From Gemmata massiliana (GTDB taxonomy: Bacteria; Planctomycetota; Planctomycetia; Gemmatales; Gemmataceae), in the NCBI RefSeq assembly GCF_901538265.1, contig NZ_LR593886.1, forward strand, positions 9,259,738-9,323,737: DNA of 64,000 nucleotides. The letters are read 5' to 3'. Position numbers and translations under genes: made by a program. Within the stretch, counting starts at the first letter, position 1, and each line of letters opens with the position of its first letter. Of this stretch, positions 1 through 64,000 are shown one piece after another. The notes under the pieces are model-generated. The model was not told the origin of the DNA and ran no database searches. It saw only the letters and a list, made by a program, of their open reading frames with translations.

Positions 1-2
1 TG

Positions 3-98
3 ACGGCTAAGTATTACATGCGACCGGAGTCCGTTGAGATGGCGGCCGATGTCGCCAAGTTGAAGCGCGGTCGGAAGGGAGAAAATCGGGCGAGTTAG
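3..98 (+). pseudogene. C-terminal end of a tyrosine recombinase (cut by window edge)
   Basis: An open frame runs in from the window edge and stops with TAG at 96-98. Its 31 residues read like the last helix of a phage-type integrase: the motif TAKYYM, where one of the tyrosines would be the nucleophile, is followed by a helix ending MAADVAKLK and a basic tail. The integrase at 40534-41733 ends in a similar way (VYAQRD, then VAAKIG). It lies 128 bp from the att-like block at 226-270, so it may belong to an older element next door. Only the tail is visible, so whether the gene is intact outside the window cannot be judged. Confidence 0.5.
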
Positions 99-225
99 CT
101 TGGGTTCTAGCTTGGGTTAAGGCCCCGTTTTTTGGCGTCAATTCGCGTGCATTCATGTACACGTCACGCGCGTCAATGGGCAGGGTGATTCGCTTGAAAT
201 CCTTGCAAAACGCTCGTTTTTAAGG

Positions 226-270
226 AGTGGGTCCGGTGGGAGTCGAACCCACTTCCAAGGTGTTATGAGC
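226..270. repeat. Left att-like copy of the tRNA(CAT) 3' half, 45 bp
   Basis: These 45 bases are identical, and in the same orientation, to 41849-41893. There they cover the tRNA(CAT) gene from the anticodon loop through the T arm and acceptor strand plus two bases past the 3' end. Here the match stops at the anticodon loop and the sequence beyond (271 on) is not tRNA, so this is not a working tRNA gene. Tyrosine integrases commonly recombine within the anticodon-loop or T-loop part of tRNA genes and leave such a partial copy at the far end of the inserted element. This is therefore the likely distal att site of the element whose integrase is at 40534-41733. Confidence 0.85.
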
Positions 271-280
271 CGTGGTCGAA

Positions 281-643
281 AACCCTCGAAAACGCTCCAA
301 ACCACAACGTTTTCTAGGGTTTGAAGTGTACCACCCCACATTGCACGAGTCAACATTCGTTGCGTGGAAGCCCTTAGATTTGTGGAGATTCCACCACGTT
401 CTGTGGAATACTGTGGAATGAACGCCTACGAGAGCAGTTCCCAACCATCTCAAATGACGTCCGATCCTCCGCGAGCTTCAGGAAACTGTTGGGGGCTGAC
501 GTGCGTCACACCAGTATCTCGAAGTGCCCACGCGAAAAACCAATGTTCTCGCTCAAGTCGCGTGAATACATTGACAAGTTGCAGATTTATTAGCATCCCC
601 GATACTTCATCCACCGAGCGTCGCAGCAACCGGAGTCTTCTCG
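281..643. promoter_or_regulatory. Element left end: inverted repeat and half-site cluster, no gene seen
   Basis: No convincing gene is visible between the att-like copy and the ATG at 644. Two structures stand out. The first is a 14-bp inverted repeat with one mismatch (281-294 and 308-321). The second is a cluster of half-sites: CTGTGGAAT occurs at 401-409 and again at 411-419, preceded by an inverted TGGA-TCCA pair at 383-393. The 14 bases ACGTTCTGTGGAAT at 396-409 recur exactly at 41750-41763, inside the palindrome in front of the integrase gene. Repeated sites at both ends fit integrase or excisionase arm binding; that role is inferred. Confidence 0.45.
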
Positions 644-1429
644 ATGTTGCAGGACTGGCCGACCTGGATAATTGTCGTTGCAATATTGGGCTTGATGCTG
701 GGAGCCAATGAACTCGGCTTTCGCGCGGGCCGACGGCACCACCGGAACGAGACCGAGCTTTCCCGTACCGTCTCGAACACATTCAAGGGGAGCATTTTCG
801 GGCTGGTTGCGCTGCTCCTCGGGTTCTCGTTTTCAGCGACTACCAGTCGGTACGACCTGCGACAGCGGCTCGTACTCGACCAGTCCAACGCGGTCGGTAC
901 GTGCTACCTGCGCGCCGGTTTGCTCGACGAGACGTCCTGCACGCACATTCGGGGCATTCTGCGCCGGTACGTCGAGGTTCGTGTCGAGCAGTACCGCGCG
1001 GGCCGCGAGGAGGCGGCCGTTGCCCGCGATCAAGCGGAAATTGATCGGCTCCTCGCGGACCTGTGGGGCGCAGTGGAGGACGCGAACCGGCGCGAACCGG
1101 AACGGGTCCACAAGAGTTCGATCGTTCCGGCCTCGAACGAAGTCATTGACCTCAGTTCCACGCGGACATGGGCGAACCGCAATCACCTGCCCGAACCTGT
1201 GCTGTTCTTGCTGATGGTAAGTGTACTCGTCACATCCCTGCTCTTGGGGCACTCGTCGGGACAGGCCGAACGACGACACGTCAGCCTGTGGCTCGCGTCC
1301 AACGCGGTCTTCGCTCTGGTGCTGTTCATTGTCCTCGACTTCGACCGTCCGCGCCGCGGGTTAATCCGGGTGGACCAGACGCCGTTCGTCGAACTGAACG
1401 CCTCCCTGGGAAGCGTGCCTGCACCGTGA
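644..1429 (+). CDS. Bestrophin-like DUF4239 membrane protein
   Basis: A 261-residue inner-membrane protein. Residues about 5-25 and 45-65 form the first hydrophobic segments, followed by a polar, charged stretch (residues 70-175) and two more membrane helices around 185-205 and 215-235. This arrangement, with a WANR-type approach to the last helices, is that of the DUF4239 (bestrophin-like) family. Its function is unknown; an ion-channel role is only suggested by distant similarity to bestrophins. The ATG at 644 has GGAG nine bases upstream. It is the first gene inside the left att-like repeat and stands alone. The next gene is 280 bp away. Confidence 0.7.
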   Translation: MLQDWPTWIIVVAILGLMLGANELGFRAGRRHHRNETELSRTVSNTFKGSIFGLVALLLGFSFSATTSRYDLRQRLVLDQSNAVGTCYLRAGLLDETSCTHIRGILRRYVEVRVEQYRAGREEAAVARDQAEIDRLLADLWGAVEDANRREPERVHKSSIVPASNEVIDLSSTRTWANRNHLPEPVLFLLMVSVLVTSLLLGHSSGQAERRHVSLWLASNAVFALVLFIVLDFDRPRRGLIRVDQTPFVELNASLGSVPAP

Positions 1430-1709
1430 TTCGCAGAACTCATCCACTATTCGCAGAGGCTCGCAAACGACGGGGCGCCTTAACCATACTGCCCATGTCA
1501 TTTATGGCACGTCTAGAATTGCTCAAGATTCGGGTAGTAATTGAAACTGTTTTTCTCATCGGCTTTCTGCTTGTCATGCTCGATCGATCGGCGCATCATC
1601 TACCACGCACTTCCCAAACGGATCGCCCACGAAGCCCAAGGATTTAGGGCCGCTCGCGGACGGTAACCGGCCACCCGCTAGCACCGTTATCCGGTTTTCA
1701 GGGCGCGCC

Positions 1710-4115
1710 ATGCGAACGCGAATGATTCTTCCAGCAGCGCTGACGGCTGTGGGTGCTCTGTTGGGCTGGCTGACTGCATCGGAGCGCGTAAGTGTCACCC
1801 GCGCCGAAGACAACAAGGCCGATACCCCGCCCGCAGTCCCCACGGGCAGCACACCGACTATCCTCCCGCGCCCCGACTTTCACTTTAAGGGGAGCGTAGG
1901 CCGGACGTACCTGGACTCGGACAAGGCCCAGTTCCCGCAGCCCGTGCAGGCCCCGAAGGGTGCGCCGAACATTGTGCTGATCCTGCTCGACGACGCCGGA
2001 TTCGGCCAATTCTCCACGTTCGGCGGCGGCATCCCGTCACCCACGATGGACAAACTCGCGGCGGAAGGGTTGCGGTACAACCGGTTCCACACGACCGCGC
2101 TGTGCAGTCCGACGCGCGCGGCGCTCATCACCGGCCGCAACCACCACTCGGCCGCGTTCGGCGTCATCACCGAAACGGCGACCGGGTACGACGGCTACAC
2201 CTGCATCTTACCCAAGAGCTGCGGCACCGTTGGTGAGGTGCTCCGGCAGAACGGCTACAACACGGCCTGGGTCGGTAAGAACCACAACACCCCGCCGTGG
2301 GACACGAGCGATGCCGGTCCGTTCGACCGCTGGGCCAACGGCCTCGGGTTCGACTACTTCTACGGGTTCAACGCCGGTGACATGAACCACTGGAACCCGG
2401 TCCTGTACGAGAACCGCAACCTCGTACCCGCATCGACCGATCCGAACTACCACATGACCGAAGACCTCGCGGACAAGTCGATCGCGTGGGCGCGCAAGAT
2501 GAAGAGCATCGCGCCGGACAAGCCGTTCTTCCTCTACGTCGCGCCGGGGGCCACCCACGCCCCGCACCACGCGCCGAAGGAGTGGATCGAGAAGTTTAAG
2601 GGCAAGTTCGACGGCGGATGGGACAAGTACCGCGAGGAAACGTTCGCCCGCCAGAAGAAGCTCGGCGTCGTTCCCGAGAGCACGAAACTGACCGAGCGCT
2701 CGCACGGGTTGCCCGCGTGGGACGGCCTCAACGCCGATCAGAAGAAGCTCTACGCCCGCATGATGGAAGTGTTCTGCGGGTACGGGGCGCACGTCGACCA
2801 CCACATGGGCCGGGTGATCGACGCGGTCAAGCAGCTCCCCGGCGCCGACAACACGCTCTTCGTCTACATCGCCGGTGACAACGGGTCCAGCGCCGAGGGC
2901 GGGATCGAGGGGTCGCTGTGCGAGAACATGTTCTTCAACGGGTTCCCGGAGAAGTGGCAGGACAACATCAAGGCCATCGACGAGCTCGGCGGCCCGAAGC
3001 ACTTCAACCACTTCCCGAGTTCGTGGGCGCACGCGATGGACACGCCGTTCCAGTGGACCAAGCAGGTCGCCAGTCACTTCGGCGGAACGCGGAACCCGAT
3101 GATCGTGTCGTGGCCCGCGAAGATCAAAGACAAGGGCGGGCTGCGCTCGCAATTCACCCACACCATCGACATCGTCCCGACGCTCTACGAGGTGTGCGGG
3201 ATCACTGCGCCGAGGGCGCTCAACGGCATCGAGCAAAAGCCGATTGAGGGGACCAGCTTCGCCATCACGTTCACCGATGGCAAGGCACCTGAACATCGCA
3301 AGACGCAGTACTTTGAGTTAGGCGTCAATCGCGGCATCTATCAGGATGGCTGGATGGCATCGGCCAGGTCGTTCGAGCCGTGGAACCCGAACCGCGACAA
3401 GTTCGATCTCGATAAGCAGAAATGGGAACTTTACAACATCAACGAGGATTTCTCGCAGGCGAATGATCTCGCCGCGAAGAACCCAGAAAGGCTCCGCCAG
3501 CTTCAAGATTTGTGGTGGGTGGAGGCGTCGAAGTACAACGTGCTCCCACTCGACTGGCGCGCGGCTATCCGCATGAACGCGGAGGCGATGGGACGCCCCA
3601 GCTTGATCCGCGGGCGCAAGTCCATGACCTACTACCCCGGCACCATCGGGCTGCCCGACGCGGCCTCGCCGCCCATGACGAACAAGTCGTGGACGATCAC
3701 CGCCGAAATCGAAGCGACCGACGACAAGACGAACGGTATGATCGTCACGCACGGCGGGCTCGAGGGCGGGTACGGCCTGTACTTGCGGGACGGTGTGCCG
3801 ACGTTCGTTTACAACTTCCTCGGCACCGAGCGGAAAACGTTCGCGGCGAAGGACGCGCTGCCGAAGGGCAAGACGAAGCTCGTTGTCGATTTCAAGTACG
3901 ACGGCGGCGGAATGGGTAAGGGCGGTGCGATCACCGTGACCGCCAACGGTAAGGCGATCGCCGAGGGGCGCCTGGAGAAGACGATCCCCATCCAAATGTC
4001 ACTAGGTGAGGGCCTCGACATCGGCATGGACGTCGGCTCGCCGGTGGACTTCACCTACAAGCTGCCGTTCAAGTTCACGGGTACGATCGAGAAGGTCACC
4101 GTGGACCTGAAGTGA
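1710..4115 (+). CDS. Secreted arylsulfatase, first of three in tandem
   Basis: An 801-residue sulfatase (alkaline phosphatase fold) that hydrolyses sulfate esters, probably in the periplasm. An N-terminal hydrophobic segment (residues 5-24) acts as signal or anchor. The metal-binding DD pair is at 94-95. The sulfatase signature CSPTR starts at Cys132; this Cys must be converted to formylglycine by a maturation enzyme not present in the window. A second metal-site motif (GDNGSSAEGG) lies near residue 390. After about residue 640 comes a beta-rich C-terminal domain (SWTITAEIE, then GGYGLYLRDGVP) of the kind seen on roughly 800-residue arylsulfatases. The natural substrate cannot be read from sequence; algal or animal sulfated glycans are plausible for planctomycetes. 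A 65-bp gap with a short hairpin (4133-4153) separates it from the next copy. Confidence 0.92.
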   Translation: MRTRMILPAALTAVGALLGWLTASERVSVTRAEDNKADTPPAVPTGSTPTILPRPDFHFKGSVGRTYLDSDKAQFPQPVQAPKGAPNIVLILLDDAGFGQFSTFGGGIPSPTMDKLAAEGLRYNRFHTTALCSPTRAALITGRNHHSAAFGVITETATGYDGYTCILPKSCGTVGEVLRQNGYNTAWVGKNHNTPPWDTSDAGPFDRWANGLGFDYFYGFNAGDMNHWNPVLYENRNLVPASTDPNYHMTEDLADKSIAWARKMKSIAPDKPFFLYVAPGATHAPHHAPKEWIEKFKGKFDGGWDKYREETFARQKKLGVVPESTKLTERSHGLPAWDGLNADQKKLYARMMEVFCGYGAHVDHHMGRVIDAVKQLPGADNTLFVYIAGDNGSSAEGGIEGSLCENMFFNGFPEKWQDNIKAIDELGGPKHFNHFPSSWAHAMDTPFQWTKQVASHFGGTRNPMIVSWPAKIKDKGGLRSQFTHTIDIVPTLYEVCGITAPRALNGIEQKPIEGTSFAITFTDGKAPEHRKTQYFELGVNRGIYQDGWMASARSFEPWNPNRDKFDLDKQKWELYNINEDFSQANDLAAKNPERLRQLQDLWWVEASKYNVLPLDWRAAIRMNAEAMGRPSLIRGRKSMTYYPGTIGLPDAASPPMTNKSWTITAEIEATDDKTNGMIVTHGGLEGGYGLYLRDGVPTFVYNFLGTERKTFAAKDALPKGKTKLVVDFKYDGGGMGKGGAITVTANGKAIAEGRLEKTIPIQMSLGEGLDIGMDVGSPVDFTYKLPFKFTGTIEKVTVDLK

Positions 4116-4180
4116 CAACCTGTTGATACCGGGGTCGGGAACAGCTCCCGACCTTCACCTCGCGCCACGGAGCCGACACC

Positions 4181-6577
4181 ATGCGAACTCGAACGGTTCT
4201 GACCGCCGCGGCTCTCGTCGCGGTCGGCGCGCTATTCGGGTGGGTAACCGCGTCCGGTCGCCTCGTCGATACATTCGCTCAGAACAAGCAGGCCGAACCT
4301 CAACCCGCGCCCGGCCCCGACCGCTCAAAACTGCCGATACCGTTGTCCCCGTTCGACGGGAAGATCGGCAAGACCTACAAGGAGTCCGAGGCCGCCTGGC
4401 AGAAACCGCCCGCTCCACCCGAAGGGGCGCCGAACGTGGTCGTGATCCTGCTCGACGACGTCGGGTTCGGTCAGACCTCGACGTTCGGTGGGCTGATCCC
4501 AACGCCCAACCTCGACAAACTTGCGGCACAGGGGTTGAAGTACAACCGCTTTCACACCACCGCCGTCTGTGGTCCCACCCGGGCCGCGCTGCTGACCGGC
4601 CGCAACCACCACGAGTGCGGCAACGGGTTCCTGATGGAGTGGGCGACCGGGTTCCCCAACTACTCCACGATGATCCCGAAGAGCACGGCCACCGTTGGCG
4701 AAGTCCTTCGGGACAACGGCTACGCCACGTGGTGGTTCGGCAAGAACCACAACACGCCCGACTGGGAAACCACCGTCGCCGGCCCCTTCGACCGCTGGCC
4801 GACCGGCATGGGGTTCGATTACTTCTACGGCTTCAACGCCGGCGAGACGCACCAGTACTACCCGGTCGCGTTCGAGAACACGACCCCCGTCGAACCGAAC
4901 AAGTCGCCCGAAGCGGGCTACCACTTCATGACGGACATGACTGACCGGGCCGTCGCCCGGATGAAGTCCTCGAAGTCGGTCGCACCGGGCAAGCCGTTCT
5001 TCATGTACTTCGCGCCCGGGGCCATGCACGCCCCGCACCACGTCACCGCCGAGTGGCGCAAGAAGTTCGCGGGTAAATTCGACATGGGCTGGGAGAAGTA
5101 CCGCGAGACCGTTTACAAGAACCAACTCGACAAGGGGATCATCCCCGCGGGTACCAAGTTGACCCCGCGGCCGGACTGGGTTCCCGCCTGGGAAACCGTC
5201 GACGACCAGAAGAAGAAGCTCTACACCGCGCTGATGGAGAACTTCGCGGGCTACTTCGCGTTCACCGACCACGAGGTCGGCCGGTTGCTCGACGCGGTCA
5301 AGGAGCTGCCGGACGCGGATAACACGCTCGTTATGTACATTGTGGGCGACAACGGGGCCTCCGCGGAGGGCGGGCCGGACGGTACACTCGACGAGATCAA
5401 GAACCTCAACGGCATCCCAACGGACATCAAGGACACGCTCGCGAACCTCAACAAGTTGGGCGGTCCCGAGTCCGAGCCGCACTACCCGGTCGGCTGGGCG
5501 TGGGCCGGGAACACGCCGTTCCAGTGGACGAAACAGGTCGCCTCGCACTTGGGGGGATCACGGAACCCGATGGTCGTGAGTTGGCCGGCCAAGATCAAGC
5601 CCGACGACAAGCCGCGCGACGCCTTCCTGCACGTTGTGGACGTGTTACCCACGATCCTGGAAGCGGCGAAGGTGCCGATGCCCGACACGGTCAACGGTAT
5701 CAAGCAGAAGCCGCTCGCCGGGAAGTCATTCCTCGGCAGTTTCACCGACCCGAGTTTCAAGGGCCGCACCGAGCAGTACTTCGAGATCCTGAGCAACCGC
5801 TCGATCTACGTGGACGGCTGGAAGGCCAACGCGCAGCACACGCTCCCCTGGCGGCAGGATCTCGCTCCGGGCAACTGGGACAAGGACAAATGGGAACTGT
5901 ACCACCTCGATGAGGATTTCTCCGAGGCGAATGACCTGGCCCAGAAGATGCCGGACAAGTTGAAGGAGCTGAAAGCCCAGTTCGATGCCGCGGCACAGAA
6001 GCACGACGTGTACCCGCTGGACGACCGCGGCGCGGCACGGCTGACCAGCCCCAAGCCGCCCGTACCCGGCACGCTACCGGGCGTGAAGACCTTCACGTAC
6101 TACCCCGGGGCGACTCGCATTGCGGAGAATGCGGCTCCGCCGATGAAGAACCGGTCCTGGACGCTCACGGCCAAGGTCCGAACCGAGGGAGAGAAGACCG
6201 AAGGCGTGATCCTGGGCTTTGGGGGCGTTGCCGCCGGTCTCTCGCTGTATCTCGACAAGGGCGTGCCGGTCTTCGATTACAACTTCTTCGAGAAGCACAC
6301 GGTTGTGAAGGGGAAGGAGATCGTTGCGGCGGGCGAGGCGACAGTCGAGGTCGTTTTCGATTACCAGGGCGAGAAGCCCGGCGGACCGGCCGCGATTACG
6401 CTGAAGGTCAACGGCAAGTCGGTTGCCGAGGGAAAGATCCCGATCACGGTGGCCGGCCGCTTCGGTATCGACACCTTCGGCGTCGGCGAGGATACCGGCC
6501 AGCCCGTTACTAACGCCTACAAGTCGCCGTTCAAGTTCAACGGGACGATCGAGAAGGTGACGATCACTGTGAAGTAA
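4181..6577 (+). CDS. Secreted arylsulfatase, second of three in tandem
   Basis: A 798-residue paralogue of the previous gene with the same plan: signal segment (residues 5-25), DD at 92-93, formylglycine site, catalytic core, and a beta-rich end after about residue 640. It differs in having CGPTR instead of CSPTR (Cys130 still present, so a Cys-type sulfatase). In strict prokaryotic sulfatase signatures the third position varies little, so this copy may have a different substrate. The start ATG follows GGAG with eight bases between, and the N-terminus (MRTRTVL) matches the first copy (MRTRMIL), which supports this start. It probably arose by tandem duplication and diverged. Confidence 0.92.
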
Positions 6578-6591
6578 TGCCCAAAGCACTT

Positions 6592-6620
6592 GGCGGGTCG
6601 GATGCACCTGACCCGCCTTT
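6592..6620 (+). terminator. Hairpin between second and third sulfatase genes
   Basis: GGCGGGTC (6592-6599) pairs with GACCCGCC (6610-6617) across a ten-base loop and is followed by TTT. It lies between the stop at 6577 and the preferred start at 6643. It may be a weak terminator or attenuator that sets the level of the third gene; the T run is short. Confidence 0.4.
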
Positions 6621-6642
6621 CCACACATCAAAGAGCCTCCTC

Positions 6643-9069
<2,427 letters not shown>

Positions 9070-9236
9070 TCGACCTCCAGCGAGGTGAGCGCGCGCTTCT
9101 ATCTTCAGAACGACTGAGCTGTACCACTCCATCACCTCGCCGGGCTTCATTGCCTGTGCGTAGTAGCGCGGAGGGTGGCACACCGTTCCTCTTCATGCAA
9201 CAACTTTCTGTGCCCCTCCTCCGTTCGATGGTTAAG

Positions 9237-9259
9237 CCGAGGGGTTTGCCCTCGGCTAC
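9237..9259. terminator. Hairpin downstream of the sulfatase cluster
   Basis: AGCCGAGGG (9237-9245) and CCCTCGGCT (9251-9259) form a perfect nine-pair stem with a five-base loop, located 168 bp after the last sulfatase stop and 30 bp before the end of the convergent DUF417 gene. No clear T run follows. It may end transcription from either side or be a repetitive hairpin. Confidence 0.4.
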
Positions 9260-9288
9260 AATCACGGAGTTCAACCCCCTTCGACCGT

Positions 9289-9804
9289 TTACCGGCGAGC
9301 CGCACGTGCCGCCTCGCCGAACGACCAGATCGAGACTGCGAGCAGTGCGACATCCTTGATGAGGAACTGGCCGAGCACGCTGATGGCCGGGAACCCGCCG
9401 AGGTCATTGACGAACGTGCCCGGAGTGGTCACGAGGAAGCTCAGTGTGCCCAGGAACATCCCGACGGCGAGCAAGCTGCCGACGGCGGACACGCGGGGGA
9501 GCCACGGGCGGGCGGCGATCAGGAACCCAACTAGGATCTCGGTAATCCCGAGGATACTCGACAGACCCCGGACGCCGAGCACCGGGTACGTCCAGGCGAA
9601 GAACGGGCTGTTCGCGACGAACGGGCGGATGCCTTCGGCCTCGTAAGTGGTAAATTTCATCCCGCCGATCCACACCAAGATCAGGACCAGACCGTAGCGG
9701 AGGGCGTGGCCTCCGAGAGCGTCAGCCTTGGCACCGAAGTTGTCCAAAACGTGGTCGAGCCGGGCGGTGAAAGTCGAGGACGTGTTTGAGGTGAGAGCGG
9801 TCAT
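9289..9804 (-). CDS. DUF417 (YkgB/RclC-type) inner-membrane protein
   Basis: A 171-residue protein with about four membrane helices (residues 36-50, 80-97, 105-127, 145-160) and the motif WIGGMKFTTYEAEGI typical of the DUF417 family. In Escherichia coli the family member RclC belongs to a reactive-chlorine response operon, but no rcl regulator is seen here, so that role cannot be transferred. The ATG at 9804 is preceded by AGGAG with a good spacer. It is divergent from the sigma-factor gene (9931 on); the 126 bp between them must hold both promoters. The sigma factor may therefore control this gene, which is inference from position. Confidence 0.8.
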   Translation of the reverse strand: MTALTSNTSSTFTARLDHVLDNFGAKADALGGHALRYGLVLILVWIGGMKFTTYEAEGIRPFVANSPFFAWTYPVLGVRGLSSILGITEILVGFLIAARPWLPRVSAVGSLLAVGMFLGTLSFLVTTPGTFVNDLGGFPAISVLGQFLIKDVALLAVSIWSFGEAARAARR

Positions 9805-9930
9805 GATAGTCTCCTGCTGAGGGTTCTTGTCGCAGGGCGGCGACCTCCGTCGCCCCGCTTCACCCCGTCAGACGCCGCGACCGAGAGCGGTCTTACCCCG
9901 GCGGTGCCAACTTTTTTCGGAGTGCGGTTG

Positions 9931-10536
9931 GTGACCGAGCGGATCAACGAAGACTGGCTGCAATCGCTCGGTGGAACGACCATCGACGAAGTGGCCGTTG
10001 CCGAGCTGCGGGAGGTACTGCGTCGTGGCCTTTGCCGCGCGCTCGCTGGGCGGGTTGCCGCGGATGACGGGTTCATCGAGGACGTGACGCAGGAAGGGAC
10101 CGTGAAGGTTCTCGGCGGCCTTGCCACATTTCGCGGCGACAGCCGGTTCACCACTTGGGCCGTCACCATCGCGGTGCGGGTGGCATTCACGGAACTACGC
10201 CGGGCGCGGTGGCGGGACGTTTCTCTCGACCGGCTGGTTGAGGACGCTCCCACGCGAACCCCGGCCGCCCCGCCGGACGATGCCCCGTCAACGGACGCGC
10301 GACAGGTGGTACTCGCCGAGATGCACCGGGTGATCGAGACCGGACTGACCGATCGGCAGCGACAGGCGCTGGTGGCCGAGTTCAAGGGGATGCCGCAGGC
10401 CGAGATCGCCGCCCAGATGGGTCTGACGCGGAACGGGCTGTACAAACTGACTCACGACGCCCGGCAGAACCTAAAGCGCGGGCTCGAAGCGGCAGGAATC
10501 AACGGGGACGAGGTAAGGGAAGCGTTCGACCTGTAG
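9931..10536 (+). CDS. RNA polymerase sigma factor, ECF-like
   Basis: A sigma-70 family factor of 201 residues from the chosen GTG at 9931, which has CGGAG eight bases upstream; a GTG at 9904 would add nine residues. The region-2 core is seen as DVTQEGTVKVLGGLATFRGDSRFTTW, here split: DVTQEG, then FTTWAVTIAVRVAF, then ELRRARWRD. After a proline-rich linker comes region 4 with a recognisable helix-turn-helix (QAEIAAQMGLTRNGLYKL) near the end. It initiates transcription at a subset of promoters. Directly downstream lies a small ZAS-motif protein (10569-10808), a likely anti-sigma partner. Confidence 0.88.
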   Translation: MTERINEDWLQSLGGTTIDEVAVAELREVLRRGLCRALAGRVAADDGFIEDVTQEGTVKVLGGLATFRGDSRFTTWAVTIAVRVAFTELRRARWRDVSLDRLVEDAPTRTPAAPPDDAPSTDARQVVLAEMHRVIETGLTDRQRQALVAEFKGMPQAEIAAQMGLTRNGLYKLTHDARQNLKRGLEAAGINGDEVREAFDL

Positions 10537-10568
10537 TCTCAAGTGTCGAACTCTGCGGGGGAAATCAC

Positions 10569-10808
10569 ATGAGCCTGTCCCCGGATGAGCTTCGCGAGCT
10601 CGCCAAGTTCGTGTTGCTGACGCGCCCGGACGAGATCGGCTGCGACGATTGGCTCGGGTACGCGCCGGGCTACGCCGAACTCGTTGCCAGCCGCCAGCCG
10701 GTCCCGGAGCCGCTTCAGAAGGCGGCCGAACACCTCGATTTGTGCCCGGAGTGCGCCGAGGAGTTCCGGGCGCTACTCGAGGCGTTGAAGGAGGACGGGG
10801 TTTCGTGA
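10569..10808 (+). CDS. Small ZAS-motif protein, putative anti-sigma factor
   Basis: A 79-residue soluble protein with the pattern H-x3-C-x2-C (HLDLCPEC, residues 55-62) followed by EEFRALLEAL. That spacing is the core of the zinc-binding anti-sigma (ZAS, zf-HC2) fold. It has no membrane segment. The start has a GGGGG run eight bases upstream. It begins 32 bp after the sigma-factor stop on the same strand, so the two are probably co-transcribed and the product may hold the sigma factor inactive. The N-terminal zinc histidine of classical ZAS proteins is not obvious, so the assignment rests mainly on the short motif and context. Confidence 0.6.
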   Translation: MSLSPDELRELAKFVLLTRPDEIGCDDWLGYAPGYAELVASRQPVPEPLQKAAEHLDLCPECAEEFRALLEALKEDGVS

Positions 10809-10855
10809 CCGGGGCGTAAAATCAGGTGTACGCCCCGCTACCCACAGGAACTGCG

Positions 10856-11854
10856 ATGAGCAATGATTCGCTCCCTGACTTCAACGCGACCGGACAGGAT
10901 TTCGGCCGTCGCGAACACCTCGGGTATTCCGGCCCACCCATTATTGACATTCACGCTCACGTTACGATGACCCGGCCGGACGAGACGGCCGAAGGGGTAC
11001 CGAACGCGGCGGAGTTGATGCTCGCGACGGCCGCCGAGTTCGGGATCGGTCGGACGTACAGCATGTGCCCGCCGCAAGACATCGTGCCGCTCCGCGAGCG
11101 CCTGGGAGCGGCCATTGCCTTCAACGGGATGATTTCAAAGAAGCCGGACGAACCCGACGATGCCGCGTACCGGACGCTGGACCAGTTCCTCCAGGCCGGG
11201 ATCGAGATCGTCAAGCTCTGGGCGGCACCGCGCGGCCGGGATCGCGGCCTGGTGCTCGACGCGCCATGGCGGATCGAGGCAGTGAAGCGCGCCCGCGCGG
11301 CCGGCATTCGCGTCGTCATGGTCCACGTCGGTGATCCCGATGCCTGGTGGACACACACGTACCAGGACGTGACGAAATTCGGCACGAAGGCCGATCAGTA
11401 CCTGCCGCTCCGCAAGATGATCGAGCTGTTCCCGGACCTGACGTGGATCGGCGCGCACATGGGCGGCGATCCGGAGCCCCCCGATCACCTCGAGCGGTTG
11501 CTCGAGGAGTTTCCTCAGCTCCATTTCGATACCAGCGCGACGAAGTGGCAGGTGCGTGAGGTTTCGCGCCACCGCGATGCCGTTCGCGCGCTCGTGTGCC
11601 GGTACCCGGATCGGTTCTTGTTCGGGTCCGATCTGGTCACCGGGCACGCGCACGTCCGCGAGCACTACGTCAGCCGGTACTGGTGCCAGCGCACTTTATG
11701 GGAGAGCGAATGGACAGGGCCGAGCCCTATTCACGATCCGGACTACACTCCGGGTGAAGGGGAAGGGGCTCGTCCCACGTTACACGGGCTGAACCTGCCG
11801 GGCGACGTTTTGGCGAAGGTCTATTCCGGAAACGCGCGGCGCATTCTGGGTTAG
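10856..11854 (+). CDS. Amidohydrolase-family (PF04909-type) metal-dependent hydrolase
   Basis: A 332-residue TIM-barrel hydrolase. The metal-binding HxH is seen in IDIHAHV near residue 35; further barrel-end motifs are VKLWAAPRGR, VVMVHVGDPDAWW, WIGAHMGG and the terminal LFGSDL with the catalytic Asp. This is the amidohydrolase-2 family, which contains decarboxylases and lactonases; the substrate cannot be told. The ATG at 10856 is preferred over the upstream frame because AGGA lies seven bases before it. It follows the sigma/anti-sigma pair by 47 bp and may be read with it. Confidence 0.82.
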   Translation: MSNDSLPDFNATGQDFGRREHLGYSGPPIIDIHAHVTMTRPDETAEGVPNAAELMLATAAEFGIGRTYSMCPPQDIVPLRERLGAAIAFNGMISKKPDEPDDAAYRTLDQFLQAGIEIVKLWAAPRGRDRGLVLDAPWRIEAVKRARAAGIRVVMVHVGDPDAWWTHTYQDVTKFGTKADQYLPLRKMIELFPDLTWIGAHMGGDPEPPDHLERLLEEFPQLHFDTSATKWQVREVSRHRDAVRALVCRYPDRFLFGSDLVTGHAHVREHYVSRYWCQRTLWESEWTGPSPIHDPDYTPGEGEGARPTLHGLNLPGDVLAKVYSGNARRILG

Positions 11855-12037
11855 CGACTTCGCCGGTTGACGTCACCGGAAAGATCCCGCCGAACCTTTG
11901 GGGCTGACGAGTGGCACGGTTCAGCAACAGCCCGCTTGTCGAGTAATTTAGCCCATGCAAGCTGGCGGCAAACTCATCACCATCGCAGCGGCCCGGGAAG
12001 TGGCCGACGACGATCGCACCACCGGGCGCCGGCACTC

Positions 12038-13462
12038 TCAGAACAGGATCTGGAGTCGCAGCCCGGTCGTGATCGTGGTGTTCACGTTGATCGTGCTCGG
12101 GGTGGCAACCTGGAAGTCGTAGGTCAACCGGCACCACGGGGTGATCGCGTAGTTGTAGAACAGTTCCACCCCGTGCTCGTCTCGCTGCGGTGTGAACGGG
12201 CGAGCGAGGGCCTTGAAGTTGTCGCTCAGCCCCAGGTAGTAGTACCCGACCCCGAACGTGTCCAACTTGCGCCCGGGGATCATGCTGCGCCCGCCGATCC
12301 CGCCATTAGCAACGAATCGGACCGGGTTCGGGTTCCCGTCCGAGATCCCGAACTGCCCGAACAGCCCCCAGTTCCGCTTCTCGTCCAACTCGTCCACCCA
12401 AATCGATTGGTAGAAGTTGGCGTACACGGACCACGAACCGGTCTCGAGCGGGGTGGCCGGGTTGCGCGCCACCAGGGACCGCAGGAACGGGATGTTCAGG
12501 TACGCGGCCGGGTCGAACGACCGGTACTTCGCGGTGCTGTACGTCCCCCCGAAGTTGTACGCACCGGGCCGGTCCAGGAACTTCGTGCGCAGCACCAGGT
12601 CGGGCACCAGGACCACGCCGCGGTCGTACAGGTTTTGCAGCCCGCTGGTCGCTCGCTCCTCCGGGTCGAACACCGTAAACGTGAACACAGGTTCGAGATC
12701 CTTGAGTACCGCGAACCCGGCTCCGGCGGCGGCATACGGGATCGTCCGGGCCACGATCGGGTTGAACACCAGCGAGGTGTTCTGGAACCCTTCGAGGCCC
12801 GGCTTGTTGGTCCCCAACCCGGGGCTGTAGCGCAGCGGGTACTCGTCGAGTGTGTTGATCTTCCCTGCGTACACCGCGAAGTTCTCGCTGAGGGCTTGGG
12901 TGAGTTTCAGCCCGGTGATCGAGGTGATACTCGTCGTCGCGTCGGGGAAGTTCATCGCGATGTTACTGGGCGCGATCAGCCCGTCGATCCCGTTGAGGTC
13001 GGTACCGTACCGGGTTTCCGCGTGCATGTTCAGGAACAACCCCTTCCACAGCCCGAGCTTCTGCCCGTCCACGTTGAACAGGTAATCGAGCTTCCCGCCG
13101 TACTCCCACGCGCGCTCGTTTCCCCCGGCCGTAACCCCTTGATAGAACTGTGTCGCGAACAAATCGAAGGTGAGCCCGCGGTTGGCTAACGCCGAGCGTG
13201 CCCCCCACCAATCCCCGGTCAGCCGCGCCCGGGAGAAGAGGTCGCCGGCATACGGGTTCGCCGGAGGAACTGGTTCGGTGGCCACGGTCCCCGCCGGTTC
13301 AGAAGGAGTAGGTGCCGTTGTTCCCTGTGACGGCCCCTCGACTGCAACCGGCACCGAGTTCGGACCGGGTGTTACCGCCTGGGGATATTGCCCGAACGCG
13401 AGCGCGCCGGAGAACAACAGCACTACGGACGCAATCACGACCTGTCGGAAGTCGGCGCGCAT
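12038..13462 (-). CDS. OprB-type carbohydrate-selective outer-membrane porin
   Basis: A 474-residue outer-membrane protein. A signal peptide (residues 1-24, ending ALAFGQ) is followed by a proline/threonine-rich linker to about residue 75, then the porin opening LTGDWWGARSALANRGLTFD, a hallmark of OprB family proteins. The rest is beta-barrel-like with alternating aromatic girdles and ends in LRLQILF, a C-terminal aromatic residue as barrel proteins have. The start at 13462 follows GGAGG with a six-base spacer; the longer frame to 13684 only overlaps a decayed neighbour. It should let sugars diffuse across the outer membrane, possibly products freed by the nearby sulfatases (inference). Confidence 0.88.
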   Translation of the reverse strand: MRADFRQVVIASVVLLFSGALAFGQYPQAVTPGPNSVPVAVEGPSQGTTAPTPSEPAGTVATEPVPPANPYAGDLFSRARLTGDWWGARSALANRGLTFDLFATQFYQGVTAGGNERAWEYGGKLDYLFNVDGQKLGLWKGLFLNMHAETRYGTDLNGIDGLIAPSNIAMNFPDATTSITSITGLKLTQALSENFAVYAGKINTLDEYPLRYSPGLGTNKPGLEGFQNTSLVFNPIVARTIPYAAAGAGFAVLKDLEPVFTFTVFDPEERATSGLQNLYDRGVVLVPDLVLRTKFLDRPGAYNFGGTYSTAKYRSFDPAAYLNIPFLRSLVARNPATPLETGSWSVYANFYQSIWVDELDEKRNWGLFGQFGISDGNPNPVRFVANGGIGGRSMIPGRKLDTFGVGYYYLGLSDNFKALARPFTPQRDEHGVELFYNYAITPWCRLTYDFQVATPSTINVNTTITTGLRLQILF

Positions 13463-13617
13463 AACGAACCTCCGTGCCCCACCGTCGGGCGCGCAAGGAG
13501 TGAATAGCCGGGCTACGGGAGGTATCGGACCGCAGTGGAAGCCGCGTAACGTGCGATCGCAGCTTGTGTCGGAACGTCGCGGTATTTGGGAAAGCTGGTC
13601 CGTCTTGGCAACCGGAG

Positions 13618-14020
13618 TTACCCCGCGCTCGGCGTACCAGAAGAGGCACCACGACGTCTCCCACCACGGCTGCGACGTGACCAAGCAGAAGAAAATTCAG
13701 GCGATCAACACCTTCCATGTTGGGGAACTCGCGTACCTGCTGGGGAAACTAAAAGCGGTCCCGGGCGGGGACGGTACGCTCCTCGACCGGTGCCTGATCC
13801 TGTACGGCTCCGGCATCAGCGACGGCGACACGCACAACCACGACGACCTCCCGATTCTGCTCGCGGGAGCGGAAACGGCACCGTGAAGACCGGGCGGCAC
13901 GTCCGCTGCGCGCGTGAAACGCCGCTCACGAACCTGTACGTGTCGGTGCTCGACCGACTGGGCGCGCCCGTCGAGTCGTTCGGTGACAGCACCGGGCGAT
14001 TGAGGGAATTGGAGGAATGA
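13618..14020 (+). pseudogene. Decayed C-terminus of a DUF1552 protein, frameshifted
   Basis: Two overlapping frames together read as the last ~130 residues of the DUF1552 family common in planctomycetes. The first frame has HHDVSHHG, INTFHVGELAYLLGKLK, GTLLDRCLILYGSGISDGD and HNHDDLPILLAG, then runs into a stop at 13884-13886. The next frame continues GNGTVKTGRHVRCARETPLTNLY and ends FGDSTGRLRELEE at 14020. Loss of one base near 13868-13873 explains the switch. Everything upstream of about 13618 is missing and replaced by the porin promoter side. The gene cannot make a full product. Confidence 0.82.
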
Positions 14021-14317
14021 ACTCCCCTGACGTGCAGTCACGTCAAACGGGTCCGTGCAAGTTGCTAGGCGTGTCGTGCATTTCGCACGGCGGCCCCCCG
14101 GTTACCAAAACGCAGTAGTTCTCTCGATCCCCTTTCTGTGCGGGCGGTTGTGGCAACTCGCGGCCTCGGGCACGGTGGTTGCCTGTACCGCACGCGGATC
14201 GGTCGGTGGTGTCGGGTGGCAGTCCCGGGCGACGTGAAACTGCTTGGCGGGTGCCGACGCCATTCGAGTGGGCACAGACCTCGGGTGCCGAACCCGAGTA
14301 ACAACGAGGAGACTCCG

Positions 14318-14710
14318 ATGGCTGAGATGATGTGGCGGGTGTGCGCGGCGGTCCCTGTGTTCCTGCTTTTGGCGCTGGGCGGGCGCGCAGAAGACGTGAA
14401 ACCGATCGACGAGGGCAAGGGAGCCGAGTTCCAGGGCAAGAAGATCGAGATGAAGGACAAGGGCGAGGTCGCCATCTTGCTGTCCTTCGTGGCCGGGAAG
14501 GAGTTCGAGGCCACCACGGACGGGGTGAAGGAAACCGACGTCCACCTATTCGTCTACGACGAGGCCGGCAAGGAGGTCGGGAAGGACGACAGCACCGGCC
14601 CGAAGTGCTCGGTGAAGATCACCCCGCCGAAGGACGCGAAGTACAAGTTCGTCATCAAGAACTCCAAAGGTGACAACACCGTGACCTTTGCGGTCAAGGT
14701 CGCCAAGTAA
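14318..14710 (+). CDS. Small secreted protein of unknown function
   Basis: A 130-residue protein with a clear signal peptide (residues 1-24, ending GGRAED), then a lysine- and aspartate-rich mature part with short beta strands: EVAILLSFVAGKEFEATT, VHLFVYDEAGKEVGKDD and CSVKITPPKDAKYKFVIKN. The pattern resembles small beta-sandwich domains that follow secreted peptidases (pre-peptidase C-terminal type), but no firm family call is made. The ATG at 14318 has AGGAG seven bases upstream. A strong hairpin follows the stop within 11 bp, so it is likely a single-gene unit. Confidence 0.7.
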   Translation: MAEMMWRVCAAVPVFLLLALGGRAEDVKPIDEGKGAEFQGKKIEMKDKGEVAILLSFVAGKEFEATTDGVKETDVHLFVYDEAGKEVGKDDSTGPKCSVKITPPKDAKYKFVIKNSKGDNTVTFAVKVAK

Positions 14711-14720
14711 CGGGATTCGG

Positions 14721-14761
14721 CGAGACAGCGGCGCCGGGTGCTACCCGGCGCCGCTGTCTCG
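14721..14761. terminator. Perfect 19-bp hairpin after the secreted-protein gene
   Basis: The arms 14721-14739 and 14743-14761 are exact inverted copies with a three-base loop, starting ten bases after the stop codon. There is no T run, so classical intrinsic termination is uncertain, but the size and position fit an end-of-transcript hairpin. Confidence 0.6.
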
Positions 14762-14918
14762 CACCATGCTCGAAGGGCTTGGACTTTACGAGGATGAAAT
14801 CGCTCGGACCCGTCTCCTACGAGCCCATGACGACCGCAGATTCGTTGAGCCGCTCCGTCGGCGGATGTCCTCGTGCGGAAAAGAGGGTGTCGAGGCGAGG
14901 TGACGCGCTCGGACACAG

Positions 14919-14953
14919 AAAAACCTGCGGCCCGGGAATCGTACCCGGGCCGC
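14919..14953 (-). terminator. Intrinsic terminator of the chemoreceptor gene
   Basis: Read on the minus strand, the arms GCGGCCCGGG (14953-14944) and CCCGGGCCGC (14936-14927) pair around a seven-base loop and are followed by AGG and a run of five T (14923-14919). It lies 46 bp after the stop of the chemoreceptor gene. Confidence 0.8.
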
Positions 14954-14998
14954 GGTGCTTTTCTCACGGCGACCACCGCAGGTACTTTGCGCGTCCGT

Positions 14999-17323
14999 TT
15001 AGAACTCGGTGAACCCGCTGTGGTCATCGTTCCCGAGGCGGTCCAGTTTGTGCCCGTGGCCGTTGGAATGCCCGTTCTTGAGTGCCTTGGCGACCGCGGG
15101 CCGGGGCTTGGTCGCCGGGGCCTTGCTCCGGGGTGCGAGGCGCGGGGCCGTGCGCCCCTCGTCGCTGAGTTTGAACCGCGCAACGAGGTCGCGGAGTTGC
15201 CCGGCTTGGTCCGTCAACGTTTGGGCCGTGGCCGACATCTCTTCGGTCTGGGAGGCGTTCTTCTGGGTGACGGAATCCATCTGTGAGACGGCCTTGTTGA
15301 CCTGCTCGATGCCCACCGACTGCTCCTTACCCGCGGCCGCGATCTCCGTGATGATGTCCGTCACGCGCTTCACGCTCGTCACGATCTCACCGAGCGTCGA
15401 ACCCGACTGGTTGACAAGTTCGGTCCCGGCGTCCACCTTCTTGACCGAGTCCTCGATCAGCGACTTGATCTCCTTCGCGGACGTGGCACTGCGTTGGGCG
15501 AGGTTGCGGACTTCGGAGGCGACGACGGCGAACCCGCGCCCCTGTTCACCGGCTCGTGCGGCTTCGACGGCCGCGTTGAGCGCGAGCAGGTTGGTCTGGA
15601 ACGCGATCTCGTCGATCGTCGTGATGATGTCTGCGATCTTCCTCGAGGACTGATTGATCTCACTCATCGCATCCACCGCGTGGCCGACCACCTGACCACC
15701 CTTCTCGGCGATTTCTTTGGAGTTGCTGGCGAGCTGGCGGGCTTGCTGTGCGCTGTCGGAGTTCTGGCGCACGGTGGCGGTGATCTCTTCCAGAGTGCTG
15801 GCCGTTTCTTCCAGACTACTCGCTTGCTCCTGAGCACCGGTGGAGATCTCGTCGCTGGCCGCGGAGAGCTGACCTGAAGCGTCAGCGAGTTGCTCGGACA
15901 CCTCGCGCACGCCCTCGAGTGCGGTGCGGACCGAGACCACGGCCTTGTTGAGCGCGGCGGACATCTGCCCGACCTCGTCGGTACCCAGATCCGGGGCCGG
16001 TTGGGTGAAGTCCCCTGCGGCCAGCGCGCTCACCGAAGTCATGATGGTCGCGACTTTCTGCTTCAGCATGATCGCGTCCTCCTTGACCTTCAGTTCCATG
16101 CCCTTGGTGGCAGTGATGTCGTTCGCGTACTTGACCACCTTGAGCGGTTTCCCGTCGAGCCCCGGGATCGGGTTGTACGAGGCCTGAATCCAGACTTCCT
16201 TGCCGCCCTTGCCCACGCGCTTGAACTCGGACGCAATGGATTCGCCGCGGTTCAGACGGCTCCAGAAGTCGCGGTATTCGGAACTCGCTGCGTAGGACGG
16301 TTCAACGAATATGCTGTGGTGCCGGCCTTGGATCTCGGGCAGGCTGTACCCCGTCGCGCGCAGGAAGTTCTCGTTGGCGCTCGCGATGGTTCCGTCCAGC
16401 TTGAACTCGATCACCGCCTGGGCCTTGCCGATGGCCACGATTTGCGCCGCGAAGTCCGCGTTCTGCTCGCGCTGCTTGCCCATCGCTTCCCAATTAACTT
16501 TATCTTGTTGGAGCGCGGTCCGCATGCCCTGAACGGTGGCGTTGAGAGTCGTTGCCATCTGTGCGATTTCGTCCGCTCCGTTCGCCTCCACGTGTTGTGT
16601 TAGGTCGCCCGTGGACACGGCCGCGAGCGAGGCCTGCATGTTCACGAGCGGTCGCGCGATGGACACCGTCAGTACGAACCCGAATCCGATGGCCACGAGC
16701 ACGGTTCCGGCAATGACTACTTGGAGCGTCGTTCGGGTTCCGGTGTATAGAGCATCGGCCTCGGTCATTTCTTGGTTCGCACATTCTTCTTGAATGTGCA
16801 TGTGCTCGTCGAGTAACTCGTTCATTCGATTGGCGGCTTTCAGTTCCTGGGGCAGCAGTTCGGCCCCCTTCTCGAAATCGCGCCGATCGATGGCTGCCAG
16901 AACCTGTTCGGTCTCGCGCTTCCACTCGGCGACCGCCACTTGAGTTTTCTTCCAAAGGGCGGCCTCCTTATCGATCATCGGGAGGGCTCCGTACTGTTTA
17001 AGCCCCTCATCCATCTTTTTCATTCCGGCGTCGATCCGCCCCCGGGCGCCACGGATACCGTCCTCGTCTTTGCGCTGGGCGCTGAACAGCGCCGTCCGCT
17101 CACCGCGCTGGACCGCAAGGCTCCCGACGCGCGCCTTGTCGAGTTCCATAACGGACGGAACGAGGTTCGTCGCGGCGTTCACCTGGTACTTCCGGACATC
17201 CGCGAGCGCGCTCAGTGCCATGTAACCGAGCACCGCGCCCGTCGTGGCCACCACAAGGAACCCGCCCATGAGTCGCGGGCCGATTCGGATTTTCGCAAGT
17301 TGAGAGAGGATCGATTGGAGCAC
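14999..17323 (-). CDS. Methyl-accepting chemotaxis protein with PAS domain
   Basis: A 774-residue receptor from the GTG at 17323, chosen because AAGGA lies upstream; a GTG at 17362 is possible. Order of parts: membrane helix 1 (about 20-40), a four-helix-bundle sensor region to about 190, membrane helix 2 (about 195-215), HAMP ([10 protein letters not shown]), a cytoplasmic PAS domain ([20 protein letters not shown]), a second HAMP-like segment ([13 protein letters not shown]), and the signalling domain with the hairpin tip [21 protein letters not shown]. It passes a stimulus to CheA/CheW, neither of which is in the window. The PAS domain suggests a redox or small-ligand signal. A His/Lys-rich tail ends the protein; no CheR-binding pentapeptide is seen. 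Confidence 0.93.
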
Positions 17324-17362
17324 GGAACACCGTCCTTCGCGAATACTTAGGCCGTTACGCAC

Positions 17363-17946
17363 TAGAACAGCGGCATGGCTAGTGCATAAGCAAAATCAAT
17401 TGCCATTACAGGCTTCGCATTTCGACCCTAGTACAATGTGCAGATAAAAATCCGGGTTGAGGAGAAAATACGACATTTGCCAGTCTGCAAGAATATTGAG
17501 AAGGAATCAAAAGGGACGTGCCGATTTCTGGTACAGGTGTTCCTTCACGTCCCGATCTGGGAATAGTGCAGTAGGCGTTCAAGTTCGACGGGGCAAGCAA
17601 TTTGTGTCGGTGGCACTCGCACATTGTTCCACGGAGATGGAACGTTTGGCTTCTGAGCGTGTCGCACCGTTACTGTGTCTATAACCCCGATTGTTCCCTG
17701 TGGGGTACTTTTCGACTGGCCCGCCGGAAGGACCCGAAAAATTCGATTTGACTTTCCGATAATCGAGAGGCTGAGGATTTTGTTAGGTGCCGCAATTTAA
17801 ACGCCCGCCGCTTTGCTTCACTTGTAACGTTTTCCACGCACTCGATCGCGAAACACGTATTGGGTCAACGAGGCGTAACTGCAATTGTGGGCTTTGATTG
17901 CGTCATTTCAACGCAAGTCATTTTTGTCGCACAACACCCAAGACAT
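17363..17946. other. Gene-poor gap between chemoreceptor and efflux operon
   Basis: About 580 bp with visibly lower GC than the flanks. Short open frames on both strands lack ribosome sites and recognisable motifs. The right part should hold whatever ends the efflux operon, and the left part the promoter of the chemoreceptor gene; neither could be placed with confidence. Confidence 0.4.
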
Positions 17947-20900
17947 TCACGAGTGCTCGACGGGAGCACTGGGTGGTGGGGCGGGTGCGAAGATGTAGTA
18001 CAGCACCGGGACCACGAATAACGTCAGGGCCGTCGAACTGAACAGCCCCCAAACGATAACTGTGGCCAGTGGGCGCTGCACATCGGACCCCAGGCCGGTC
18101 GCTAGAGACGCAGGGAGCAACCCGAGGATCGCCACCAGGGACGCCAGTAGGATCGGGCGTAGGCAGTCGAGCGCGCCTTGCAGGATCGCCTCCCGCAACC
18201 CCATCCCTTCTTGCCGCAGCGCCTTAATCGCGCGCACCAGAAGTACCCCGTTCATAATCGACACACCGAACAGCGCGGCGAACCCCACCCCGGTCGAGAC
18301 GTTCAAGTTCATCCCGCGCGCCCAAAGTGCCAGTACCCCGCCGGTGAACGCGAACGGGACCGACAGCAGCAGGAGCAGGGCCGCCCGGAACGATCCGAAC
18401 GTGGCGATCAAGAGGCCGAAGATCAGGGCCACGGTGATCGGGATCACCAGTGCGAAGTGTTTCCGGGCGCGCTCCAGGTTCTCGAACATCCCCAGCCAGC
18501 CGACCCGGTAGCCCGGGGGTAACTGCGGGCGGACCGTTTCGTCGAACCGCTGCTGGGCCTCCTTCACGAACCCGCCCTGGTCGCGGCCCACGATGTCGCA
18601 CCGCACCGTGATCCGCCGGCGCCCGTTCTCGCGGGCAACGATAGTTTGTCCGTCCACCAGCTCGATCCGCGCGACTTGGCCGAGCGGGACCGGTTGCCCG
18701 TCCGCGGTGTGGACCGGCAGCCGTCCCACCGCTAGCGGGGAGTTGGCCGCGCTGCGGTCCACGCGGGCCGCGATATCGAACCGCCGCTCGCCCTCGTATA
18801 GTGTGCCGACGGCCTCGCCGCCCAGGGCCGTGTTGATGAGCTTGGTGACGTCCTCGATGCGGACGTTGTGCCGCGCGCACAACTGGCGGTCGGGGGTGAT
18901 GACCAATTGTGGCTGCGGTCCCTCCTGTTCGATGTTCACGTCCTGTGCCCCGGGCACCGCGCGCAGCGCCTCGACCGTCCGCCGCGCGAGGTCGAGCAGC
19001 ACCTCGGAGTCCGGACCCGAGAACTCGACCGCGAGGTTCGCCGACGTGCCGTTCGTGTCCTCGGTCACGCTGTCGATGATCGGCTGGGTGAAGTTGAACC
19101 GGGTGGTCGGGAACTCTTCCCGCAACCGCCGCCCGATCGCGGCGACCAGTTCCTGCTTGGTCCCGAACTGCGCCCACTGCTCCTTCGGCTTGGGGATGAT
19201 CATGTTCTCCAGTCGGCTCGGGGGGAACGGGTCGGTGCCCGAGTCGTTGCGCCCGGCCTGTACCGAGATCGCTTGCACGTCCGGGAACTCGAGTGCGACC
19301 TCGCGGATGCGCCGGCCGTACTCGTTCGTCTGCCCGAGCGCCGTCCCCTCGGGGAAATTGGCCCGCACCCATACCACGCCCTCGTCCATGTAGGGCAGGA
19401 ACTCGATCCCGAGCCGCGGTGCCACTTTGACCACTACTAATACCAGCGCGCACGTGACCGCCGCCACCACCACCCACCGCGCGGCCAGCAACGCGCGCAG
19501 CACCGCGGCGTACACCGGCCGGGCGACCGTCAGAACCGGGTTCTCCCACTCCTCGTATCCGTTGCGGAACAGAACCGTGGCCAGAACCGGCACCACGAAC
19601 AGGGCGAAGATGAGCGCCCCGCCCAGGGCGTACACCATCGTCAGGGCCATTGGGCGGAACAGTAGCCCCTCGATACTGGTGAGCGACAGGAGCGGCAGGT
19701 ACGCCACGACGATCATCAGGATCGAGAAGAACACCGGTCGCTCGACCTCCAGGGCGGCGGCGAGCACCGTCCGCGGAACGTCCGGTTTCTCCCCGCGGTG
19801 GGCGGCCTCGCCGAGCCGCCGGGCCACGTTCTCGGCCAGGATGATGGCCCCGTCCACGATGATCCCGAAGTCGATGGCCCCGATCGACAGGAGCCCGATC
19901 GGGATGCCGGTCAGGTACATGAGCACGAGCGCGAACAGGAGCGAGAACGGGATCGTGAGGGCCACCAGCGCCGCCATCGCCGGGCGCCCCAGGAACAGGA
20001 GCAGCACCAGCACGACCAGGGTGACGCCGAGCCCGACGCTGTGGGCCACCGTGTGGAGGGTGCTATCAACGAGATTCTGGCGGTCGTAGAACGGGACCAC
20101 CTTGACCCCCGGGGGCAGTTCCGATTCGTTCAGCTCGGCCACCGCGTCCTTGACCTGCGCCAGTACCTGCGAGGTGTTCTCGCCCCGGCGCATCAGGACG
20201 ATCCCCTCGACCGACTCGTCCGCGCGGTCCTTGCTGTAGACGCCCGATGGGGTGCGGCTGTCCAGGCCCACGCCCGCCACGTCCCGCAGGTACACTGGAG
20301 TACCCCCGACCGACTTAACGAACGTGTTCTCGATCCCCTTCAGATCCTGCAGCGCCCCGCTCCCGCGGATCACGAACGACATGCTCCCGCGCTGCATCAC
20401 GCTCCCGCCGGCCGAGGCGTTGTTCGTCTTGAGGGCCTCGACCACGTCGTTGAGCGTGAGTCCGAAGCGGTCGAGGTCGGCCGGGCGGAAGGTGACGGCG
20501 AACTGTTTCTCCAGCCCGCCGAAGTTCGATACTTCGGCTACCCCCGCGGCCCGCAGCACGCGGGGAATCACCACCCAGTCGTTGAGGGTGCGGAGGGTCA
20601 TCAGGTCGTGCGTACCGTCCGAGGCGAGTTCGTACCGGTACACCTCGCCGTAAGCCGTTGCCAGCGGGCCGAGTTCGGCCTCCGCCCCGTCGGGGAGTTT
20701 GATGCTGGTCAGCTTCTCCTGCACCCGCTGCCTGGCCCAGTAACTCTCCGTCCCTTCCTTGAACACCAGTTGCACGACCGAGAGCCCGAAGATGGTCCGG
20801 GAACGGATCACGTCCACGTTCGGGACGTTCCGCATGCCGATCTCGATGGGCACGGTTACCTGTCGCTCGACCTCTTCGGGCGCGCGGCCGGGGTACACGG

Positions 20901-21051
20901 TGATGACTTGCACCACCTGGGCCGAGATGTCGGGGTAGGCGTCAATGGGCTGCCGGCGGAACGAGTACACCCCGGCCGCGCAGACAACGACGACCAACCC
21001 CAGAACGAACCAGCGGAGCTGCATGGCCCGCTCGATGAGGTACCGGATCAC
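17947..21051 (-). CDS. czcA: CzcA/CusA-type heavy-metal RND efflux pump
   Basis: A 1034-residue inner-membrane proton-driven pump, the full length of the heavy-metal-efflux RND family. Twelve membrane helices are expected and visible in two halves. N-terminal motifs are RRQPIDAYPDIS and YPGRAPEEVERQVT. The fourth helix carries DFGIIVDGAIILAEN, the charged proton-relay motif of metal pumps; the spacing DFG-x3-DGA-x4-EN is that of divalent-cation exporters (Zn, Co, Cd type) rather than the monovalent Cu/Ag type, though this should be tested. Its start overlaps the end of the adaptor gene by four bases (ATGA), so the three genes form one operon czcC-czcB-czcA. Confidence 0.93.
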   Translation of the reverse strand: MIRYLIERAMQLRWFVLGLVVVVCAAGVYSFRRQPIDAYPDISAQVVQVITVYPGRAPEEVERQVTVPIEIGMRNVPNVDVIRSRTIFGLSVVQLVFKEGTESYWARQRVQEKLTSIKLPDGAEAELGPLATAYGEVYRYELASDGTHDLMTLRTLNDWVVIPRVLRAAGVAEVSNFGGLEKQFAVTFRPADLDRFGLTLNDVVEALKTNNASAGGSVMQRGSMSFVIRGSGALQDLKGIENTFVKSVGGTPVYLRDVAGVGLDSRTPSGVYSKDRADESVEGIVLMRRGENTSQVLAQVKDAVAELNESELPPGVKVVPFYDRQNLVDSTLHTVAHSVGLGVTLVVLVLLLFLGRPAMAALVALTIPFSLLFALVLMYLTGIPIGLLSIGAIDFGIIVDGAIILAENVARRLGEAAHRGEKPDVPRTVLAAALEVERPVFFSILMIVVAYLPLLSLTSIEGLLFRPMALTMVYALGGALIFALFVVPVLATVLFRNGYEEWENPVLTVARPVYAAVLRALLAARWVVVAAVTCALVLVVVKVAPRLGIEFLPYMDEGVVWVRANFPEGTALGQTNEYGRRIREVALEFPDVQAISVQAGRNDSGTDPFPPSRLENMIIPKPKEQWAQFGTKQELVAAIGRRLREEFPTTRFNFTQPIIDSVTEDTNGTSANLAVEFSGPDSEVLLDLARRTVEALRAVPGAQDVNIEQEGPQPQLVITPDRQLCARHNVRIEDVTKLINTALGGEAVGTLYEGERRFDIAARVDRSAANSPLAVGRLPVHTADGQPVPLGQVARIELVDGQTIVARENGRRRITVRCDIVGRDQGGFVKEAQQRFDETVRPQLPPGYRVGWLGMFENLERARKHFALVIPITVALIFGLLIATFGSFRAALLLLLSVPFAFTGGVLALWARGMNLNVSTGVGFAALFGVSIMNGVLLVRAIKALRQEGMGLREAILQGALDCLRPILLASLVAILGLLPASLATGLGSDVQRPLATVIVWGLFSSTALTLFVVPVLYYIFAPAPPPSAPVEHS

Positions 21052-22265
21052 CGGCCGCCCTCCTTCCCGGTGGGCGGTTGTAGGGCACGGACGACGAGCG
21101 GTTTGAACAGGATCGCCCCTTTGCCGACGAGCCGCTCACCGTCTTTCAGCCCGTCGAGGATCTCCACGTCACCGTTGTGCGGTTCACCGATCTGGACTTC
21201 CACCACCCGCCACGTGTTCGCCTCGGCCCCGGCGAGTACGTAGTCGGACCGGCCGATGTGCAACACGCCGTCCGCGGGAACGAGCAGAGCGTCTCGCGGG
21301 TCGGTCCCCAGACCGATCTCGGCGAACATGCCGGGGCGGAGCTTGTCGTTCGGGTCGTGAATGACGAACAGAACTCGCAGCGACCGGCGCTCCTTCGACA
21401 GCACCGGGGCGATGCTGGTTACCTTGCCGCCGAACCGCTCATTCGGGATGCCGAAGAACGCGGCCTGGCAGCCCTGGCCGACCTGGACCCGGTTCAACCG
21501 GGCCTCGGGCACATCGGCCAAAACGATGTCCACGTCCGCCGAAGTGGACCGCAGTAACTCGGGGGCGAGGCCGGCCTGCTGGAGTTGTTTGGCCGCCGCC
21601 GCTTCGGACCGGTGGGCCGTGCGCACGGCGGTTTCGGCCTCGTGTACCTCTTTGCGGCCGGTGATTTCGGCCTGGATCAAGTTGGCCCTTTCAGCGGCCA
21701 GATCCTTTGCGGTATCGGTCCCGGCCGTTACCAGCTTTTCGAGCCGGGCGACGACCTGTTTCTGGGCGTCGAGCCGGGCGGCCGCCAACTGTTTGGCAGA
21801 AGCGAGTTGCGCTTCGGCGAACGTAATGTCGGCTTGCCCCTTCTGCCAGTCCGTGTACGCGGTCAGCACCTCGGGGGAGTCGAACTGCCAGAAATCGTTC
21901 CCCTTGCCGTTCCCGGGGCGGAGGCTCGCGGCCACCCGGCCGGTGACCGTGATCACCGCGTCGGTTATGGTTTGTCTCCGCGCGGCACCGACTTGTATCT
22001 TGCTGTCGAGTGGGCTGCCGGGTTGGACGCGGATCAGCCCCGGGCCGACGACTTCGACCACGTCCGCGGCCGGTCGGGGGTTCGCGGCGGGTTCGGGAGG
22101 GGGAGCGGCCGGAGCGAACAGCAGGTACGCGAGGAACGCGGTGGTGCCGGCCAGCGCGACGACGAACTGGGCCACGGACCGAACCCGTTTCCAGACCGAC
22201 CCGGGTGGGGCGGGCGGAGGCGGGGGTGGAGCGGGCGCCGGCGCGTCACTCAAATTGCCGGTCAT
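21048..22265 (-). CDS. czcB: Periplasmic adaptor of the metal efflux system
   Basis: A 405-residue membrane-fusion protein that links the RND pump to the outer-membrane channel. After a proline-rich cytoplasmic start (residues 8-22) comes one membrane anchor (about 30-52). A barrel/lipoyl part flanks a long alpha-helical hairpin (FAEAQLASAKQLAAARLDAQKQ to HRSEAAAAKQLQQAG, in pieces), then a beta-barrel with GQGCQAAFFGIPNERFGGKV and PGMFAEIGLG. It overlaps both neighbours by four bases. No His-rich metal-binding N-terminus, as some CzcB proteins have, is visible. Confidence 0.9.
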   Translation of the reverse strand: MTGNLSDAPAPAPPPPPPAPPGSVWKRVRSVAQFVVALAGTTAFLAYLLFAPAAPPPEPAANPRPAADVVEVVGPGLIRVQPGSPLDSKIQVGAARRQTITDAVITVTGRVAASLRPGNGKGNDFWQFDSPEVLTAYTDWQKGQADITFAEAQLASAKQLAAARLDAQKQVVARLEKLVTAGTDTAKDLAAERANLIQAEITGRKEVHEAETAVRTAHRSEAAAAKQLQQAGLAPELLRSTSADVDIVLADVPEARLNRVQVGQGCQAAFFGIPNERFGGKVTSIAPVLSKERRSLRVLFVIHDPNDKLRPGMFAEIGLGTDPRDALLVPADGVLHIGRSDYVLAGAEANTWRVVEVQIGEPHNGDVEILDGLKDGERLVGKGAILFKPLVVRALQPPTGKEGGR

Positions 22266-23815
22266 GGTACGACCTTTTTGCCGAGGGTGGCGTTGAACCG
22301 GACCGCGGCCCGGCCGTACCCGGCCCGGCTCGCGATGAATAGGCGGTACGTTTCGCGGTAGTTCCGCTGGGCATCGAGTACGTCGATGAGCGGGCGCCCG
22401 CCGACCTCGTAGGCCTTACTAATGCTGTCCCGCACTTGCTGGGCGAGTTTCAACTGCTCACCGGCGACCGAGCGGGCGTTCGCACCCTTGGTGCGGAGCT
22501 GTTCCACCGCTTGCACGACCTCGGCCCGCAGAGCGACGATGCCGGCGTTCAGTTCGTGCGTGTTCTGAGCGACCACCGATGTGGCCTTTGCGCGGTTCCC
22601 CTGGTTGCGGTCGCTGATCGGTAGGGACATATCGAACCCGAACCCGAACGACGAGGCGTCCGGGAACCCGATCGCCTTCCGTTGGAACTGGCGGGTGTAG
22701 CCGACGACCGGGGTGACGTCCGGGTATGCCTTGCGCCGCTCGACCACGGTGTCCGCTTGGGCCTGGTGCACCTTCCACCGGAGGGCTTGCAGGTCGGGCC
22801 GGTTTTCGAGGGCGGTCGTGAAGGCCGAATCGACCGATAGTGAGACGGACTCGAACTCGCCGTCCAGCGTCCCCGCTACCTCGAACGTCGGGTCGTCGTC
22901 GGCCCGGCCCATCAAGGACCGCAACGTGGCCGTTGCTGCGACGAGCGCGTTCCGGCCGTCCCGAAAGGCCTGTTCGCTTTTGAGCCGGTCGAGCCGGACC
23001 CGGTCCAGTTCGACCCGCGGGCGCCCGCCGCCCTCGACTGCCTTTTCGGTCATCGCCTCGACCTGGATCAGGTTCTCCAGATCCTGTGCGGCCAGCTCGA
23101 ACAAGGCTTTTGCTTCCAGTACGTCAAAGTAGGCCAGGGCCGCCTCTAGCACGCGCTGGCGCACGAGGTCCGCGTACCCGGCCTCGGACGCCCGAACCCC
23201 CAAACCGGCGCTCTGCATGGCCGCCGCGCGCTTACCGAACAGGAACCAGTCGATCGGGTACGCCAGCCCGACGTCGAACTGCGGCGGACCGCCCTGAGCG
23301 TCGACCGTGAACGGGCGGGTGAGCGGCAGGAGCGTCTGGTTCGCGTTGAACTTCGGGTTCGGTTTGAGCGACGCGGTCAGAGCGTCGGCGTTCGCTTGGT
23401 TGATCGATTCCAGCCCGGCTCGGATCTTCGGGTCGGCGATTAGCACGGTGTTAATGATCTGGTCGAGCGTCATCCCCTTGGTCTTGACCCCCGGCGCGGT
23501 CGGCGGGAGCGGCCGTGGTGGTGGTGCGATGCTCGGGGCGTCCTTGCCCCCCGGTCCCGGGGGGCCGGCCACATCCGCTGTGGGTGTCTGGTGGGCAACC
23601 ACGACCACATCGGGGGCCGGGGGCGGGCGTCGTACCGTAGTCGTGGCCGGAGGCGCCCCGGTTGCTCCGGGCATCCCGGACGCGCGAGCGAACAGCCCCG
23701 GCCCGGTTTCGCCGGAACTATCAAAGTGGTGGTAGTGGTGAACGGAGCAGCCCGTCGCGGACGCGAAGACGGCGGCAAGTCCCCCCAATTTCGCAAACCT
23801 TCCTGCGCGCCGCAT
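22262..23815 (-). CDS. czcC: TolC-family outer-membrane channel of the metal efflux system
   Basis: A 517-residue outer-membrane efflux protein from the ATG at 23815, where GGAG precedes with a good spacer. A lipoprotein signal ends at ATGC (Cys about 23). A proline-rich linker of some 80 residues follows, with HHYHHFD just after the lipid Cys, a possible metal-binding cluster. Then come the paired coiled-coil repeats of OEP proteins (LVRQRVLEAALAYFDVLEAKALFEL and LIDVLDAQRNYRETYRLFI, in parts). It is the first gene of the operon. The RND pump and adaptor follow with ATGA overlaps. Confidence 0.9.
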   Translation of the reverse strand: MRRAGRFAKLGGLAAVFASATGCSVHHYHHFDSSGETGPGLFARASGMPGATGAPPATTTVRRPPPAPDVVVVAHQTPTADVAGPPGPGGKDAPSIAPPPRPLPPTAPGVKTKGMTLDQIINTVLIADPKIRAGLESINQANADALTASLKPNPKFNANQTLLPLTRPFTVDAQGGPPQFDVGLAYPIDWFLFGKRAAAMQSAGLGVRASEAGYADLVRQRVLEAALAYFDVLEAKALFELAAQDLENLIQVEAMTEKAVEGGGRPRVELDRVRLDRLKSEQAFRDGRNALVAATATLRSLMGRADDDPTFEVAGTLDGEFESVSLSVDSAFTTALENRPDLQALRWKVHQAQADTVVERRKAYPDVTPVVGYTRQFQRKAIGFPDASSFGFGFDMSLPISDRNQGNRAKATSVVAQNTHELNAGIVALRAEVVQAVEQLRTKGANARSVAGEQLKLAQQVRDSISKAYEVGGRPLIDVLDAQRNYRETYRLFIASRAGYGRAAVRFNATLGKKVVP

Positions 23816-23889
23816 GTTAACTCCGCTTTTTACGCTGGTCCCGAAATTCACTTCAGGCCGCAGAACTTGTATCGGTCGCGTCGAACTGT

Positions 23890-24204
23890 TTAAGAAGTTT
23901 CGTCAGTACGTTCCGATTTTTCTTCACCGTCTTGGTGCCCGAAGTCGGCTGCCGCTACGATCTGCTCCCACACACCACTTCGGCGCCAGACGTCGGAGTA
24001 GTACCTCACGGTCGAGCGGTTCGGAAAGTGTGTTGGTAACCCGCGCCAGCCACAGTTCGTTGCGTGAAGGTAGCGGATCGCGTTGACGACCTCGCGCACG
24101 TCCACCTCGCGCCGGCGCCCGCCGGCTTGCGGCGCCGGGATCAGCGGTTCGACGGCCCGCCACTGCTCGTCCGTCAAGTCGCTCGGGTAAGGCGTTCTTT
24201 GCAT
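23890..24204 (-). mobile_element. IS5-family transposase remnant (N-terminal part only)
   Basis: The 104-residue frame begins MQRTPYPSDLTDEQW and continues LIPAPQAGGRRREVDVREVVNAIRYL, the opening of many IS5-group transposases. About residue 85 the match ends and a lysine/glutamate-rich tail follows. None of the DDE catalytic part is present, and WRGLPTHFPNRSTVRYY shows drift (usually WRMLP-HDFPPW). It is a dead fragment lying just upstream of the czc operon. Its upstream promoter could still influence the operon. Confidence 0.75.
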
Positions 24205-24310
24205 GTGTCACGACGCCCGCTGCCAACGGCTCCTCTTCCCCTCTGGTCCGATGTGCTCCGGCACCCGGTCGTTGATGCGAACATCCAAAAGATCATGCGG
24301 CACCCCGGAG

Positions 24311-27031
24311 TTACAACCACGCCCCGAAGCGGCGGACGTACCAGCGCTTCACGACCTGGGTGAGCAGGCAGTAACCGAGTAGCGTCGCCACCAGCCACGG
24401 GAAGTACGCGGGCGGCAGCGGGACCAGCCCGACCGCGGCCCCGAGCGGGGTGAACGGGACCGCGACGCCGACCGCCATCACGCCCAACGTCAGTAGCAGG
24501 ACCGGGGGCGCGGCGGTGCTCTCGAGGAACGGCACCTTGCCCGTTCGGATCATGTGAATGACGAGCGTCTGGGACAGCAACCCTTCGACGAACCACCCGG
24601 ACTGGAACAGGGCCTGTGCGCCGGGGGTGTTGGCGGCGAACACGAAGTACATCACGCCGAACGTGGTGACGTCGAACACGGAGCTGATCGGGCCGACGCA
24701 CAGCATGAACCGGCCCAGGTCGCGCACCTCCCACTTCCGGGGGCGCTCCAGGTACTCCTCGTCCATCCGGTCGAACGGGATACCGACCTGCGACACGTCG
24801 TACAGCAGGTTCTGGATCAGTAGGTGGATGGCGAGCATCGGCAGGAACGGGAGCCACGCGCTGGCCACCAGCACGCTGAACACGTTCCCGAAGTTGGAAC
24901 TCGCGGTCATCTTGATGTACTTGATCGTGTTGCCGTAGGTCCGGCGCCCGAGCTGTACGCCCTCCTCCAGCACCATCAGGCTCTTTTCCAGCAGGATGAT
25001 GTCCGCCGACTCCTTGGCGATGTCGGCCCCGGTGTCCACGGACACGCCAGCGTCGGCCTCCCGGAGCGCCGGGGCGTCGTTGATGCCGTCGCCCAGGAAC
25101 CCGACCGTGTGCCCCCGGCGCTTCAGGGCCGCGACGATCCGGGCCTTTTGGTCCGGGTTGAGTTTGGCGAACAGGACGGTGCCCTCGGCGGCGTCCTCCA
25201 GTTCCGCGTCCGATAGCGCCTCGATCTGCCGGCCGAGCAACGTCCGGGGCGCATCGAGGCCGACGTCCCGGCACACCTTCCGGGCCACCAATTCGTTATC
25301 GCCGGTCAGGATCTTGACCGCGACCCCGTGCCGGGCCAGAACCGCGAGCGCGGGCGCCGCGGACTCTTTCGGCGGATCGAGGAACGCGATGAACCCGGCC
25401 AGCGTTAGCTTGTCTTCGTCGCCCACCCCGTACTGCTTGTTCGGTTGGCTCCACACCTGTTTCACGGCCACGGCGATGACCCGCAGGCCGTCCTCGTTGA
25501 GGTCCGTGCGGAGCCGCAGGATCTGCTCGCGCACCGGGTCCGTGAGCGGGACCGCGTGCCCGCTGACACGAGCCTCCGAACAGACCGCCAGCAGCTCCTC
25601 GACGGCCCCCTTGCAGATGAGCAGGTCGCGCCCCTTGAACACCTCGTGAACCACGACCGACATGCGGCGCCGGTGGAAGTCGAACGGTACCTCGTCGCAC
25701 TTGAGGTAGCGCTGGGTCAGCTCACGGGTCCGGGTGAGATCCTCGTGTTCCAGTACGGCGCGGTCGAGCAGGTTCTTCAGCCCGGTCTGGAAGTAACTGT
25801 TCAGGTAGGCGTACTCCAGTACCTCCTCGCACTCGCGCCCCTCGACATCGAGGTGCCGGAGCAGCACCACCTGGTCCTGTGTCAATGTCCCGGTTTTGTC
25901 GGTGCAGAGCACGTCCATCGCGCCCAGGTTCTGGATCGCTGGGAGCTTCTTGACGATCACCTTGCGCCGCGACATGGCCACTGCGCCGCGGGCGAGGTTG
26001 GCGGTCACGATCATCGGCAGCATCTCCGGGGTCAGTCCGACCGCCACGGCCACCCCGAACAGGAACGCCTCGCCCCAGTCGCCCTTCGTGAACCCGTTCA
26101 ACAGGAACACGATCGGGACCATTACGAACATGAACCGGATGAGCAACCAACTGACCCCGCGAACGCCCCGGTCGAACGCCGTCTCGGGTCGCCGACCGAC
26201 GAGGTGCCGGGCGAGCGCCCCGAGGTAGGTGCGGCCCCCGGTCGCCACCACGACCGCCCGCGCCGTACCGCTCACGACCGACGTTCCCAGGAAACACAGG
26301 TTGGGCAGGTCGAGTGGGCCGGTTTGGGCGTCCAGCAGGCGCCGGGCTTCGGGCGCCGGGACATCGGCCTTTTCGACCGGGATCGACTCGCCGGTCAGTG
26401 CGGCCTGGCTGACGAACAGATCCTTGGCCGAGAGCACTCGCACATCGGCCGGGACCAGGTCGCCGGCCGAGAGGTGAATCACGTCGCCGACGACCAGGTC
26501 GCGGATCGGGATCTCGATCCGTTGGGCCACGAGCGGGCGGGGGTTCAGCCCGAACGCCGTTTGCACCTCGGTCGGTACCTCGGTCCGCGGGTCCGGTCGG
26601 GACACGGTCGCGGTGGTGTGAACCATCGCCCGCAGCTTCTCGGCCGCGCGCCCGGAGCGGAACTCCTGCCAGAACCGCAATGACCCGCTCAGGGCGACCA
26701 TGACCGAGATGACCACCGCGGCCTTGTAGTCCTCGGTAAACAGGGCCACGGCCGCGAGTGTGAGTAGCAGGTAGTTGAACGGGACGTGGAAGGCGTGGAG
26801 CAACTGGACGTACCAGCGGGGCGGCCGTTCGCTCGCGATCTCGTTGAACCCGTCCCGGGCCAAGCGCTGCAGCGCCCGAACGCGCCCCAACCCGTCCGGG
26901 GTGCTCAGGAGCGCGGCCAACAGGTCCGCCGGTTCCCGCGCCGCGGCCTCACTCGCCGCGCGGACCGCCGGCGCGGGTGTGTCGTGAGGCGCCCGCACGG
27001 TCGGCACCTTGGGTTCGAGCGCGGTCGGCAT
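24311..27031 (-). CDS. mgtA: MgtA/MgtB-type magnesium-importing P-type ATPase
   Basis: A 906-residue P-type ATPase of group IIIB. The start at 27031 follows GGGAGGA with a short spacer; the frame continues upstream but without a better start. Key motifs: actuator TGES (213-216), membrane segment GLTPEMLPM (332-340) characteristic of MgtA-type pumps, phosphorylation site Asp378 in DKTGT, nucleotide-binding KGAVEELL, hinge TGDNELVARK and GDGINDAPAL. C-terminal helices begin TASSNFGNVFSVL. It should import Mg2+ across the inner membrane. A long Ala/Pro-rich N-terminus is added compared with enterobacterial MgtA. A two-component system lies upstream on the same strand. Confidence 0.92.
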   Translation of the reverse strand: MPTALEPKVPTVRAPHDTPAPAVRAASEAAAREPADLLAALLSTPDGLGRVRALQRLARDGFNEIASERPPRWYVQLLHAFHVPFNYLLLTLAAVALFTEDYKAAVVISVMVALSGSLRFWQEFRSGRAAEKLRAMVHTTATVSRPDPRTEVPTEVQTAFGLNPRPLVAQRIEIPIRDLVVGDVIHLSAGDLVPADVRVLSAKDLFVSQAALTGESIPVEKADVPAPEARRLLDAQTGPLDLPNLCFLGTSVVSGTARAVVVATGGRTYLGALARHLVGRRPETAFDRGVRGVSWLLIRFMFVMVPIVFLLNGFTKGDWGEAFLFGVAVAVGLTPEMLPMIVTANLARGAVAMSRRKVIVKKLPAIQNLGAMDVLCTDKTGTLTQDQVVLLRHLDVEGRECEEVLEYAYLNSYFQTGLKNLLDRAVLEHEDLTRTRELTQRYLKCDEVPFDFHRRRMSVVVHEVFKGRDLLICKGAVEELLAVCSEARVSGHAVPLTDPVREQILRLRTDLNEDGLRVIAVAVKQVWSQPNKQYGVGDEDKLTLAGFIAFLDPPKESAAPALAVLARHGVAVKILTGDNELVARKVCRDVGLDAPRTLLGRQIEALSDAELEDAAEGTVLFAKLNPDQKARIVAALKRRGHTVGFLGDGINDAPALREADAGVSVDTGADIAKESADIILLEKSLMVLEEGVQLGRRTYGNTIKYIKMTASSNFGNVFSVLVASAWLPFLPMLAIHLLIQNLLYDVSQVGIPFDRMDEEYLERPRKWEVRDLGRFMLCVGPISSVFDVTTFGVMYFVFAANTPGAQALFQSGWFVEGLLSQTLVIHMIRTGKVPFLESTAAPPVLLLTLGVMAVGVAVPFTPLGAAVGLVPLPPAYFPWLVATLLGYCLLTQVVKRWYVRRFGAWL

Positions 27032-27179
27032 GATGTCCTCCCGAGCCGCCGTCGGCTCTGGCTCGGATCGCGGTGACAGGTTCGGACGGGCAACGCACGC
27101 GCCGTGCCACAACGGAGCGGCGGCCCGGGCACACAAAACGTGGTTTTTCAGGCCCATTTCGAGCGCACCGGCGCTCGCG

Positions 27180-27230
27180 TCCGGGCATTTTGCCGCGAAC
27201 CGCTCCCGGCGCCCCCGCAAAATGCCCGGA
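27180..27230 (-). promoter_or_regulatory. Inverted repeat in the mgtA leader region
   Basis: TCCGGGCATTTTGC (27180-27193) and GCAAAATGCCCGGA (27217-27230) are exact 14-base inverted copies with a 23-base spacer rich in C. The structure sits between the stop of the lipoprotein gene (27237) and the mgtA start (27031), leaving about 150 bases of leader. It may end the upstream transcript or act as a leader structure for mgtA; no T run follows. Confidence 0.4.
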
Positions 27231-27236
27231 CACCGT

Positions 27237-27665
27237 CTACGGCCCGAGATCGATATCGAACGTCTGGGCGGCGCCCGTGACCCGACAGACGAGATCGGTG
27301 GTGGCCGGGTCACCATACTTCGCGTTCACGGGCGGGACCGGCGCGGCTTTCTTGGCGCCCGTGTACGGTTGCCCCCGGGACGTGCTTTTCGCGGCCGGGG
27401 GCAGCGGTTGGACGGTCACCTTCACCTCCCCGGATGGGCAGGCGTAAACGCGGTAGGTACCGTCCGGGCGGATGTCCGCGATCACGTTCCGCCCCGGCCG
27501 GTCGGGGTGATAGAACGTCACCTTGCCCGCCCGGATCGGTGTGCCCTGGAACGTCACCGTGCCGCTCACCTCCGCGCCCGCCCCGGGGCCGCAGCCCGCG
27601 ACGTGGGCCAGCGCCAGTAGACCGATAGCCAGGGGTACCGACCCACGGGTTCCATGCGTTCGCAT
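27237..27665 (-). CDS. Small planctomycete lipoprotein, carboxypeptidase-regulatory-like
   Basis: A 142-residue lipoprotein: signal segment ending HVAGC (lipid Cys25), then a single beta-sandwich-like domain with VSGTVTFQGTPIRAGKVTFY and GRNVIADIRPDGTYRVYACP, the pattern of carboxypeptidase-regulatory-like folds. Proteins of this type very often sit next to DUF1559 proteins in planctomycetes, as here (64 bp downstream of one). Function unknown. A GGAG box precedes the ATG at 27665. Confidence 0.75.
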   Translation of the reverse strand: MRTHGTRGSVPLAIGLLALAHVAGCGPGAGAEVSGTVTFQGTPIRAGKVTFYHPDRPGRNVIADIRPDGTYRVYACPSGEVKVTVQPLPPAAKSTSRGQPYTGAKKAAPVPPVNAKYGDPATTDLVCRVTGAAQTFDIDLGP

Positions 27666-27729
27666 TTCGGGCTCTCCAACGAGTACGAGAAGTGGCCACC
27701 CGCGCCCGTGAGCGCGGGCGAGAGTGGGG

Positions 27730-28731
27730 TCACCAGTCCGACCCGAGTACCAGGCCGTCGGCGGGGTTGATGGTGCGCCGCCAGGTGGTCAGGGAGATCG
27801 AGGCGCCGACGGTCCGGACGCTCCCGTCGAGCAGCGCCACGACCATGACCTGGGGGTGGAAGCTCTGGCACGTGTCCGGGTTCGCTTCCCGCGGGGTCGA
27901 GCCGATCTGCGGGGCCGGGTACATGCCGAACACGCCCGCCCCGGCCGAGGCGTCGAGGAAGTCCGGGTTCGGGTAGTGCGGGCCGTAGGTGTTGAAGTAC
28001 GCCGGGTACGCCCACGCCGTGAGCGCCTGGAACTCGTTGCTCGGGTTGTTCGGGTCGTAGCCCGGGGCCTGGAGGTAGGCGTAGGGGTAGTAGGCGGCCT
28101 GCTCGACCAGGGCGACGGTGTTCGACGCCCCGTCCGGCACGGTCGCGATCCGGTACCCGCACGGGCGCCCGCTCGGGTACGTATCGGGCGCGGCCCGCTG
28201 TGCGAGCGGTCGGTCGTCGTAGGCGGTACCGGACCCGAACAGGGCCAGGTTGTACGAGTAGTCGCAGGTCGCAACCGGGGTCGACAGGGTGTCCTCGGGG
28301 ACGAGCGGGGTCCGGTACCCGCCGACCGGGGACATGCCGTCCTGGTGGGTCGGGTCGCTCGGGCACTGGAACACTTTGAGCGGCACGAACCGGGCACCGA
28401 GGTACCCGCGGTCGGTGCTTGCCGTCTCGAACCGGCGGAACACGGCCCCTTGTTCCAGATGGTCCAACAGCGTGTAGTGGGCGCTGCCGACCACCGGTTT
28501 GCCGCCGACGGTCCGGACGTAGTTGACCGGCGGCAAGGCGCCGATGGTGGACTCGTAGTTGTGAACGGCGAGTGCGATTTGCTTCTGGTTGTTCGTACAC
28601 GTCATCCGCGCGGCGGCCTCGCGCACCTTCTGCACCGCGGGCAGGAGCAAGCCGATCAAGACCGCGATGATCGCGATGACCACCAGCAACTCGATCAGCG
28701 TGAACGCGCGACGTCTCATCTTTCCGGCCAT
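27730..28731 (-). CDS. DUF1559 protein with type IV pilin-like leader
   Basis: A 333-residue secreted protein of the planctomycete DUF1559 family. The leader [20 protein letters not shown] (residues about 6-25) is a prepilin signal; the residue before the cut is Ala rather than the usual Gly. [17 protein letters not shown] follows, then a pseudopilin-like head region and a C-terminal H-X9-DG style end ([18 protein letters not shown]). The ATG at 28731 has GGGAG upstream. Dozens of paralogues exist in planctomycete genomes and the role of the family is not established; major-pilin-like surface fibres are one idea. Confidence 0.9.
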
Positions 28732-28829
28732 TGAGAGCTCCCTCAGATCGGCAGGTCCGGTGCGCGCGACCTCCGGCGCGGCAGGCACACGGCCGCCACG
28801 GGCACCGAACGGGCGCCGGGGTTAACGGG

Positions 28830-30698
28830 TCAGAGGTCGGCGAGAAGTGAGATAACAATCCGCGTGCCACACCCGTCGTCGCCCGGTTCACAGGCGATCG
28901 AACCGCCGTGGGCCTTCACGATTTCGCGACACAAATACAAGCCGATTCCGGTTCCACGAACGCTTTCCGGGCCGCGATTGACGTGATGTTCGACCCGGAA
29001 AAATTTCTCGAAGACCCGTTCACGGAACTCGGCCGGAACCCCCGGCCCCTGGTCCGTCACGGTGATTCGCAGGGTGCCGGCGGCGCCGGTACGGGTATTT
29101 TGCCCGGACGACACCCGCGCCTCCACTGTGCCCCCGGACGCCGAATACTTGAGGGCGTTGGTCAGCACGTTGGCGACCACACTTCGCAGGCGCACGGGGT
29201 CGCCCCGGATGACCGGCCCGGTTTCGGTGCTCACGACCAACCGAACGCCGGCGTCGTCGAACCGGGTCTGCAGCGCCGCCCGGACCGTCGCCAGCACCGC
29301 GGCGGGATCGACCGGTGCGAGGTTCAGTCGCAACTGTCCGGCCTCGATCCGCGTCACGTCGAGCAACTCTTCGATGGTCAGCCCGAGTTCCTCGCACCCC
29401 TCCACGGCCGCGGCGAGCAGTTGCCGTTGCCGCTCCGCCATACCCACCGCCCCCTCACCGAGCATGAGCAAGTTCATTCGGAGCGCGGTCAGCGGCGACT
29501 TGAGCTCGTGTGAGGCGACCCCGATTAACTCGCTCCGCAACTCGTCCAGACGGGCGAACTCGGTCACGTCGTCCAGTACCGCGACCGCGCCGCACCGGTC
29601 GGGCGCGAACTCGGGGATCGGGACCGCGGTGAGCAGGAACCGGTGCGACTGTCCGTTGAGGACCGCGTTGAAAGTTCGACCGAAGTCGAGCCGGCGGGTG
29701 CCGGGGGGCTTGCCCGCGAGGGCGGCGATGACGGCCGCGCGGTGTTCGTCGGAAAAGGGCAGATCGGCGAGGCGGGTGGCGGGCTCACTCCGTTTCCCGG
29801 TTAGAAGCGCGCGGGCGGGCGGGGTCATCGCGACCAACTCGCCGTCCGGCCCGAACACGAGCACCGCATCGGGCAAGGCGTTGAGGGTGGCTTCCAGGGT
29901 GGTCTTGGCGGTCAGCAATTCGCCCAGGCTCGACCGCCGGTACTCGGCAAGGGCCTCGGCCATGCGGTTGAACCCGGTCCCGAGTTGACCGAGTTCGTCG
30001 GCCGTTATGTGCCGCACGCGCCGGTCGAAGTGCCCCGTGCGGATGTCTTCGACCGAGTCCGTCAGTTCCCGCACCGGCCCGAGCACGGAGCGGGCCAACC
30101 AGACCGCGACCCCGACGCCCAGGGCGACCGCCAAAACGGAAATCGCGACCACCAACCGTGTCCCGCGGGCGGCCTCGTCGCGGGCACGGACACCCGCCTG
30201 TTGCATCGACCGGAAGTTGGCCTCCCGGAGCTGGTCACAGCCGGCGGCCGCCTGACGGAGCAACGGGTTCACCTGCCGGTGGTACGCCTCCAGACCGCCG
30301 TTCTTGTCGCGGGCCAAGAGGCCGTCCCCGGCGCCCCGGTACCGGTCGATCTGGTGCCGCAGGGTCGCGGCGAGGGTTCGCTCGTCCTGCTCCCCGTCCC
30401 GCAACCGGCCGAGCAGTCGATCGAAGCCCTCGTCCCCCCGCCGGCGCTCCTCGGCGAGATCGCGGCGCGCCTTTTCGGTGTCCCCGCTGAGGAACAGTAA
30501 CAGCGCGTCGTCCTCGCGCTCCAAGGAGCTGTGCAGTTCGGCACTGAGGTCAATGGTTTCCTGGCTGTCCCTGAGGGCGCCGTCCACGACCGCGTTGAGC
30601 CGGATGAACGTGATCGCGCTCCACGCGCTGCTGCCGACCGTGGCGGCGACCAGAAGGGCGCCGGCGAGTACGAACCGGGTCTGGAGGCGTCCGGTCAT
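28830..30698 (-). CDS. Membrane sensor histidine kinase (HAMP-PAS-HisKA)
   Basis: A 622-residue kinase. Membrane helix 1 is at residues 9-33, a helical periplasmic sensor spans about 35-175, membrane helix 2 is about 181-203, HAMP 201-254, PAS 270-380, HisKA with His397 in ASHELKSPL, and an ATPase domain with NVLTNALKYS (N box), DQGPGVP (G1) and GTGIGLYL (G2). It phosphorylates the response regulator encoded just upstream; its start overlaps that gene's stop (ATGA). A longer frame upstream is only the shadow of the regulator gene. The signal is unknown. The downstream genes (DUF1559, lipoprotein, mgtA) are possible targets. Confidence 0.92.
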   Translation of the reverse strand: MTGRLQTRFVLAGALLVAATVGSSAWSAITFIRLNAVVDGALRDSQETIDLSAELHSSLEREDDALLLFLSGDTEKARRDLAEERRRGDEGFDRLLGRLRDGEQDERTLAATLRHQIDRYRGAGDGLLARDKNGGLEAYHRQVNPLLRQAAAGCDQLREANFRSMQQAGVRARDEAARGTRLVVAISVLAVALGVGVAVWLARSVLGPVRELTDSVEDIRTGHFDRRVRHITADELGQLGTGFNRMAEALAEYRRSSLGELLTAKTTLEATLNALPDAVLVFGPDGELVAMTPPARALLTGKRSEPATRLADLPFSDEHRAAVIAALAGKPPGTRRLDFGRTFNAVLNGQSHRFLLTAVPIPEFAPDRCGAVAVLDDVTEFARLDELRSELIGVASHELKSPLTALRMNLLMLGEGAVGMAERQRQLLAAAVEGCEELGLTIEELLDVTRIEAGQLRLNLAPVDPAAVLATVRAALQTRFDDAGVRLVVSTETGPVIRGDPVRLRSVVANVLTNALKYSASGGTVEARVSSGQNTRTGAAGTLRITVTDQGPGVPAEFRERVFEKFFRVEHHVNRGPESVRGTGIGLYLCREIVKAHGGSIACEPGDDGCGTRIVISLLADL

Positions 30699-32044
30699 GA
30701 CACGCCGTACCTCTTGCGCTTCCGCTGGAGCGTGGTCACGTCGATGCCCAGAACCCGGGCCGCGGCCTCGAACGACCCGGCCCGGGCGACCACGCGGGCG
30801 ATGTGCTCGCGCTCGATCTCCTCCAGCGACACGTCGGCCCCGAGTTCTAGGCCCGGCCCGCGAGCCGGTGCGAGGCCCAGGTCGGCCGCCTCGATCACCG
30901 CCGCCGGGCACAGGATCACCGCCCGCTCGACCCCGTTGCGGAGCTCCCGGAGGTTGCCCGGCCACGGGTGGGCGGCAATGGCCGCTTCGCACGCGGGGGA
31001 GAACGCGAGGTTGCGCCCCTGGCGGCGCTCGAAGAAGTTGAGGTAGTGGCGGGCCATCGGCAGCACGTCCTCGCGCCGGTCCCGCAGGGCCGGGGCGGTG
31101 AGGGTGATGACGTTCAAGCGGAAGAACAGATCCTCCCGGAACCGTCCGTCCCGGACGTCCGCCTCCAGCGCGCGGTTCGTGGCCGCGATCAGGCGCACGT
31201 CGGCCCGGCGCTCCCGGGCCTCCCCGACGCGCTCGTAGGTGCGATCGTTGAGGAACCGCAGGAGGCGCGCCTGGGCGTCCGCGTTCAGGTCGCCGACCTC
31301 GTCCAGAAAAAGGGTGCCGCCCTCGGCCTCTTCGACCTTGCCGACCGTATCGGTCACGGCCCCGGTGAACGCCCCCTTCTTGTGCCCGAACAGCACACTC
31401 GACATCAGTTCGTTGGACAACAGCGGGCAGTGAACGGTGACGAACGGCCCGTCCGGTCGGCGGCTGTGGCGCCGCACCCACCGGGCGAGAACCGTTTTAC
31501 CGGTGCCGCTCGCACCGCGGAGCAGTACCCCGGCGTCCGAAGCCGCGGCGCGGGCCACGGTCTGGAGGAAGGTCGCGTAGGCCGGGCTGCACGTCTCGAA
31601 ACTGCTCTCGCTCTCGGACTCCTCCAACCGGTCCTGGAGTTCGGTTAACTGGCGCTTGAGCACCCCGGCCGTAACCACCCGGCGGGCGGCGGTGCGCACC
31701 TGCTCCGGGGTGAACGGTTTGGGCAGGTAATCCACCGCGCCGAGTTTCATGGCCTCGACCGCGGATTCGTAGGTGGCGAAGGCGGTAACCACGATCACGC
31801 CGGCCCCCGGTTGGCGCCGCAGGATCTCGGGTAACACCGTCAGCCCGGACTCGGACCCGAGCCACAGGTCGAGAACGACGACGTCGAACCGGGAGCGGTC
31901 CAGGGCGTCGAGCGCGCCGGCCGGTGTCCCGACGTGCTGGACGCGCGCATTCTCCGCTTCCAGGCACAGCCGGATCGATTGTCGAATGGCCGGGTCGTCA
32001 TCGATCACCAGCGCGGACCAGGAAAGCTCCGTTGCCGTTACCAT
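30695..32044 (-). CDS. NtrC-family sigma-54-dependent response regulator
   Basis: A 449-residue regulator: receiver domain with acidic pocket DDD (15-17), phospho-acceptor Asp59 and Lys109; AAA+ domain with Walker A GASGTGKT (177-184), the sigma-54 contact loop GAFTGA (224-229) and Walker [11 protein letters not shown]; then a Fis-type helix-turn-helix ([21 protein letters not shown]) at the end. It activates sigma-54 promoters after phosphorylation by the kinase encoded next. The ATG at 32044 is the first one that gives a proper receiver domain; the longer frame upstream is not protein-like. No clear -24/-12 promoter was found near the candidate targets. Confidence 0.93.
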
Positions 32045-32295
32045 GTCACCGTCCCGAGAAACTCGCCGCTGACCGAAGGAGCCGATCTCCACTCCGACCG
32101 GCACGGTAATGGTACCTGTTTCTCGGCTCGTGAGTTTGTGTTGAGTTGGAGGTACGGCTCGCTCGGGGCGTCTTAAAGCACGCAAAGCGAGTTCGTCGGA
32201 AGTGATTATTGCAGCCGGTCCAGCACGAACGAATGCGGGCCGCGGAATCGGTCCCGCGGCCCACTGACCGAACGTTTTATTGAGCCGCCCGACCG

Positions 32296-32943
32296 CTACG
32301 GGCGCCGGCCCGAGAACGCCAGGTGTCCGGCCAACCCGATGAACACACAACCGGTTGCCCGATCCAACCACCGACCAACTCCCGATCGACGCTTCACCCA
32401 TTCGCCGACCGCTCCGGCGTAGTACCCCAGAACAACGAAGAGGAGCACCGTTACGAGCGTGAACAAAACGCCCAACAACGCGGCCTGCGACGCAACGGGT
32501 TTCGTTGTGTCCATGAACAGGGGAAGGAACGCGAGAAAGAACAGTCCGACCTTCGGGTTCAGTGCGTTCGATAGCGCCCCGCGACCCAGGTACGGCCAAA
32601 ACGATCCCGGCGCGTTCGCGCCACTCACCTCTTCGTGACCAACTTTCTTGAGAGAGCCCGCGTTGCGCAGCGCCTTGATTCCGAGGTACAGCAAGTAGGT
32701 TGCTCCCGCGTACTGGATAACCAGGAACGCCGTTCGAGAGGCGGCGACGAGAGCGGACAAGCCGACGACCGCCCAGAGCGTGTGTGTTAAACAACCGAGG
32801 CCGCAACCGATCGCGAACCCGATACCCGCACTTCGGCCCCTGGACATGCCCGTGCTGAGTACGGCAAGATTATCCGGGCCGGGAGAGGCCGCAATAACCA
32901 ACGAGGTTAGCAAAAAACTCATCAGCAAGTCCGTACTCGGCAT
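32296..32943 (-). CDS. LysE/RhtB-family amino-acid exporter
   Basis: A 215-residue membrane protein with about six helices. The family opening SPGPDNLAVLSTGMSRGR follows the first helix, and FLLTSLVIAASPGPDN is the usual LysE signature. GALSNALNPKVGLFFLAFLPLF near residue 140 is the second conserved motif. It should export amino acids or small amines; the substrate is not predictable. The ATG at 32943 has GGAG upstream and leads straight into the first helix. It stands alone, 250 bp from the response-regulator start. Confidence 0.87.
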   Translation of the reverse strand: MPSTDLLMSFLLTSLVIAASPGPDNLAVLSTGMSRGRSAGIGFAIGCGLGCLTHTLWAVVGLSALVAASRTAFLVIQYAGATYLLYLGIKALRNAGSLKKVGHEEVSGANAPGSFWPYLGRGALSNALNPKVGLFFLAFLPLFMDTTKPVASQAALLGVLFTLVTVLLFVVLGYYAGAVGEWVKRRSGVGRWLDRATGCVFIGLAGHLAFSGRRP

Positions 32944-33111
32944 CGACCTTCTCCGTGCTATCGCGGGGTGATTCCGAATATACCATCCGTCCTTCGAGCT
33001 CATTACAAGGCCGAGGCAAGAGGATTCCGCGCCGTGTAGGTGCTCGCGAGTTATTTCGGGTCGGGAGAAAATCCCGGACCACCTGTCGCCAAAACAAAGC
33101 CACTGTGCGAA

Positions 33112-34104
33112 TCACTCGGAAACGGTATTGAGTACCAGGTTCACCTCGGCCGCGGCGGGCGGCGGAACGTTTGCGCCTTCGCGCCGGGCCTGGAGCCGTT
33201 CGAGTTCGTGAAGGGTCGAGGTGAGCAGCCCGTGCAGATGGCGCTCGTACTTGGCAATGCGCTCGTCGCACCCGTTGGCGGGAAGCAGGCGCGCGGACCG
33301 GCTCCGGTCTGAGCGCCCATCGAGGAACCGTGCGACCGCGGTTGCTTCCCGCTCTAGGCGCTGGCCCTTGCGACCCAGTTCCTCGGCACGTGATTCCAGC
33401 TCCGCGCGCACGTGCTCGGCGAACAGCTCGACCGGTTCTCTGGTGAAGCGAGCATAGAGGGCTAACGCGCACCGGATCAATTCGGGCGTCCAAGGGGCGG
33501 TTTGCGGATTCGTGCCGGGTAATCCGAGCTTTCGCATGAACGACTTGCTCCCGAACGCGGGCGGATCGGTGCGCAGGTCGTCCGCAGCCTCGGCGCGCAC
33601 GCACGCGGTCCCCAAAATGTACTCAGCGATTGCGAAGGGAGCGGCAGTGGTAAGCTCCGACGCGAAGTAGTCCCGCGCCGCGCTCGCTTCGGCCAGTTCT
33701 CGCCGTGCGGTAAGTAACTCGCCGCGGATGGCCCGGAGTTGGTCCTCGCGCTGTGTGGAAGCGGGATCTTGGGACGGGAGGAACGCGGGCACCTCCACGT
33801 CCTCCATCGCCGCGGCAACGGTTTCGGCCTCGTACCGGGCTAGGCGCTGGAGGCGCCACAAGAGCAGCGCTGCTCGTTCCGCGAGGTTCAGCTCCAGTAG
33901 CCCGATTGGGGCGAGTGATTCGATCACCCCGGCCCGGTGGACCTGCCATTCGTCCGCGCTCTCGCCCGGGAGCACGGGCACGGCCGCGAAAATGCCGTGC
34001 TTGGTCGCGTTTCGGGCAACGATGGCCTTACCTTCGAGCGTGCGCGGCCCGGTGGAAAGCTGGCCGTTGCGCTGGTTCGCTTCGATCTTCGCGAGCGTCG
34101 TCAC
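33112..34104 (-). CDS. Uncharacterised protein with STGPRT / RNATKHG motifs
   Basis: A 330-residue protein from the GTG at 34104, which has a strong GGAGG box. The start ANQRNGQLSTGPRTLEGKA, then RNATKHGIFA, is a motif found at the N-terminus of an abundant family of unknown function, often annotated as hypothetical in planctomycetes and proteobacteria. The rest is charged and mostly helical with long Arg/Glu-rich segments (LRAIRGELLTARRELAEASAAR). The many Arg/Lys residues suggest nucleic-acid contact. It is the outermost gene of the integrase-side block, and no function is claimed. Confidence 0.65.
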   Translation of the reverse strand: MTTLAKIEANQRNGQLSTGPRTLEGKAIVARNATKHGIFAAVPVLPGESADEWQVHRAGVIESLAPIGLLELNLAERAALLLWRLQRLARYEAETVAAAMEDVEVPAFLPSQDPASTQREDQLRAIRGELLTARRELAEASAARDYFASELTTAAPFAIAEYILGTACVRAEAADDLRTDPPAFGSKSFMRKLGLPGTNPQTAPWTPELIRCALALYARFTREPVELFAEHVRAELESRAEELGRKGQRLEREATAVARFLDGRSDRSRSARLLPANGCDERIAKYERHLHGLLTSTLHELERLQARREGANVPPPAAAEVNLVLNTVSE

Positions 34105-34147
34105 GGATACCCTCCGAGAAATGAACACACGGTCCCGAATTGCGCGT

Positions 34148-34762
34148 TTATTGGCCCTTCGTCCTTCGGGCGGTGAATCGATCCAACCGCTTGCCGAGTC
34201 GGTCGAGGCGCTTCTGTTCGGCCGTCAGCACCTTGAGTGTGAGCCCGAGCTGCGAGACCGACATCCCGCGGATGTCACCGAAATCGTGGTGCGGACCGCG
34301 CCGGAGCGCGGCGTAGACCCGGCCGTCGCTCTCCTGGCGGCTCGTGTACGTGAGGTCGTGGCAGTACCGGCACCCGAAATAGGAGCCGCACAGGTACAGC
34401 TTGCGCACGCGCCGGGTACACGTCATACCGTTGCGCGTGAGCGGGCAGATGAACCACCAGCGCCGGCCGCCCAGGTGACACGTCGTGGCCACCAGTTCGA
34501 CCGCGTAGTCGAGTTTCTCGCGGCTCCGGGTCATCTGGTAATCGAGTCGGAGCACGCCACCCGTTTCACCGACCACGATCGTGTAACCCACCGCGGACGA
34601 CGGCTCGGATGCTCCTTTCCGGTACCACCTCAGTGTTCCGTTCCGGGCCGCGGGCCTGGGGACGAGTAACCCCATGCGTTTGAGCTCGGACGTGTCGAGG
34701 GCGGTACACCCCTCGACGCACACTTTCTTGGTCCAGCGCTGTCCGCTCCCGAAGCCACCCAT
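34148..34762 (-). CDS. Uncharacterised zinc-finger-like protein (MGGFGSG family)
   Basis: A 204-residue protein beginning MGGFGSGQRW, the start of a family met repeatedly on plasmids and integrative elements and still of unknown function. The middle holds a metal-binding-looking pattern: WFICPLTRNGMTCTRRVRKLY, then CGSYFGCRYCHDL, giving Cys pairs spaced like a treble-clef or zinc ribbon. The tail is basic. GGGGAG precedes the ATG. Its neighbour downstream is 43 bp away on the same strand. It is a plausible DNA-binding element protein. Confidence 0.65.
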   Translation of the reverse strand: MGGFGSGQRWTKKVCVEGCTALDTSELKRMGLLVPRPAARNGTLRWYRKGASEPSSAVGYTIVVGETGGVLRLDYQMTRSREKLDYAVELVATTCHLGGRRWWFICPLTRNGMTCTRRVRKLYLCGSYFGCRYCHDLTYTSRQESDGRVYAALRRGPHHDFGDIRGMSVSQLGLTLKVLTAEQKRLDRLGKRLDRFTARRTKGQ

Positions 34763-34940
34763 CGTTGCTCCCCGGATTTTCCGAAATCAATTGTTCGTTG
34801 CGCTCGGCTCGGCCGAGTGCTTTCGGCGTAAAAGCTTACATTTTCGGCCCTTGCACGCGAATCCCGCCCGGGTCACGTGTCTCACATTTGCGCGTGCCAA
34901 CCACTCGTTCGGGTCGTCTGTTTGCTGGACCGGGCGCGAA

Positions 34941-35342
34941 TTACATGGTTCCGAGCCGGTGAACCGTTGTGACGAACCTCTCAATCGCGTTCCGAAACGC
35001 CCTCGGATCGTGCGCCACGTGTGCGCGGTACACCGCTTCGGCTGCCGTATCGATCTCCGGGCACCGCCCGTTCACGCCCAGTGCCTCGACGAGTGCGTCG
35101 GCCTCGAACATTAACCGGTGAGCGGCGTGCTGGTCCCAAGCCGCGCCCGCTTCAGGTTCCGGACGGTCGAACTGTTCGCGCTCGACGGTCAGGATCGCGA
35201 CTAGCGCAGGCAAATGAGCTCGGATGTCCTCGCGATCGGCGGGCGCGAGAGCGGTCGCGGGTTGCACCACGAGTTTGCCCGCGACGACAGAAAGTGCGAG
35301 CCCCCGGCGCCGGAGGGTTACGAGCAGGTCGGTGGCACTCAT
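34941..35342 (-). CDS. Small protein with TubC-like N-terminal docking domain
   Basis: A 133-residue protein from the ATG at 35342; its start overlaps the stop of the primase-like gene (ATGA), and GAGGTG precedes it. The first 50 residues (MSATDLLVTLRRRGLALSV, then LAPADREDIRAHLPALVAIL) match the TubC N-terminal domain, known as a docking domain in megasynthases but also common at the end of mobile-element replication genes. The rest is helical and unrecognised. Translational coupling points to a partnership with the Toprim-helicase protein. Confidence 0.65.
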   Translation of the reverse strand: MSATDLLVTLRRRGLALSVVAGKLVVQPATALAPADREDIRAHLPALVAILTVEREQFDRPEPEAGAAWDQHAAHRLMFEADALVEALGVNGRCPEIDTAAEAVYRAHVAHDPRAFRNAIERFVTTVHRLGTM

Positions 35343-38239
35343 GGAGTGAACACCTCCACGTCGTTCGTGAGTGCGCGGTCTGCGGAGTTCTCGCTCTCCC
35401 CACTGGGGGAAACCGGGACAGTCGGGACACCCGGGACGGAACCCGTGTTTTCCGGGGCGCGCGTCCCGGTTGGCTGTCCCGGTTCCGGACCGGCATGCGA
35501 GAAACCGGGACGAGAAACCGGGACACTTTGGGCTGTATTCGCGGCCCCGCGTCCCGGGTGTCCCGACTGTCCCGGTTTCCCCAACAGGAAGGACGGGGCC
35601 AGCACCAGGACGCGCCGGCGCGCGCCTTCGAGAGTGATCGGGTACGTAGTTCGATCGCCGTCGGTTCGGACCGCGTACCCGCTCTCCTTGAGCCGGCGGT
35701 ACAGGGTTTGTTGCGTGATCGGGTACGCTTGTCCCTGTTCGCGGGCCAGTTCTGACAACGCAGCAAAGGTGCTGTCCGGGTCCAGGTACAGCTCGGCGTC
35801 CGTGACCCACCCGAGCTTGCGCCCGCGCCCGTGGGAGCCGACGCGAACCTCACCGAGCGCGCCGCGGGTTTCGCGGACCTCCCAGCCCCACGCCTCGGGG
35901 GACGGCGGGACACCCGGTTCCTTACCGTCGGTGCCGGCAATGTGCCCGCGCCCGCTGGTGATGATCGCCCCGAGCATTTCGGGAAACCGGGCTACCGGAT
36001 CGGCCGCGCGCTGGTGCTCGCCCTGCTGCTCGGCCAGGGACCGGAACGCGACCTCACCCCGACCCCAGAGCCGCTCGCGCTCGGGCGTGTCGATGGCGCG
36101 GATCGCTTCGGCGAACCGCAGCAGGTACCGTAGCCCGAGGAGCAAGTTGGCGATGATGTCCGGGGTACGGGCGTGCGGGAACTGGCCCACGAACCGGTTC
36201 CGCAACTGGACCCGCTCGGCCTCGAGTTCGGCGCGGACGGTCGCGTACCGCGGGGCCAGCCACGCGACGAACCCGGCCATTGCGGACGCGAGCGCCCCGG
36301 CAGCGGCGTTTTGCTGGCACTCCGAGAGGCGCGCGAGGTTCACGTCGCCGCGCTGGACCGCGACCACACCCAATCGGGCCGTGATGGAGTGGCCGCGCGG
36401 CACGTCCTCGCCGGTCGCCAGAACCAGCCCGCGCGGGGGCTTGGGCGGGCGCAGGGTGCCGTCGGCCCGCATGCGCTGGCGCCCGGCACTGTTGCCCTGC
36501 CCGCGGATCAGGCGCTCGGCCGTGCGGTGCTGCCGGTCCGCATCGGCCCGAGAGGGCGGGGGCGCGAAGTCGTCGACCACCAGGACCGCGTCCTTGACAG
36601 TAAACGCGAGCCTCTCGAGCGCGTTGTCGGTCGAGGACCAGTTCCCGGGGAGCCGGCCCCGGTTCATGTCCGCGCCGTAGTGCTGCTGGGCCAGGGCCGC
36701 GAGTTCGCTCTTCTGCGCCCCGGTCGGCCCGGACAGCCAGAGCGCGTAGTCGGGCGCCCCCAGCGCGGCCCGGTAGACCGTCGCCAGCAACGGGAACGCG
36801 ACCCCATCCGGGACCAGACCGACGAGCAGTCCCAGCGACGCACGGACCGCGGTTCGGCGCGCGTCACCGGTCGGCGGTTCGGGCAACCGGAACGCGCTCG
36901 CGGCGCCGTCGAGTTGGACCTCCACTCTGGGCGAAACCGGGACCGTCGGGACACCCGGGACGATCGCCCCCGCGCCGTGCAGGTAGCACCAGCGCCCCTC
37001 GACCTCGCGCCACCCGGTGTGGGTGTAGACCGTGGCCGACGGGATCTCGTCCCCGCTCATTTCCTGAATCGCGCACCGCAGGTGGTCGCGTTTGCCGCTC
37101 CCGGCCTGGATCACGCACTTCGGCCCGAGGCGCTCGACCACCCAGTCGAGCGCCCCGAACCGGTCCACGGGCACCCCGACCGTGCGGGCCGGTTTGTTCC
37201 ACTGCTCGACCGCGACCGCGAACGCGCGGGTCTGCTCGGCCCCGTCATCGGTCACCGTTTCGCCTACGATCCGCGCGGTGAAATTGGCGAGCTTCGTTTT
37301 CTTGGTCACGGTCAGCTCGTCCGTGTCTTCGTCGCGCGTGAGCACGCAGTGGAACGTGTTCCCGCTCACTGCGGTGTACCCGCTCTCGGTAAACTGCGCG
37401 GGATCGGTGCGAGGCTTCTCGGGCGACGCGGGGGCGTGCCCGACGAGTTCGCGGAGCGCACCGGCGCCATGACGGACGAGGAAGTCGTCGAGGCCGTTCT
37501 TGGTCCCGTCCGGCTCGGTCGGGAGCCGGACCACTCGCACGTCGGCGCCGTGCCGCCGGAGTGCGCCCGCCAGTGCCCGTTCCGCGCGGGCGACATCGGG
37601 GTTGGTGCCCGCGTCGCTGTCGAAGACGATGTGAACCCGGCGCCCGGTCCAGGTGACGCCCGCGAGGTCGTCGTTCAGGGCCAGCCGGCCGGTCCTCTTG
37701 CCGCCCCTCTGCTCGCGCGGCGCGACCCAGTTCCAGACCCCCGGCAGGGACACGCACGGGAACCCGTGTTGGGTCGCCGCGAGCGCCTTCTTGCATCCCT
37801 CCGTGATGGTGAGTTCCGCGGTCGGGTCCGCGAGTGCCGCGCGGGCGCCGGCCGGGACGTACAGCCGATTCGGACGCCCGCGCGGGTTCTCATACTTGAC
37901 CTTACCGGGCTTGTCGCCCCGGGCGCGCGGGCGGTCCGGTTTCACGGTCGCATGGTCCAGCGGTTGGCCCCCGCGATCGTAGTGCGGGTACACCAGCACG
38001 GGGCCGAGAGCCTTGGCGCGGGCGGGGCTCCAGTTGAGGAGCCGGGCCACGACCTTCGGATCGTCCTCGGAGTGGACGTTGTTGGCAGTGGTGGTTTCGC
38101 GGGACAGCCCGGACGCCTCGAGTTCCGCTGCGTGGTTCGGGCGCAAGCGGTCCGCTTCCGGCCCGTCCGGAGCGCCACCCGGCGGCTCTGGCGAACCACG
38201 ATTGCAATCGTCAGATTCGCTTGGTACATTCAATTCCAT
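35339..38239 (-). CDS. Toprim-helicase (DUF3854/DUF927-like) primase-type protein
   Basis: A 966-residue protein from the ATG at 38239 with a perfect GGAGGA box. The N-terminal half holds a Toprim-like DUF3854 unit: Glu147 in TITEGCKKA, and Asp207/Asp209 in IVFDSDAG. Around 280-420 is a DUF927-like segment (CVIQAGSGKRDHLRCAI). A helicase-type ATPase follows with Walker A GPTGAQKS (504-511) and Walker B VLVVDDF (about 553-558). Such proteins drive replication of plasmids, phages and integrative elements. The last 120 residues are low-complexity Pro/Gly/Ser built from short DNA repeats (see the 35406, 35551 and 36933 entries). The small coupled gene follows directly. Confidence 0.82.
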   Translation of the reverse strand: MELNVPSESDDCNRGSPEPPGGAPDGPEADRLRPNHAAELEASGLSRETTTANNVHSEDDPKVVARLLNWSPARAKALGPVLVYPHYDRGGQPLDHATVKPDRPRARGDKPGKVKYENPRGRPNRLYVPAGARAALADPTAELTITEGCKKALAATQHGFPCVSLPGVWNWVAPREQRGGKRTGRLALNDDLAGVTWTGRRVHIVFDSDAGTNPDVARAERALAGALRRHGADVRVVRLPTEPDGTKNGLDDFLVRHGAGALRELVGHAPASPEKPRTDPAQFTESGYTAVSGNTFHCVLTRDEDTDELTVTKKTKLANFTARIVGETVTDDGAEQTRAFAVAVEQWNKPARTVGVPVDRFGALDWVVERLGPKCVIQAGSGKRDHLRCAIQEMSGDEIPSATVYTHTGWREVEGRWCYLHGAGAIVPGVPTVPVSPRVEVQLDGAASAFRLPEPPTGDARRTAVRASLGLLVGLVPDGVAFPLLATVYRAALGAPDYALWLSGPTGAQKSELAALAQQHYGADMNRGRLPGNWSSTDNALERLAFTVKDAVLVVDDFAPPPSRADADRQHRTAERLIRGQGNSAGRQRMRADGTLRPPKPPRGLVLATGEDVPRGHSITARLGVVAVQRGDVNLARLSECQQNAAAGALASAMAGFVAWLAPRYATVRAELEAERVQLRNRFVGQFPHARTPDIIANLLLGLRYLLRFAEAIRAIDTPERERLWGRGEVAFRSLAEQQGEHQRAADPVARFPEMLGAIITSGRGHIAGTDGKEPGVPPSPEAWGWEVRETRGALGEVRVGSHGRGRKLGWVTDAELYLDPDSTFAALSELAREQGQAYPITQQTLYRRLKESGYAVRTDGDRTTYPITLEGARRRVLVLAPSFLLGKPGQSGHPGRGAANTAQSVPVSRPGFSHAGPEPGQPTGTRAPENTGSVPGVPTVPVSPSGESENSADRALTNDVEVFTP
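35406..35437. repeat. In-coding repeat, copy 1
   Basis: A GGGAC-rich 32-base unit inside the primase-like gene, exactly inverted at 35551-35582 and present again (29 bases, one mismatch) at 36933-36961. In the reading frame it encodes the peptide GVPTVPVSP. Confidence 0.8.
35551..35582. repeat. In-coding repeat, copy 2 (inverted)
   Basis: The exact reverse complement of 35406-35437, 113 bases away, in the same gene. In this orientation the reading frame encodes GKPGQSGHPGRG. Transcripts could fold the two copies into a long hairpin. Further CCGGGAC pieces lie between them (35469-35478, 35493-35500, 35509-35523). Confidence 0.8.
36933..36961. repeat. In-coding repeat, copy 3
   Basis: Same orientation as copy 1, with one mismatch (A to C) in 29 bases; encodes PGVPTVPVSP (residues 428-437) between the DUF927-like and ATPase parts of the protein. 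Confidence 0.78.
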
Positions 38240-38307
38240 TGGTTCCTCCGATCGGTCCGGGGCGTCCGTGACGCGGTGCCCCGGGCCGATTGCGTTGGTG
38301 GGATCGG

Positions 38308-38685
38308 CTACGCGCCCATCTTCTTGAGCGCGGCGACCGCCCGTTCGGAGGCGCGCGTGCGGGCCGCAGATGTGCGCGGCACGACGGGAGTTACGACCGG
38401 TGTCGGGTCCGCGGCCGCGGTCAGGGCCGCAACGAACCGGGCCACGGCCCCGCGGGACGTGAGCCACCGGCCGCCGACGCGAACCGCTTCCAGTTTCACG
38501 ACCGCCCCGGCCGCGGTCCGGGTGCCCTTGGTGCGCCAGCGGAACACGGTGGACGGGTCCACGGCCGCGCCCCCGCGGTGCCCCGGGAACAACCGGCCCG
38601 CGGCGGACAGGGACAGGCCCGCGCCCGCCTGGATCTCGGCGAGCACTTGGGGCACGGTTCCGACTTCGGGAACGACTTCGGCCAT
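38308..38685 (-). CDS. DUF1580 excisionase-like helix-turn-helix protein
   Basis: A 125-residue protein from the ATG at 38685 with GAGGAGG upstream. The middle AGRLFPGHRGG, DPSTVFRWRTKGTR, LEAVRVGGRWLTSRGAVARFVAAL is the DUF1580 pattern seen in planctomycetes: a helix-turn-helix that begins with row-selection residues like those of AlpA/excisionase proteins, followed by an Ala/Thr-rich tail. It lies between the integrase side and the primase-like gene and may serve as recombination directionality factor or regulator of the element; that role is inferred. A longer overlapping frame (to 39423) is a shadow of the next gene. Confidence 0.75.
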   Translation of the reverse strand: MAEVVPEVGTVPQVLAEIQAGAGLSLSAAGRLFPGHRGGAAVDPSTVFRWRTKGTRTAAGAVVKLEAVRVGGRWLTSRGAVARFVAALTAAADPTPVVTPVVPRTSAARTRASERAVAALKKMGA

Positions 38686-38753
38686 TGCGAACCTCCTCGC
38701 ACGGAATGCGACGCGGTTCACAATGGCCGATGGTGCGCGGGCGAGCGGAGACG

Positions 38754-40370
38754 CTAGGGATGATCGAGGGATGATTTGCGCACGCGGCCCAGGAGCGCGA
38801 TCCCGCCTGGCGTGATCGCGACGCCTTTGCGCCCCCCGTTGGGGCGCGCCGCCAAGCCCTTCTCGACCAGCGCGATCACCGCGTGGCCGACGGTCTGTTT
38901 GCTCAGATCGGTCGCCACTTCGAGGTCCACGTTCTTGAGCAGAAGTGGGTGCTGGGTCTTCAATTCCCGGAGTATCTTCAGTTCCGCTTCGTTGATCGAG
39001 AGTTCCCCCGCGACCGAGTTCGAGCCGGCCGCATTCAATTCTCCCAACACTCCGGCGGGTACAAGGGTGCGCTCGGCCGGCCACACATAGGCCGTGTTGC
39101 CGAGCTCGGGCACGGCCACGGTGCGGAGCATGTGAACCGCCCGGCTGACCTGTTGGCGCATGCGCCGCACGAGCCCGGCCACGTCCGGGGCGGGTACCAG
39201 TTGGAGGTGGGTCACGGCCGCGTGCTCGGGCACGATCCGGAGCACGACGTGCCCGATCGCATCGTTCACTCTTCGGATCGCGGCTAGGGCCTCGTGGTGA
39301 GCACAGCCCTGTGTGTCGGTGACCGCTTGAAGTTGCGACTCGACTTCGAGGTACCGCTGGTTCGCGGCCCCGATGCACTGTGCCAGAGTTCTGGCAGTTT
39401 CGCGAAACGCACCCGCGCCCCACGGTGGGTCGCGCCGGAACTCGGCCACGTCAAAGAGTGCCTGCGCGACGGCCTCGTATGCGCCGCGGAGGTGGGCGGG
39501 CGTTCCCGCGGGCGCCTCGAGCGGGTGGTCCCGCGTATCGACGTCCTCGGGTCCGATTCCGAGTTGGGCCACGCGGTCCAGTTGCGCGAGCCGAGCTTCG
39601 ACCCCGACCCGGACCGCGCGCCAGTTGGACAGCCACTGTTCCCCGTCGGCCCTAGAAACGATCAACTCGGCCGCCGATCCACAGACCGGCAGTGCGGCTG
39701 GGCCGTGCGGACGGCTCTGAAAGGCACGCGGGTTCGTGACGACCGGTGGGAGGGGAATGTTGAGGGCCTGGGTCAAGCCGTACACGCGCTCGGCGAGCGC
39801 GTCGAACGTCGAGCGTTCTTGGGTCGGGAGTACGTGACCGGTCCGCGCTCCCGTGATGTACGGCCCGACCCGCTTCGTCATTGAAACGAGTGCGTTTCTC
39901 AGTTCGCGGAGCGTACCCCATTCGGGCGGGCGCGGCCGAAAGAACCACGCGGGCGCGAGTTCACACCGGCAGCGCGTTTGGGGGCGGGCCTGGTGTCCCA
40001 CCCAGTGGAGCGACTCATCGGAGCCGATGAGCCCCAGCTCACGGAAGTGGCACTCGATTTCCGCGAGCAGGTCGCCGGGCGGGTGGAGTTCGAGAGGGAG
40101 TTTCGGCTCCGCGTGCGGACAGATCGACGGGAGCGAGTACCGCGTACACTTGATGTTGTTGCGGTAGACGTCGAGGTGTTCGCCGCTGGACAATCGGATC
40201 GTGTCCACGAGGGCGCTCGTGCAGTCCCAAACGCCCTCTTTGTCTCCGATCGGATCGACCGCGTACCCTGCGAATAATTCGGGCGCGAGGTCGATTCGTG
40301 GGTGTTTGTGTGTCGCACCGGGGAATAGTTCACGGCGAGTACGAAATAGCGCCGGCCAACTCATCGGCAT
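38754..40370 (-). CDS. Unknown 538-residue element protein with winged-helix end
   Basis: No family is recognised for most of this protein. The first 150 residues hold several Cys/His (ICPHAE, CRCELAP). Residues 150-420 are mainly helical (LARTLAQCIGAANQRYLEVESQLQ style). The last 85 residues look like a winged helix: LSINEAELKILRELKTQHPLLL, VATDLSKQTVGHAVIALVEKGL and then GGRKGVAITPGG as the wing. AGGTGA precedes the ATG at 40370. It lies between the DUF1580 gene and the integrase on the same strand. A DNA-binding controller of the element is a reasonable guess; nothing more is claimed. Confidence 0.7.
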   Translation of the reverse strand: MPMSWPALFRTRRELFPGATHKHPRIDLAPELFAGYAVDPIGDKEGVWDCTSALVDTIRLSSGEHLDVYRNNIKCTRYSLPSICPHAEPKLPLELHPPGDLLAEIECHFRELGLIGSDESLHWVGHQARPQTRCRCELAPAWFFRPRPPEWGTLRELRNALVSMTKRVGPYITGARTGHVLPTQERSTFDALAERVYGLTQALNIPLPPVVTNPRAFQSRPHGPAALPVCGSAAELIVSRADGEQWLSNWRAVRVGVEARLAQLDRVAQLGIGPEDVDTRDHPLEAPAGTPAHLRGAYEAVAQALFDVAEFRRDPPWGAGAFRETARTLAQCIGAANQRYLEVESQLQAVTDTQGCAHHEALAAIRRVNDAIGHVVLRIVPEHAAVTHLQLVPAPDVAGLVRRMRQQVSRAVHMLRTVAVPELGNTAYVWPAERTLVPAGVLGELNAAGSNSVAGELSINEAELKILRELKTQHPLLLKNVDLEVATDLSKQTVGHAVIALVEKGLAARPNGGRKGVAITPGGIALLGRVRKSSLDHP

Positions 40371-40533
40371 GTTTGGTCACCTATGGTTCATGTTCGTCGT
40401 CCGACGGCGGGTTGGAGTTGCAACCCGCTGCCGTTATCACGAACCGCCCAGGTGAGCGGCCGGCTAGAATGTGTCCATCAGTATATCAGAGCAGTGCATG
40501 GGTTGCACAGAGCAATTTCCCTTGCACCGCGCG

Positions 40534-41733
40534 TTACCCGATCTTCGCGGCGACTTCCACAGCGAGAGCCGAATCCCGCTGTGCATAAACCTCGGTGGCG
40601 CTCATTTTGGTGTGCCCGAGTGCGGCTCCGGCGTGTTCGAGCCCGAACAACTTCCGGGCTTTCGTGCCGAACGTGTGCCGCAGTTGGTACGGGTGCCAAT
40701 GGGATACACCGGCCTTCTCCGTAGCAATGGCCACGGCTTGGGTAATCGCGTGCGCGGTGTAACGCTCGGACGGCTTGCGTTTCGGGTTCGTTTTCTTGCG
40801 GCTCACCTGCGACGGTTGCACTTTGGTCTTCCGGCCCAGTCGCAGTTGCTCGAAGCGCTCGTCACGCGCCCGTTTAGGAGAGAAGAGCGGGGCGTCTGGG
40901 GTAAGTGACCGGTCTACGAGAAATGCGGTGAGTACCGCACGAGCATTCGGCCCCAGTGGGATCGCACGCGCTTTCCCTCGGTGTGCCGTTTTGTGGTGCG
41001 CGGGTCGGTACACCCACGGGGCCACACTTCGATCGATCCGGTCGAGCGTCATCGCGACAACTTCGCTCGGCCTCATCCCGGTGTGCCACAGTAACTCGAC
41101 CATGACCCGAATGTAGTGCGGCAGGTGCGGCAATGTCGCCCGCACGGTCTCGTCGTCGATCGGCTGCACGGGTTCGCTTTCCTTTGCTTCCGTTCGTCCC
41201 CGGCGTAACCCGGCCAAGGTGCGAAGTGCCTCGTAGGTCGTCACCGGAACGAGTTCCTCGCTCGCGGCCCATTTAAATACGCGCTTCACTCGGTCGATGC
41301 GCTTGTTGATGAGGCTCCGGCACAGTCCGGCCCGAACCATACTTTGCCTCACAACCGCGAGCGCTTTGGGACCGAATTCCACGGCGGAAAGATCGGCGTA
41401 CAGTTCCCGAACGGGTTTGATGCTCCGCTTGAGACTTACCACCTCACTTCCGGGCTTACCGTCGGGATCGCGATAGTACCGGTCGGCGTGAACCAGGTAC
41501 GCGACCAAGACCTCGGCCACGGTAACCCCGTTCCGCGCGGTGACCGCCGCACTTGAGGGCGCGACGAGTTCGAGTTCCAACCGGGCTTTCGCGGCGAGGG
41601 ACTCGGGCGACCCGAACGGGCCGGGCAGAAGCTTCTGTTGACGGGCACCGGTGTGATCGGTCCAGACGACGCGCCCGCGGCCGGATTGACGGTGCAGGAG
41701 GTAAGAAGGTGTGAGTTTACGAGACGGGGGCAT
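40534..41733 (-). CDS. int: Tyrosine-recombinase integrase of the tRNA-inserted element
   Basis: A 399-residue phage-type integrase with the complete catalytic set: Arg221 (TGMRPSE), Lys248 (beta-turn), His347-x4-Arg352 (HPYQLRHTFG), His374 (LGHTKM) and nucleophile Tyr383 (VYAQRD). An N-terminal core-binding domain (about 70-170) precedes the catalytic domain; the first 60 residues may bind arm sites. The ATG at 41733 is chosen for its GAGGAA box; the open frame runs on upstream through the tRNA but that part is not protein-like. It reads away from the tRNA and lies on the tRNA's 3' side, as expected for an element inserted there. Confidence 0.93.
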   Translation of the reverse strand: MPPSRKLTPSYLLHRQSGRGRVVWTDHTGARQQKLLPGPFGSPESLAAKARLELELVAPSSAAVTARNGVTVAEVLVAYLVHADRYYRDPDGKPGSEVVSLKRSIKPVRELYADLSAVEFGPKALAVVRQSMVRAGLCRSLINKRIDRVKRVFKWAASEELVPVTTYEALRTLAGLRRGRTEAKESEPVQPIDDETVRATLPHLPHYIRVMVELLWHTGMRPSEVVAMTLDRIDRSVAPWVYRPAHHKTAHRGKARAIPLGPNARAVLTAFLVDRSLTPDAPLFSPKRARDERFEQLRLGRKTKVQPSQVSRKKTNPKRKPSERYTAHAITQAVAIATEKAGVSHWHPYQLRHTFGTKARKLFGLEHAGAALGHTKMSATEVYAQRDSALAVEVAAKIG

Positions 41734-41750
41734 AGTGCGGTTCCTCATGA

Positions 41751-41777
41751 CGTTCTGTGGAATGATTCCACAGAACG
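41751..41777. promoter_or_regulatory. Perfect palindrome upstream of the integrase gene
   Basis: Two exact 13-base arms around a single central base (41764), 18 bases upstream of the chosen integrase start and between it and the tRNA end. The arm ACGTTCTGTGGAAT (from 41750) also occurs at 396-409 near the other end of the element, with a further CTGTGGAAT at 411-419. It could be an integrase or excisionase arm site and at the same time an operator of int. Confidence 0.7.
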
Positions 41778-41848
41778 ATCGGTTTGGAAGCCGCGCCCGA
41801 CACAAGTCGAGGTAAGCGTAAAACGCTACGGCGAAAGGGTTTTCGGTC

Positions 41849-41893
41849 AGTGGGTCCGGTGGGAGTCGAACCCACTTCCAAGGTGTTATGAGC
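41849..41893. repeat. Right att-like block within the tRNA gene, 45 bp
   Basis: Identical to 226-270 in direct orientation. It comprises the 3' half of the complete tRNA gene, so that insertion leaves the tRNA functional. The integrase gene is 116 bp away. Confidence 0.85.
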
Positions 41894-41922
41894 ACCCTGC
41901 TCGACCGTTGAGCTTCAGACCC
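41851..41922 (-). tRNA. tRNA with anticodon CAT (tRNA-Met or lysidine tRNA-Ile)
   Basis: Reading the minus strand from 41922: acceptor GGGTCTG pairs with CGGACCC; D arm GCTC/GAGC with a short loop holding GG; anticodon stem GGGTG/CACCT with loop CTCATAA giving anticodon CAT; T arm GTGGG-TTCGACT-CCCAC; discriminator A; CCA not encoded. Position 8 is A rather than the nearly universal T and the D loop is only seven bases, which is unusual. Whether it is elongator Met, initiator-like or the Ile tRNA modified with lysidine cannot be decided by eye; lack of three G-C pairs closing the anticodon stem argues against initiator. Confidence 0.8.
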
Positions 41923-41937
41923 GTTGCGGCATTTTAT

Positions 41938-42320
41938 CGGGTTGTGTCGGAGCGGGAACCGCTACTTCGTTACGATCTCAATTATCCCAACGCTATCAGG
42001 GCGCACGCGGATTTTGGGCGCCGATTTTCTCGTTCGGTTCGCTATTGTGCGGCGCTCACCGGTGGTACGACACCGCCGCTCCTCGCTGGGTTCACGCGAA
42101 CCGAATTCGTTCGCCATGGGTTTGTCGAGCGCTCGCGCTCGAATAGAAACGTCGCCGTGAGTAGTTGCAATTTCGGGAAGAAAACGGGATCAAAGTCGAC
42201 TATCTGGCGGAATAACGGAGTGCTGGGGCGCCCCCGAAACACTCTTTCGAGTGCTCGCTGTATTTTCCCCTGTGGCCGAGTTACACTGCCCGTGTTCCCA
42301 TATTCGTAAGGAGGTTCCCG
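41938..42320. other. Gap between tRNA and dioxygenase gene
   Basis: About 380 bp with no supported gene. The last 20 bases hold the strong ribosome site (AAGGAGG) of the dioxygenase gene. Promoters of the tRNA and of the dioxygenase gene must lie here; none is clear by eye. Confidence 0.4.
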
Positions 42321-42995
42321 ATGAGCAGTCCGTTGCACCTGCCGAACCGCCGGTTGTTCCTGGCGTCCGCCGCGGTCGCGGCGACCTCTCCGTTCTGGAC
42401 CGTGCGCGGCGCGTTCGCCGAGGAACTGACCCGCACCCCGGCCCAAACCGAGGGGCCGTTCTACCCGAACAAATTACCGCTCGACACCGACAACGATCTC
42501 CTCATTATCAACGACGGGATCACACCCGCGGTCGGTGACATCACGCACCTGACCGGCAAGGTGCTCGATGCGAAGGGGAACCCGCTGAAGAACGCAGTGG
42601 TGGAGATCTGGCAGTGTGACGCCAAAGGTGTGTACTTGCACACCGGCGACAGCGCGGGGAAAAAGGACCAGCAGGACAAGAACTTCCAGGGTTTCGGGCG
42701 GTTCGTGACAGGCAAGACAGGCGAATACTACTTCCGCACTATTAAACCGGTTCCGTACCCCGGGCGCACGCCGCACATTCACTTCAAAATCAAGCAGGGG
42801 AAGAAGGAGTTGCTGACCACGCAACTGTACGTGAAGGGCGATCCGGGCAACGAGAAAGACGGTATCTGGAAGGGCGTGCGCAACGAGAAACAGCGCGACG
42901 CGATCACGGTGGACTTCGAGAAGGTGAAGGGATCGAAGACCGGCGAACTGGCCGCGAACTTCGTCGTCATCCTGGGCGTGACGCCCGCCGAGTAA
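42321..42995 (+). CDS. Intradiol ring-cleavage dioxygenase (protocatechuate-type)
   Basis: A 224-residue protein with a twin-arginine-like signal (NRRLFLASAAVAA, residues 9-21) and the intradiol dioxygenase fold. The non-haem iron ligands are visible: Tyr105 (GVYLH), Tyr146 (PVPYPGR), His152 and His154 (HIHFKI). These enzymes open catechol-type rings between the two hydroxyls. Export is unusual compared with the cytoplasmic enzymes of classical beta-ketoadipate pathways, and no pathway partners are nearby, so the substrate may be a polyphenol outside the cytoplasm. It has a perfect AAGGAGG site and an intrinsic terminator right after the stop. Confidence 0.88.
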   Translation: MSSPLHLPNRRLFLASAAVAATSPFWTVRGAFAEELTRTPAQTEGPFYPNKLPLDTDNDLLIINDGITPAVGDITHLTGKVLDAKGNPLKNAVVEIWQCDAKGVYLHTGDSAGKKDQQDKNFQGFGRFVTGKTGEYYFRTIKPVPYPGRTPHIHFKIKQGKKELLTTQLYVKGDPGNEKDGIWKGVRNEKQRDAITVDFEKVKGSKTGELAANFVVILGVTPAE

Positions 42996-43005
42996 GTCGT
43001 TGCGT

Positions 43006-43038
43006 GCCCCGAGCCGCACAAAGTGCTCGGGGCTTTTT
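43006..43038 (+). terminator. Intrinsic terminator of the dioxygenase gene
   Basis: GCCCCGAGC (43006-43014) pairs with GCTCGGGGC (43025-43033), followed by TTTTT. It begins ten bases after the stop codon and faces the convergent TPR gene. Confidence 0.88.
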
Positions 43039-43069
43039 CGTGATCCGCGCGGGACTCGTTTCGTTACTC

Positions 43070-45295
43070 TCACGGAATGCGGGCGAGCTTCCGTTTCACT
43101 TCGTCGAGCCGTCCGTCTTGCCTTCCGCGTGCCGAGAGTCGCAGGTCCGCTTCGTACAGTTCTTTCGCCTTCTCCCAGGCGCTCTTGGCTTTTGGCTTCT
43201 CGTTCAACCGAAACAGTACGTCGCCCAGATGGTCCCAGACGGTCGCGTCCGTGTCCCCTCCGAAGAGGGTGAGGGCATTTTCCAGTTCTGCCCTCGCGTT
43301 CGCGAACTTACCTTGGCGGAAGAGCACCCAACCCAAACTGTCGCGGTACGCGGCACTATCCGATTCGACGCTGCCGGACTTCTGGCGCTCGATGCGGTCC
43401 AGTTCGATCGCGTGCCGGACGAGGCGCTCGGCCTCATCGAGATTGCGCCCCTGTTCTGCCAGGTGGTAGCCCAGGTCATTGCACGCGGTCGCGTCGTCCG
43501 CGTCGGCGTCGAGGATCGCTCGCAAGAGCGCTTCGGCCTCGGTCGATTTCTTCGCACCCCAATAAGCTCCCGATTGCGCGTACCGCACTTTCGGTCGGTC
43601 GGCTGGTGAATCGAACTCTTCGGCCAACTTTTTGCCGTAATCAATGGCGTCCGTCCACTGGCCGAGGATGCGCAGTACCCGGTGCTTTCCCAACCGCACC
43701 GCGAGCCGGTCCGTGTCGGCGGCTTGCAGAATCGCTTTGTCCGCGGTGGCGATGGCCGCGCTCGCTTTGCCTTGCTCAGCCAGGGCGCGGGCGAGGTGGT
43801 AGTTGAAGAACACGGGCGCGATCTGGACGCCCGGCGAGTCCAGTCCGTCGCGGCACACGGTTTCTACTTCGCCCGGTTTCCCCGCGAACCACAGCACTTC
43901 GATGAGCGCCGAGTACGCATCGACCTGCGATTCCTTTGGGGCGCGGAGCGCGGCCTGACGGTATTGTGCTGCGGCGAGGTCGAGTCGGTGGTGCCGGCTC
44001 GCGAGTGTGCCCAGGAAGTAATACGTGCCGTGGTTCCGCTTGGTGCCGGCGCGGAGTTCTTCTGCGGCAGCACGCAGCAGCGCGGAAACGCCGTCCGCGT
44101 CGTTTTGGAACGAATCAGCGATGGCTCGCGCCTTCTCAGCTGCGAACGCCCTCGCTTCGGCCGTGACCGGCGCCTCGGGCTTGTCTTTCTTCTTCTCTTC
44201 GAGGAGCGCGAACGAGCGATCGAGGTCCGCGATGATCTCCCCCGGTCGGCGCGTGTCGAGGTGCGAGCGCACCATGACGGCGATTACTTTCGGATCGGCC
44301 GTGAGCCCGGTCAGCGCCTTGAACAGTTCGTCCGCTTCGCGCCGCGAAGCCGGATCGTTCGCTATTTCCGCCGCGAGGACCGCGACGAGCGAGCGGTTCT
44401 TTTCGTCGCGCTCGGCCAACTTTCGCAGTTGCGGTACGACGTCGTCGCTGCGGTTCGCAGCGCGGAGCAGTTTCGCAAACCGCTGGTACGGTTCCGGTGC
44501 CTGGGGCCGCAGTTTGAGGAAGTCTTCGAGATATCTGAGAGCGGTAACGGCGTCGCCCTGAGCCTGGAGCGCGCCCGAGAGATTCCAGTTCAGCCGCGCG
44601 GCGCTGAGCGCGTCGTCGGCCTTTTTGGGGTCCGCAAAGAGTTTGGCCGCGTCGGTGTACGCCTCGACCGCTGAAGCGAACTTTCGGCGCTTCACGAGCA
44701 AGTGACCCAGTTGTTCGAGGCAGTCGGCCGCCTCGGAATCGGCCTCTTTCGGGGTGAACGCGGCCAGCGCGACGACCGCAGCGCGCCCCTCGGTGACGAG
44801 GCCCACCGCTTTGCGGAGCGCGGCTTCGGCCGTGGAGAGATCCTTGGCTTTCTCACTGAGGGCGGCGAGGTCGCGAAAGGCGCGGACCGCTTTCTCCGGG
44901 CGCTCGGTAAGTGCTTTGCTCTGGCACGCGAGTTTGACCGCGATTAGTGCGCCTTCGGTTTCGCCCACGTTGGAGAGTAAGCGCCCCAGGAGGAGGGCGG
45001 TATCGTAGTCGTCCGGGTCTTTGTCGAGGATCTTGCGCGCGAGTTTAATGGCTTCCGGGTCGCGCCCGAGTTGAGCGTAGAGTTTGGCGAGTTCCCGGAG
45101 CGGTTCGACCGCGTCCGGGTCTTGTTTGGCGGCGGCTTCGAGTTGCTTAGCAGCGGTCAGCAGTCGCTCGCGCCGCAGGTTCCAGATGCCCGCACCGAAG
45201 CGCGCGAGCGCGTCGCGGTGGACCTCGGTCATCCCCGGCGCAACGGGTTCGGCCGACACATACAACACGGCACCGACAAACAAGCTCGCGACCAT
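43070..45295 (-). CDS. Secreted or anchored TPR-repeat protein
   Basis: A 741-residue protein made mostly of tetratricopeptide-type helical repeats after a short N-terminal hydrophobic segment (MVASLFVGAVLYVSA). Repeats are clearest at about residues 50-120 (AKLYAQLGRDPEAIKLARKIL), 200-280 and 560-720 (NDLGYHLAEQGRNLDEAERLV; SLGWVLFRQGKFANARAELENAL). TPR arrays bind other proteins; the partner is unknown. Probably periplasmic. It converges on the dioxygenase terminator and is divergent from the ATP-grasp gene, from which 156 bp separate it. Confidence 0.85.
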   Translation of the reverse strand: MVASLFVGAVLYVSAEPVAPGMTEVHRDALARFGAGIWNLRRERLLTAAKQLEAAAKQDPDAVEPLRELAKLYAQLGRDPEAIKLARKILDKDPDDYDTALLLGRLLSNVGETEGALIAVKLACQSKALTERPEKAVRAFRDLAALSEKAKDLSTAEAALRKAVGLVTEGRAAVVALAAFTPKEADSEAADCLEQLGHLLVKRRKFASAVEAYTDAAKLFADPKKADDALSAARLNWNLSGALQAQGDAVTALRYLEDFLKLRPQAPEPYQRFAKLLRAANRSDDVVPQLRKLAERDEKNRSLVAVLAAEIANDPASRREADELFKALTGLTADPKVIAVMVRSHLDTRRPGEIIADLDRSFALLEEKKKDKPEAPVTAEARAFAAEKARAIADSFQNDADGVSALLRAAAEELRAGTKRNHGTYYFLGTLASRHHRLDLAAAQYRQAALRAPKESQVDAYSALIEVLWFAGKPGEVETVCRDGLDSPGVQIAPVFFNYHLARALAEQGKASAAIATADKAILQAADTDRLAVRLGKHRVLRILGQWTDAIDYGKKLAEEFDSPADRPKVRYAQSGAYWGAKKSTEAEALLRAILDADADDATACNDLGYHLAEQGRNLDEAERLVRHAIELDRIERQKSGSVESDSAAYRDSLGWVLFRQGKFANARAELENALTLFGGDTDATVWDHLGDVLFRLNEKPKAKSAWEKAKELYEADLRLSARGRQDGRLDEVKRKLARIP

Positions 45296-45451
45296 AGCGA
45301 TTCTCGCTGCGTGGGGAACGCGCCCGCAAGTCGCTGGATAATAGCCGCGATCGGTCCGCGTGCCAACGCGAACACCGGACGCTTCCGCCGTGCAGCCCGC
45401 GCCCCTATGCTCGTGGGAACCACTTCACAAATCGGTAGTTACGGTTCGATT

Positions 45452-46300
45452 ATGGCACCGTCTGATTGTTGCGTGTTGTGCGGCGGGGACGGGGCATGGG
45501 CGTTTGAACCGCTCGCGCGCGAACTCGCCGCGGCGCTGTGGGTGGACGTGTCGCCTTTACCGGGGCGGTTCAACTACGTGCTCTTTACAGACACTGTTCC
45601 GATACCGGACGGCTGCGCGTCGTTTGTCCCGCTCGATGCGATCGCGCTCGCGGGCGACAAGCGCCGGGTGGCGGAAGCCTTCGCACGGCACGGAGTACCA
45701 AGTCCCGAAACACACCTCTTCGACACGTGGGACGCGGTACAACAGTTCCGGGCGTCTCGCGTGGACGCAGAATGGTGCCTGAAGTTTCCCACCGCGAGCG
45801 GCGCGAGTGGGCACCGGATGTTGACCAACGCGGCACCGCCCAAATGGTGGCCGGCGCCGTTCGTGGTGCAGGAATTCGTGCGATTAGAGCGACCGGAGGT
45901 GTACCGGATTTACGCTGCTGGGGGCACAACGTTCGGCTGGATGGCGCGCCGATACCCGACCGGCGCGACCACCTCGCCGTGGGTGGCGCACGCCCGCGGC
46001 GCGCAGTACGAGCGCGCGGGCGACGCGCCAGAGGCAGCAAGCACGGTGGCGCGGGCCGCTCTGCATGCGACCGGGTTACTCGAATCGTTCGGGTGCGTCG
46101 ATTTGCTCCAGAAACCGACCGGCGAATGGGTCGCACTGGAAGTCGGCACCGACGGGCTGGTGAATCACGTTGATCGTGCGCTGAGCGACGTGGACATGGA
46201 ACACGAGATCCAGCGCCGGATCGCGAAAGCGTTTTGGAACTGGGTGGGTACCGCGCCGCCGTGGGGTGCTTCGTGGCGCAGGCGCGAAGCAACAGGGTGA
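45452..46300 (+). CDS. ATP-grasp enzyme, RimK-like
   Basis: A 282-residue protein starting at the ATG 45452. Signs of an ATP-grasp fold: a pre-ATP domain ending DKRRVAEAFARHGVPSPET, the nucleotide lysine in WCLKFPTASGASGHRM, the adenine-side stretch PFVVQEFV, and the metal-binding end GEWVALEVGTDGLVNHVD. In most family members the last motif is E-V-N; here the Asn is replaced (EVGTDG), so the metal site is altered or uses a later residue. Such enzymes join a carboxylate to an amine or thiol with ATP. The substrate is unknown. The gene is convergent with the cytochrome gene (nine bases apart). Confidence 0.68.
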   Translation: MAPSDCCVLCGGDGAWAFEPLARELAAALWVDVSPLPGRFNYVLFTDTVPIPDGCASFVPLDAIALAGDKRRVAEAFARHGVPSPETHLFDTWDAVQQFRASRVDAEWCLKFPTASGASGHRMLTNAAPPKWWPAPFVVQEFVRLERPEVYRIYAAGGTTFGWMARRYPTGATTSPWVAHARGAQYERAGDAPEAASTVARAALHATGLLESFGCVDLLQKPTGEWVALEVGTDGLVNHVDRALSDVDMEHEIQRRIAKAFWNWVGTAPPWGASWRRREATG

Positions 46301-46309
46301 GCGTCTTCG

Positions 46310-47608
46310 TTACTTCTTCCAGTAGTCAGGTAGGTCCGGGAGCGTGTCGCAGAGGATTTCGAGCACCGCCTTGCGATCGGCCGCGGTCAGGTGCGCGAAC
46401 GGCGCGGAGGTATCCTTCTCTGTGAGCACGTCGTAGAGGCGCTTCAGAGTGTGGTCCTTCACTTCTTTCGGCAGTTTGGCGAAGCCCGCCGAGTAAATGA
46501 GGTAGCTGCACGGATACTTGAACAACCTGGTTTTAAGATCGAACGCGCGGAGCGAGCGCCCCTGTTTATCGAACGGTCCGCGGTGCGCGAACTCTTTTGC
46601 GAACGCCGATGTGCCCGCGATCGGGCCTTCCAGTTTTGCCTCCCCACTGAACAGCAGGTATTTGGCCAATTCGTCGCCCGCGGACGCGATCCGGCGCTGG
46701 GCGCTCTCCCACCTGTGACCGACCGGTTCACCGAGGTTCTTGTTCAGAGTTTCTTCGTAGTGGTGCGCTTGTTTGGTGCCGATCAGCGCGCGGGCGAGGC
46801 GATTGTGCCCCTCCGTTTGGTGCTCGTAGACCATCAGCGCGACGATGTCGCTGTGCGGGGTGAGGTAGTTCGCGACCGTGAACCGCGACTCCAGTTCGGT
46901 CACGTTCTGGCCGGTCGCGTTGCCTTCTGCCGCCGGGTCTTTCTTGTTCTCGACGACCCAGTTGCCCATGTGCGTCTGCTTCCCGTGCGTGCCGGTCACG
47001 TACCATCCGCCCCAGCGCTCCCCGAACGGACTGGAGTGATTCGTCCGGAACGTGCCCGCGTTGAGGAGCGGCATTCCGATGCGGTCGGTGAACACGGAGC
47101 GCACGAGGTGCCCCGGCGCGCCGCCCGTCGCGTTGGAGGCGTGGCACGTGAGGCAACTGTCGCGCTGGCGGAGGAACTCGACTTTGCCGTCCGGTTCCGG
47201 TTCCTGGTCGAGCGTATAGAACGCGGTGCCGATGTTGGTATCGACCGCGGACAGTTCGAGCACGTCCCCGCGCAGGCAGAAGCCGACATAAACGTCGTCG
47301 TTGAAGTAGAGCGCACGCGGCGTTTTGGGCGTGATCCGCTCGCGCTGGAAACTGGTCTTGGAGAAGACGAGGATCTGCGACGATTGCGGCACGTTCAGTT
47401 CTTTGAGGAGCGCTGGCAAGTACCCGTGGTCGCCCGCGAATTTGAGCTTCACCTGACCGGCCGTGATCCGCTTCTGAAGTGCGGTGACGGCGTTTTCGGC
47501 CTTTGCGGTCTTGTAGTTGATCGGCTCACGTTCGAGTTCATCAATCTGCGCCCCTACCGGCGATGCAGCAACGCACACAGCAACGATCGAGAACGTGAGT
47601 CGGAGCAT
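46310..47608 (-). CDS. Secreted c-type cytochrome-like protein, unknown role
   Basis: A 432-residue protein from the ATG at 47608 (GAGGT upstream). Signal peptide residues 1-20 ending GAQ. A single haem-binding CxxCH at 152-156 (CLTCHASN) sits within a domain rich in Asn/Gly/His (TFRTNHSSPFGERWGGWYVTG). The C-terminal half is helical. Proteins of this kind, with one haem motif in a long conserved domain, are frequent in planctomycetes and have no proven function. Electron transfer in the periplasm is likely. No oxidase gene is adjacent. Confidence 0.78.
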   Translation of the reverse strand: MLRLTFSIVAVCVAASPVGAQIDELEREPINYKTAKAENAVTALQKRITAGQVKLKFAGDHGYLPALLKELNVPQSSQILVFSKTSFQRERITPKTPRALYFNDDVYVGFCLRGDVLELSAVDTNIGTAFYTLDQEPEPDGKVEFLRQRDSCLTCHASNATGGAPGHLVRSVFTDRIGMPLLNAGTFRTNHSSPFGERWGGWYVTGTHGKQTHMGNWVVENKKDPAAEGNATGQNVTELESRFTVANYLTPHSDIVALMVYEHQTEGHNRLARALIGTKQAHHYEETLNKNLGEPVGHRWESAQRRIASAGDELAKYLLFSGEAKLEGPIAGTSAFAKEFAHRGPFDKQGRSLRAFDLKTRLFKYPCSYLIYSAGFAKLPKEVKDHTLKRLYDVLTEKDTSAPFAHLTAADRKAVLEILCDTLPDLPDYWKK

Positions 47609-47710
47609 GGGCCGACCTCGAAGCGGAAGAGCGAACCGGCGGGAGGGCGATTCTGCGGGGTGCAAAGGAAGTGTAGCAGATGAAAGTGGACTGTAAAGTC
47701 CGATTTCGTT

Positions 47711-48697
47711 TCAACTCGGTGGTGTGCAGATACCGTGGAATGATCCGCCGTCGCGCGCGTAGTGCCAGAGGAAAGCGGGAATCTGTTCTGGGGGAACGGG
47801 ACGGGCGATACGCAACTGAAGATAAGTGCCAGCCCCCCAGTTAGGATGATCGATGCGGACGAGGATATTATCCGCTTCGTAGAAGCGGCTGTTTCCGAAT
47901 TTGACACGAACTGTGAATGTGCTTTCGAGGTCACTAAATAGCGGTGTCGGTTTCTCCACGCCTGTTCCGAAACCGCCAATTCCGCGCGCGTGCCCCATCA
48001 AATAGTTGAATGCGAAAACGGTAACCGGTTCGCGTAACGTGTTCTCGGTGTCGGGGATAAATGTATGCACATCCCCCCAGTGGTACCCTTGAACTGGTGG
48101 ATCAACTTCATCGAGATCGCAGTATGGAACGGCCCAGTTGTAATCATCTTCTGTCTGTAGCAACAACGAAACGGCCGGTTGTCCCCAAATCTTCCCCATC
48201 GGGCACTCATCGTGGATGACACCGCGGCAATGCTGGACATCGTGTATAAATGCGACCCATTCCCGTACCGATGGCGGTAACGTCCTTCTCAATCGCGCTT
48301 CCACTTCGGCGATCTCGGATTGCCGACCACCAACGTCCGACATCGGAACACGGTGCCAGCGTTCCGTGAACTCGCGGATCAGTCGCCAGCGCTCGCGCCA
48401 GCCGTCCGGGATGCCGTGTCGGAACACTGGTTCGCACTCGGTGCCGTACTTCATGAGCGCGCACCAATCCGTGCCAGCCGCTGTGCGGAGTTCGTTGCGG
48501 CGCGGTTTTAATTTCCAAAACCGATCGGCGAACACCGGTACCTGCCGCATCTCCTCTTCGGCGCGGATCAGTTCGCCGCGCGGGTCGTTGTGTTCGTCGA
48601 GCCAGTCCGCGTAGACGAGGCGCAGCGTGCGCTCGTGCGGTTCGGCCCAGATCGCGTTCAGGAAATCGTCGTTTGTGTGGAACATGGCAGGTGCCAT
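47711..48697 (-). CDS. TIGR02996 domain joined to a SUKH (SMI1/KNR4)-like domain
   Basis: A 328-residue cytoplasmic protein. The first ~48 residues (DDFLNAIWAEPHERTLRLVYADWLDEHNDPRGE in parts) are the TIGR02996 repeat-companion domain that is specific to planctomycetes, mainly Gemmataceae. From about residue 125 on, IAEVEARLRRTLPPSVREWVAF and W-GQPAVSLL resemble the SUKH fold (SMI1/KNR4), a scaffold used by many immunity proteins against secreted nuclease toxins. No toxin gene is next to it. The combination could be an orphan immunity protein or a regulatory scaffold; this is inference. Confidence 0.72.
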   Translation of the reverse strand: MAPAMFHTNDDFLNAIWAEPHERTLRLVYADWLDEHNDPRGELIRAEEEMRQVPVFADRFWKLKPRRNELRTAAGTDWCALMKYGTECEPVFRHGIPDGWRERWRLIREFTERWHRVPMSDVGGRQSEIAEVEARLRRTLPPSVREWVAFIHDVQHCRGVIHDECPMGKIWGQPAVSLLLQTEDDYNWAVPYCDLDEVDPPVQGYHWGDVHTFIPDTENTLREPVTVFAFNYLMGHARGIGGFGTGVEKPTPLFSDLESTFTVRVKFGNSRFYEADNILVRIDHPNWGAGTYLQLRIARPVPPEQIPAFLWHYARDGGSFHGICTPPS

Positions 48698-48905
48698 GAT
48701 CGCTTCTCGCGAACGAGGGAAAAGAGCAGAGCGAAAGTTCTGCCGCGATCCCGCTACGGTGCTTGTACATGAGTGCGCATCGGGGTACGCTGCGGGGGTG
48801 TTGTTGGTGTGTGTTTAGCTCGGTGTTTTGCACCAGGCTGATGTTGCGTCAGCCGAGCGAATGGTCAGGAATGCGATTTGAGGAAGGCTGTTCCAGCACT
48901 GCTTT

Positions 48906-48990
48906 CGCCCGGAGGGGGAATTCCCCTTCAGTGGTCTGGGACAACCCCGCGAGTCGTGGTTCCACTGAAGGGGAATTCCCCCTCCGGGCG
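48906..48990. repeat. Perfect 29-bp inverted repeat with palindromic arms
   Basis: Arms 48906-48934 and 48962-48990 are exact inverted copies separated by 27 bases. Each arm itself contains AGGGGAATTCCCCT-like self-complementary sequence, so several folds compete. Pairing continues imperfectly outward (GCAGCGCC side). It lies between the TIGR02996 gene start and the spoVG terminator, with no gene inside. It looks like a small non-coding repeat unit (REP or MITE type). Confidence 0.8.
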
Positions 48991-49051
48991 GCAGCGCCGT
49001 GAGCCTTCCACAACCCAGGTCGAATAGTAGACCTCACCACAACTCAAACGC

Positions 49052-49080
49052 AAAAGCCCCAGGTAAAACCTGGGGCTTTT
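49052..49080. terminator. Intrinsic terminator after spoVG (works both ways)
   Basis: AAAAGCCCCAGGT (49052-49064) and ACCTGGGGCTTTT (49068-49080) pair perfectly around AAA; on either strand the stem ends in a T run. It lies 21 bp after the spoVG stop on the minus strand. Confidence 0.9.
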
Positions 49081-49101
49081 AGCTTTTTGTGCATCTGCAA
49101 G

Positions 49102-49686
49102 TCACACGATCCCGGACGCGAAATCGTCGGGCCGGCCGCTCTTGGCAGCGGGGACCGGTACGTCGGCGCCGTGGAAGTGCGTGCCCTTCGGGGCCGAGTG
49201 CGGGCCGTGTGCTTTGACGGTCTTGCCCATCTCGGTCACCATGCCGCCGTAGCTCATGGGGACGTCGTCGTCGAAGTCGAACTCGTCGTAGGTGCAGACG
49301 TAGCCCGGCAGCTTCGAGCGTTCCTTCTCCTTCGAGTAGGCCTCCACCACGGCCGCCTGGATCAGCTCGCGGGCGCCGCTGTGGATCGGGTGCGCGATGT
49401 CCGCGTGCAGCTTCGCGCGCCCGTCCACCGCACGCATCGCGCGCTGGTCGTCGAGTCGCGTGCCGCACTGGTTGCAGAACCGCGCCCGCAGGTGGTTCTT
49501 GCCGCTGCACCGACAGCACCGGTCGGTGAGCTTGCGGCTCGGCATGGCCACGAACACGCCCTTGGTCCCCTCGATGACCTTCAAATCCCGGACGACGAAG
49601 GCGTTGTCGAAGGTGACCGAGCAGAACGCGAGCAGGCGCTCGTTGTTCTCCTCACACAACTTGATGCGAACTTCCGTGATGACCAC
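49102..49686 (-). CDS. spoVG: SpoVG-family RNA/DNA-binding protein with zinc ribbon
   Basis: A 194-residue protein starting at GTG 49686 with AAGGAG seven bases before. The SpoVG core is plain: [45 protein letters not shown] (in parts), then [11 protein letters not shown]. Inserted after MPSRKLTD is a zinc ribbon, Cys57-x2-Cys60 and Cys71-x2-Cys74, not present in the 95-residue Bacillus protein; the protein also has a Gly/Pro/His-rich tail. SpoVG proteins bind nucleic acids and act as broad regulators. It is 21 bp downstream of ispE on the same strand; the same two genes are close neighbours in Bacillus, so this linkage is ancient or convergent. Confidence 0.9.
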
Positions 49687-49707
49687 CGCACGTCTCCTTC
49701 AGCGGGA

Positions 49708-50664
49708 TCAGGGGGTAAAACCGTGAACTACGAGTACGCGAGATTCGGGTTCGTCGGCCGGGCGCGAGTCCGTAAAGGCCGCGGCCACACTGTGTGCTTC
49801 ACGGGCGTCGCGACAGGGGGCGAAGACCGTCGAACCGCTGCCGGACATCATCGCCCCGGCCGGGTTCAAGCGGCCCAGGCGCTCCCGGATGCGGCCCACG
49901 ATCGGCTCGATCGCGAAGGCCGGCTCTTCCAACCGGTTGAACATCGCCGCGCCCAGGGCCGCCGCGTCGCGTGTCCGGAACGCCGCCCGGACGCGCTCGC
50001 CGCTCACCGGCTCCTGCGGGACCGTGAGGCCCCGGTACACGCCCACCGTGCTGATCCCCACGGGAGGGAACACCAGCACGAAGTACGGCCCGGCACCCGT
50101 GCCGCGATCAACCGGTTCCGGTGTCGTGATCTCCCCGCGCCCGGTACACCAAGCGGCCGGCAGCGAGAGGAAGAACGCCACGTCCGAACCAATGGACGCG
50201 GCAATAGCGACAAGTTCTTCGCGTGTCAGCGCCAATTTCCAGATTTGATTCAAGCCCACGAGCGCGGCCGCCGCGTCGCTCGATCCACCACCCAAACCGG
50301 CCTGCGTGGGAATGCGTTTCGTGAGGTGAATGACGGCCCCGAGATCGGGTCGGTTGGCTCGCGTGCGCAGGGCGGTTGCCGCTTTGTGAACGAGGTTGTC
50401 CGGGCCGGTTGAGAGCGTCGCCGGGTCACACGTAAGAGCGATTTCACCGTTCGGCGCGGCTCGCATTTCGAGTGTGTCGAACAGGCTCACCGCGACCATC
50501 AGTGATTCGAGGTCGTGGTAGCCGTCCGGGCGCTTGCGGAGGATTTCCAGGAACAGATTGAGTTTTGCGGGTGCGGCAAGAACAACGGCGTCCGACCCAG
50601 CGAAAAACGCCGGATGGACCGGTAGCGGGTCCGCTTGCGGAATCGGGGCGCTGGAGCGCGTCAT
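49708..50664 (-). CDS. ispE: 4-diphosphocytidyl-2-C-methyl-D-erythritol kinase (IspE)
   Basis: A 318-residue GHMP kinase of the MEP isoprenoid pathway: phosphorylates CDP-methylerythritol with ATP in the cytoplasm. Visible are Lys34 in APAKLNLFLEI, RPDGYHDLES, and the glycine-rich ATP loop QAGLGGGSSDAAAA (about 121-134), followed by GSDVAFFL with the catalytic Asp and the C-terminal MSGSGSTVF. The length is normal. The N-terminal ~25 residues are an extra Pro-rich stretch. It is the first gene of an operon with spoVG and divergent from the CpaF-like gene. Confidence 0.95.
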   Translation of the reverse strand: MTRSSAPIPQADPLPVHPAFFAGSDAVVLAAPAKLNLFLEILRKRPDGYHDLESLMVAVSLFDTLEMRAAPNGEIALTCDPATLSTGPDNLVHKAATALRTRANRPDLGAVIHLTKRIPTQAGLGGGSSDAAAALVGLNQIWKLALTREELVAIAASIGSDVAFFLSLPAAWCTGRGEITTPEPVDRGTGAGPYFVLVFPPVGISTVGVYRGLTVPQEPVSGERVRAAFRTRDAAALGAAMFNRLEEPAFAIEPIVGRIRERLGRLNPAGAMMSGSGSTVFAPCRDAREAHSVAAAFTDSRPADEPESRVLVVHGFTP

Positions 50665-50962
50665 TGGTGTCGGGGCAACTCACCGGCAAGGGGAGCGGCC
50701 CATCCGTGGGTGCGAATCGAGTCCGTGCTGCCGGCAATTAAGAAGCGCCCGCGGTTGCGGTCGGCGGGCACTTTAAGCTGAGAGCGAACGTTAAACGAAG
50801 ATTCCGGGTGCGTCAAGAGGGGGATTTGGGCGAATTGTACCTTTCGCCATGCCCGTTCAGGGGTTCGGAACGGAATTTTGGTCCGCTCCCACACGGGTCC
50901 GGAATCCGTTCTACGCTCGTTGTTGCTCAGATCGCCGCACTCCGCCGCAGGAAGTTGCCGCT

Positions 50963-51946
50963 ATGCTGCCGCAGCGCTCGTCGGGATCGATTGCTCACCC
51001 CATGAATCGTGTTATCGGCGTTGGGGCGCCGGCCGCTTCGTATGAAGCGGTGAAGCGACGGGTGCTCGCGAAGCTCGAAGACCGGCTCGACATGAGTGCG
51101 TCGAAGCGGATGCCGCAATCCCTTTTGCGCCAGAGCCTTAGACAACACGCCGAACAAATTACCGATCAGGAAGCCCGCGGATTTGCCAAGGCCGACCGCG
51201 ACCGCCTGATTGATGAGTCTCTGGCCGAGATACTGGGGTTCGGGCCGCTCGAAGAGCTGTTCAACGACGCGAACGTGCGCGAAGTCATGCTGACCGGTCC
51301 CGGTACGGTGATCGCGCGCCGCGAACACGGGCAGTGGCTCCCCACGAGTGTGAAGTTCCGCGACGAGGCCCACGTCCGCGCGACGCTCGACCGAATTGCG
51401 ACGCACGCCGAACCGGTTGGCCCGGTCATGACCAGCATCGTGCTGTTCGATATGCGTCTACCTAATGGGTTCCGTGCGATCGCGGTGATCCCGCCGGAAG
51501 CCCTCGACCAGCCCGCAACGGCCTCGTTCCTCCGCGAATCGCCGCTCCCAGGGGGAATGCTACCCAAAGACGCGAGCGGCGCGTTCCCCGGACTGCCGGC
51601 CACCGGCTCGACCTCGCAGGGGACGCTCAAAACGGTATCCGCCCCCACCACGCCGCCGCGTTCCAACAGCGGCACTACGTTGTTACCAAGTGCCCGCGTA
51701 CCCAGTGAGCCGCCCGCGTCGGGGATCAGCGACCCGCTGGCGCGCCACCGCGTTCGGATTCTGGAGCGCTTGCTCTCCAAGTTCGCGGCGCTGAAGGTGT
51801 ACGACGTGTCGCGCCTCGAAGTCACCGAGTTGCGGAAGATCATCAGCGCCTACATCCGCGAGTACGGCGAGTCCGAAAAGGTCTACCTGAGCGACACCGA
51901 CCAGGGCCGGATCATGCTCGAAATCCTCACCTCGCTCCAGCGGTAA
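50963..51946 (+). CDS. CpaF-like protein without the ATPase core
   Basis: A 327-residue protein (ATG at 50963 with AGGAAG upstream; ATG 51002 is also possible). Residues about 25-200 follow the N-terminal domain of the CpaF/TadA secretion ATPases: YEAVKRRVLAKLEDRLDMSA, AEILGFGPLEELFNDANVREVMLTGPG, VKFRDEAHVRATLDRIA, DMRLPNGFRAIAVIPPEALDQP. Exactly where CpaF continues into its Walker A ATPase domain, this protein switches to a Pro/Ser/Thr-rich linker and ends in a helical segment (ILERLLSKFAALKVYDVSRLEVTELRKIISAYI) that itself resembles the CpaF start. No GSGKT is present. It cannot hydrolyse ATP; a regulator or scaffold for a Tad-like system is inferred. Confidence 0.75.
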   Translation: MLPQRSSGSIAHPMNRVIGVGAPAASYEAVKRRVLAKLEDRLDMSASKRMPQSLLRQSLRQHAEQITDQEARGFAKADRDRLIDESLAEILGFGPLEELFNDANVREVMLTGPGTVIARREHGQWLPTSVKFRDEAHVRATLDRIATHAEPVGPVMTSIVLFDMRLPNGFRAIAVIPPEALDQPATASFLRESPLPGGMLPKDASGAFPGLPATGSTSQGTLKTVSAPTTPPRSNSGTTLLPSARVPSEPPASGISDPLARHRVRILERLLSKFAALKVYDVSRLEVTELRKIISAYIREYGESEKVYLSDTDQGRIMLEILTSLQR

Positions 51947-52008
51947 AGACCGACCTTGTTCGCAAGCGCCCCACAAGCACCCACCGTGCCGGGGGTAAGT
52001 GTTAGACG

Positions 52009-52078
52009 CCACCCGCTCGTTGACACTCGCGGTTCGCCAAGAGGCTCAGGCGAACCGCGAGTGTCAACGAGCGGGTGG
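52009..52078. repeat. Perfect 30-bp inverted repeat (hairpin)
   Basis: Arms 52009-52038 and 52049-52078 are exact inverted copies around a ten-base loop, 63 bp after the CpaF-like stop and 120 bp before the next start. No T run. It would form a very stable cruciform or RNA hairpin; terminator or repetitive element. Confidence 0.85.
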
Positions 52079-52198
52079 ACAACTACCCACGAGGCGAGAA
52101 CTCGTCGTCCACGCGGCCGGGTTCTTCTCTTTGCATCTCGCTCGCTGGCCGAATACCATCATCCTTCCGGCTTCTTATCAGTCAGAAGGACGATCCTC

Positions 52199-55100
52199 AT
52201 GCCGCGTCTCTCCCCCGCGTTTGCACTCACCTTGCTCGTATCGCTCGGCGGACTCTCCCCTCCCGCACATCTCTACGCACAGAAAGAGTTCGGGTTCGAT
52301 AACCAGAAGGGTTCGGGGCAGCCGTATCTCAAACCGAACGAAACCGTCGCGAAGATTAAAGTGCCCGACGAGTTCGAGGTGAAGCTGTTCGCGGGCGAGC
52401 CGCAGGTGGTGAACCCGGTCGCGTTCACGGTGGACGAGAAGGGGCGGATCTGGGTCGTGGAGTGCTTCGAGTACCCGAAGCGCACGCCGAAGGGCAAGGC
52501 CCCGCGCGACCGCATCGTGATCCTCGAAGACACGGATGGCGACGGCGTGTGCGACAAGCGCACCGTGTTCGCCGAGGGCAAGGACTTCCCCGTGACGGAA
52601 GAGCGGAAGAAGGCCGGGCTGGGCGCGTTCGACCTGTGTACCGGCATCGAGGTCGGGCACGGCGGCGTGTTCGTCGGGGCCGCGCCGTACCTGTGGTTCA
52701 TTGAGAACAAGGGCGACAAGGCCGGGAAGTTCGACGTGCTCCTGAAGGGTTTCGGCAGTCAGGACACGCACGAAACGCTGAACACCTTTCAGTGGGGGCC
52801 GGACGGCTGGCTGTACGGGCTGCACGGCATCTTCACGAACTCCGCGGTGAAGCCGGGCGACCAACTCGACGGCCCGGAAGCCCGCATCAACGGCGGCATC
52901 TGGCGCTACCACCCGAAGCTGAAGAAGTTCGAGATCTTCGCCGAGGGCACGTCGAACCCGTGGGGCATGGACTGGCGCAACACGGACGGGCAGTTCATCC
53001 TCGCGTGCTGCGTGATCCCGCACCTGTACCACATCGTTCCCGGGGGCGTCTACAAGCGCCAAGCCGGGGCGAGCTTTAACCCACACGCTTACAGCTACCT
53101 CAACGAGATCTGCGACCACACGTTCCACAAGGAATCGGGCTGGGCGCACGCGGGCCTTATCTCGCTCGACGTGCCGCACATGCCGAAACGGTTCCAGAAC
53201 AGCGTGATCTTCGGCAGCATCCACGGGTGCAGCATCAAGCAGAACGTCCTGAAGCCCAACGGCAGCACGTATACCGCGAGCCGCGGCGACGATTTCCTGG
53301 TGAGCGGCGACAAGAACTTCCGCCCAATCAACATGAAGTGGGGACCGAACGGCGACATCTACCTCATCGACTGGCACGACCAGAACCCGTGCCACCAGAC
53401 CAACCCCGACGACTGGGACTACGAGCGCGGCCGCGTGTACCGCATCCAACTGAAGGGCACGAAGACGAAGAAGGCAGAAGACCTGGGGAAGAAGAGCAGC
53501 AAAGATCTGGGTCTGATGTGGAAGGAAACGGACCCGTACCGGAGTCGCACAGCCGTGCGGCTCCTCGCGGAGCGATACAAAGCAGATGATTTCGAGGGTG
53601 AGGTAAGCAAGGCGACGCTTCCGGCCCGCGAAGCAGAACCCGACAAGATGGAAGCTTATTGGCAGCGCATCGGAGCCGTCCACGATTTTGTCGTATCGCC
53701 TGGTGGTTACGATGATTTCATGAAGAAGGAGAGCCCAGTTCTACGGATGTGGGCGACCCGGATGCTTGGTGAGCGAATTAAGAACGAAGAAGCGGATGAA
53801 GCAATCGCAGTCGCTACCAAGCACGCAGCAACTGAGGTCGCTCCCGCCGTTCGTCGTGAACTTGCCTCTGCCGCCCTCCGCCTTTCTGAGAAGTACGATG
53901 TGGCCCCACTCCTTCGCGCGCTGATGGCTCGCAAGGAAGACGCGAAAGACCCGGTCATTCCCCAATTGGTGTGGCTCGCATACGAGCGGATCATCGCGAA
54001 GAAGGAGGTGGCCAGTACCCCAGCAGAGAAGGAACTCGTGTGGCTCGCCGAGGAGGCGCCGAAGAACGAGTTCGTGCGCGATCAGATCGTACCCAAAGTG
54101 ATGCGCCGACTCGTCGCAACGGGGCAGCCGAGTGACCTGCGGTTGTGCGTCGAGTTCGTCACGAAACTGAAGAACGCGGACGCCCGCGCCAAAGCGCTTG
54201 AAGGGCTGGCGCTCGCGCTCGATAAGCAATCCATCAACGCGCCCGAAGGGTGGGCCGCGCTGCAATCGGAGATCACGAAAGAGAACAACGCCAAGCACGT
54301 CGCACTGGCGAACAAGCTCGGGGTGGTCTTCCGCGACCCGGCCGCGCTCAAGCGGGCGGTCGAGATCGTGGCGAACACCGGACTTGCTGCCGATGTGCGG
54401 GTCGAAGCCGCACGGCAACTCGGGTCGATCCGGGCGCCGGAAACCGTCGCGCTGTTGCTGACCATCGTGCGCACGGACACCTCAGACGCGGTGCGCAGCG
54501 AGGCCGTTCGCGCACTGGCGGGGTTCGACGTCCCGAAGCTCGGCGGTGATCTGCTCACGGGCTGGAAGGAGTACCCGAAGGCCGTGCGCCCGGACGTCAT
54601 CAACACGCTCGCGACCCGCAAGGAATGGGCACGCGCGCTGCTCGGTGCAATGGCCGACAAGAAGATCGACCGCGCGGAAGTGACCGACAATACCATCCTC
54701 CGCATCCAGGCGTTCAACGACAAAGACCTGAACGCGCTCATCGAAAAGGCGTGGGGCCGCACGCGGACGACGCCCGCCGACCTCGCGAAGCTCATCGACA
54801 AGACGCGCGAGTCGCTGTACGAGGCGCCAGCGTCGTTCGAGCGCGGGCGCAAGGTGTTCGAGAACAACTGCGGCAAGTGTCACAAATTCGAGGGCAAAGG
54901 CGCTGAAGTCGGCCCGCCGCTCGACGGCGCCGGGCGCGACATCGAGTACATCCTCGGTAACGTGCTCGACCCGAATCGCGTGATCGGCGCGCCGTACTTC
55001 CTCCGCACGGCCCGATTGACCGACGACACCGTGTTCTCGGGCCTGCTCGCGGAAGAGGACGACAGGACCATCACGCTGAAGCTCGAGAACGCGGTGCTGA

Positions 55101-55603
55101 AGAAGATCAAGAAGGAGGATCTCGCCGAACCGGTCCGCGTGGCCGAGAAGTCGCTCATGCCCGAGGGCCTGGGCTACAACATGACGCCCCAAGATTTCCG
55201 TGACCTCGTGCGGTACCTGATGGCGAACCCGTTCGTGACCGACGTCACGGTGAACGGCACGAAGCACGCGGTCGGTGTCCCGGGTCGGGTGGTACTCCCC
55301 GACACGAAGGGGGCGCCCGCGGTGGTCGAGGCCGACGTGACCGCGTCGAGTGAACTGAAGACGCGGGTGCTGGTCGGCTCGACGGCCGATTACGAGGTGC
55401 GGCTCGACGGCAAAGTGATCGGCACCGGTCGGGGGGCGGGCAAGGAGACGCGCCCGGACCGCGACGGCTTCGATGTGACGGTCCCCGCGGGCAAACACAC
55501 GCTCGCGGTGGTGGTGAAAGGCGGCGGACCGAACGCGGTCTACGTGCGATTCCTCGACCCCGACCGCAAGCTGAAATACCCCGACGCGGGCGAGAAGAAG
55601 TAA
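52199..55603 (+). CDS. PVC-type haem-binding protein with dehydrogenase and HEAT parts
   Basis: A 1134-residue secreted protein. ATG 52199 has AAGGA upstream and starts a signal peptide (residues 1-28, ending LYAQ). Residues about 40-440 form a beta-propeller of the membrane-bound dehydrogenase type (PVAFTVDEKGRIWVVECFEYP; GPDGWLYGLHGIFT; INMKWGPNGDIYLIDWHDQNP in parts). Then come HEAT-like helical repeats (about 450-830), and a cytochrome c domain with CxxCH at Cys891-His895, plus a C-terminal beta domain. Such proteins are numerous in the PVC superphylum and thought to take part in polymer breakdown; the reaction is not known. Bases 53560-53960 have clearly lower GC than the rest. Confidence 0.9.
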   Translation: MPRLSPAFALTLLVSLGGLSPPAHLYAQKEFGFDNQKGSGQPYLKPNETVAKIKVPDEFEVKLFAGEPQVVNPVAFTVDEKGRIWVVECFEYPKRTPKGKAPRDRIVILEDTDGDGVCDKRTVFAEGKDFPVTEERKKAGLGAFDLCTGIEVGHGGVFVGAAPYLWFIENKGDKAGKFDVLLKGFGSQDTHETLNTFQWGPDGWLYGLHGIFTNSAVKPGDQLDGPEARINGGIWRYHPKLKKFEIFAEGTSNPWGMDWRNTDGQFILACCVIPHLYHIVPGGVYKRQAGASFNPHAYSYLNEICDHTFHKESGWAHAGLISLDVPHMPKRFQNSVIFGSIHGCSIKQNVLKPNGSTYTASRGDDFLVSGDKNFRPINMKWGPNGDIYLIDWHDQNPCHQTNPDDWDYERGRVYRIQLKGTKTKKAEDLGKKSSKDLGLMWKETDPYRSRTAVRLLAERYKADDFEGEVSKATLPAREAEPDKMEAYWQRIGAVHDFVVSPGGYDDFMKKESPVLRMWATRMLGERIKNEEADEAIAVATKHAATEVAPAVRRELASAALRLSEKYDVAPLLRALMARKEDAKDPVIPQLVWLAYERIIAKKEVASTPAEKELVWLAEEAPKNEFVRDQIVPKVMRRLVATGQPSDLRLCVEFVTKLKNADARAKALEGLALALDKQSINAPEGWAALQSEITKENNAKHVALANKLGVVFRDPAALKRAVEIVANTGLAADVRVEAARQLGSIRAPETVALLLTIVRTDTSDAVRSEAVRALAGFDVPKLGGDLLTGWKEYPKAVRPDVINTLATRKEWARALLGAMADKKIDRAEVTDNTILRIQAFNDKDLNALIEKAWGRTRTTPADLAKLIDKTRESLYEAPASFERGRKVFENNCGKCHKFEGKGAEVGPPLDGAGRDIEYILGNVLDPNRVIGAPYFLRTARLTDDTVFSGLLAEEDDRTITLKLENAVLKKIKKEDLAEPVRVAEKSLMPEGLGYNMTPQDFRDLVRYLMANPFVTDVTVNGTKHAVGVPGRVVLPDTKGAPAVVEADVTASSELKTRVLVGSTADYEVRLDGKVIGTGRGAGKETRPDRDGFDVTVPAGKHTLAVVVKGGGPNAVYVRFLDPDRKLKYPDAGEKK

Positions 55604-55614
55604 CCCGCCCGCAT

Positions 55615-55644
55615 TGAGGCGGCCGGTGTGAGCCGGCCGCCTCA
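55615..55644. terminator. Hairpin between convergent genes
   Basis: TGAGGCGGCCGG (55615-55626) pairs with CCGGCCGCCTCA (55633-55644) around a six-base loop, 11 bp after the haem-protein stop and ten bp before the kinase stop. It probably ends both transcripts although T runs are missing. Confidence 0.65.
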
Positions 55645-55653
55645 CGCTGCAAC

Positions 55654-56679
55654 CTACTTGTTCACTTCGCTCCACCTCTTGCGCACGAGGTCCGGGGGCG
55701 CGGTGCCGGTCACACCGATCTGCTGAATGGTGATCGACGCGACCAGGTTCCCAAACGCCGCGGCCTGCTCGTGCGTTGTCCCGCTCACCATCCCCGACGC
55801 GATCCCTGCGGAGCAACTGTCACCGGCCCCGCAGATGTCGATGGGACCGAACACGGGGTAAGCTGGGACGCGGACCCGGCGCCCGGGCGATTGAGGATCG
55901 AACAAGCTGATCCCGCATTCTCCCTCTGTGGCGAAAAGAACCCTGCCGAGGGTCGAGGTTCGTTGCCACACTTCAAGATCCAGAGTTTCTTGAGTTGGGG
56001 ACAACCCGCCCCGATCCCGCGTCGAATAGCACTCGCGTGCGTTGGGTTTGGCGGCTACGTTCCGGAACTCCCAGATCTGCTCGCGGCTGTCGGCCATCAC
56101 GAACTTCTTCGGGTCACGTTCGGCGAGCCGCGCCAAATGGTCGCGCACTTTTGCTGTAACGACCCCGCAGTCCTTTTCGCTCACCTGATCGAGCACGAGC
56201 AGCGCGTCCAGCCGGGGCCACGCTTCGTCCAGTAGCGCGATGACGCGGTCCTGAATGTCTTCCGGGGTCGGTGTGCGGTTCTTGATGTCGAGCCGGTTGA
56301 GTTCCTCTTTGCCCAACATCGGTTTCGTGTACGTCGGCGTACGCCGCGTCGCGGACAGGAAGATCCCGCCCTGTTCGACCGCGGGCATTTTGCCCAGTGC
56401 TTGGCGGAGTTCGTACCCATCGCCATCATCGCCGATGCAGGCGATGGGGTAAATGTGCCCCACGCCGAGGGCCGCGAGGTTGTTGATGACCGTACCCGCG
56501 GCGCCCGGATAGCTCCGCACGCCGACGACCTGGTACGCGGTTAATCCCGTTTCCACCGATGGTTCGTTCAGGGCCGGGTCAATATCCAGGTACCGGTCGA
56601 GGAACAGGTCGCCGAGTACGCCGATCGTGCGGTTCGGGATCGTGGCCAGAATGTGGTCGATGAGCGGAGAAGTGAGCAT
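55654..56679 (-). CDS. PfkB-family carbohydrate kinase (RfaE-like)
   Basis: A 341-residue sugar kinase of the ribokinase group. The N-terminus GVLGDLFLDRYLDIDP and the glycine pair PGAAGTVINNLAALG match the ADP-heptose/RfaE branch of PfkB kinases; the anion-hole and catalytic base motif GAGDSCSAG has Asp287 as base. Some RfaE-type proteins carry a second nucleotidyl-transferase domain, which is absent here. The substrate is probably a phosphorylated sugar or a heptose; not decidable. Stand-alone gene. Confidence 0.85.
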   Translation of the reverse strand: MLTSPLIDHILATIPNRTIGVLGDLFLDRYLDIDPALNEPSVETGLTAYQVVGVRSYPGAAGTVINNLAALGVGHIYPIACIGDDGDGYELRQALGKMPAVEQGGIFLSATRRTPTYTKPMLGKEELNRLDIKNRTPTPEDIQDRVIALLDEAWPRLDALLVLDQVSEKDCGVVTAKVRDHLARLAERDPKKFVMADSREQIWEFRNVAAKPNARECYSTRDRGGLSPTQETLDLEVWQRTSTLGRVLFATEGECGISLFDPQSPGRRVRVPAYPVFGPIDICGAGDSCSAGIASGMVSGTTHEQAAAFGNLVASITIQQIGVTGTAPPDLVRKRWSEVNK

Positions 56680-56904
56680 GGGTAGGCTCAGCCCTGCGGC
56701 CGGTCCGGAGACTATTTTGGGACGGTTTCTTATTGCTTTTTCAACGTATCGCTACTATTCAACGCCGAACACAAAATCTGTGCCGTTTATTCGCGAAGAA
56801 GGATAGTCGGCACTCACTGTGCGTGTAGTTCGACCGAATCCGCTTGCTCGCAACGGTTCCACCGACCTAGAATTGTCGTGTTACTTCCCGATTTGCAGGT
56901 GCCA

Positions 56905-57249
56905 ATGCTCCGCCTCGGTGCGATTTTCCGAACCTTCATGCTGATTGTGTGTCTGGTGCCGTTCACCAGCGCGCAACAAGCGGCGGGGGCTCTCGCGCCG
57001 ATTCTGCCCGTTGTCCCGGTGGGCGGCCTACCCGTTACCCCGGTGAACGAAGAGGACGACGAGCGGGAAGTTGATGGGAAGGAGCGCGTCTCTTCCCCGT
57101 CCCGGCACTACTCTCCGGTCCGCGAGCCGGTCGAACGGTTCACCCCGGGGCACACCCCTTATCGCTCGCACCTCACGCGCGTTCGCGCGGTCCCGCCCGT
57201 CTCCGAAGACCCGTTCCGCAACGGTCTCGGCACTCCCTATCGCTGTTAG
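56905..57249 (+). CDS. Small secreted Pro-rich protein of unknown function
   Basis: A 114-residue protein from the ATG at 56905 (AGGTG just upstream). The signal peptide MLRLGAIFRTFMLIVCLVPFTSA is followed by a short hydrophobic stretch APILPVVPVGGLPVTPV, an acidic patch and an Arg/Pro-rich end. No family is recognised. A GTG at 56878 would add nine residues in front of the signal. It precedes the carbonic anhydrase gene by 125 bp on the same strand. Confidence 0.55.
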   Translation: MLRLGAIFRTFMLIVCLVPFTSAQQAAGALAPILPVVPVGGLPVTPVNEEDDEREVDGKERVSSPSRHYSPVREPVERFTPGHTPYRSHLTRVRAVPPVSEDPFRNGLGTPYRC

Positions 57250-57374
57250 GTTCCCCGGTTCGTTTATCGGCGCGTTCGCGCGCCCCTAATCAATCGACCG
57301 GTTTTCGGCCGTTGCGAATTACTGCGCACGCGCCGTCCCTAACACCACGCTCAACGATTTCGGGAGACGGTACC

Positions 57375-58061
57375 TTGGAAAAGCTCATCAGCGGCATCCA
57401 CAAGTTTCAGTCCGATGTGTTCGCACCCAACCGCGCGTTCTTCCGCAAGCTCGCGGACGGTCAGTCCCCGCAGGCCCTATTCATCACGTGCTCCGACTCG
57501 CGGATGGTCCCGGACCTGATCTGCCAGACCGACCCGGGCGACCTGTTCGTGCTCCGTAACGCGGGTAACATCGTCCCGCCGTACTCGCCCGGGGCACCCA
57601 GCGCCGAGGCCGCGACGATCGAGTACGCGCTCCGCGGGTTAAATATCCGGCACGTCATTGTCTGCGGGCACACTCGGTGCGGTGCGATGCACGCCGTGCT
57701 CCAGCCGGAATGCACCGCGAACATGCCCCGCGTGAAGCAGTGGCTCGACCACGCTCAGGCGAGCGCGGAAATCGTCTGCACCTGCTACTCGCACCTGACG
57801 GGCGAGGCCCGGGCGAAGGTGCTCGTCCAGGAAAACGTGTTGACCCAACTGGAGCACTTGCGCACGCACCCTGCGGTCGCAACGGCACTCGCCGCGGGCG
57901 AACTGAAACTGCACGCCTGGGTGTACAAGATGGAAACCGGTGAGGTGTTCGTTTACGACCCGGAGAGCGGGCAGTTCACGAACCTCGGAGCGGAGGCGAT
58001 CCCGGCGCACCCGCTGATCCGGCGCGGGCCGGTGAACCACACCGTTCCCGCGGGCGTGTAA
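57375..58061 (+). CDS. Beta-class carbonic anhydrase
   Basis: A 228-residue zinc enzyme interconverting CO2 and bicarbonate. The start is taken as TTG 57375 because GGGAGA lies upstream and the family's N-terminus begins there (EKLISGIHKFQ). Zinc ligands are Cys39 (TCSDSR), His99 and Cys102 (CGHTRCGAMH); the catalytic Asp41-Arg43 pair is present. It lies 42 bp upstream of a SulP transporter gene. The pair is a recurrent arrangement in which the anhydrase traps or supplies the bicarbonate that the transporter moves. Confidence 0.94.
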   Translation: MEKLISGIHKFQSDVFAPNRAFFRKLADGQSPQALFITCSDSRMVPDLICQTDPGDLFVLRNAGNIVPPYSPGAPSAEAATIEYALRGLNIRHVIVCGHTRCGAMHAVLQPECTANMPRVKQWLDHAQASAEIVCTCYSHLTGEARAKVLVQENVLTQLEHLRTHPAVATALAAGELKLHAWVYKMETGEVFVYDPESGQFTNLGAEAIPAHPLIRRGPVNHTVPAGV

Positions 58062-58103
58062 CCCGTTCGTTCCCCGCCCTCTCGATCCGGGAGTTCCGAT
58101 CTC

Positions 58104-59780
58104 ATGGTCCGGGACGAACTGAAACCGTCGCCCGAGCCGGGCCGCGCGAGCGGCTCGGTCGTGGCCGACTTCCTCTCGTCGCTCGTCGTGTTCATGGTGG
58201 CGCTGCCGCTGTGCATCGGCATCGCGCAGGCGTGCGGGCTGCCCCCGGAAGCCGGGATCATCACCGGCATCGTGGGCGGGCTGATCGTCGGGTTCCTGGC
58301 CGGTAGCCCGCTCCAGGTGTCCGGTCCGGCCGCCGGGTTGATCGTTCTCGTCATCCAGTTTTTGGACGACGCGAAGGCGCAAGCCCCAGACACGAACCCG
58401 GTCGTTCTCTTGGGGCTTGCGATCATCATCGCCGGGGCGATCCAGCTCACCGCGGGGGCGTTCCGCATCGGCCAGTGGTTCCGCGCGGTCTCGCCCGCGG
58501 TGGTCGAGGGGATGCTCGCCGGGATCGGCGTCACCATCATCGCGAAGCAGTTCCACGAGATGGTGGACGACACCGCGCCCAAGAAGGTGCTCGACGGTTT
58601 GCTGACGATCCCGCAAGCGGTCTGGAAGGCGTTCGATCCGCCTACCGGCGCGAGCGCGAACCACACCGAGGCCGCGGTGATCGGGTTGCTGGCCGTTATT
58701 GTGCTCGTGGTCTGGAAACCGATCGCGCCGAAGCGCCTGAAGATCGTTCCGGCCGCGGTCGTTGCGGTGCTGACCGCGGTACTGGTAAACGAGTTCGGGC
58801 GCCCGATTTTCGAGGGACTGGGAGCACAGATCGGCCCGGCGGTGGACAACCACGGCGGGATCGGTGTCGAGCGGGTGCAGATCTCGGCCAGCCTCGTCGA
58901 TTCTCTCAAACCGATGGGGTGGCCCGGCTGGGAACTACTCACGCTGGGCCTGATCTGGAAGGCGGGCCTCACCTTCGCGCTGATCGCGAGTGCGGAGACG
59001 CTCTTGTGTGCGGTGGCGGTTGACACCAAACACAACGGCCCGCGCACGAACTTTGACCGCGAACTCATGGCTCAGGGCGTCGGTAACACGATTTGCGGGT
59101 TCGTCGGGGCGCTGCCCATGACGGGCGTGATCGTCCGCAGCGCCGCGAATGTGGAAGCGGGGGCGAAATCGCGGCTCTCGACGATCCTCCACGGCCTCTG
59201 GCTGCTCCTGTTCGTTTCGCTCCTGCCGGGGCTGCTCTCGCGCATTCCGGCCGCGGCACTCGCGGCGATCCTGGTTTACACCGGGTGGAAGCTCCTTAAC
59301 CTGCCGGGGCTGTGGGCGCTGTGGAAGGAGAGCAAGAGCGAGGCACTGATCTTCGTGGCGACCGCGGGGACCATCGTCGGGGCCGACCTACTCGCGGGCG
59401 TAGTTCTGGGCGTGCTTCTCTCCGCGCTAAAGCTCCTCGTTCGCTTTTCGCACCTCAAAGTGCGGCGCGTGGACGAATCCGAGCACGAGCGCGTTCACTT
59501 GTACTTAGAGGGCGCGGCCACGTTCCTCCGCCTGCCCGTGCTGGCGGAGGCGCTCGAAGCTGTCCCGCAAGGGGTGAAGTTACACGTTCACCTCGACCGG
59601 TTGCAGTTCGTCGACCACGCCATATTGCACCTGATCCTCACGTTCCAGAAGCAGTACGAGGCGACCGGCGGGAAGGTGCTCATCGACTGGGACTGGCTCC
59701 ACGCGCGGTTCAACGGCACGCACGACGTGGAGCGCCCCCAAGAAGAAAAGGTGCGGGAAGGGGTCGGCGCTGCGTCGTAG
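58104..59780 (+). CDS. SulP-family anion (probably bicarbonate) transporter
   Basis: A 558-residue membrane transporter: about 10-12 hydrophobic helices from residue 20 to 430, with the SulP signature regions FMVALPLCIGIAQACG, PPEAGIITGIVGG and GSPLQVSGPAAG, the last typical of the helix-3 anion site. A shortened C-terminal STAS-like domain begins about residue 450 (VHLYLEGAATFLRLPVL). GGGAG lies ten bases before the ATG. Co-directional and close to the carbonic anhydrase, so bicarbonate uptake (BicA/SbtA-like role) is the best guess; sulfate is the alternative. Confidence 0.9.
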   Translation: MVRDELKPSPEPGRASGSVVADFLSSLVVFMVALPLCIGIAQACGLPPEAGIITGIVGGLIVGFLAGSPLQVSGPAAGLIVLVIQFLDDAKAQAPDTNPVVLLGLAIIIAGAIQLTAGAFRIGQWFRAVSPAVVEGMLAGIGVTIIAKQFHEMVDDTAPKKVLDGLLTIPQAVWKAFDPPTGASANHTEAAVIGLLAVIVLVVWKPIAPKRLKIVPAAVVAVLTAVLVNEFGRPIFEGLGAQIGPAVDNHGGIGVERVQISASLVDSLKPMGWPGWELLTLGLIWKAGLTFALIASAETLLCAVAVDTKHNGPRTNFDRELMAQGVGNTICGFVGALPMTGVIVRSAANVEAGAKSRLSTILHGLWLLLFVSLLPGLLSRIPAAALAAILVYTGWKLLNLPGLWALWKESKSEALIFVATAGTIVGADLLAGVVLGVLLSALKLLVRFSHLKVRRVDESEHERVHLYLEGAATFLRLPVLAEALEAVPQGVKLHVHLDRLQFVDHAILHLILTFQKQYEATGGKVLIDWDWLHARFNGTHDVERPQEEKVREGVGAAS

Positions 59781-60253
59781 GAGTTTTGGGCTTGAAGCAA
59801 GCCCTTATCTGATATTGGCATTGCGACCATGAGTCCCGGTCGGTGCCCCCCTCAAGTGACGGAACGAGCGCGGCCTAACGAGCACAAGAACGATGGCTCT
59901 GCGTCCAAACGCGGTGACAATCAACGTATACCACTGTCGACGGGGTTGAAGAAGCGACCGCCCGATGATCTGTGAAGCGAACCCGAAGGTCACTGCCTTC
60001 GTCTGTGATCAAGTGGAACGTTAGCTATGTGAGCAAACAGCGGAAATTCCGGGTGCGGCTTGTTCGGTTTCTGGGGCTTGCCGTTGGGCACACCGGCGGT
60101 AGAATCTGCATCAGACATGTGACGGCTCAACACGGGTGTCGCGGTTGCGATCGGTTGTCCTACCAACCGATCGCTGAACCTAACGATACCGGGTGTCAAA
60201 GGCCGGGGGTGAGAACGCCGAAAGGCTCGAAACACCTGAAAAGACAAGGATTT
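59781..60253. other. Intergenic region before tRNA-Asp
   Basis: About 470 bp without a supported gene; GC is lower than around it and open frames on both strands are shadows or lack start signals. The tRNA-Asp promoter must lie in the last part. Nothing else is seen. Confidence 0.4.
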
Positions 60254-60327
<74 letters not shown>

Positions 60328-60340
60328 CTGAACGCAAACG

Positions 60341-60368
60341 CCGCAAGGGTAATACCTTGCGGTGTTTT
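60341..60368 (+). terminator. Intrinsic terminator after tRNA-Asp
   Basis: CCGCAAGG (60341-60348) pairs with CCTTGCGG (60355-60362), loop GTAATA, followed by TGTTTTC. Thirteen bases after the tRNA. Confidence 0.82.
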
Positions 60369-61140
60369 CATTTCCAGACAACCTTCCCGGCGCATAGAAT
60401 TTGGGGACATCGCGTATGCGACACTTACAACACATTGGTGTGTTCCAAAATCACTTCCGGTTTTTCTCGGTCGGACATTTCCTGAACCCTGGCTTCGGAC
60501 GGTGACACGTCGTTCAACTCGCGAACCGTTCTGCCAGCAGCAGTATCGCGGCGTTGTAGGCCAGAATCGCACCCGCTGGTGGAAGTTCTCGCTGTTCATT
60601 TCAACAGCCCAACATGCCGTTCATTCCCCCCGACGGCTCCTGATCCTAAAATTTCTTGACCGAATGCGGTTAGGCGTGCCGCCCGTAAGCTGACCGGCAA
60701 CAAGTGACGGTACCGGCGCTGCATAGCCTAGTATGCCCGACTCATCGGTCGATGAACCGCTGGCCCACCCCGCGCCGCACAGTTGATAAAGCGCGCCGTA
60801 GGACGCTTCCACGCCCGTCTAGCAGTGCCACCCTCCGAGATTGCCGAACACTTCGAGTGCCGTACCGCACCGAGCGTGATCTTGCTCGCGTAGTGGGTGG
60901 TGATTGCCCGCGCACGCGGTGTCCAGATCGCGTGTGCCCGTCGACGGTGGCCGAGCCACAATTTGAGGAAAGACACCGTTGTGTCAAACGTTATATCCGC
61001 TGTTCGCATCGGCGCGAAGTAACGTGGCTTGGTTCTCCCCCGGTAGCCGTGCCAAGAATACCACTGCCGACATTGCTCATGCCTTTCATGCGAGGCATCA
61101 TGCGCCAGTTTTTTCACAAAGAACCAACCGGGAGCATACT
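60369..61140. other. Long gene-free stretch after tRNA-Asp
   Basis: About 770 bp without a convincing gene. Open frames on both strands (for example 60704-61174 plus, 60728-61117 minus) have no ribosome site, no hydrophobic or domain pattern and codon use unlike the neighbours. It may contain worn-down element DNA. The last 15 bases hold the start region of the next gene. Confidence 0.4.
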
Positions 61141-62277
61141 ATGTGGCGGATGCACGACGGCGATCGCGTGCTGACCGAGGCCGAATGGGAGGTGTTCGCC
61201 ACCGGCCTTGACCTGTTACGGAGTCAAATCGAAACGGACGTTTCCGCCCAGTCGGACGACACGGACACCGGCATCGCCGCCTTCGACCGGCTGACCGGGG
61301 AACAGAAACTCGCCCTGCTCGCCGAGGTTGCCCATGCTGTGCGCGACCCGGCCGCTCCGATACCCCGCCACACTGCCGCCAACGAGGGCGCGATCATGGC
61401 GGTGCTCGATTCTTTTCGCGATATGCTCCAGTCGGAGGTTGAGGAGAACGAGGCGGGCCGTGCCGACTTGCGCCGGTGCCTCTTGGGCACGTTCGCAAAC
61501 GAGGAGACGCACCCAGAAAAGCTTCCGAGAGCGACGAGTGAGGACTGGGAGGCGTGGGAATTGCTATTCGAGGGCGTCGCGGACCGGTTGTTGTGGGACC
61601 GTGATTTCGAGCTGGGCGACCACTTCCTTGATCTGCCGCCGAACGACGCACGGGAGAAATTACGCCTGGCAGGGATCGACTCGGACTACTACCTAAGCGC
61701 ACCGCCCGAACCGGGCGAGAAAGGGTTGACCGCCGCGCGCCAGACGCTGGCGCGGCTGCTCGAGCTCCCCGTTCCGGACGACGACGGCCTATACCCGTCA
61801 CTGAGCGACCTCTTCCACGACCTGTTCGTCGGCCCGATTCCGCTCGACGAGATAGGTACCTTTGACGATCATCCGTGGCTTCGGGTGGTGAGTGCAGTGG
61901 AACCGTCGTGGGACTGTGACCTGCCGACTTGGCGGGCGGAGTTCGCCGATCTAATCCCCTTGATCCCGTTCACAGTATCCCCGGCAGGTGTAGAAGGTGG
62001 CAGATCCCTCCCGGAGGACATGCGGGTCGAGCGGACCGACGGCGGCTGGGCAGTTCGAATGGCGGACGGATCCTACTGGGAGGGCTTGGTCGAGAACGGC
62101 TGGACCGACACCCCAGACGAGGACAATCCGGCGCTCACGTTCCCGACCGAAGCGGACGCCATAGCGGCCTTCTTCCAAGCGAATCAGATGTACCGGGAGC
62201 GATCGGAACGGCAACAGAAGGCAATTGAGCGTCTGGATGAACTCGATGCGTTCCAAGACGACGAGGCGACAACGTGA
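61141..62277 (+). CDS. Unrecognised acidic cytoplasmic protein, 378 residues
   Basis: The frame opens at 60979, but ATG 61141 is preferred: GGGAG lies about ten bases ahead and the protein-like part starts MWRMHDGDRVLTEAEW. The sequence is rich in Asp/Glu and Leu, mostly helical, with Trp-containing segments (DLPTWRAEFADLIPLIPF; DGSYWEGLVENGW) and a Glu/Arg-rich coiled end (RERSERQQKAIERLDELD). It has no signal peptide and no membrane segment. I do not recognise a family. Its place after the tRNA and before an operon of small HTH genes suggests accessory DNA. Confidence 0.6.
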   Translation: MWRMHDGDRVLTEAEWEVFATGLDLLRSQIETDVSAQSDDTDTGIAAFDRLTGEQKLALLAEVAHAVRDPAAPIPRHTAANEGAIMAVLDSFRDMLQSEVEENEAGRADLRRCLLGTFANEETHPEKLPRATSEDWEAWELLFEGVADRLLWDRDFELGDHFLDLPPNDAREKLRLAGIDSDYYLSAPPEPGEKGLTAARQTLARLLELPVPDDDGLYPSLSDLFHDLFVGPIPLDEIGTFDDHPWLRVVSAVEPSWDCDLPTWRAEFADLIPLIPFTVSPAGVEGGRSLPEDMRVERTDGGWAVRMADGSYWEGLVENGWTDTPDEDNPALTFPTEADAIAAFFQANQMYRERSERQQKAIERLDELDAFQDDEATT

Positions 62278-62429
62278 AGGCAGATGGTCCCGGTGGCACG
62301 CCCTACTTGTTCCAGACGGTCAATAACGTCGCAATTCCTGCTGACCGTCTCGCGGCTGACCCGTTTCTTCTGCAACCGGTCTTCTGCGTTCGGGGAGCGA
62401 TGTACTCCTGAATGGCATTCGGGGTCATC

Positions 62430-62714
62430 TCAAGCCATCAAGTCCGTAATTCGATTGACGGGCAGAAGGCCCTCCTTGCGGTACCGCAGCAACTCATCGT
62501 GGCTGACGACCCAGCGCGCGTGGGCCCCGCGCCCGCTAAGCTTCTTGTCCGCCCGGATCCGGCCCCGGCGCGCCCACTCGCGGCACGTGAGCGACTCCCG
62601 ACCGACGAGCCGCGCGAACTCCTCGATCTCGTAGTGCTCCTTGATCGCCTCGCGCGCGACGAGGGCCACGAGTAGGCCCTCGTCGCGCGCGAGGCGCTCT
62701 TCAAGAAGGCTCAT
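62430..62714 (-). CDS. Small excisionase-like helix-turn-helix protein
   Basis: A 94-residue protein from the ATG at 62714. After a short helix (LLEERLARDEGLLVALVARE), residues about 28-85 read EIEEFARLVGRESLTCREWARRGRIRADKKLSGRGAHARWVVSHDELLRYRK in parts: a first helix, a turn, a recognition helix of the W-x-R-x-G-R-I type and a following wing, as in AlpA/MerR-like excisionases. It is the last gene of a four-gene minus-strand series with gaps of about 40-56 bp. Regulator or directionality factor of an element is likely. Confidence 0.65.
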   Translation of the reverse strand: MSLLEERLARDEGLLVALVAREAIKEHYEIEEFARLVGRESLTCREWARRGRIRADKKLSGRGAHARWVVSHDELLRYRKEGLLPVNRITDLMA

Positions 62715-62764
62715 CAGGTGTCCCAGGTTGGTGGTGAGTGGGATTCGACCGGGTACTCGTGACC

Positions 62765-62914
62765 TCAGGATGAGGCCAGGGCGTCGTCGAGCTCTTCGCA
62801 CGAAATCCGGATCGGCTCGGGCGCCCCGAGCTGGAGCACCACGGCCGCGATCCAAGCGCGGATCAGCGGTTCCGGAACCCTGGCGTATCTTGCCGCTTGT
62901 GCGACCGTGAACAT
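62765..62914 (-). CDS. Very small HTH protein (49 residues)
   Basis: An open frame ATG 62914 to TGA 62765-62767 with GAGGGA just upstream. The product MFTVAQAARYARVPEPLIRAW continues to EPIRISCEELDDALASS (both given in part). The start (VAQAARYARVPEPLIRAWI) is a compact MerR/AlpA-type helix-turn-helix. It is shorter than usual but ends cleanly. Its spacing to both neighbours (50 and 42 bp) and its own ribosome site support it as a real gene. Confidence 0.6.
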   Translation of the reverse strand: MFTVAQAARYARVPEPLIRAWIAAVVLQLGAPEPIRISCEELDDALASS

Positions 62915-62956
62915 GGTTCCCTCGTCGGGGTATGGATCGCGGGTTCAAGGTGCCGG

Positions 62957-63151
62957 TCAGTTCGTGCTCGAGGGAGCAAGTCGCCAGGTTTCGCGTTCGA
63001 GGTATGTACAGATCGCGGTGTAGCTCAGGTCGTACGGCAACTCGCGGAGTTCGTCGTGCCGATCCGCGGGCAACCAGTTGGCCAACTGGTGCGCCCCGCA
63101 CGCGGCCACAGTAGCTGCGACGTCCCTGGCCCGGTTCTGGTTGATGGTCAT
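62957..63151 (-). CDS. Small protein of unknown function (64 residues)
   Basis: ATG 63151 preceded by GAGGGG. The product is mostly helical (VAATVAACGAHQLANWL; HDELRELPYDLSYTAICTYL) with a Trp-containing end. No family is recognised. It is the second gene of the four-gene minus-strand series and translated from its own ribosome site. Confidence 0.55.
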   Translation of the reverse strand: MTINQNRARDVAATVAACGAHQLANWLPADRHDELRELPYDLSYTAICTYLERETWRLAPSSTN

Positions 63152-63207
63152 TGTACAATCCCCTCGTTCGTCGAAATGTGCTGTCGGTTGTTGCAGGTGC
63201 GAGCCGA

Positions 63208-63393
63208 TCACGTGCGATGCGTCGTCGCCCCGGTTTCGGTGAAGGCCAGCAGTGCGGTCAGGATGATGAGGGTCAGTTCTTGGTGTAACTCGGATGCGGG
63301 GCGCTCGAGGAGATCGCCGCGCAGGCGCTCGGCCAGGTACGACGCGGTCGGTGCGGCCACATCGAGAGCGCGGGCGTGGGTCAGCGGGTTCAT
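63208..63393 (-). CDS. Small protein of unknown function (61 residues)
   Basis: ATG 63393 with AGGAG and a short spacer. The product is helical and leucine-rich (ASYLAERLRGDLLERPASELHQELTLIIL in part), ending TGATTHRT. No family is recognised. It is the first gene of the four-gene series; an upstream terminator isolates it from the transposase remnant. The long frame extending to 63735 is a shadow of that remnant. Confidence 0.55.
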   Translation of the reverse strand: MNPLTHARALDVAAPTASYLAERLRGDLLERPASELHQELTLIILTALLAFTETGATTHRT

Positions 63394-63465
63394 CTCGGCT
63401 CCTGAGTGGTGGGCGGTGAGGTTCGGTCGGCAGCGCGAGCGTGACAGGCGTGGGAAACGGGTTCG

Positions 63466-63503
63466 GGAAAAAGAAACCGCCGACGGGTTCGTCCCATCGG
63501 CGG
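63466..63503 (-). terminator. Hairpin with T run on the minus strand
   Basis: Arms 63477-63487 and 63493-63503 pair over 11 bases with one mismatch; on the minus strand the stem is followed by TTTCTTTTTC. It would stop transcripts entering from the right before the four-gene series. Confidence 0.65.
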
Positions 63504-63582
63504 AAAGGGCTGGTCCTGAATCTTGTGTCAGGGGGATGGGTTGGCTATTACCCAGTCCTTGTACCTGACGGAGATTCCCACA

Positions 63583-64000
63583 ATGGATGCGATCCTCAAG
63601 AGCCAAGCCGAGCACCTGGCCCGCGAGATGGGGACCCGGGTCACCACTCTGGACGACCTCAACGGTCTGATGCGGGCCATGATGACGACCGCGCGGGAGC
63701 GCATGCTCAACACCGAGATGGACGTCCACCTCCACGGGCGCGGGCTACGGAACCAAGTCACGCGCCCGCACCGAGCGGCGCGTCGACCGGCGCACCCTCG
63801 ACCGCGCCCAAGAACCGTCACAACAGACATTCCAAGAAGACCGTGGGCCGCGATATGGGCGCGTTCACCCTCAAGACCCCGCGCGACCGCAACGGCACGT
63901 TCGAGCCCCCGTCGATCGCCCAGGGAGCTTGTGGCGGAGCGAGACCGAGGGCGCAAGGTGCAACGGTGCATCGTGCATCTGGTGCGCGCGGCGCGGAAGT
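63583..64000 (+). pseudogene. IS256-family transposase, frameshifted and internally deleted
   Basis: The start MDAILKSQAEHLAREMG, LNGLMRAMMTTARERMLNTEMDVHLHG is that of IS256-group (Mutator) transposases. Near 63747 the frame must shift to continue STAPKNRHNRHSKKTVGRDMGAFTLKTPRDRNGTFEP (in parts). Near 63915-63945 the sequence jumps directly to KVQRCIVHLVR, which in intact members lies well over 100 residues later, so a large internal piece, including catalytic residues, is gone. It is dead. The window ends inside it. Confidence 0.85.

Follow-up and report, generated by a model that had tools for sequence, protein, structure and literature searches.

An integrative island at tRNA-Met

We analysed 64,000 nucleotides of Gemmata massiliana DNA (contig NZ_LR593886.1, positions 9,259,738 to 9,323,737), referred to here as the window. 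Six open reading frames, together with an integrase gene, lie on the minus strand beside a tRNA-Met gene, and all seven are open. The features are listed below in window coordinates, with strand where one applies.

226..270, minus: distal 45-bp att copy, matching the tRNA-Met 3′ end exactly; left boundary of element A
695..33003: cargo, from the distal att to the module
33112..34104, minus: RNATKHG protein, no known family
34148..34762, minus: MGGFGSG protein, possible zinc ribbon; same position in several relatives
34941..35342, minus: TubC-like β-hairpin docking (bHD) protein, 133 residues; 4-nt overlap with the primase gene
35339..38239, minus: primase-helicase, 966 residues; DUF3854 (Toprim) and a DUF927-like half
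35342..35365, minus: codes for NDVEVFTP, the C-terminal tail of the primase and a predicted docking peptide
35406..35438: first arm of the iteron array, candidate origin; three GGGAC units with a 9-bp period
35550..35582: second arm of the iteron array, 111 bp from the first and its exact reverse complement
36920..36962: further copy of the array (91%), the third, at an internal position
38246..38300: 55-bp spacer, 87.5% identical to the sequence 5′ of the element C primase gene
38308..38685, minus: HTH protein with DUF1580; occupies the AlpA/excisionase position
38754..40370, minus: protein X, 538 residues; weak C-terminal winged helix
40534..41733, minus: tyrosine integrase, 399 residues; Pfam Phage_integrase, 1.2e-14
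41849..41893, minus: att core at the tRNA-Met 3′ end; right end of element A
41850..41922, minus: tRNA-Met (CAT), integration target, located with ARAGORN

The 45-bp att sequence is present in four identical copies, all in one orientation, and these mark out a tandem array of three elements (A, B and C). Element A is inserted in tRNA-Met and runs from 226 to 41893 (41.6 kb), boundaries that are established from the sequence. The extent originally predicted, 33112–40370, was therefore too small; it left out the cargo and the tandem arrangement. Near 32260, beside the module, the sole short att match (13 bp) was inverted and at chance level, and was dismissed. The cargo of element A includes sulfatases, RND efflux with an outer-membrane channel, a P-type ATPase, a chemoreceptor, a porin, a two-component system and LysE. 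Pfam scans of 20 of the 30 called genes of element A found no phage structural or lytic genes and none of the relaxase or type IV secretion genes that mark an integrative conjugative element. Element B, which uses the same att, is a prophage with terminase, portal, head and tail genes. Elements A and C have both ends in common (1368 bp at 88% and 213 bp at 77%), and their integrases are 90% identical. A sister element in another genome (G010) follows the plan of element A, is 47.3 kb long and carries CRISPR-Cas as cargo.

The six genes are the tRNA-proximal control and replication (lifecycle) module of this island. They are co-directional, as predicted. They precede the integrase only in plus-strand coordinates, and in the direction of transcription they lie downstream of it. 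The order integrase, protein X, DUF1580, primase-helicase, TubC-like, MGGFGSG, RNATKHG was found again at other Gemmataceae loci. These loci adjoin related integrases and several are at tRNA genes. Hence, the genes do occur together, and the proposal of a recurrent planctomycete family of integrative elements is upheld. The two genes at the end of this order are less tightly associated with the rest: many RNATKHG relatives sit apart from any primase match. At one further locus (L064) the module order is present and the docking gene is absent.

Genes of the module

The primase-helicase matches DUF3854 above the Pfam cutoff (1.6e-23) and DUF927 just below it (1.6e-4). Walker motifs of the DUF927-like half were identified by eye. 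Far from being lost in homologues, the Toprim residues E147, D207 and D209 are unchanged in all 15 that were aligned. The DUF3854 match, Toprim residues and helicase-type half together bear out the Toprim-helicase identity assigned at the outset. A sequence search of the primase against solved structures gave no match. DUF3854 primases are not confined to islands of this type. They are found in many phyla and in IMG/VR (the best 80 of 289 relatives there) and can neighbour genes for phage structural proteins; at one locus (L047) the primase gene adjoins terminase and portal genes. Two papers describe DUF3854 proteins that support autonomous plasmid replication (PMC10079941, PMC6066503). For one such plasmid, rolling-circle replication has been reported (PMC10079941), and so the priming role of the DUF3854 protein is not certain.

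The DUF1580 protein has the predicted identity (Pfam 7e-9, above cutoff). In 9 of the 10 loci with a DUF1580 match, its gene immediately precedes that of the primase; at the tenth, L049, there is primase homology without a gene call. No mention of DUF1580 was found in the open-access papers searched. The winged-helix end ascribed to protein X amounts to a weak MarR-like match (0.02, below the Pfam cutoff), and in relatives its slot is occupied by differing, mosaic proteins. Protein X is likely to be a regulator, and both it and the DUF1580 protein are classed as regulators only by position and HTH. Likewise, the zinc finger proposed for the MGGFGSG protein is a weak match (zf-CHY, 0.014, below cutoff). 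The RNATKHG protein, which probably starts at the GTG at 34104, is indeed uncharacterised: Pfam gave no above-cutoff match, and searches of PHROGs and NCBIfam at E 0.1 gave no match. Patterns built from this one sequence, and thus weak, gave 7 matches in IMG/VR and 0 confirmed relatives.

Inverted iteron arrays inside the primase gene

At its 3′ end the primase gene contains two arrays of 9-bp iterons, each 33 bp long, that form a perfect inverted pair. The two arms encode different peptides. The array motif occurs three times in 10.1 Mb, always within the window primase gene. Since it is restricted to that gene genome-wide, we rejected the reading of the array as a dispersed mobile repeat. 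The element C primase gene has perfect 27-bp arms built from another motif, and the architecture also recurs in homologues with other motifs and the same 9-bp period. With an inverted-repeat score of at least 18, a threshold set after the discovery loci had been inspected, arrays were detected in 12 of 33 primase gene ends and 2 of 247 other genes. In loci fetched later the figures were 5/39 genome loci and 1/400 controls. Below the threshold were 21 of the 33 gene ends, including L065 and L078, which share the same upstream order, as well as 34 of the 39 later genome loci and, among the matches listed, 72 of 73 IMG/VR loci. The DNA between the arms is 32% AT, and thus not AT-rich. Their architecture makes the inverted arrays a candidate origin within the rep gene itself.

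A docking domain behind the primase and a predicted docking tail

The TubC-like gene overlaps the primase gene by 4 nt, in line with the predicted translational coupling. As a single sequence, its product matches TubC_N below cutoff (0.017). Conversely, a profile of 13 relatives matched solved structures of NRPS/PKS docking domains: 6cgo (7e-10), EpoB (5e-6), AerJ (1.4e-4) and TubC (1.2e-3). The predicted model, with pLDDT of about 95 for residues 1–50 and 85 to residue 60, has an α-β-β-α-α fold; the second half of the protein is poorly modelled. The nine best Foldseek matches were all NRPS/PKS docking domains, at E values no better than 6e-3, and a VIA structural comparison gave Z up to 8.1. 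Judged by sequence profile and predicted fold, the protein is an NRPS-type β-hairpin docking domain. Such domains were directly behind a primase gene in 24 of 25 matches (L078 and L059 by inspection). Among the IMG/VR matches listed, none of the 72 loci with complete primase genes had a docking partner.

The partner primase-helicases end in acidic tails that resemble NRPS docking peptides. Tail motifs, defined after inspection of the discovery loci, were present in 16 of 280 genes, all of them primase genes or 3′ halves of broken primase genes. Later searches supplied 13 docking proteins outside NRPS/PKS-like frames and six family loci. Eight NRPS/PKS-like rows were assigned by reading the sequence rather than by family search, and L054, L056, L061, L062 and L070, which were found again, were not recounted. 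Leaving out L242, which has no adjacent open reading frame, gave 18 upstream genes (that of L240 is 183 nt away). The last 8 residues, read from the DNA, held at least two acidic residues in 15 of these 18 (15/19 with L242 as a miss), compared with 18 of 70 coupled controls. At least three were present in 8/18 pairs and 2/70 controls, and an aromatic plus acidic tail in 13/18 and 2/70. The 70 controls remained from 74 once repeats and a duplicate call of the window primase gene had been removed. Our first statistics for these searches covered 10 of the 13 docking proteins, without L229, L236 and L242. Because the sequences are related, P values are not independent.

The acidic-aromatic tail is missing from 3 of 10 variant-1 primases (L055, L070 and L129). 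There is also a second, oppositely charged form of the docking domain, and the tail paired with it, likewise a second type, is basic. Across 29 pairs (L058, L059 and L129 left out), tail charge and docking hairpin charge were inversely correlated (rho −0.81), with hairpin segments cut at fixed residues after hand trimming and some shifted by a few residues. Among the open-access papers searched, none joins TubC, docking domain and primase, and the four listed as combining three of the subjects docking domain, phage, helicase and TubC deal with other topics, judged by title and abstract. Neither the docking tail nor the candidate in-gene origin was part of the original prediction.

Comparison with known systems

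The module was first described as belonging to no named class. The element is nevertheless a variation on a known type, because DUF3854 Reps are known from plasmids (CyRepA) and the layout of integrase, regulator, primase and origin is that of PICI/PICMI satellites. Gram-negative PICIs and PICMIs have the order integrase, regulator/AlpA, primase and a single transcription direction, and their primase gene has two iteron sets on its 3′ side (PMC6092414, PMC10803314, PMC10111431). Element A has an integrase, a primase, one transcription direction and two 3′-side iteron sets. However, its arrays are inside the 3′ end of the gene, no AT-rich stretch separates them, DUF1580 replaces the AlpA Pfams and the primase has a docking-domain partner. 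PICIs and PICMIs measure 10–20 kb, and Gram-negative PICIs about 12–15 kb, unlike element A and its sister; PICI att sites are never used by prophages, whereas element A shares its att with element B. The island is predicted to work like a PICI or P4-type satellite, yet departs from PICIs in size, att and the AT-rich origin.

The α protein of phage P4 is a primase-helicase whose C-terminal DNA-binding part acts on short iterons at two separated sites, both outside its gene. By description, element A is alike in having a primase-helicase and iterons at two separated sites, but differs in that its iterons are inside the gene. In phage lambda the origin iterons are within the initiator gene O. 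Element A shares this placement, with an unrelated initiator and 9-bp inverted arrays at the 3′ end. CyRepA of cyanobacterial plasmids also joins an N-terminal DUF3854 Toprim-like domain to a helicase-type domain, there of DEXD type rather than DUF927-like; it belongs to a plasmid, not an integrated element, and the cited excerpts describe no docking partner (PMC10079941, PMC6066503). The bHD-SLiM pairs of NRPS/PKS systems (TubC, EpoB, AerJ, Kj12) have the same α-β-β-α-α domain, and there the upstream gene encodes a product that ends in a charged/hydrophobic peptide (PMC9113145). In element A, the predicted partner is instead a DNA primase-helicase, and the domain is carried by a small protein that an integrative element encodes.

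Proposed mechanism and alternatives

The sequence itself establishes where the element ends, how its genes are ordered and which motifs they have, how the iterons are laid out, what the docking domain is and that the tail is conserved. We infer the following cycle of excision, origin activity and docking. The integrase and the DUF1580 excision/regulatory protein would excise the island between two 45-bp att copies. The primase-helicase would bind the 9-bp iterons in its own gene (the 3′ inverted pair and the internal copy), open and prime the excised circle, and so replicate it. The co-translated TubC-like protein would bind the tail NDVEVFTP by β-strand addition, like NRPS β-hairpin docking domains. 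Through its second domain it would bridge the replicase to another factor; alternatively, it would regulate the replicase. We consider it probable that the module serves the 41.6-kb island in this way, with excision, an in-gene iteron origin and a docking partner.

The arrays could instead be RNA structures, or a mobile intragenic repeat, that control how the coupled small gene is translated or how stable its message is. The perfect inverted repeats formed by the arms lie just 5′ of that gene, and hairpins are possible at L079 and L070, where the arms are only 12 nt and 1 nt apart. We consider this unlikely. The arms are direct arrays of 9-bp period, that period is constant while motifs vary between elements, and spacing ranges from 1 to about 235 nt across loci; the window gene has a third copy 1.3 kb upstream, and confinement to one gene argues against a mobile repeat. 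The conserved tail might similarly reflect a Shine-Dalgarno sequence and the start of the overlapping gene, not docking, since the window tail codons GTG GAG GTG include GGAGGTG, some 10 nt ahead of the ATG of that gene. Similarly overlapping or abutting control pairs mostly lack such tails, and tail charge tracks docking hairpin charge, which makes this explanation very improbable.

A decayed prophage, in which a temperate phage lost its structural genes, gained cargo and left its early region as the module, is a doubtful source. Element B is a prophage, and the L047 primase adjoins terminase and portal genes. Conversely, the integrase, att copies and primase of element A are intact, and the sister element repeats its plan with other cargo. 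In element C and L065 a small terminase gene directly follows the primase gene, as in some satellites. An ordinary resident island, whose replication genes are relics without a present role, would fit the variability of protein X. This seems quite unlikely, given the intact state of the catalytic residues, the iteron arms, the tail and the 4-nt coupling.

Returning to the lifecycle module, we lean slightly towards a broader reading. Mobile elements of planctomycetes and other phyla may have adopted, or may share the ancestry of, the β-hairpin docking of antibiotic assembly lines, and use it to couple a primase-helicase with a partner translated alongside it. There would be two or more docking codes, charge-swapped and possibly orthogonal, and each element would carry its own iteron word. 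As that word is inside the initiator gene, an exchange of modules could alter the specificity for origin and partner at the same time. The analysis identifies a recurrent island family, one member of which carries CRISPR-Cas and another metal-efflux cargo. If the proposal is correct, a docking system that the cited papers describe from NRPS/PKS assembly lines has a further role in organising how mobile elements replicate their DNA, and natural charge-swapped docking pairs could serve as tools. Planctomycetes would gain candidate minimal replicons, each a rep gene with a built-in origin.

The att repeat delimits three tandem elements in one tRNA-Met gene

All six ORFs of the original prediction, and the integrase gene, were found on the minus strand of the window (bases 9259738-9323737 of one 10.1-Mb contig). 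The features are as follows.

226-270, repeat of the tRNA-Met final bases
33112-34104, minus, RNATKHG protein
34148-34762, minus, MGGFGSG protein
34941-35342, minus, TubC-like protein (133 aa)
35339-38239, minus, primase-helicase (966 aa)
38308-38685, minus, DUF1580 protein
38754-40370, minus, 538-aa protein
40534-41733, minus, integrase
41850-41922, tRNA-Met

The 28-base core of the att repeat has four exact genomic copies in one orientation (9094108, 9169591, 9259965 and 9301588), and all four are identical over the whole 45 bp. Between these copies, three elements stand in tandem, namely A (41.6 kb, in the window), B (90.4 kb) and C (75.5 kb). The trio occupies ~207 kb in a single tRNA-Met (G000:C1 9094106-9301630, the genome of the window), and window 226-41893 is its last element. 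Elements A and C share a right end of 1368 bp that includes the integrase gene (88%) and a left end of 213 bp (77%). Hence, A is bounded as an element and not as a small module. The predicted module is real, but the element to which it belongs is much larger.

Element B is a prophage: it encodes an integrase of its own together with a large terminase, portal, head protein and tape measure. Element C has type I-G CRISPR-Cas effector genes. Element A carries as cargo, among other genes, sulfatases, a P-type ATPase, a chemoreceptor, a porin and an RND pump together with its outer-membrane channel. A scan of 20 of its 30 called genes showed no relaxase and no structural gene. Within this cargo, a fragment at window 23890-24177 reads by eye like the N-terminus of an IS5-type transposase.

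The module order recurs beside other integrases

Searches of 95 Gemmataceae genomes gave matches to the primase-helicase (35), the integrase (53, at E <= 1e-40), the RNATKHG protein (23) and the 538-aa protein (8). A primase gene was called in 33 of 36 fetched stretches. The expected gene order was encountered beside integrases elsewhere. Locus L056, at a tRNA-Arg, has the complete order integrase, 723-aa protein, DUF1580, primase, TubC-like, MGGFGSG and RNATKHG. At locus L078 the order is the same and the TubC-like protein is a variant one; L061, at a tRNA-Met, has the first five genes. At L064 and L065 the order is integrase, intervening protein, DUF1580 and primase, with no TubC-like gene behind the primase gene. 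The gene separating integrase from DUF1580 is a mosaic; its DNA-binding end varies among relatives. DUF1580 relatives occur at 10 loci and the primase gene is next downstream in nine; at the tenth, L049, primase homology comes next with no gene call there. In a related element, L076, the pre-primase position encodes a protein with a weak HTH_17 match (1.5e-4, under cutoff). According to PMC10803314, HTH_17 is among the Pfams standing for AlpA in the PICMI model.

The island containing L061, L265 and L266 (G010:C1 5831695-5879041) is a sister of element A. It has the same module, 47.3 kb between att copies, and type I-B CRISPR-Cas as cargo. Behind it lie a second att, another integrase and a DUF1580 gene, so that this is another tandem array. 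At L254 (G087:C1 7226294-7229670) an integrase with 65% identity has behind it, within 2 kb, no more than the 3' part of a primase gene and a docking gene. This is apparently an internal deletion that spared the primase tail (GDVEVFAP) and its partner. Element C, L065 and L117 each have a gene for a terminase small subunit behind that of the primase. L117 is a 10.2-kb Henriciella element (about 4880-15162) flanked by 46-bp att repeats. It includes an integrase (by eye), a DUF3854 primase and a small terminase, and it looks like a classical satellite.

The primase gene contains a candidate origin

In the window module, Pfam recognised the integrase, DUF1580 and DUF3854; DUF927 fell slightly under cutoff. 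The top PHROGs matches of the 966-aa protein were DNA primase families (1.8e-6). Its Toprim residues (E147, D207 and D209), from which self-replication had been proposed, are invariant, not lost, across the 15 homologues that were aligned. Of ten homologues scanned for domains, nine contain the DUF3854 half, fused to DUF927, DUF3987, DUF5906 or a half with no Pfam match; the tenth, L067, joins PriCT_2 to DUF927. The DUF927-like half of the window protein (35339-38239) is 28% like proteins annotated as telomere-binding in Rhodococcus linear plasmids. For cyanobacterial plasmids, DUF3854 proteins are described as supporting autonomous replication, and rolling-circle replication is reported for one such plasmid (PMC10079941, PMC6066503).

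Within the final 250 bases of the window primase gene, an arm at 35406-35438 is the perfect reverse complement of a second arm at 35550-35582. Both have three GGGAC units with a period of 9 bp. The encoded peptides differ (VPGVPTVPVS and GKPGQSGHPG) and, therefore, what the arms share is DNA, not peptide. A third copy is at 36920-36962, and a whole-genome search allowing up to 3 mismatches found the pattern nowhere beyond the copies in this gene. L061, L062 and L064 keep the arrays despite a divergent encoded tail; the full set is absent from L065 and the truncated L063. Other relatives follow the same plan with different words: GGATGTGGA in L056 and CTGGTGATA in L079. The element C primase, which has no DUF3854 match, has perfect 27-bp arms with another word.

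With an inverted-repeat score defined after the first array examples, 12 of 33 primase gene ends reached the threshold of at least 18, compared with 2 of 247 other genes. Of these two, one consists of a run of N and the second, L052, matches the final 396 residues of the L053 primase at 94% identity, which makes it the 3' half of a primase gene that has been broken. For loci fetched later, the counts were 5/39 from genomes (including L107, a repeat of L050), 1/73 from viral contigs and 1/400 for controls.

The TubC-like protein is predicted to dock on the primase tail

Matches of a profile of the TubC-like proteins to solved NRPS/PKS docking domains bear out the TubC-like assignment of the small coupled protein. 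In the AlphaFold model, confidence is high over roughly the first 58 residues (alpha-beta-beta-alpha-alpha) and poor for the rest. The first nine Foldseek matches were NRPS/PKS docking domains, with a best E of 6e-3 and none below 1e-3. VIA Z for such matches reached 8.1 across 55-60 residues, which alone is middling. According to a review (PMC9113145), the bHD domain takes up a C-terminal peptide shorter than 15 residues, which binds as a beta strand and forms salt bridges.

The domain is directly downstream of the primase gene at 22 of 137 loci with complete primase genes, a set in which L107 and L109 repeat other loci. Inspection added L078 and L059, and at one locus (L075) the domain lies elsewhere. 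No IMG/VR locus had it among the 72 with complete primase genes, which were drawn from the best 80 of 289 relatives.

Primases partnered by the window-type domain (variant 1) end in NDVEVFTP, NDVEVFAP, NDEELF, EDVVEFLP, DDYEVF or, in Armatimonadetes, DDVEVFRP and DDAEVF; partners L055, L070 and L129 lack such tails. For the opposite-charge domain (variant 2), R[YF]x[SNG][DNP] lies within the final 30 residues in 11 of 12 partner primases. The twelfth, L059, is a split gene with the motif on its 3' half. In a set of 280 genes encoding 200 aa or more, 5 have the first motif and 11 the second; every one of these is a primase gene or the 3' half of one that is broken.

A variant-1 search of 392 planctomycete genomes found 21 places, in 18 genomes, besides the window's own: 8 in NRPS/PKS-like frames, 12 small proteins and 1 longer protein. 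In the NRPS/PKS-like frames, some upstream subunits end in peptides like SEDVEEFTI and DDVEFEEF. The longer protein, at L229 (G459:C106), opens with the docking domain behind a gene that by eye looks phage-structural and ends DGDQWGSV; docking may thus occur in other phage modules too. Ten later places have a clear partner (DUF3987 in 4, DUF3631 in 2, Pfam-less in 4); L242 has no adjacent upstream ORF. At least three of the final 8 residues are acidic in 8 of these 10 tails, compared with 16 of 280 genes.

The Shine-Dalgarno sequence of the overlapping gene, rather than docking, could account for such tails. We consider this unlikely because such tails are commoner in the later-found pairs than in 70 distinct control pairs of genes with the same kind of overlap or abutment. 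Two loci omitted before and six further family loci bring the ten tails to 18. At least two acidic residues in the final 8 were present in 15/18 tails and 18/70 controls; an aromatic plus acidic tail was present in 13/18 and 2/70. The misses are L236, L255 and L259. Docking is also consistent with an inverse relation of hairpin charge to tail charge (rho -0.81, n=29 pairs; variant 2 flips both signs), although, since the sequences are related, the tail and charge statistics are support and not a probability.

Relation to phage satellites

PICIs are described as having two iteron sets 3' of the primase gene around an AT-rich stretch (PMC6092414). In element A, the 111 bp between the arms are 32% AT and thus lack this feature. 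Element A is not filed as a PICI because it departs from that class in size, att exclusivity and AT-rich origin.

Most likely, the integrase, aided by the DUF1580 protein, would excise element A, and the primase-helicase would initiate replication on iterons within its own gene. The putatively docked TubC-like partner would then link the replicase to a further factor, or regulate it. Element B shares this att and is, by position only, a possible helper. Element A would work like a PICI-type satellite or a P4-like element.
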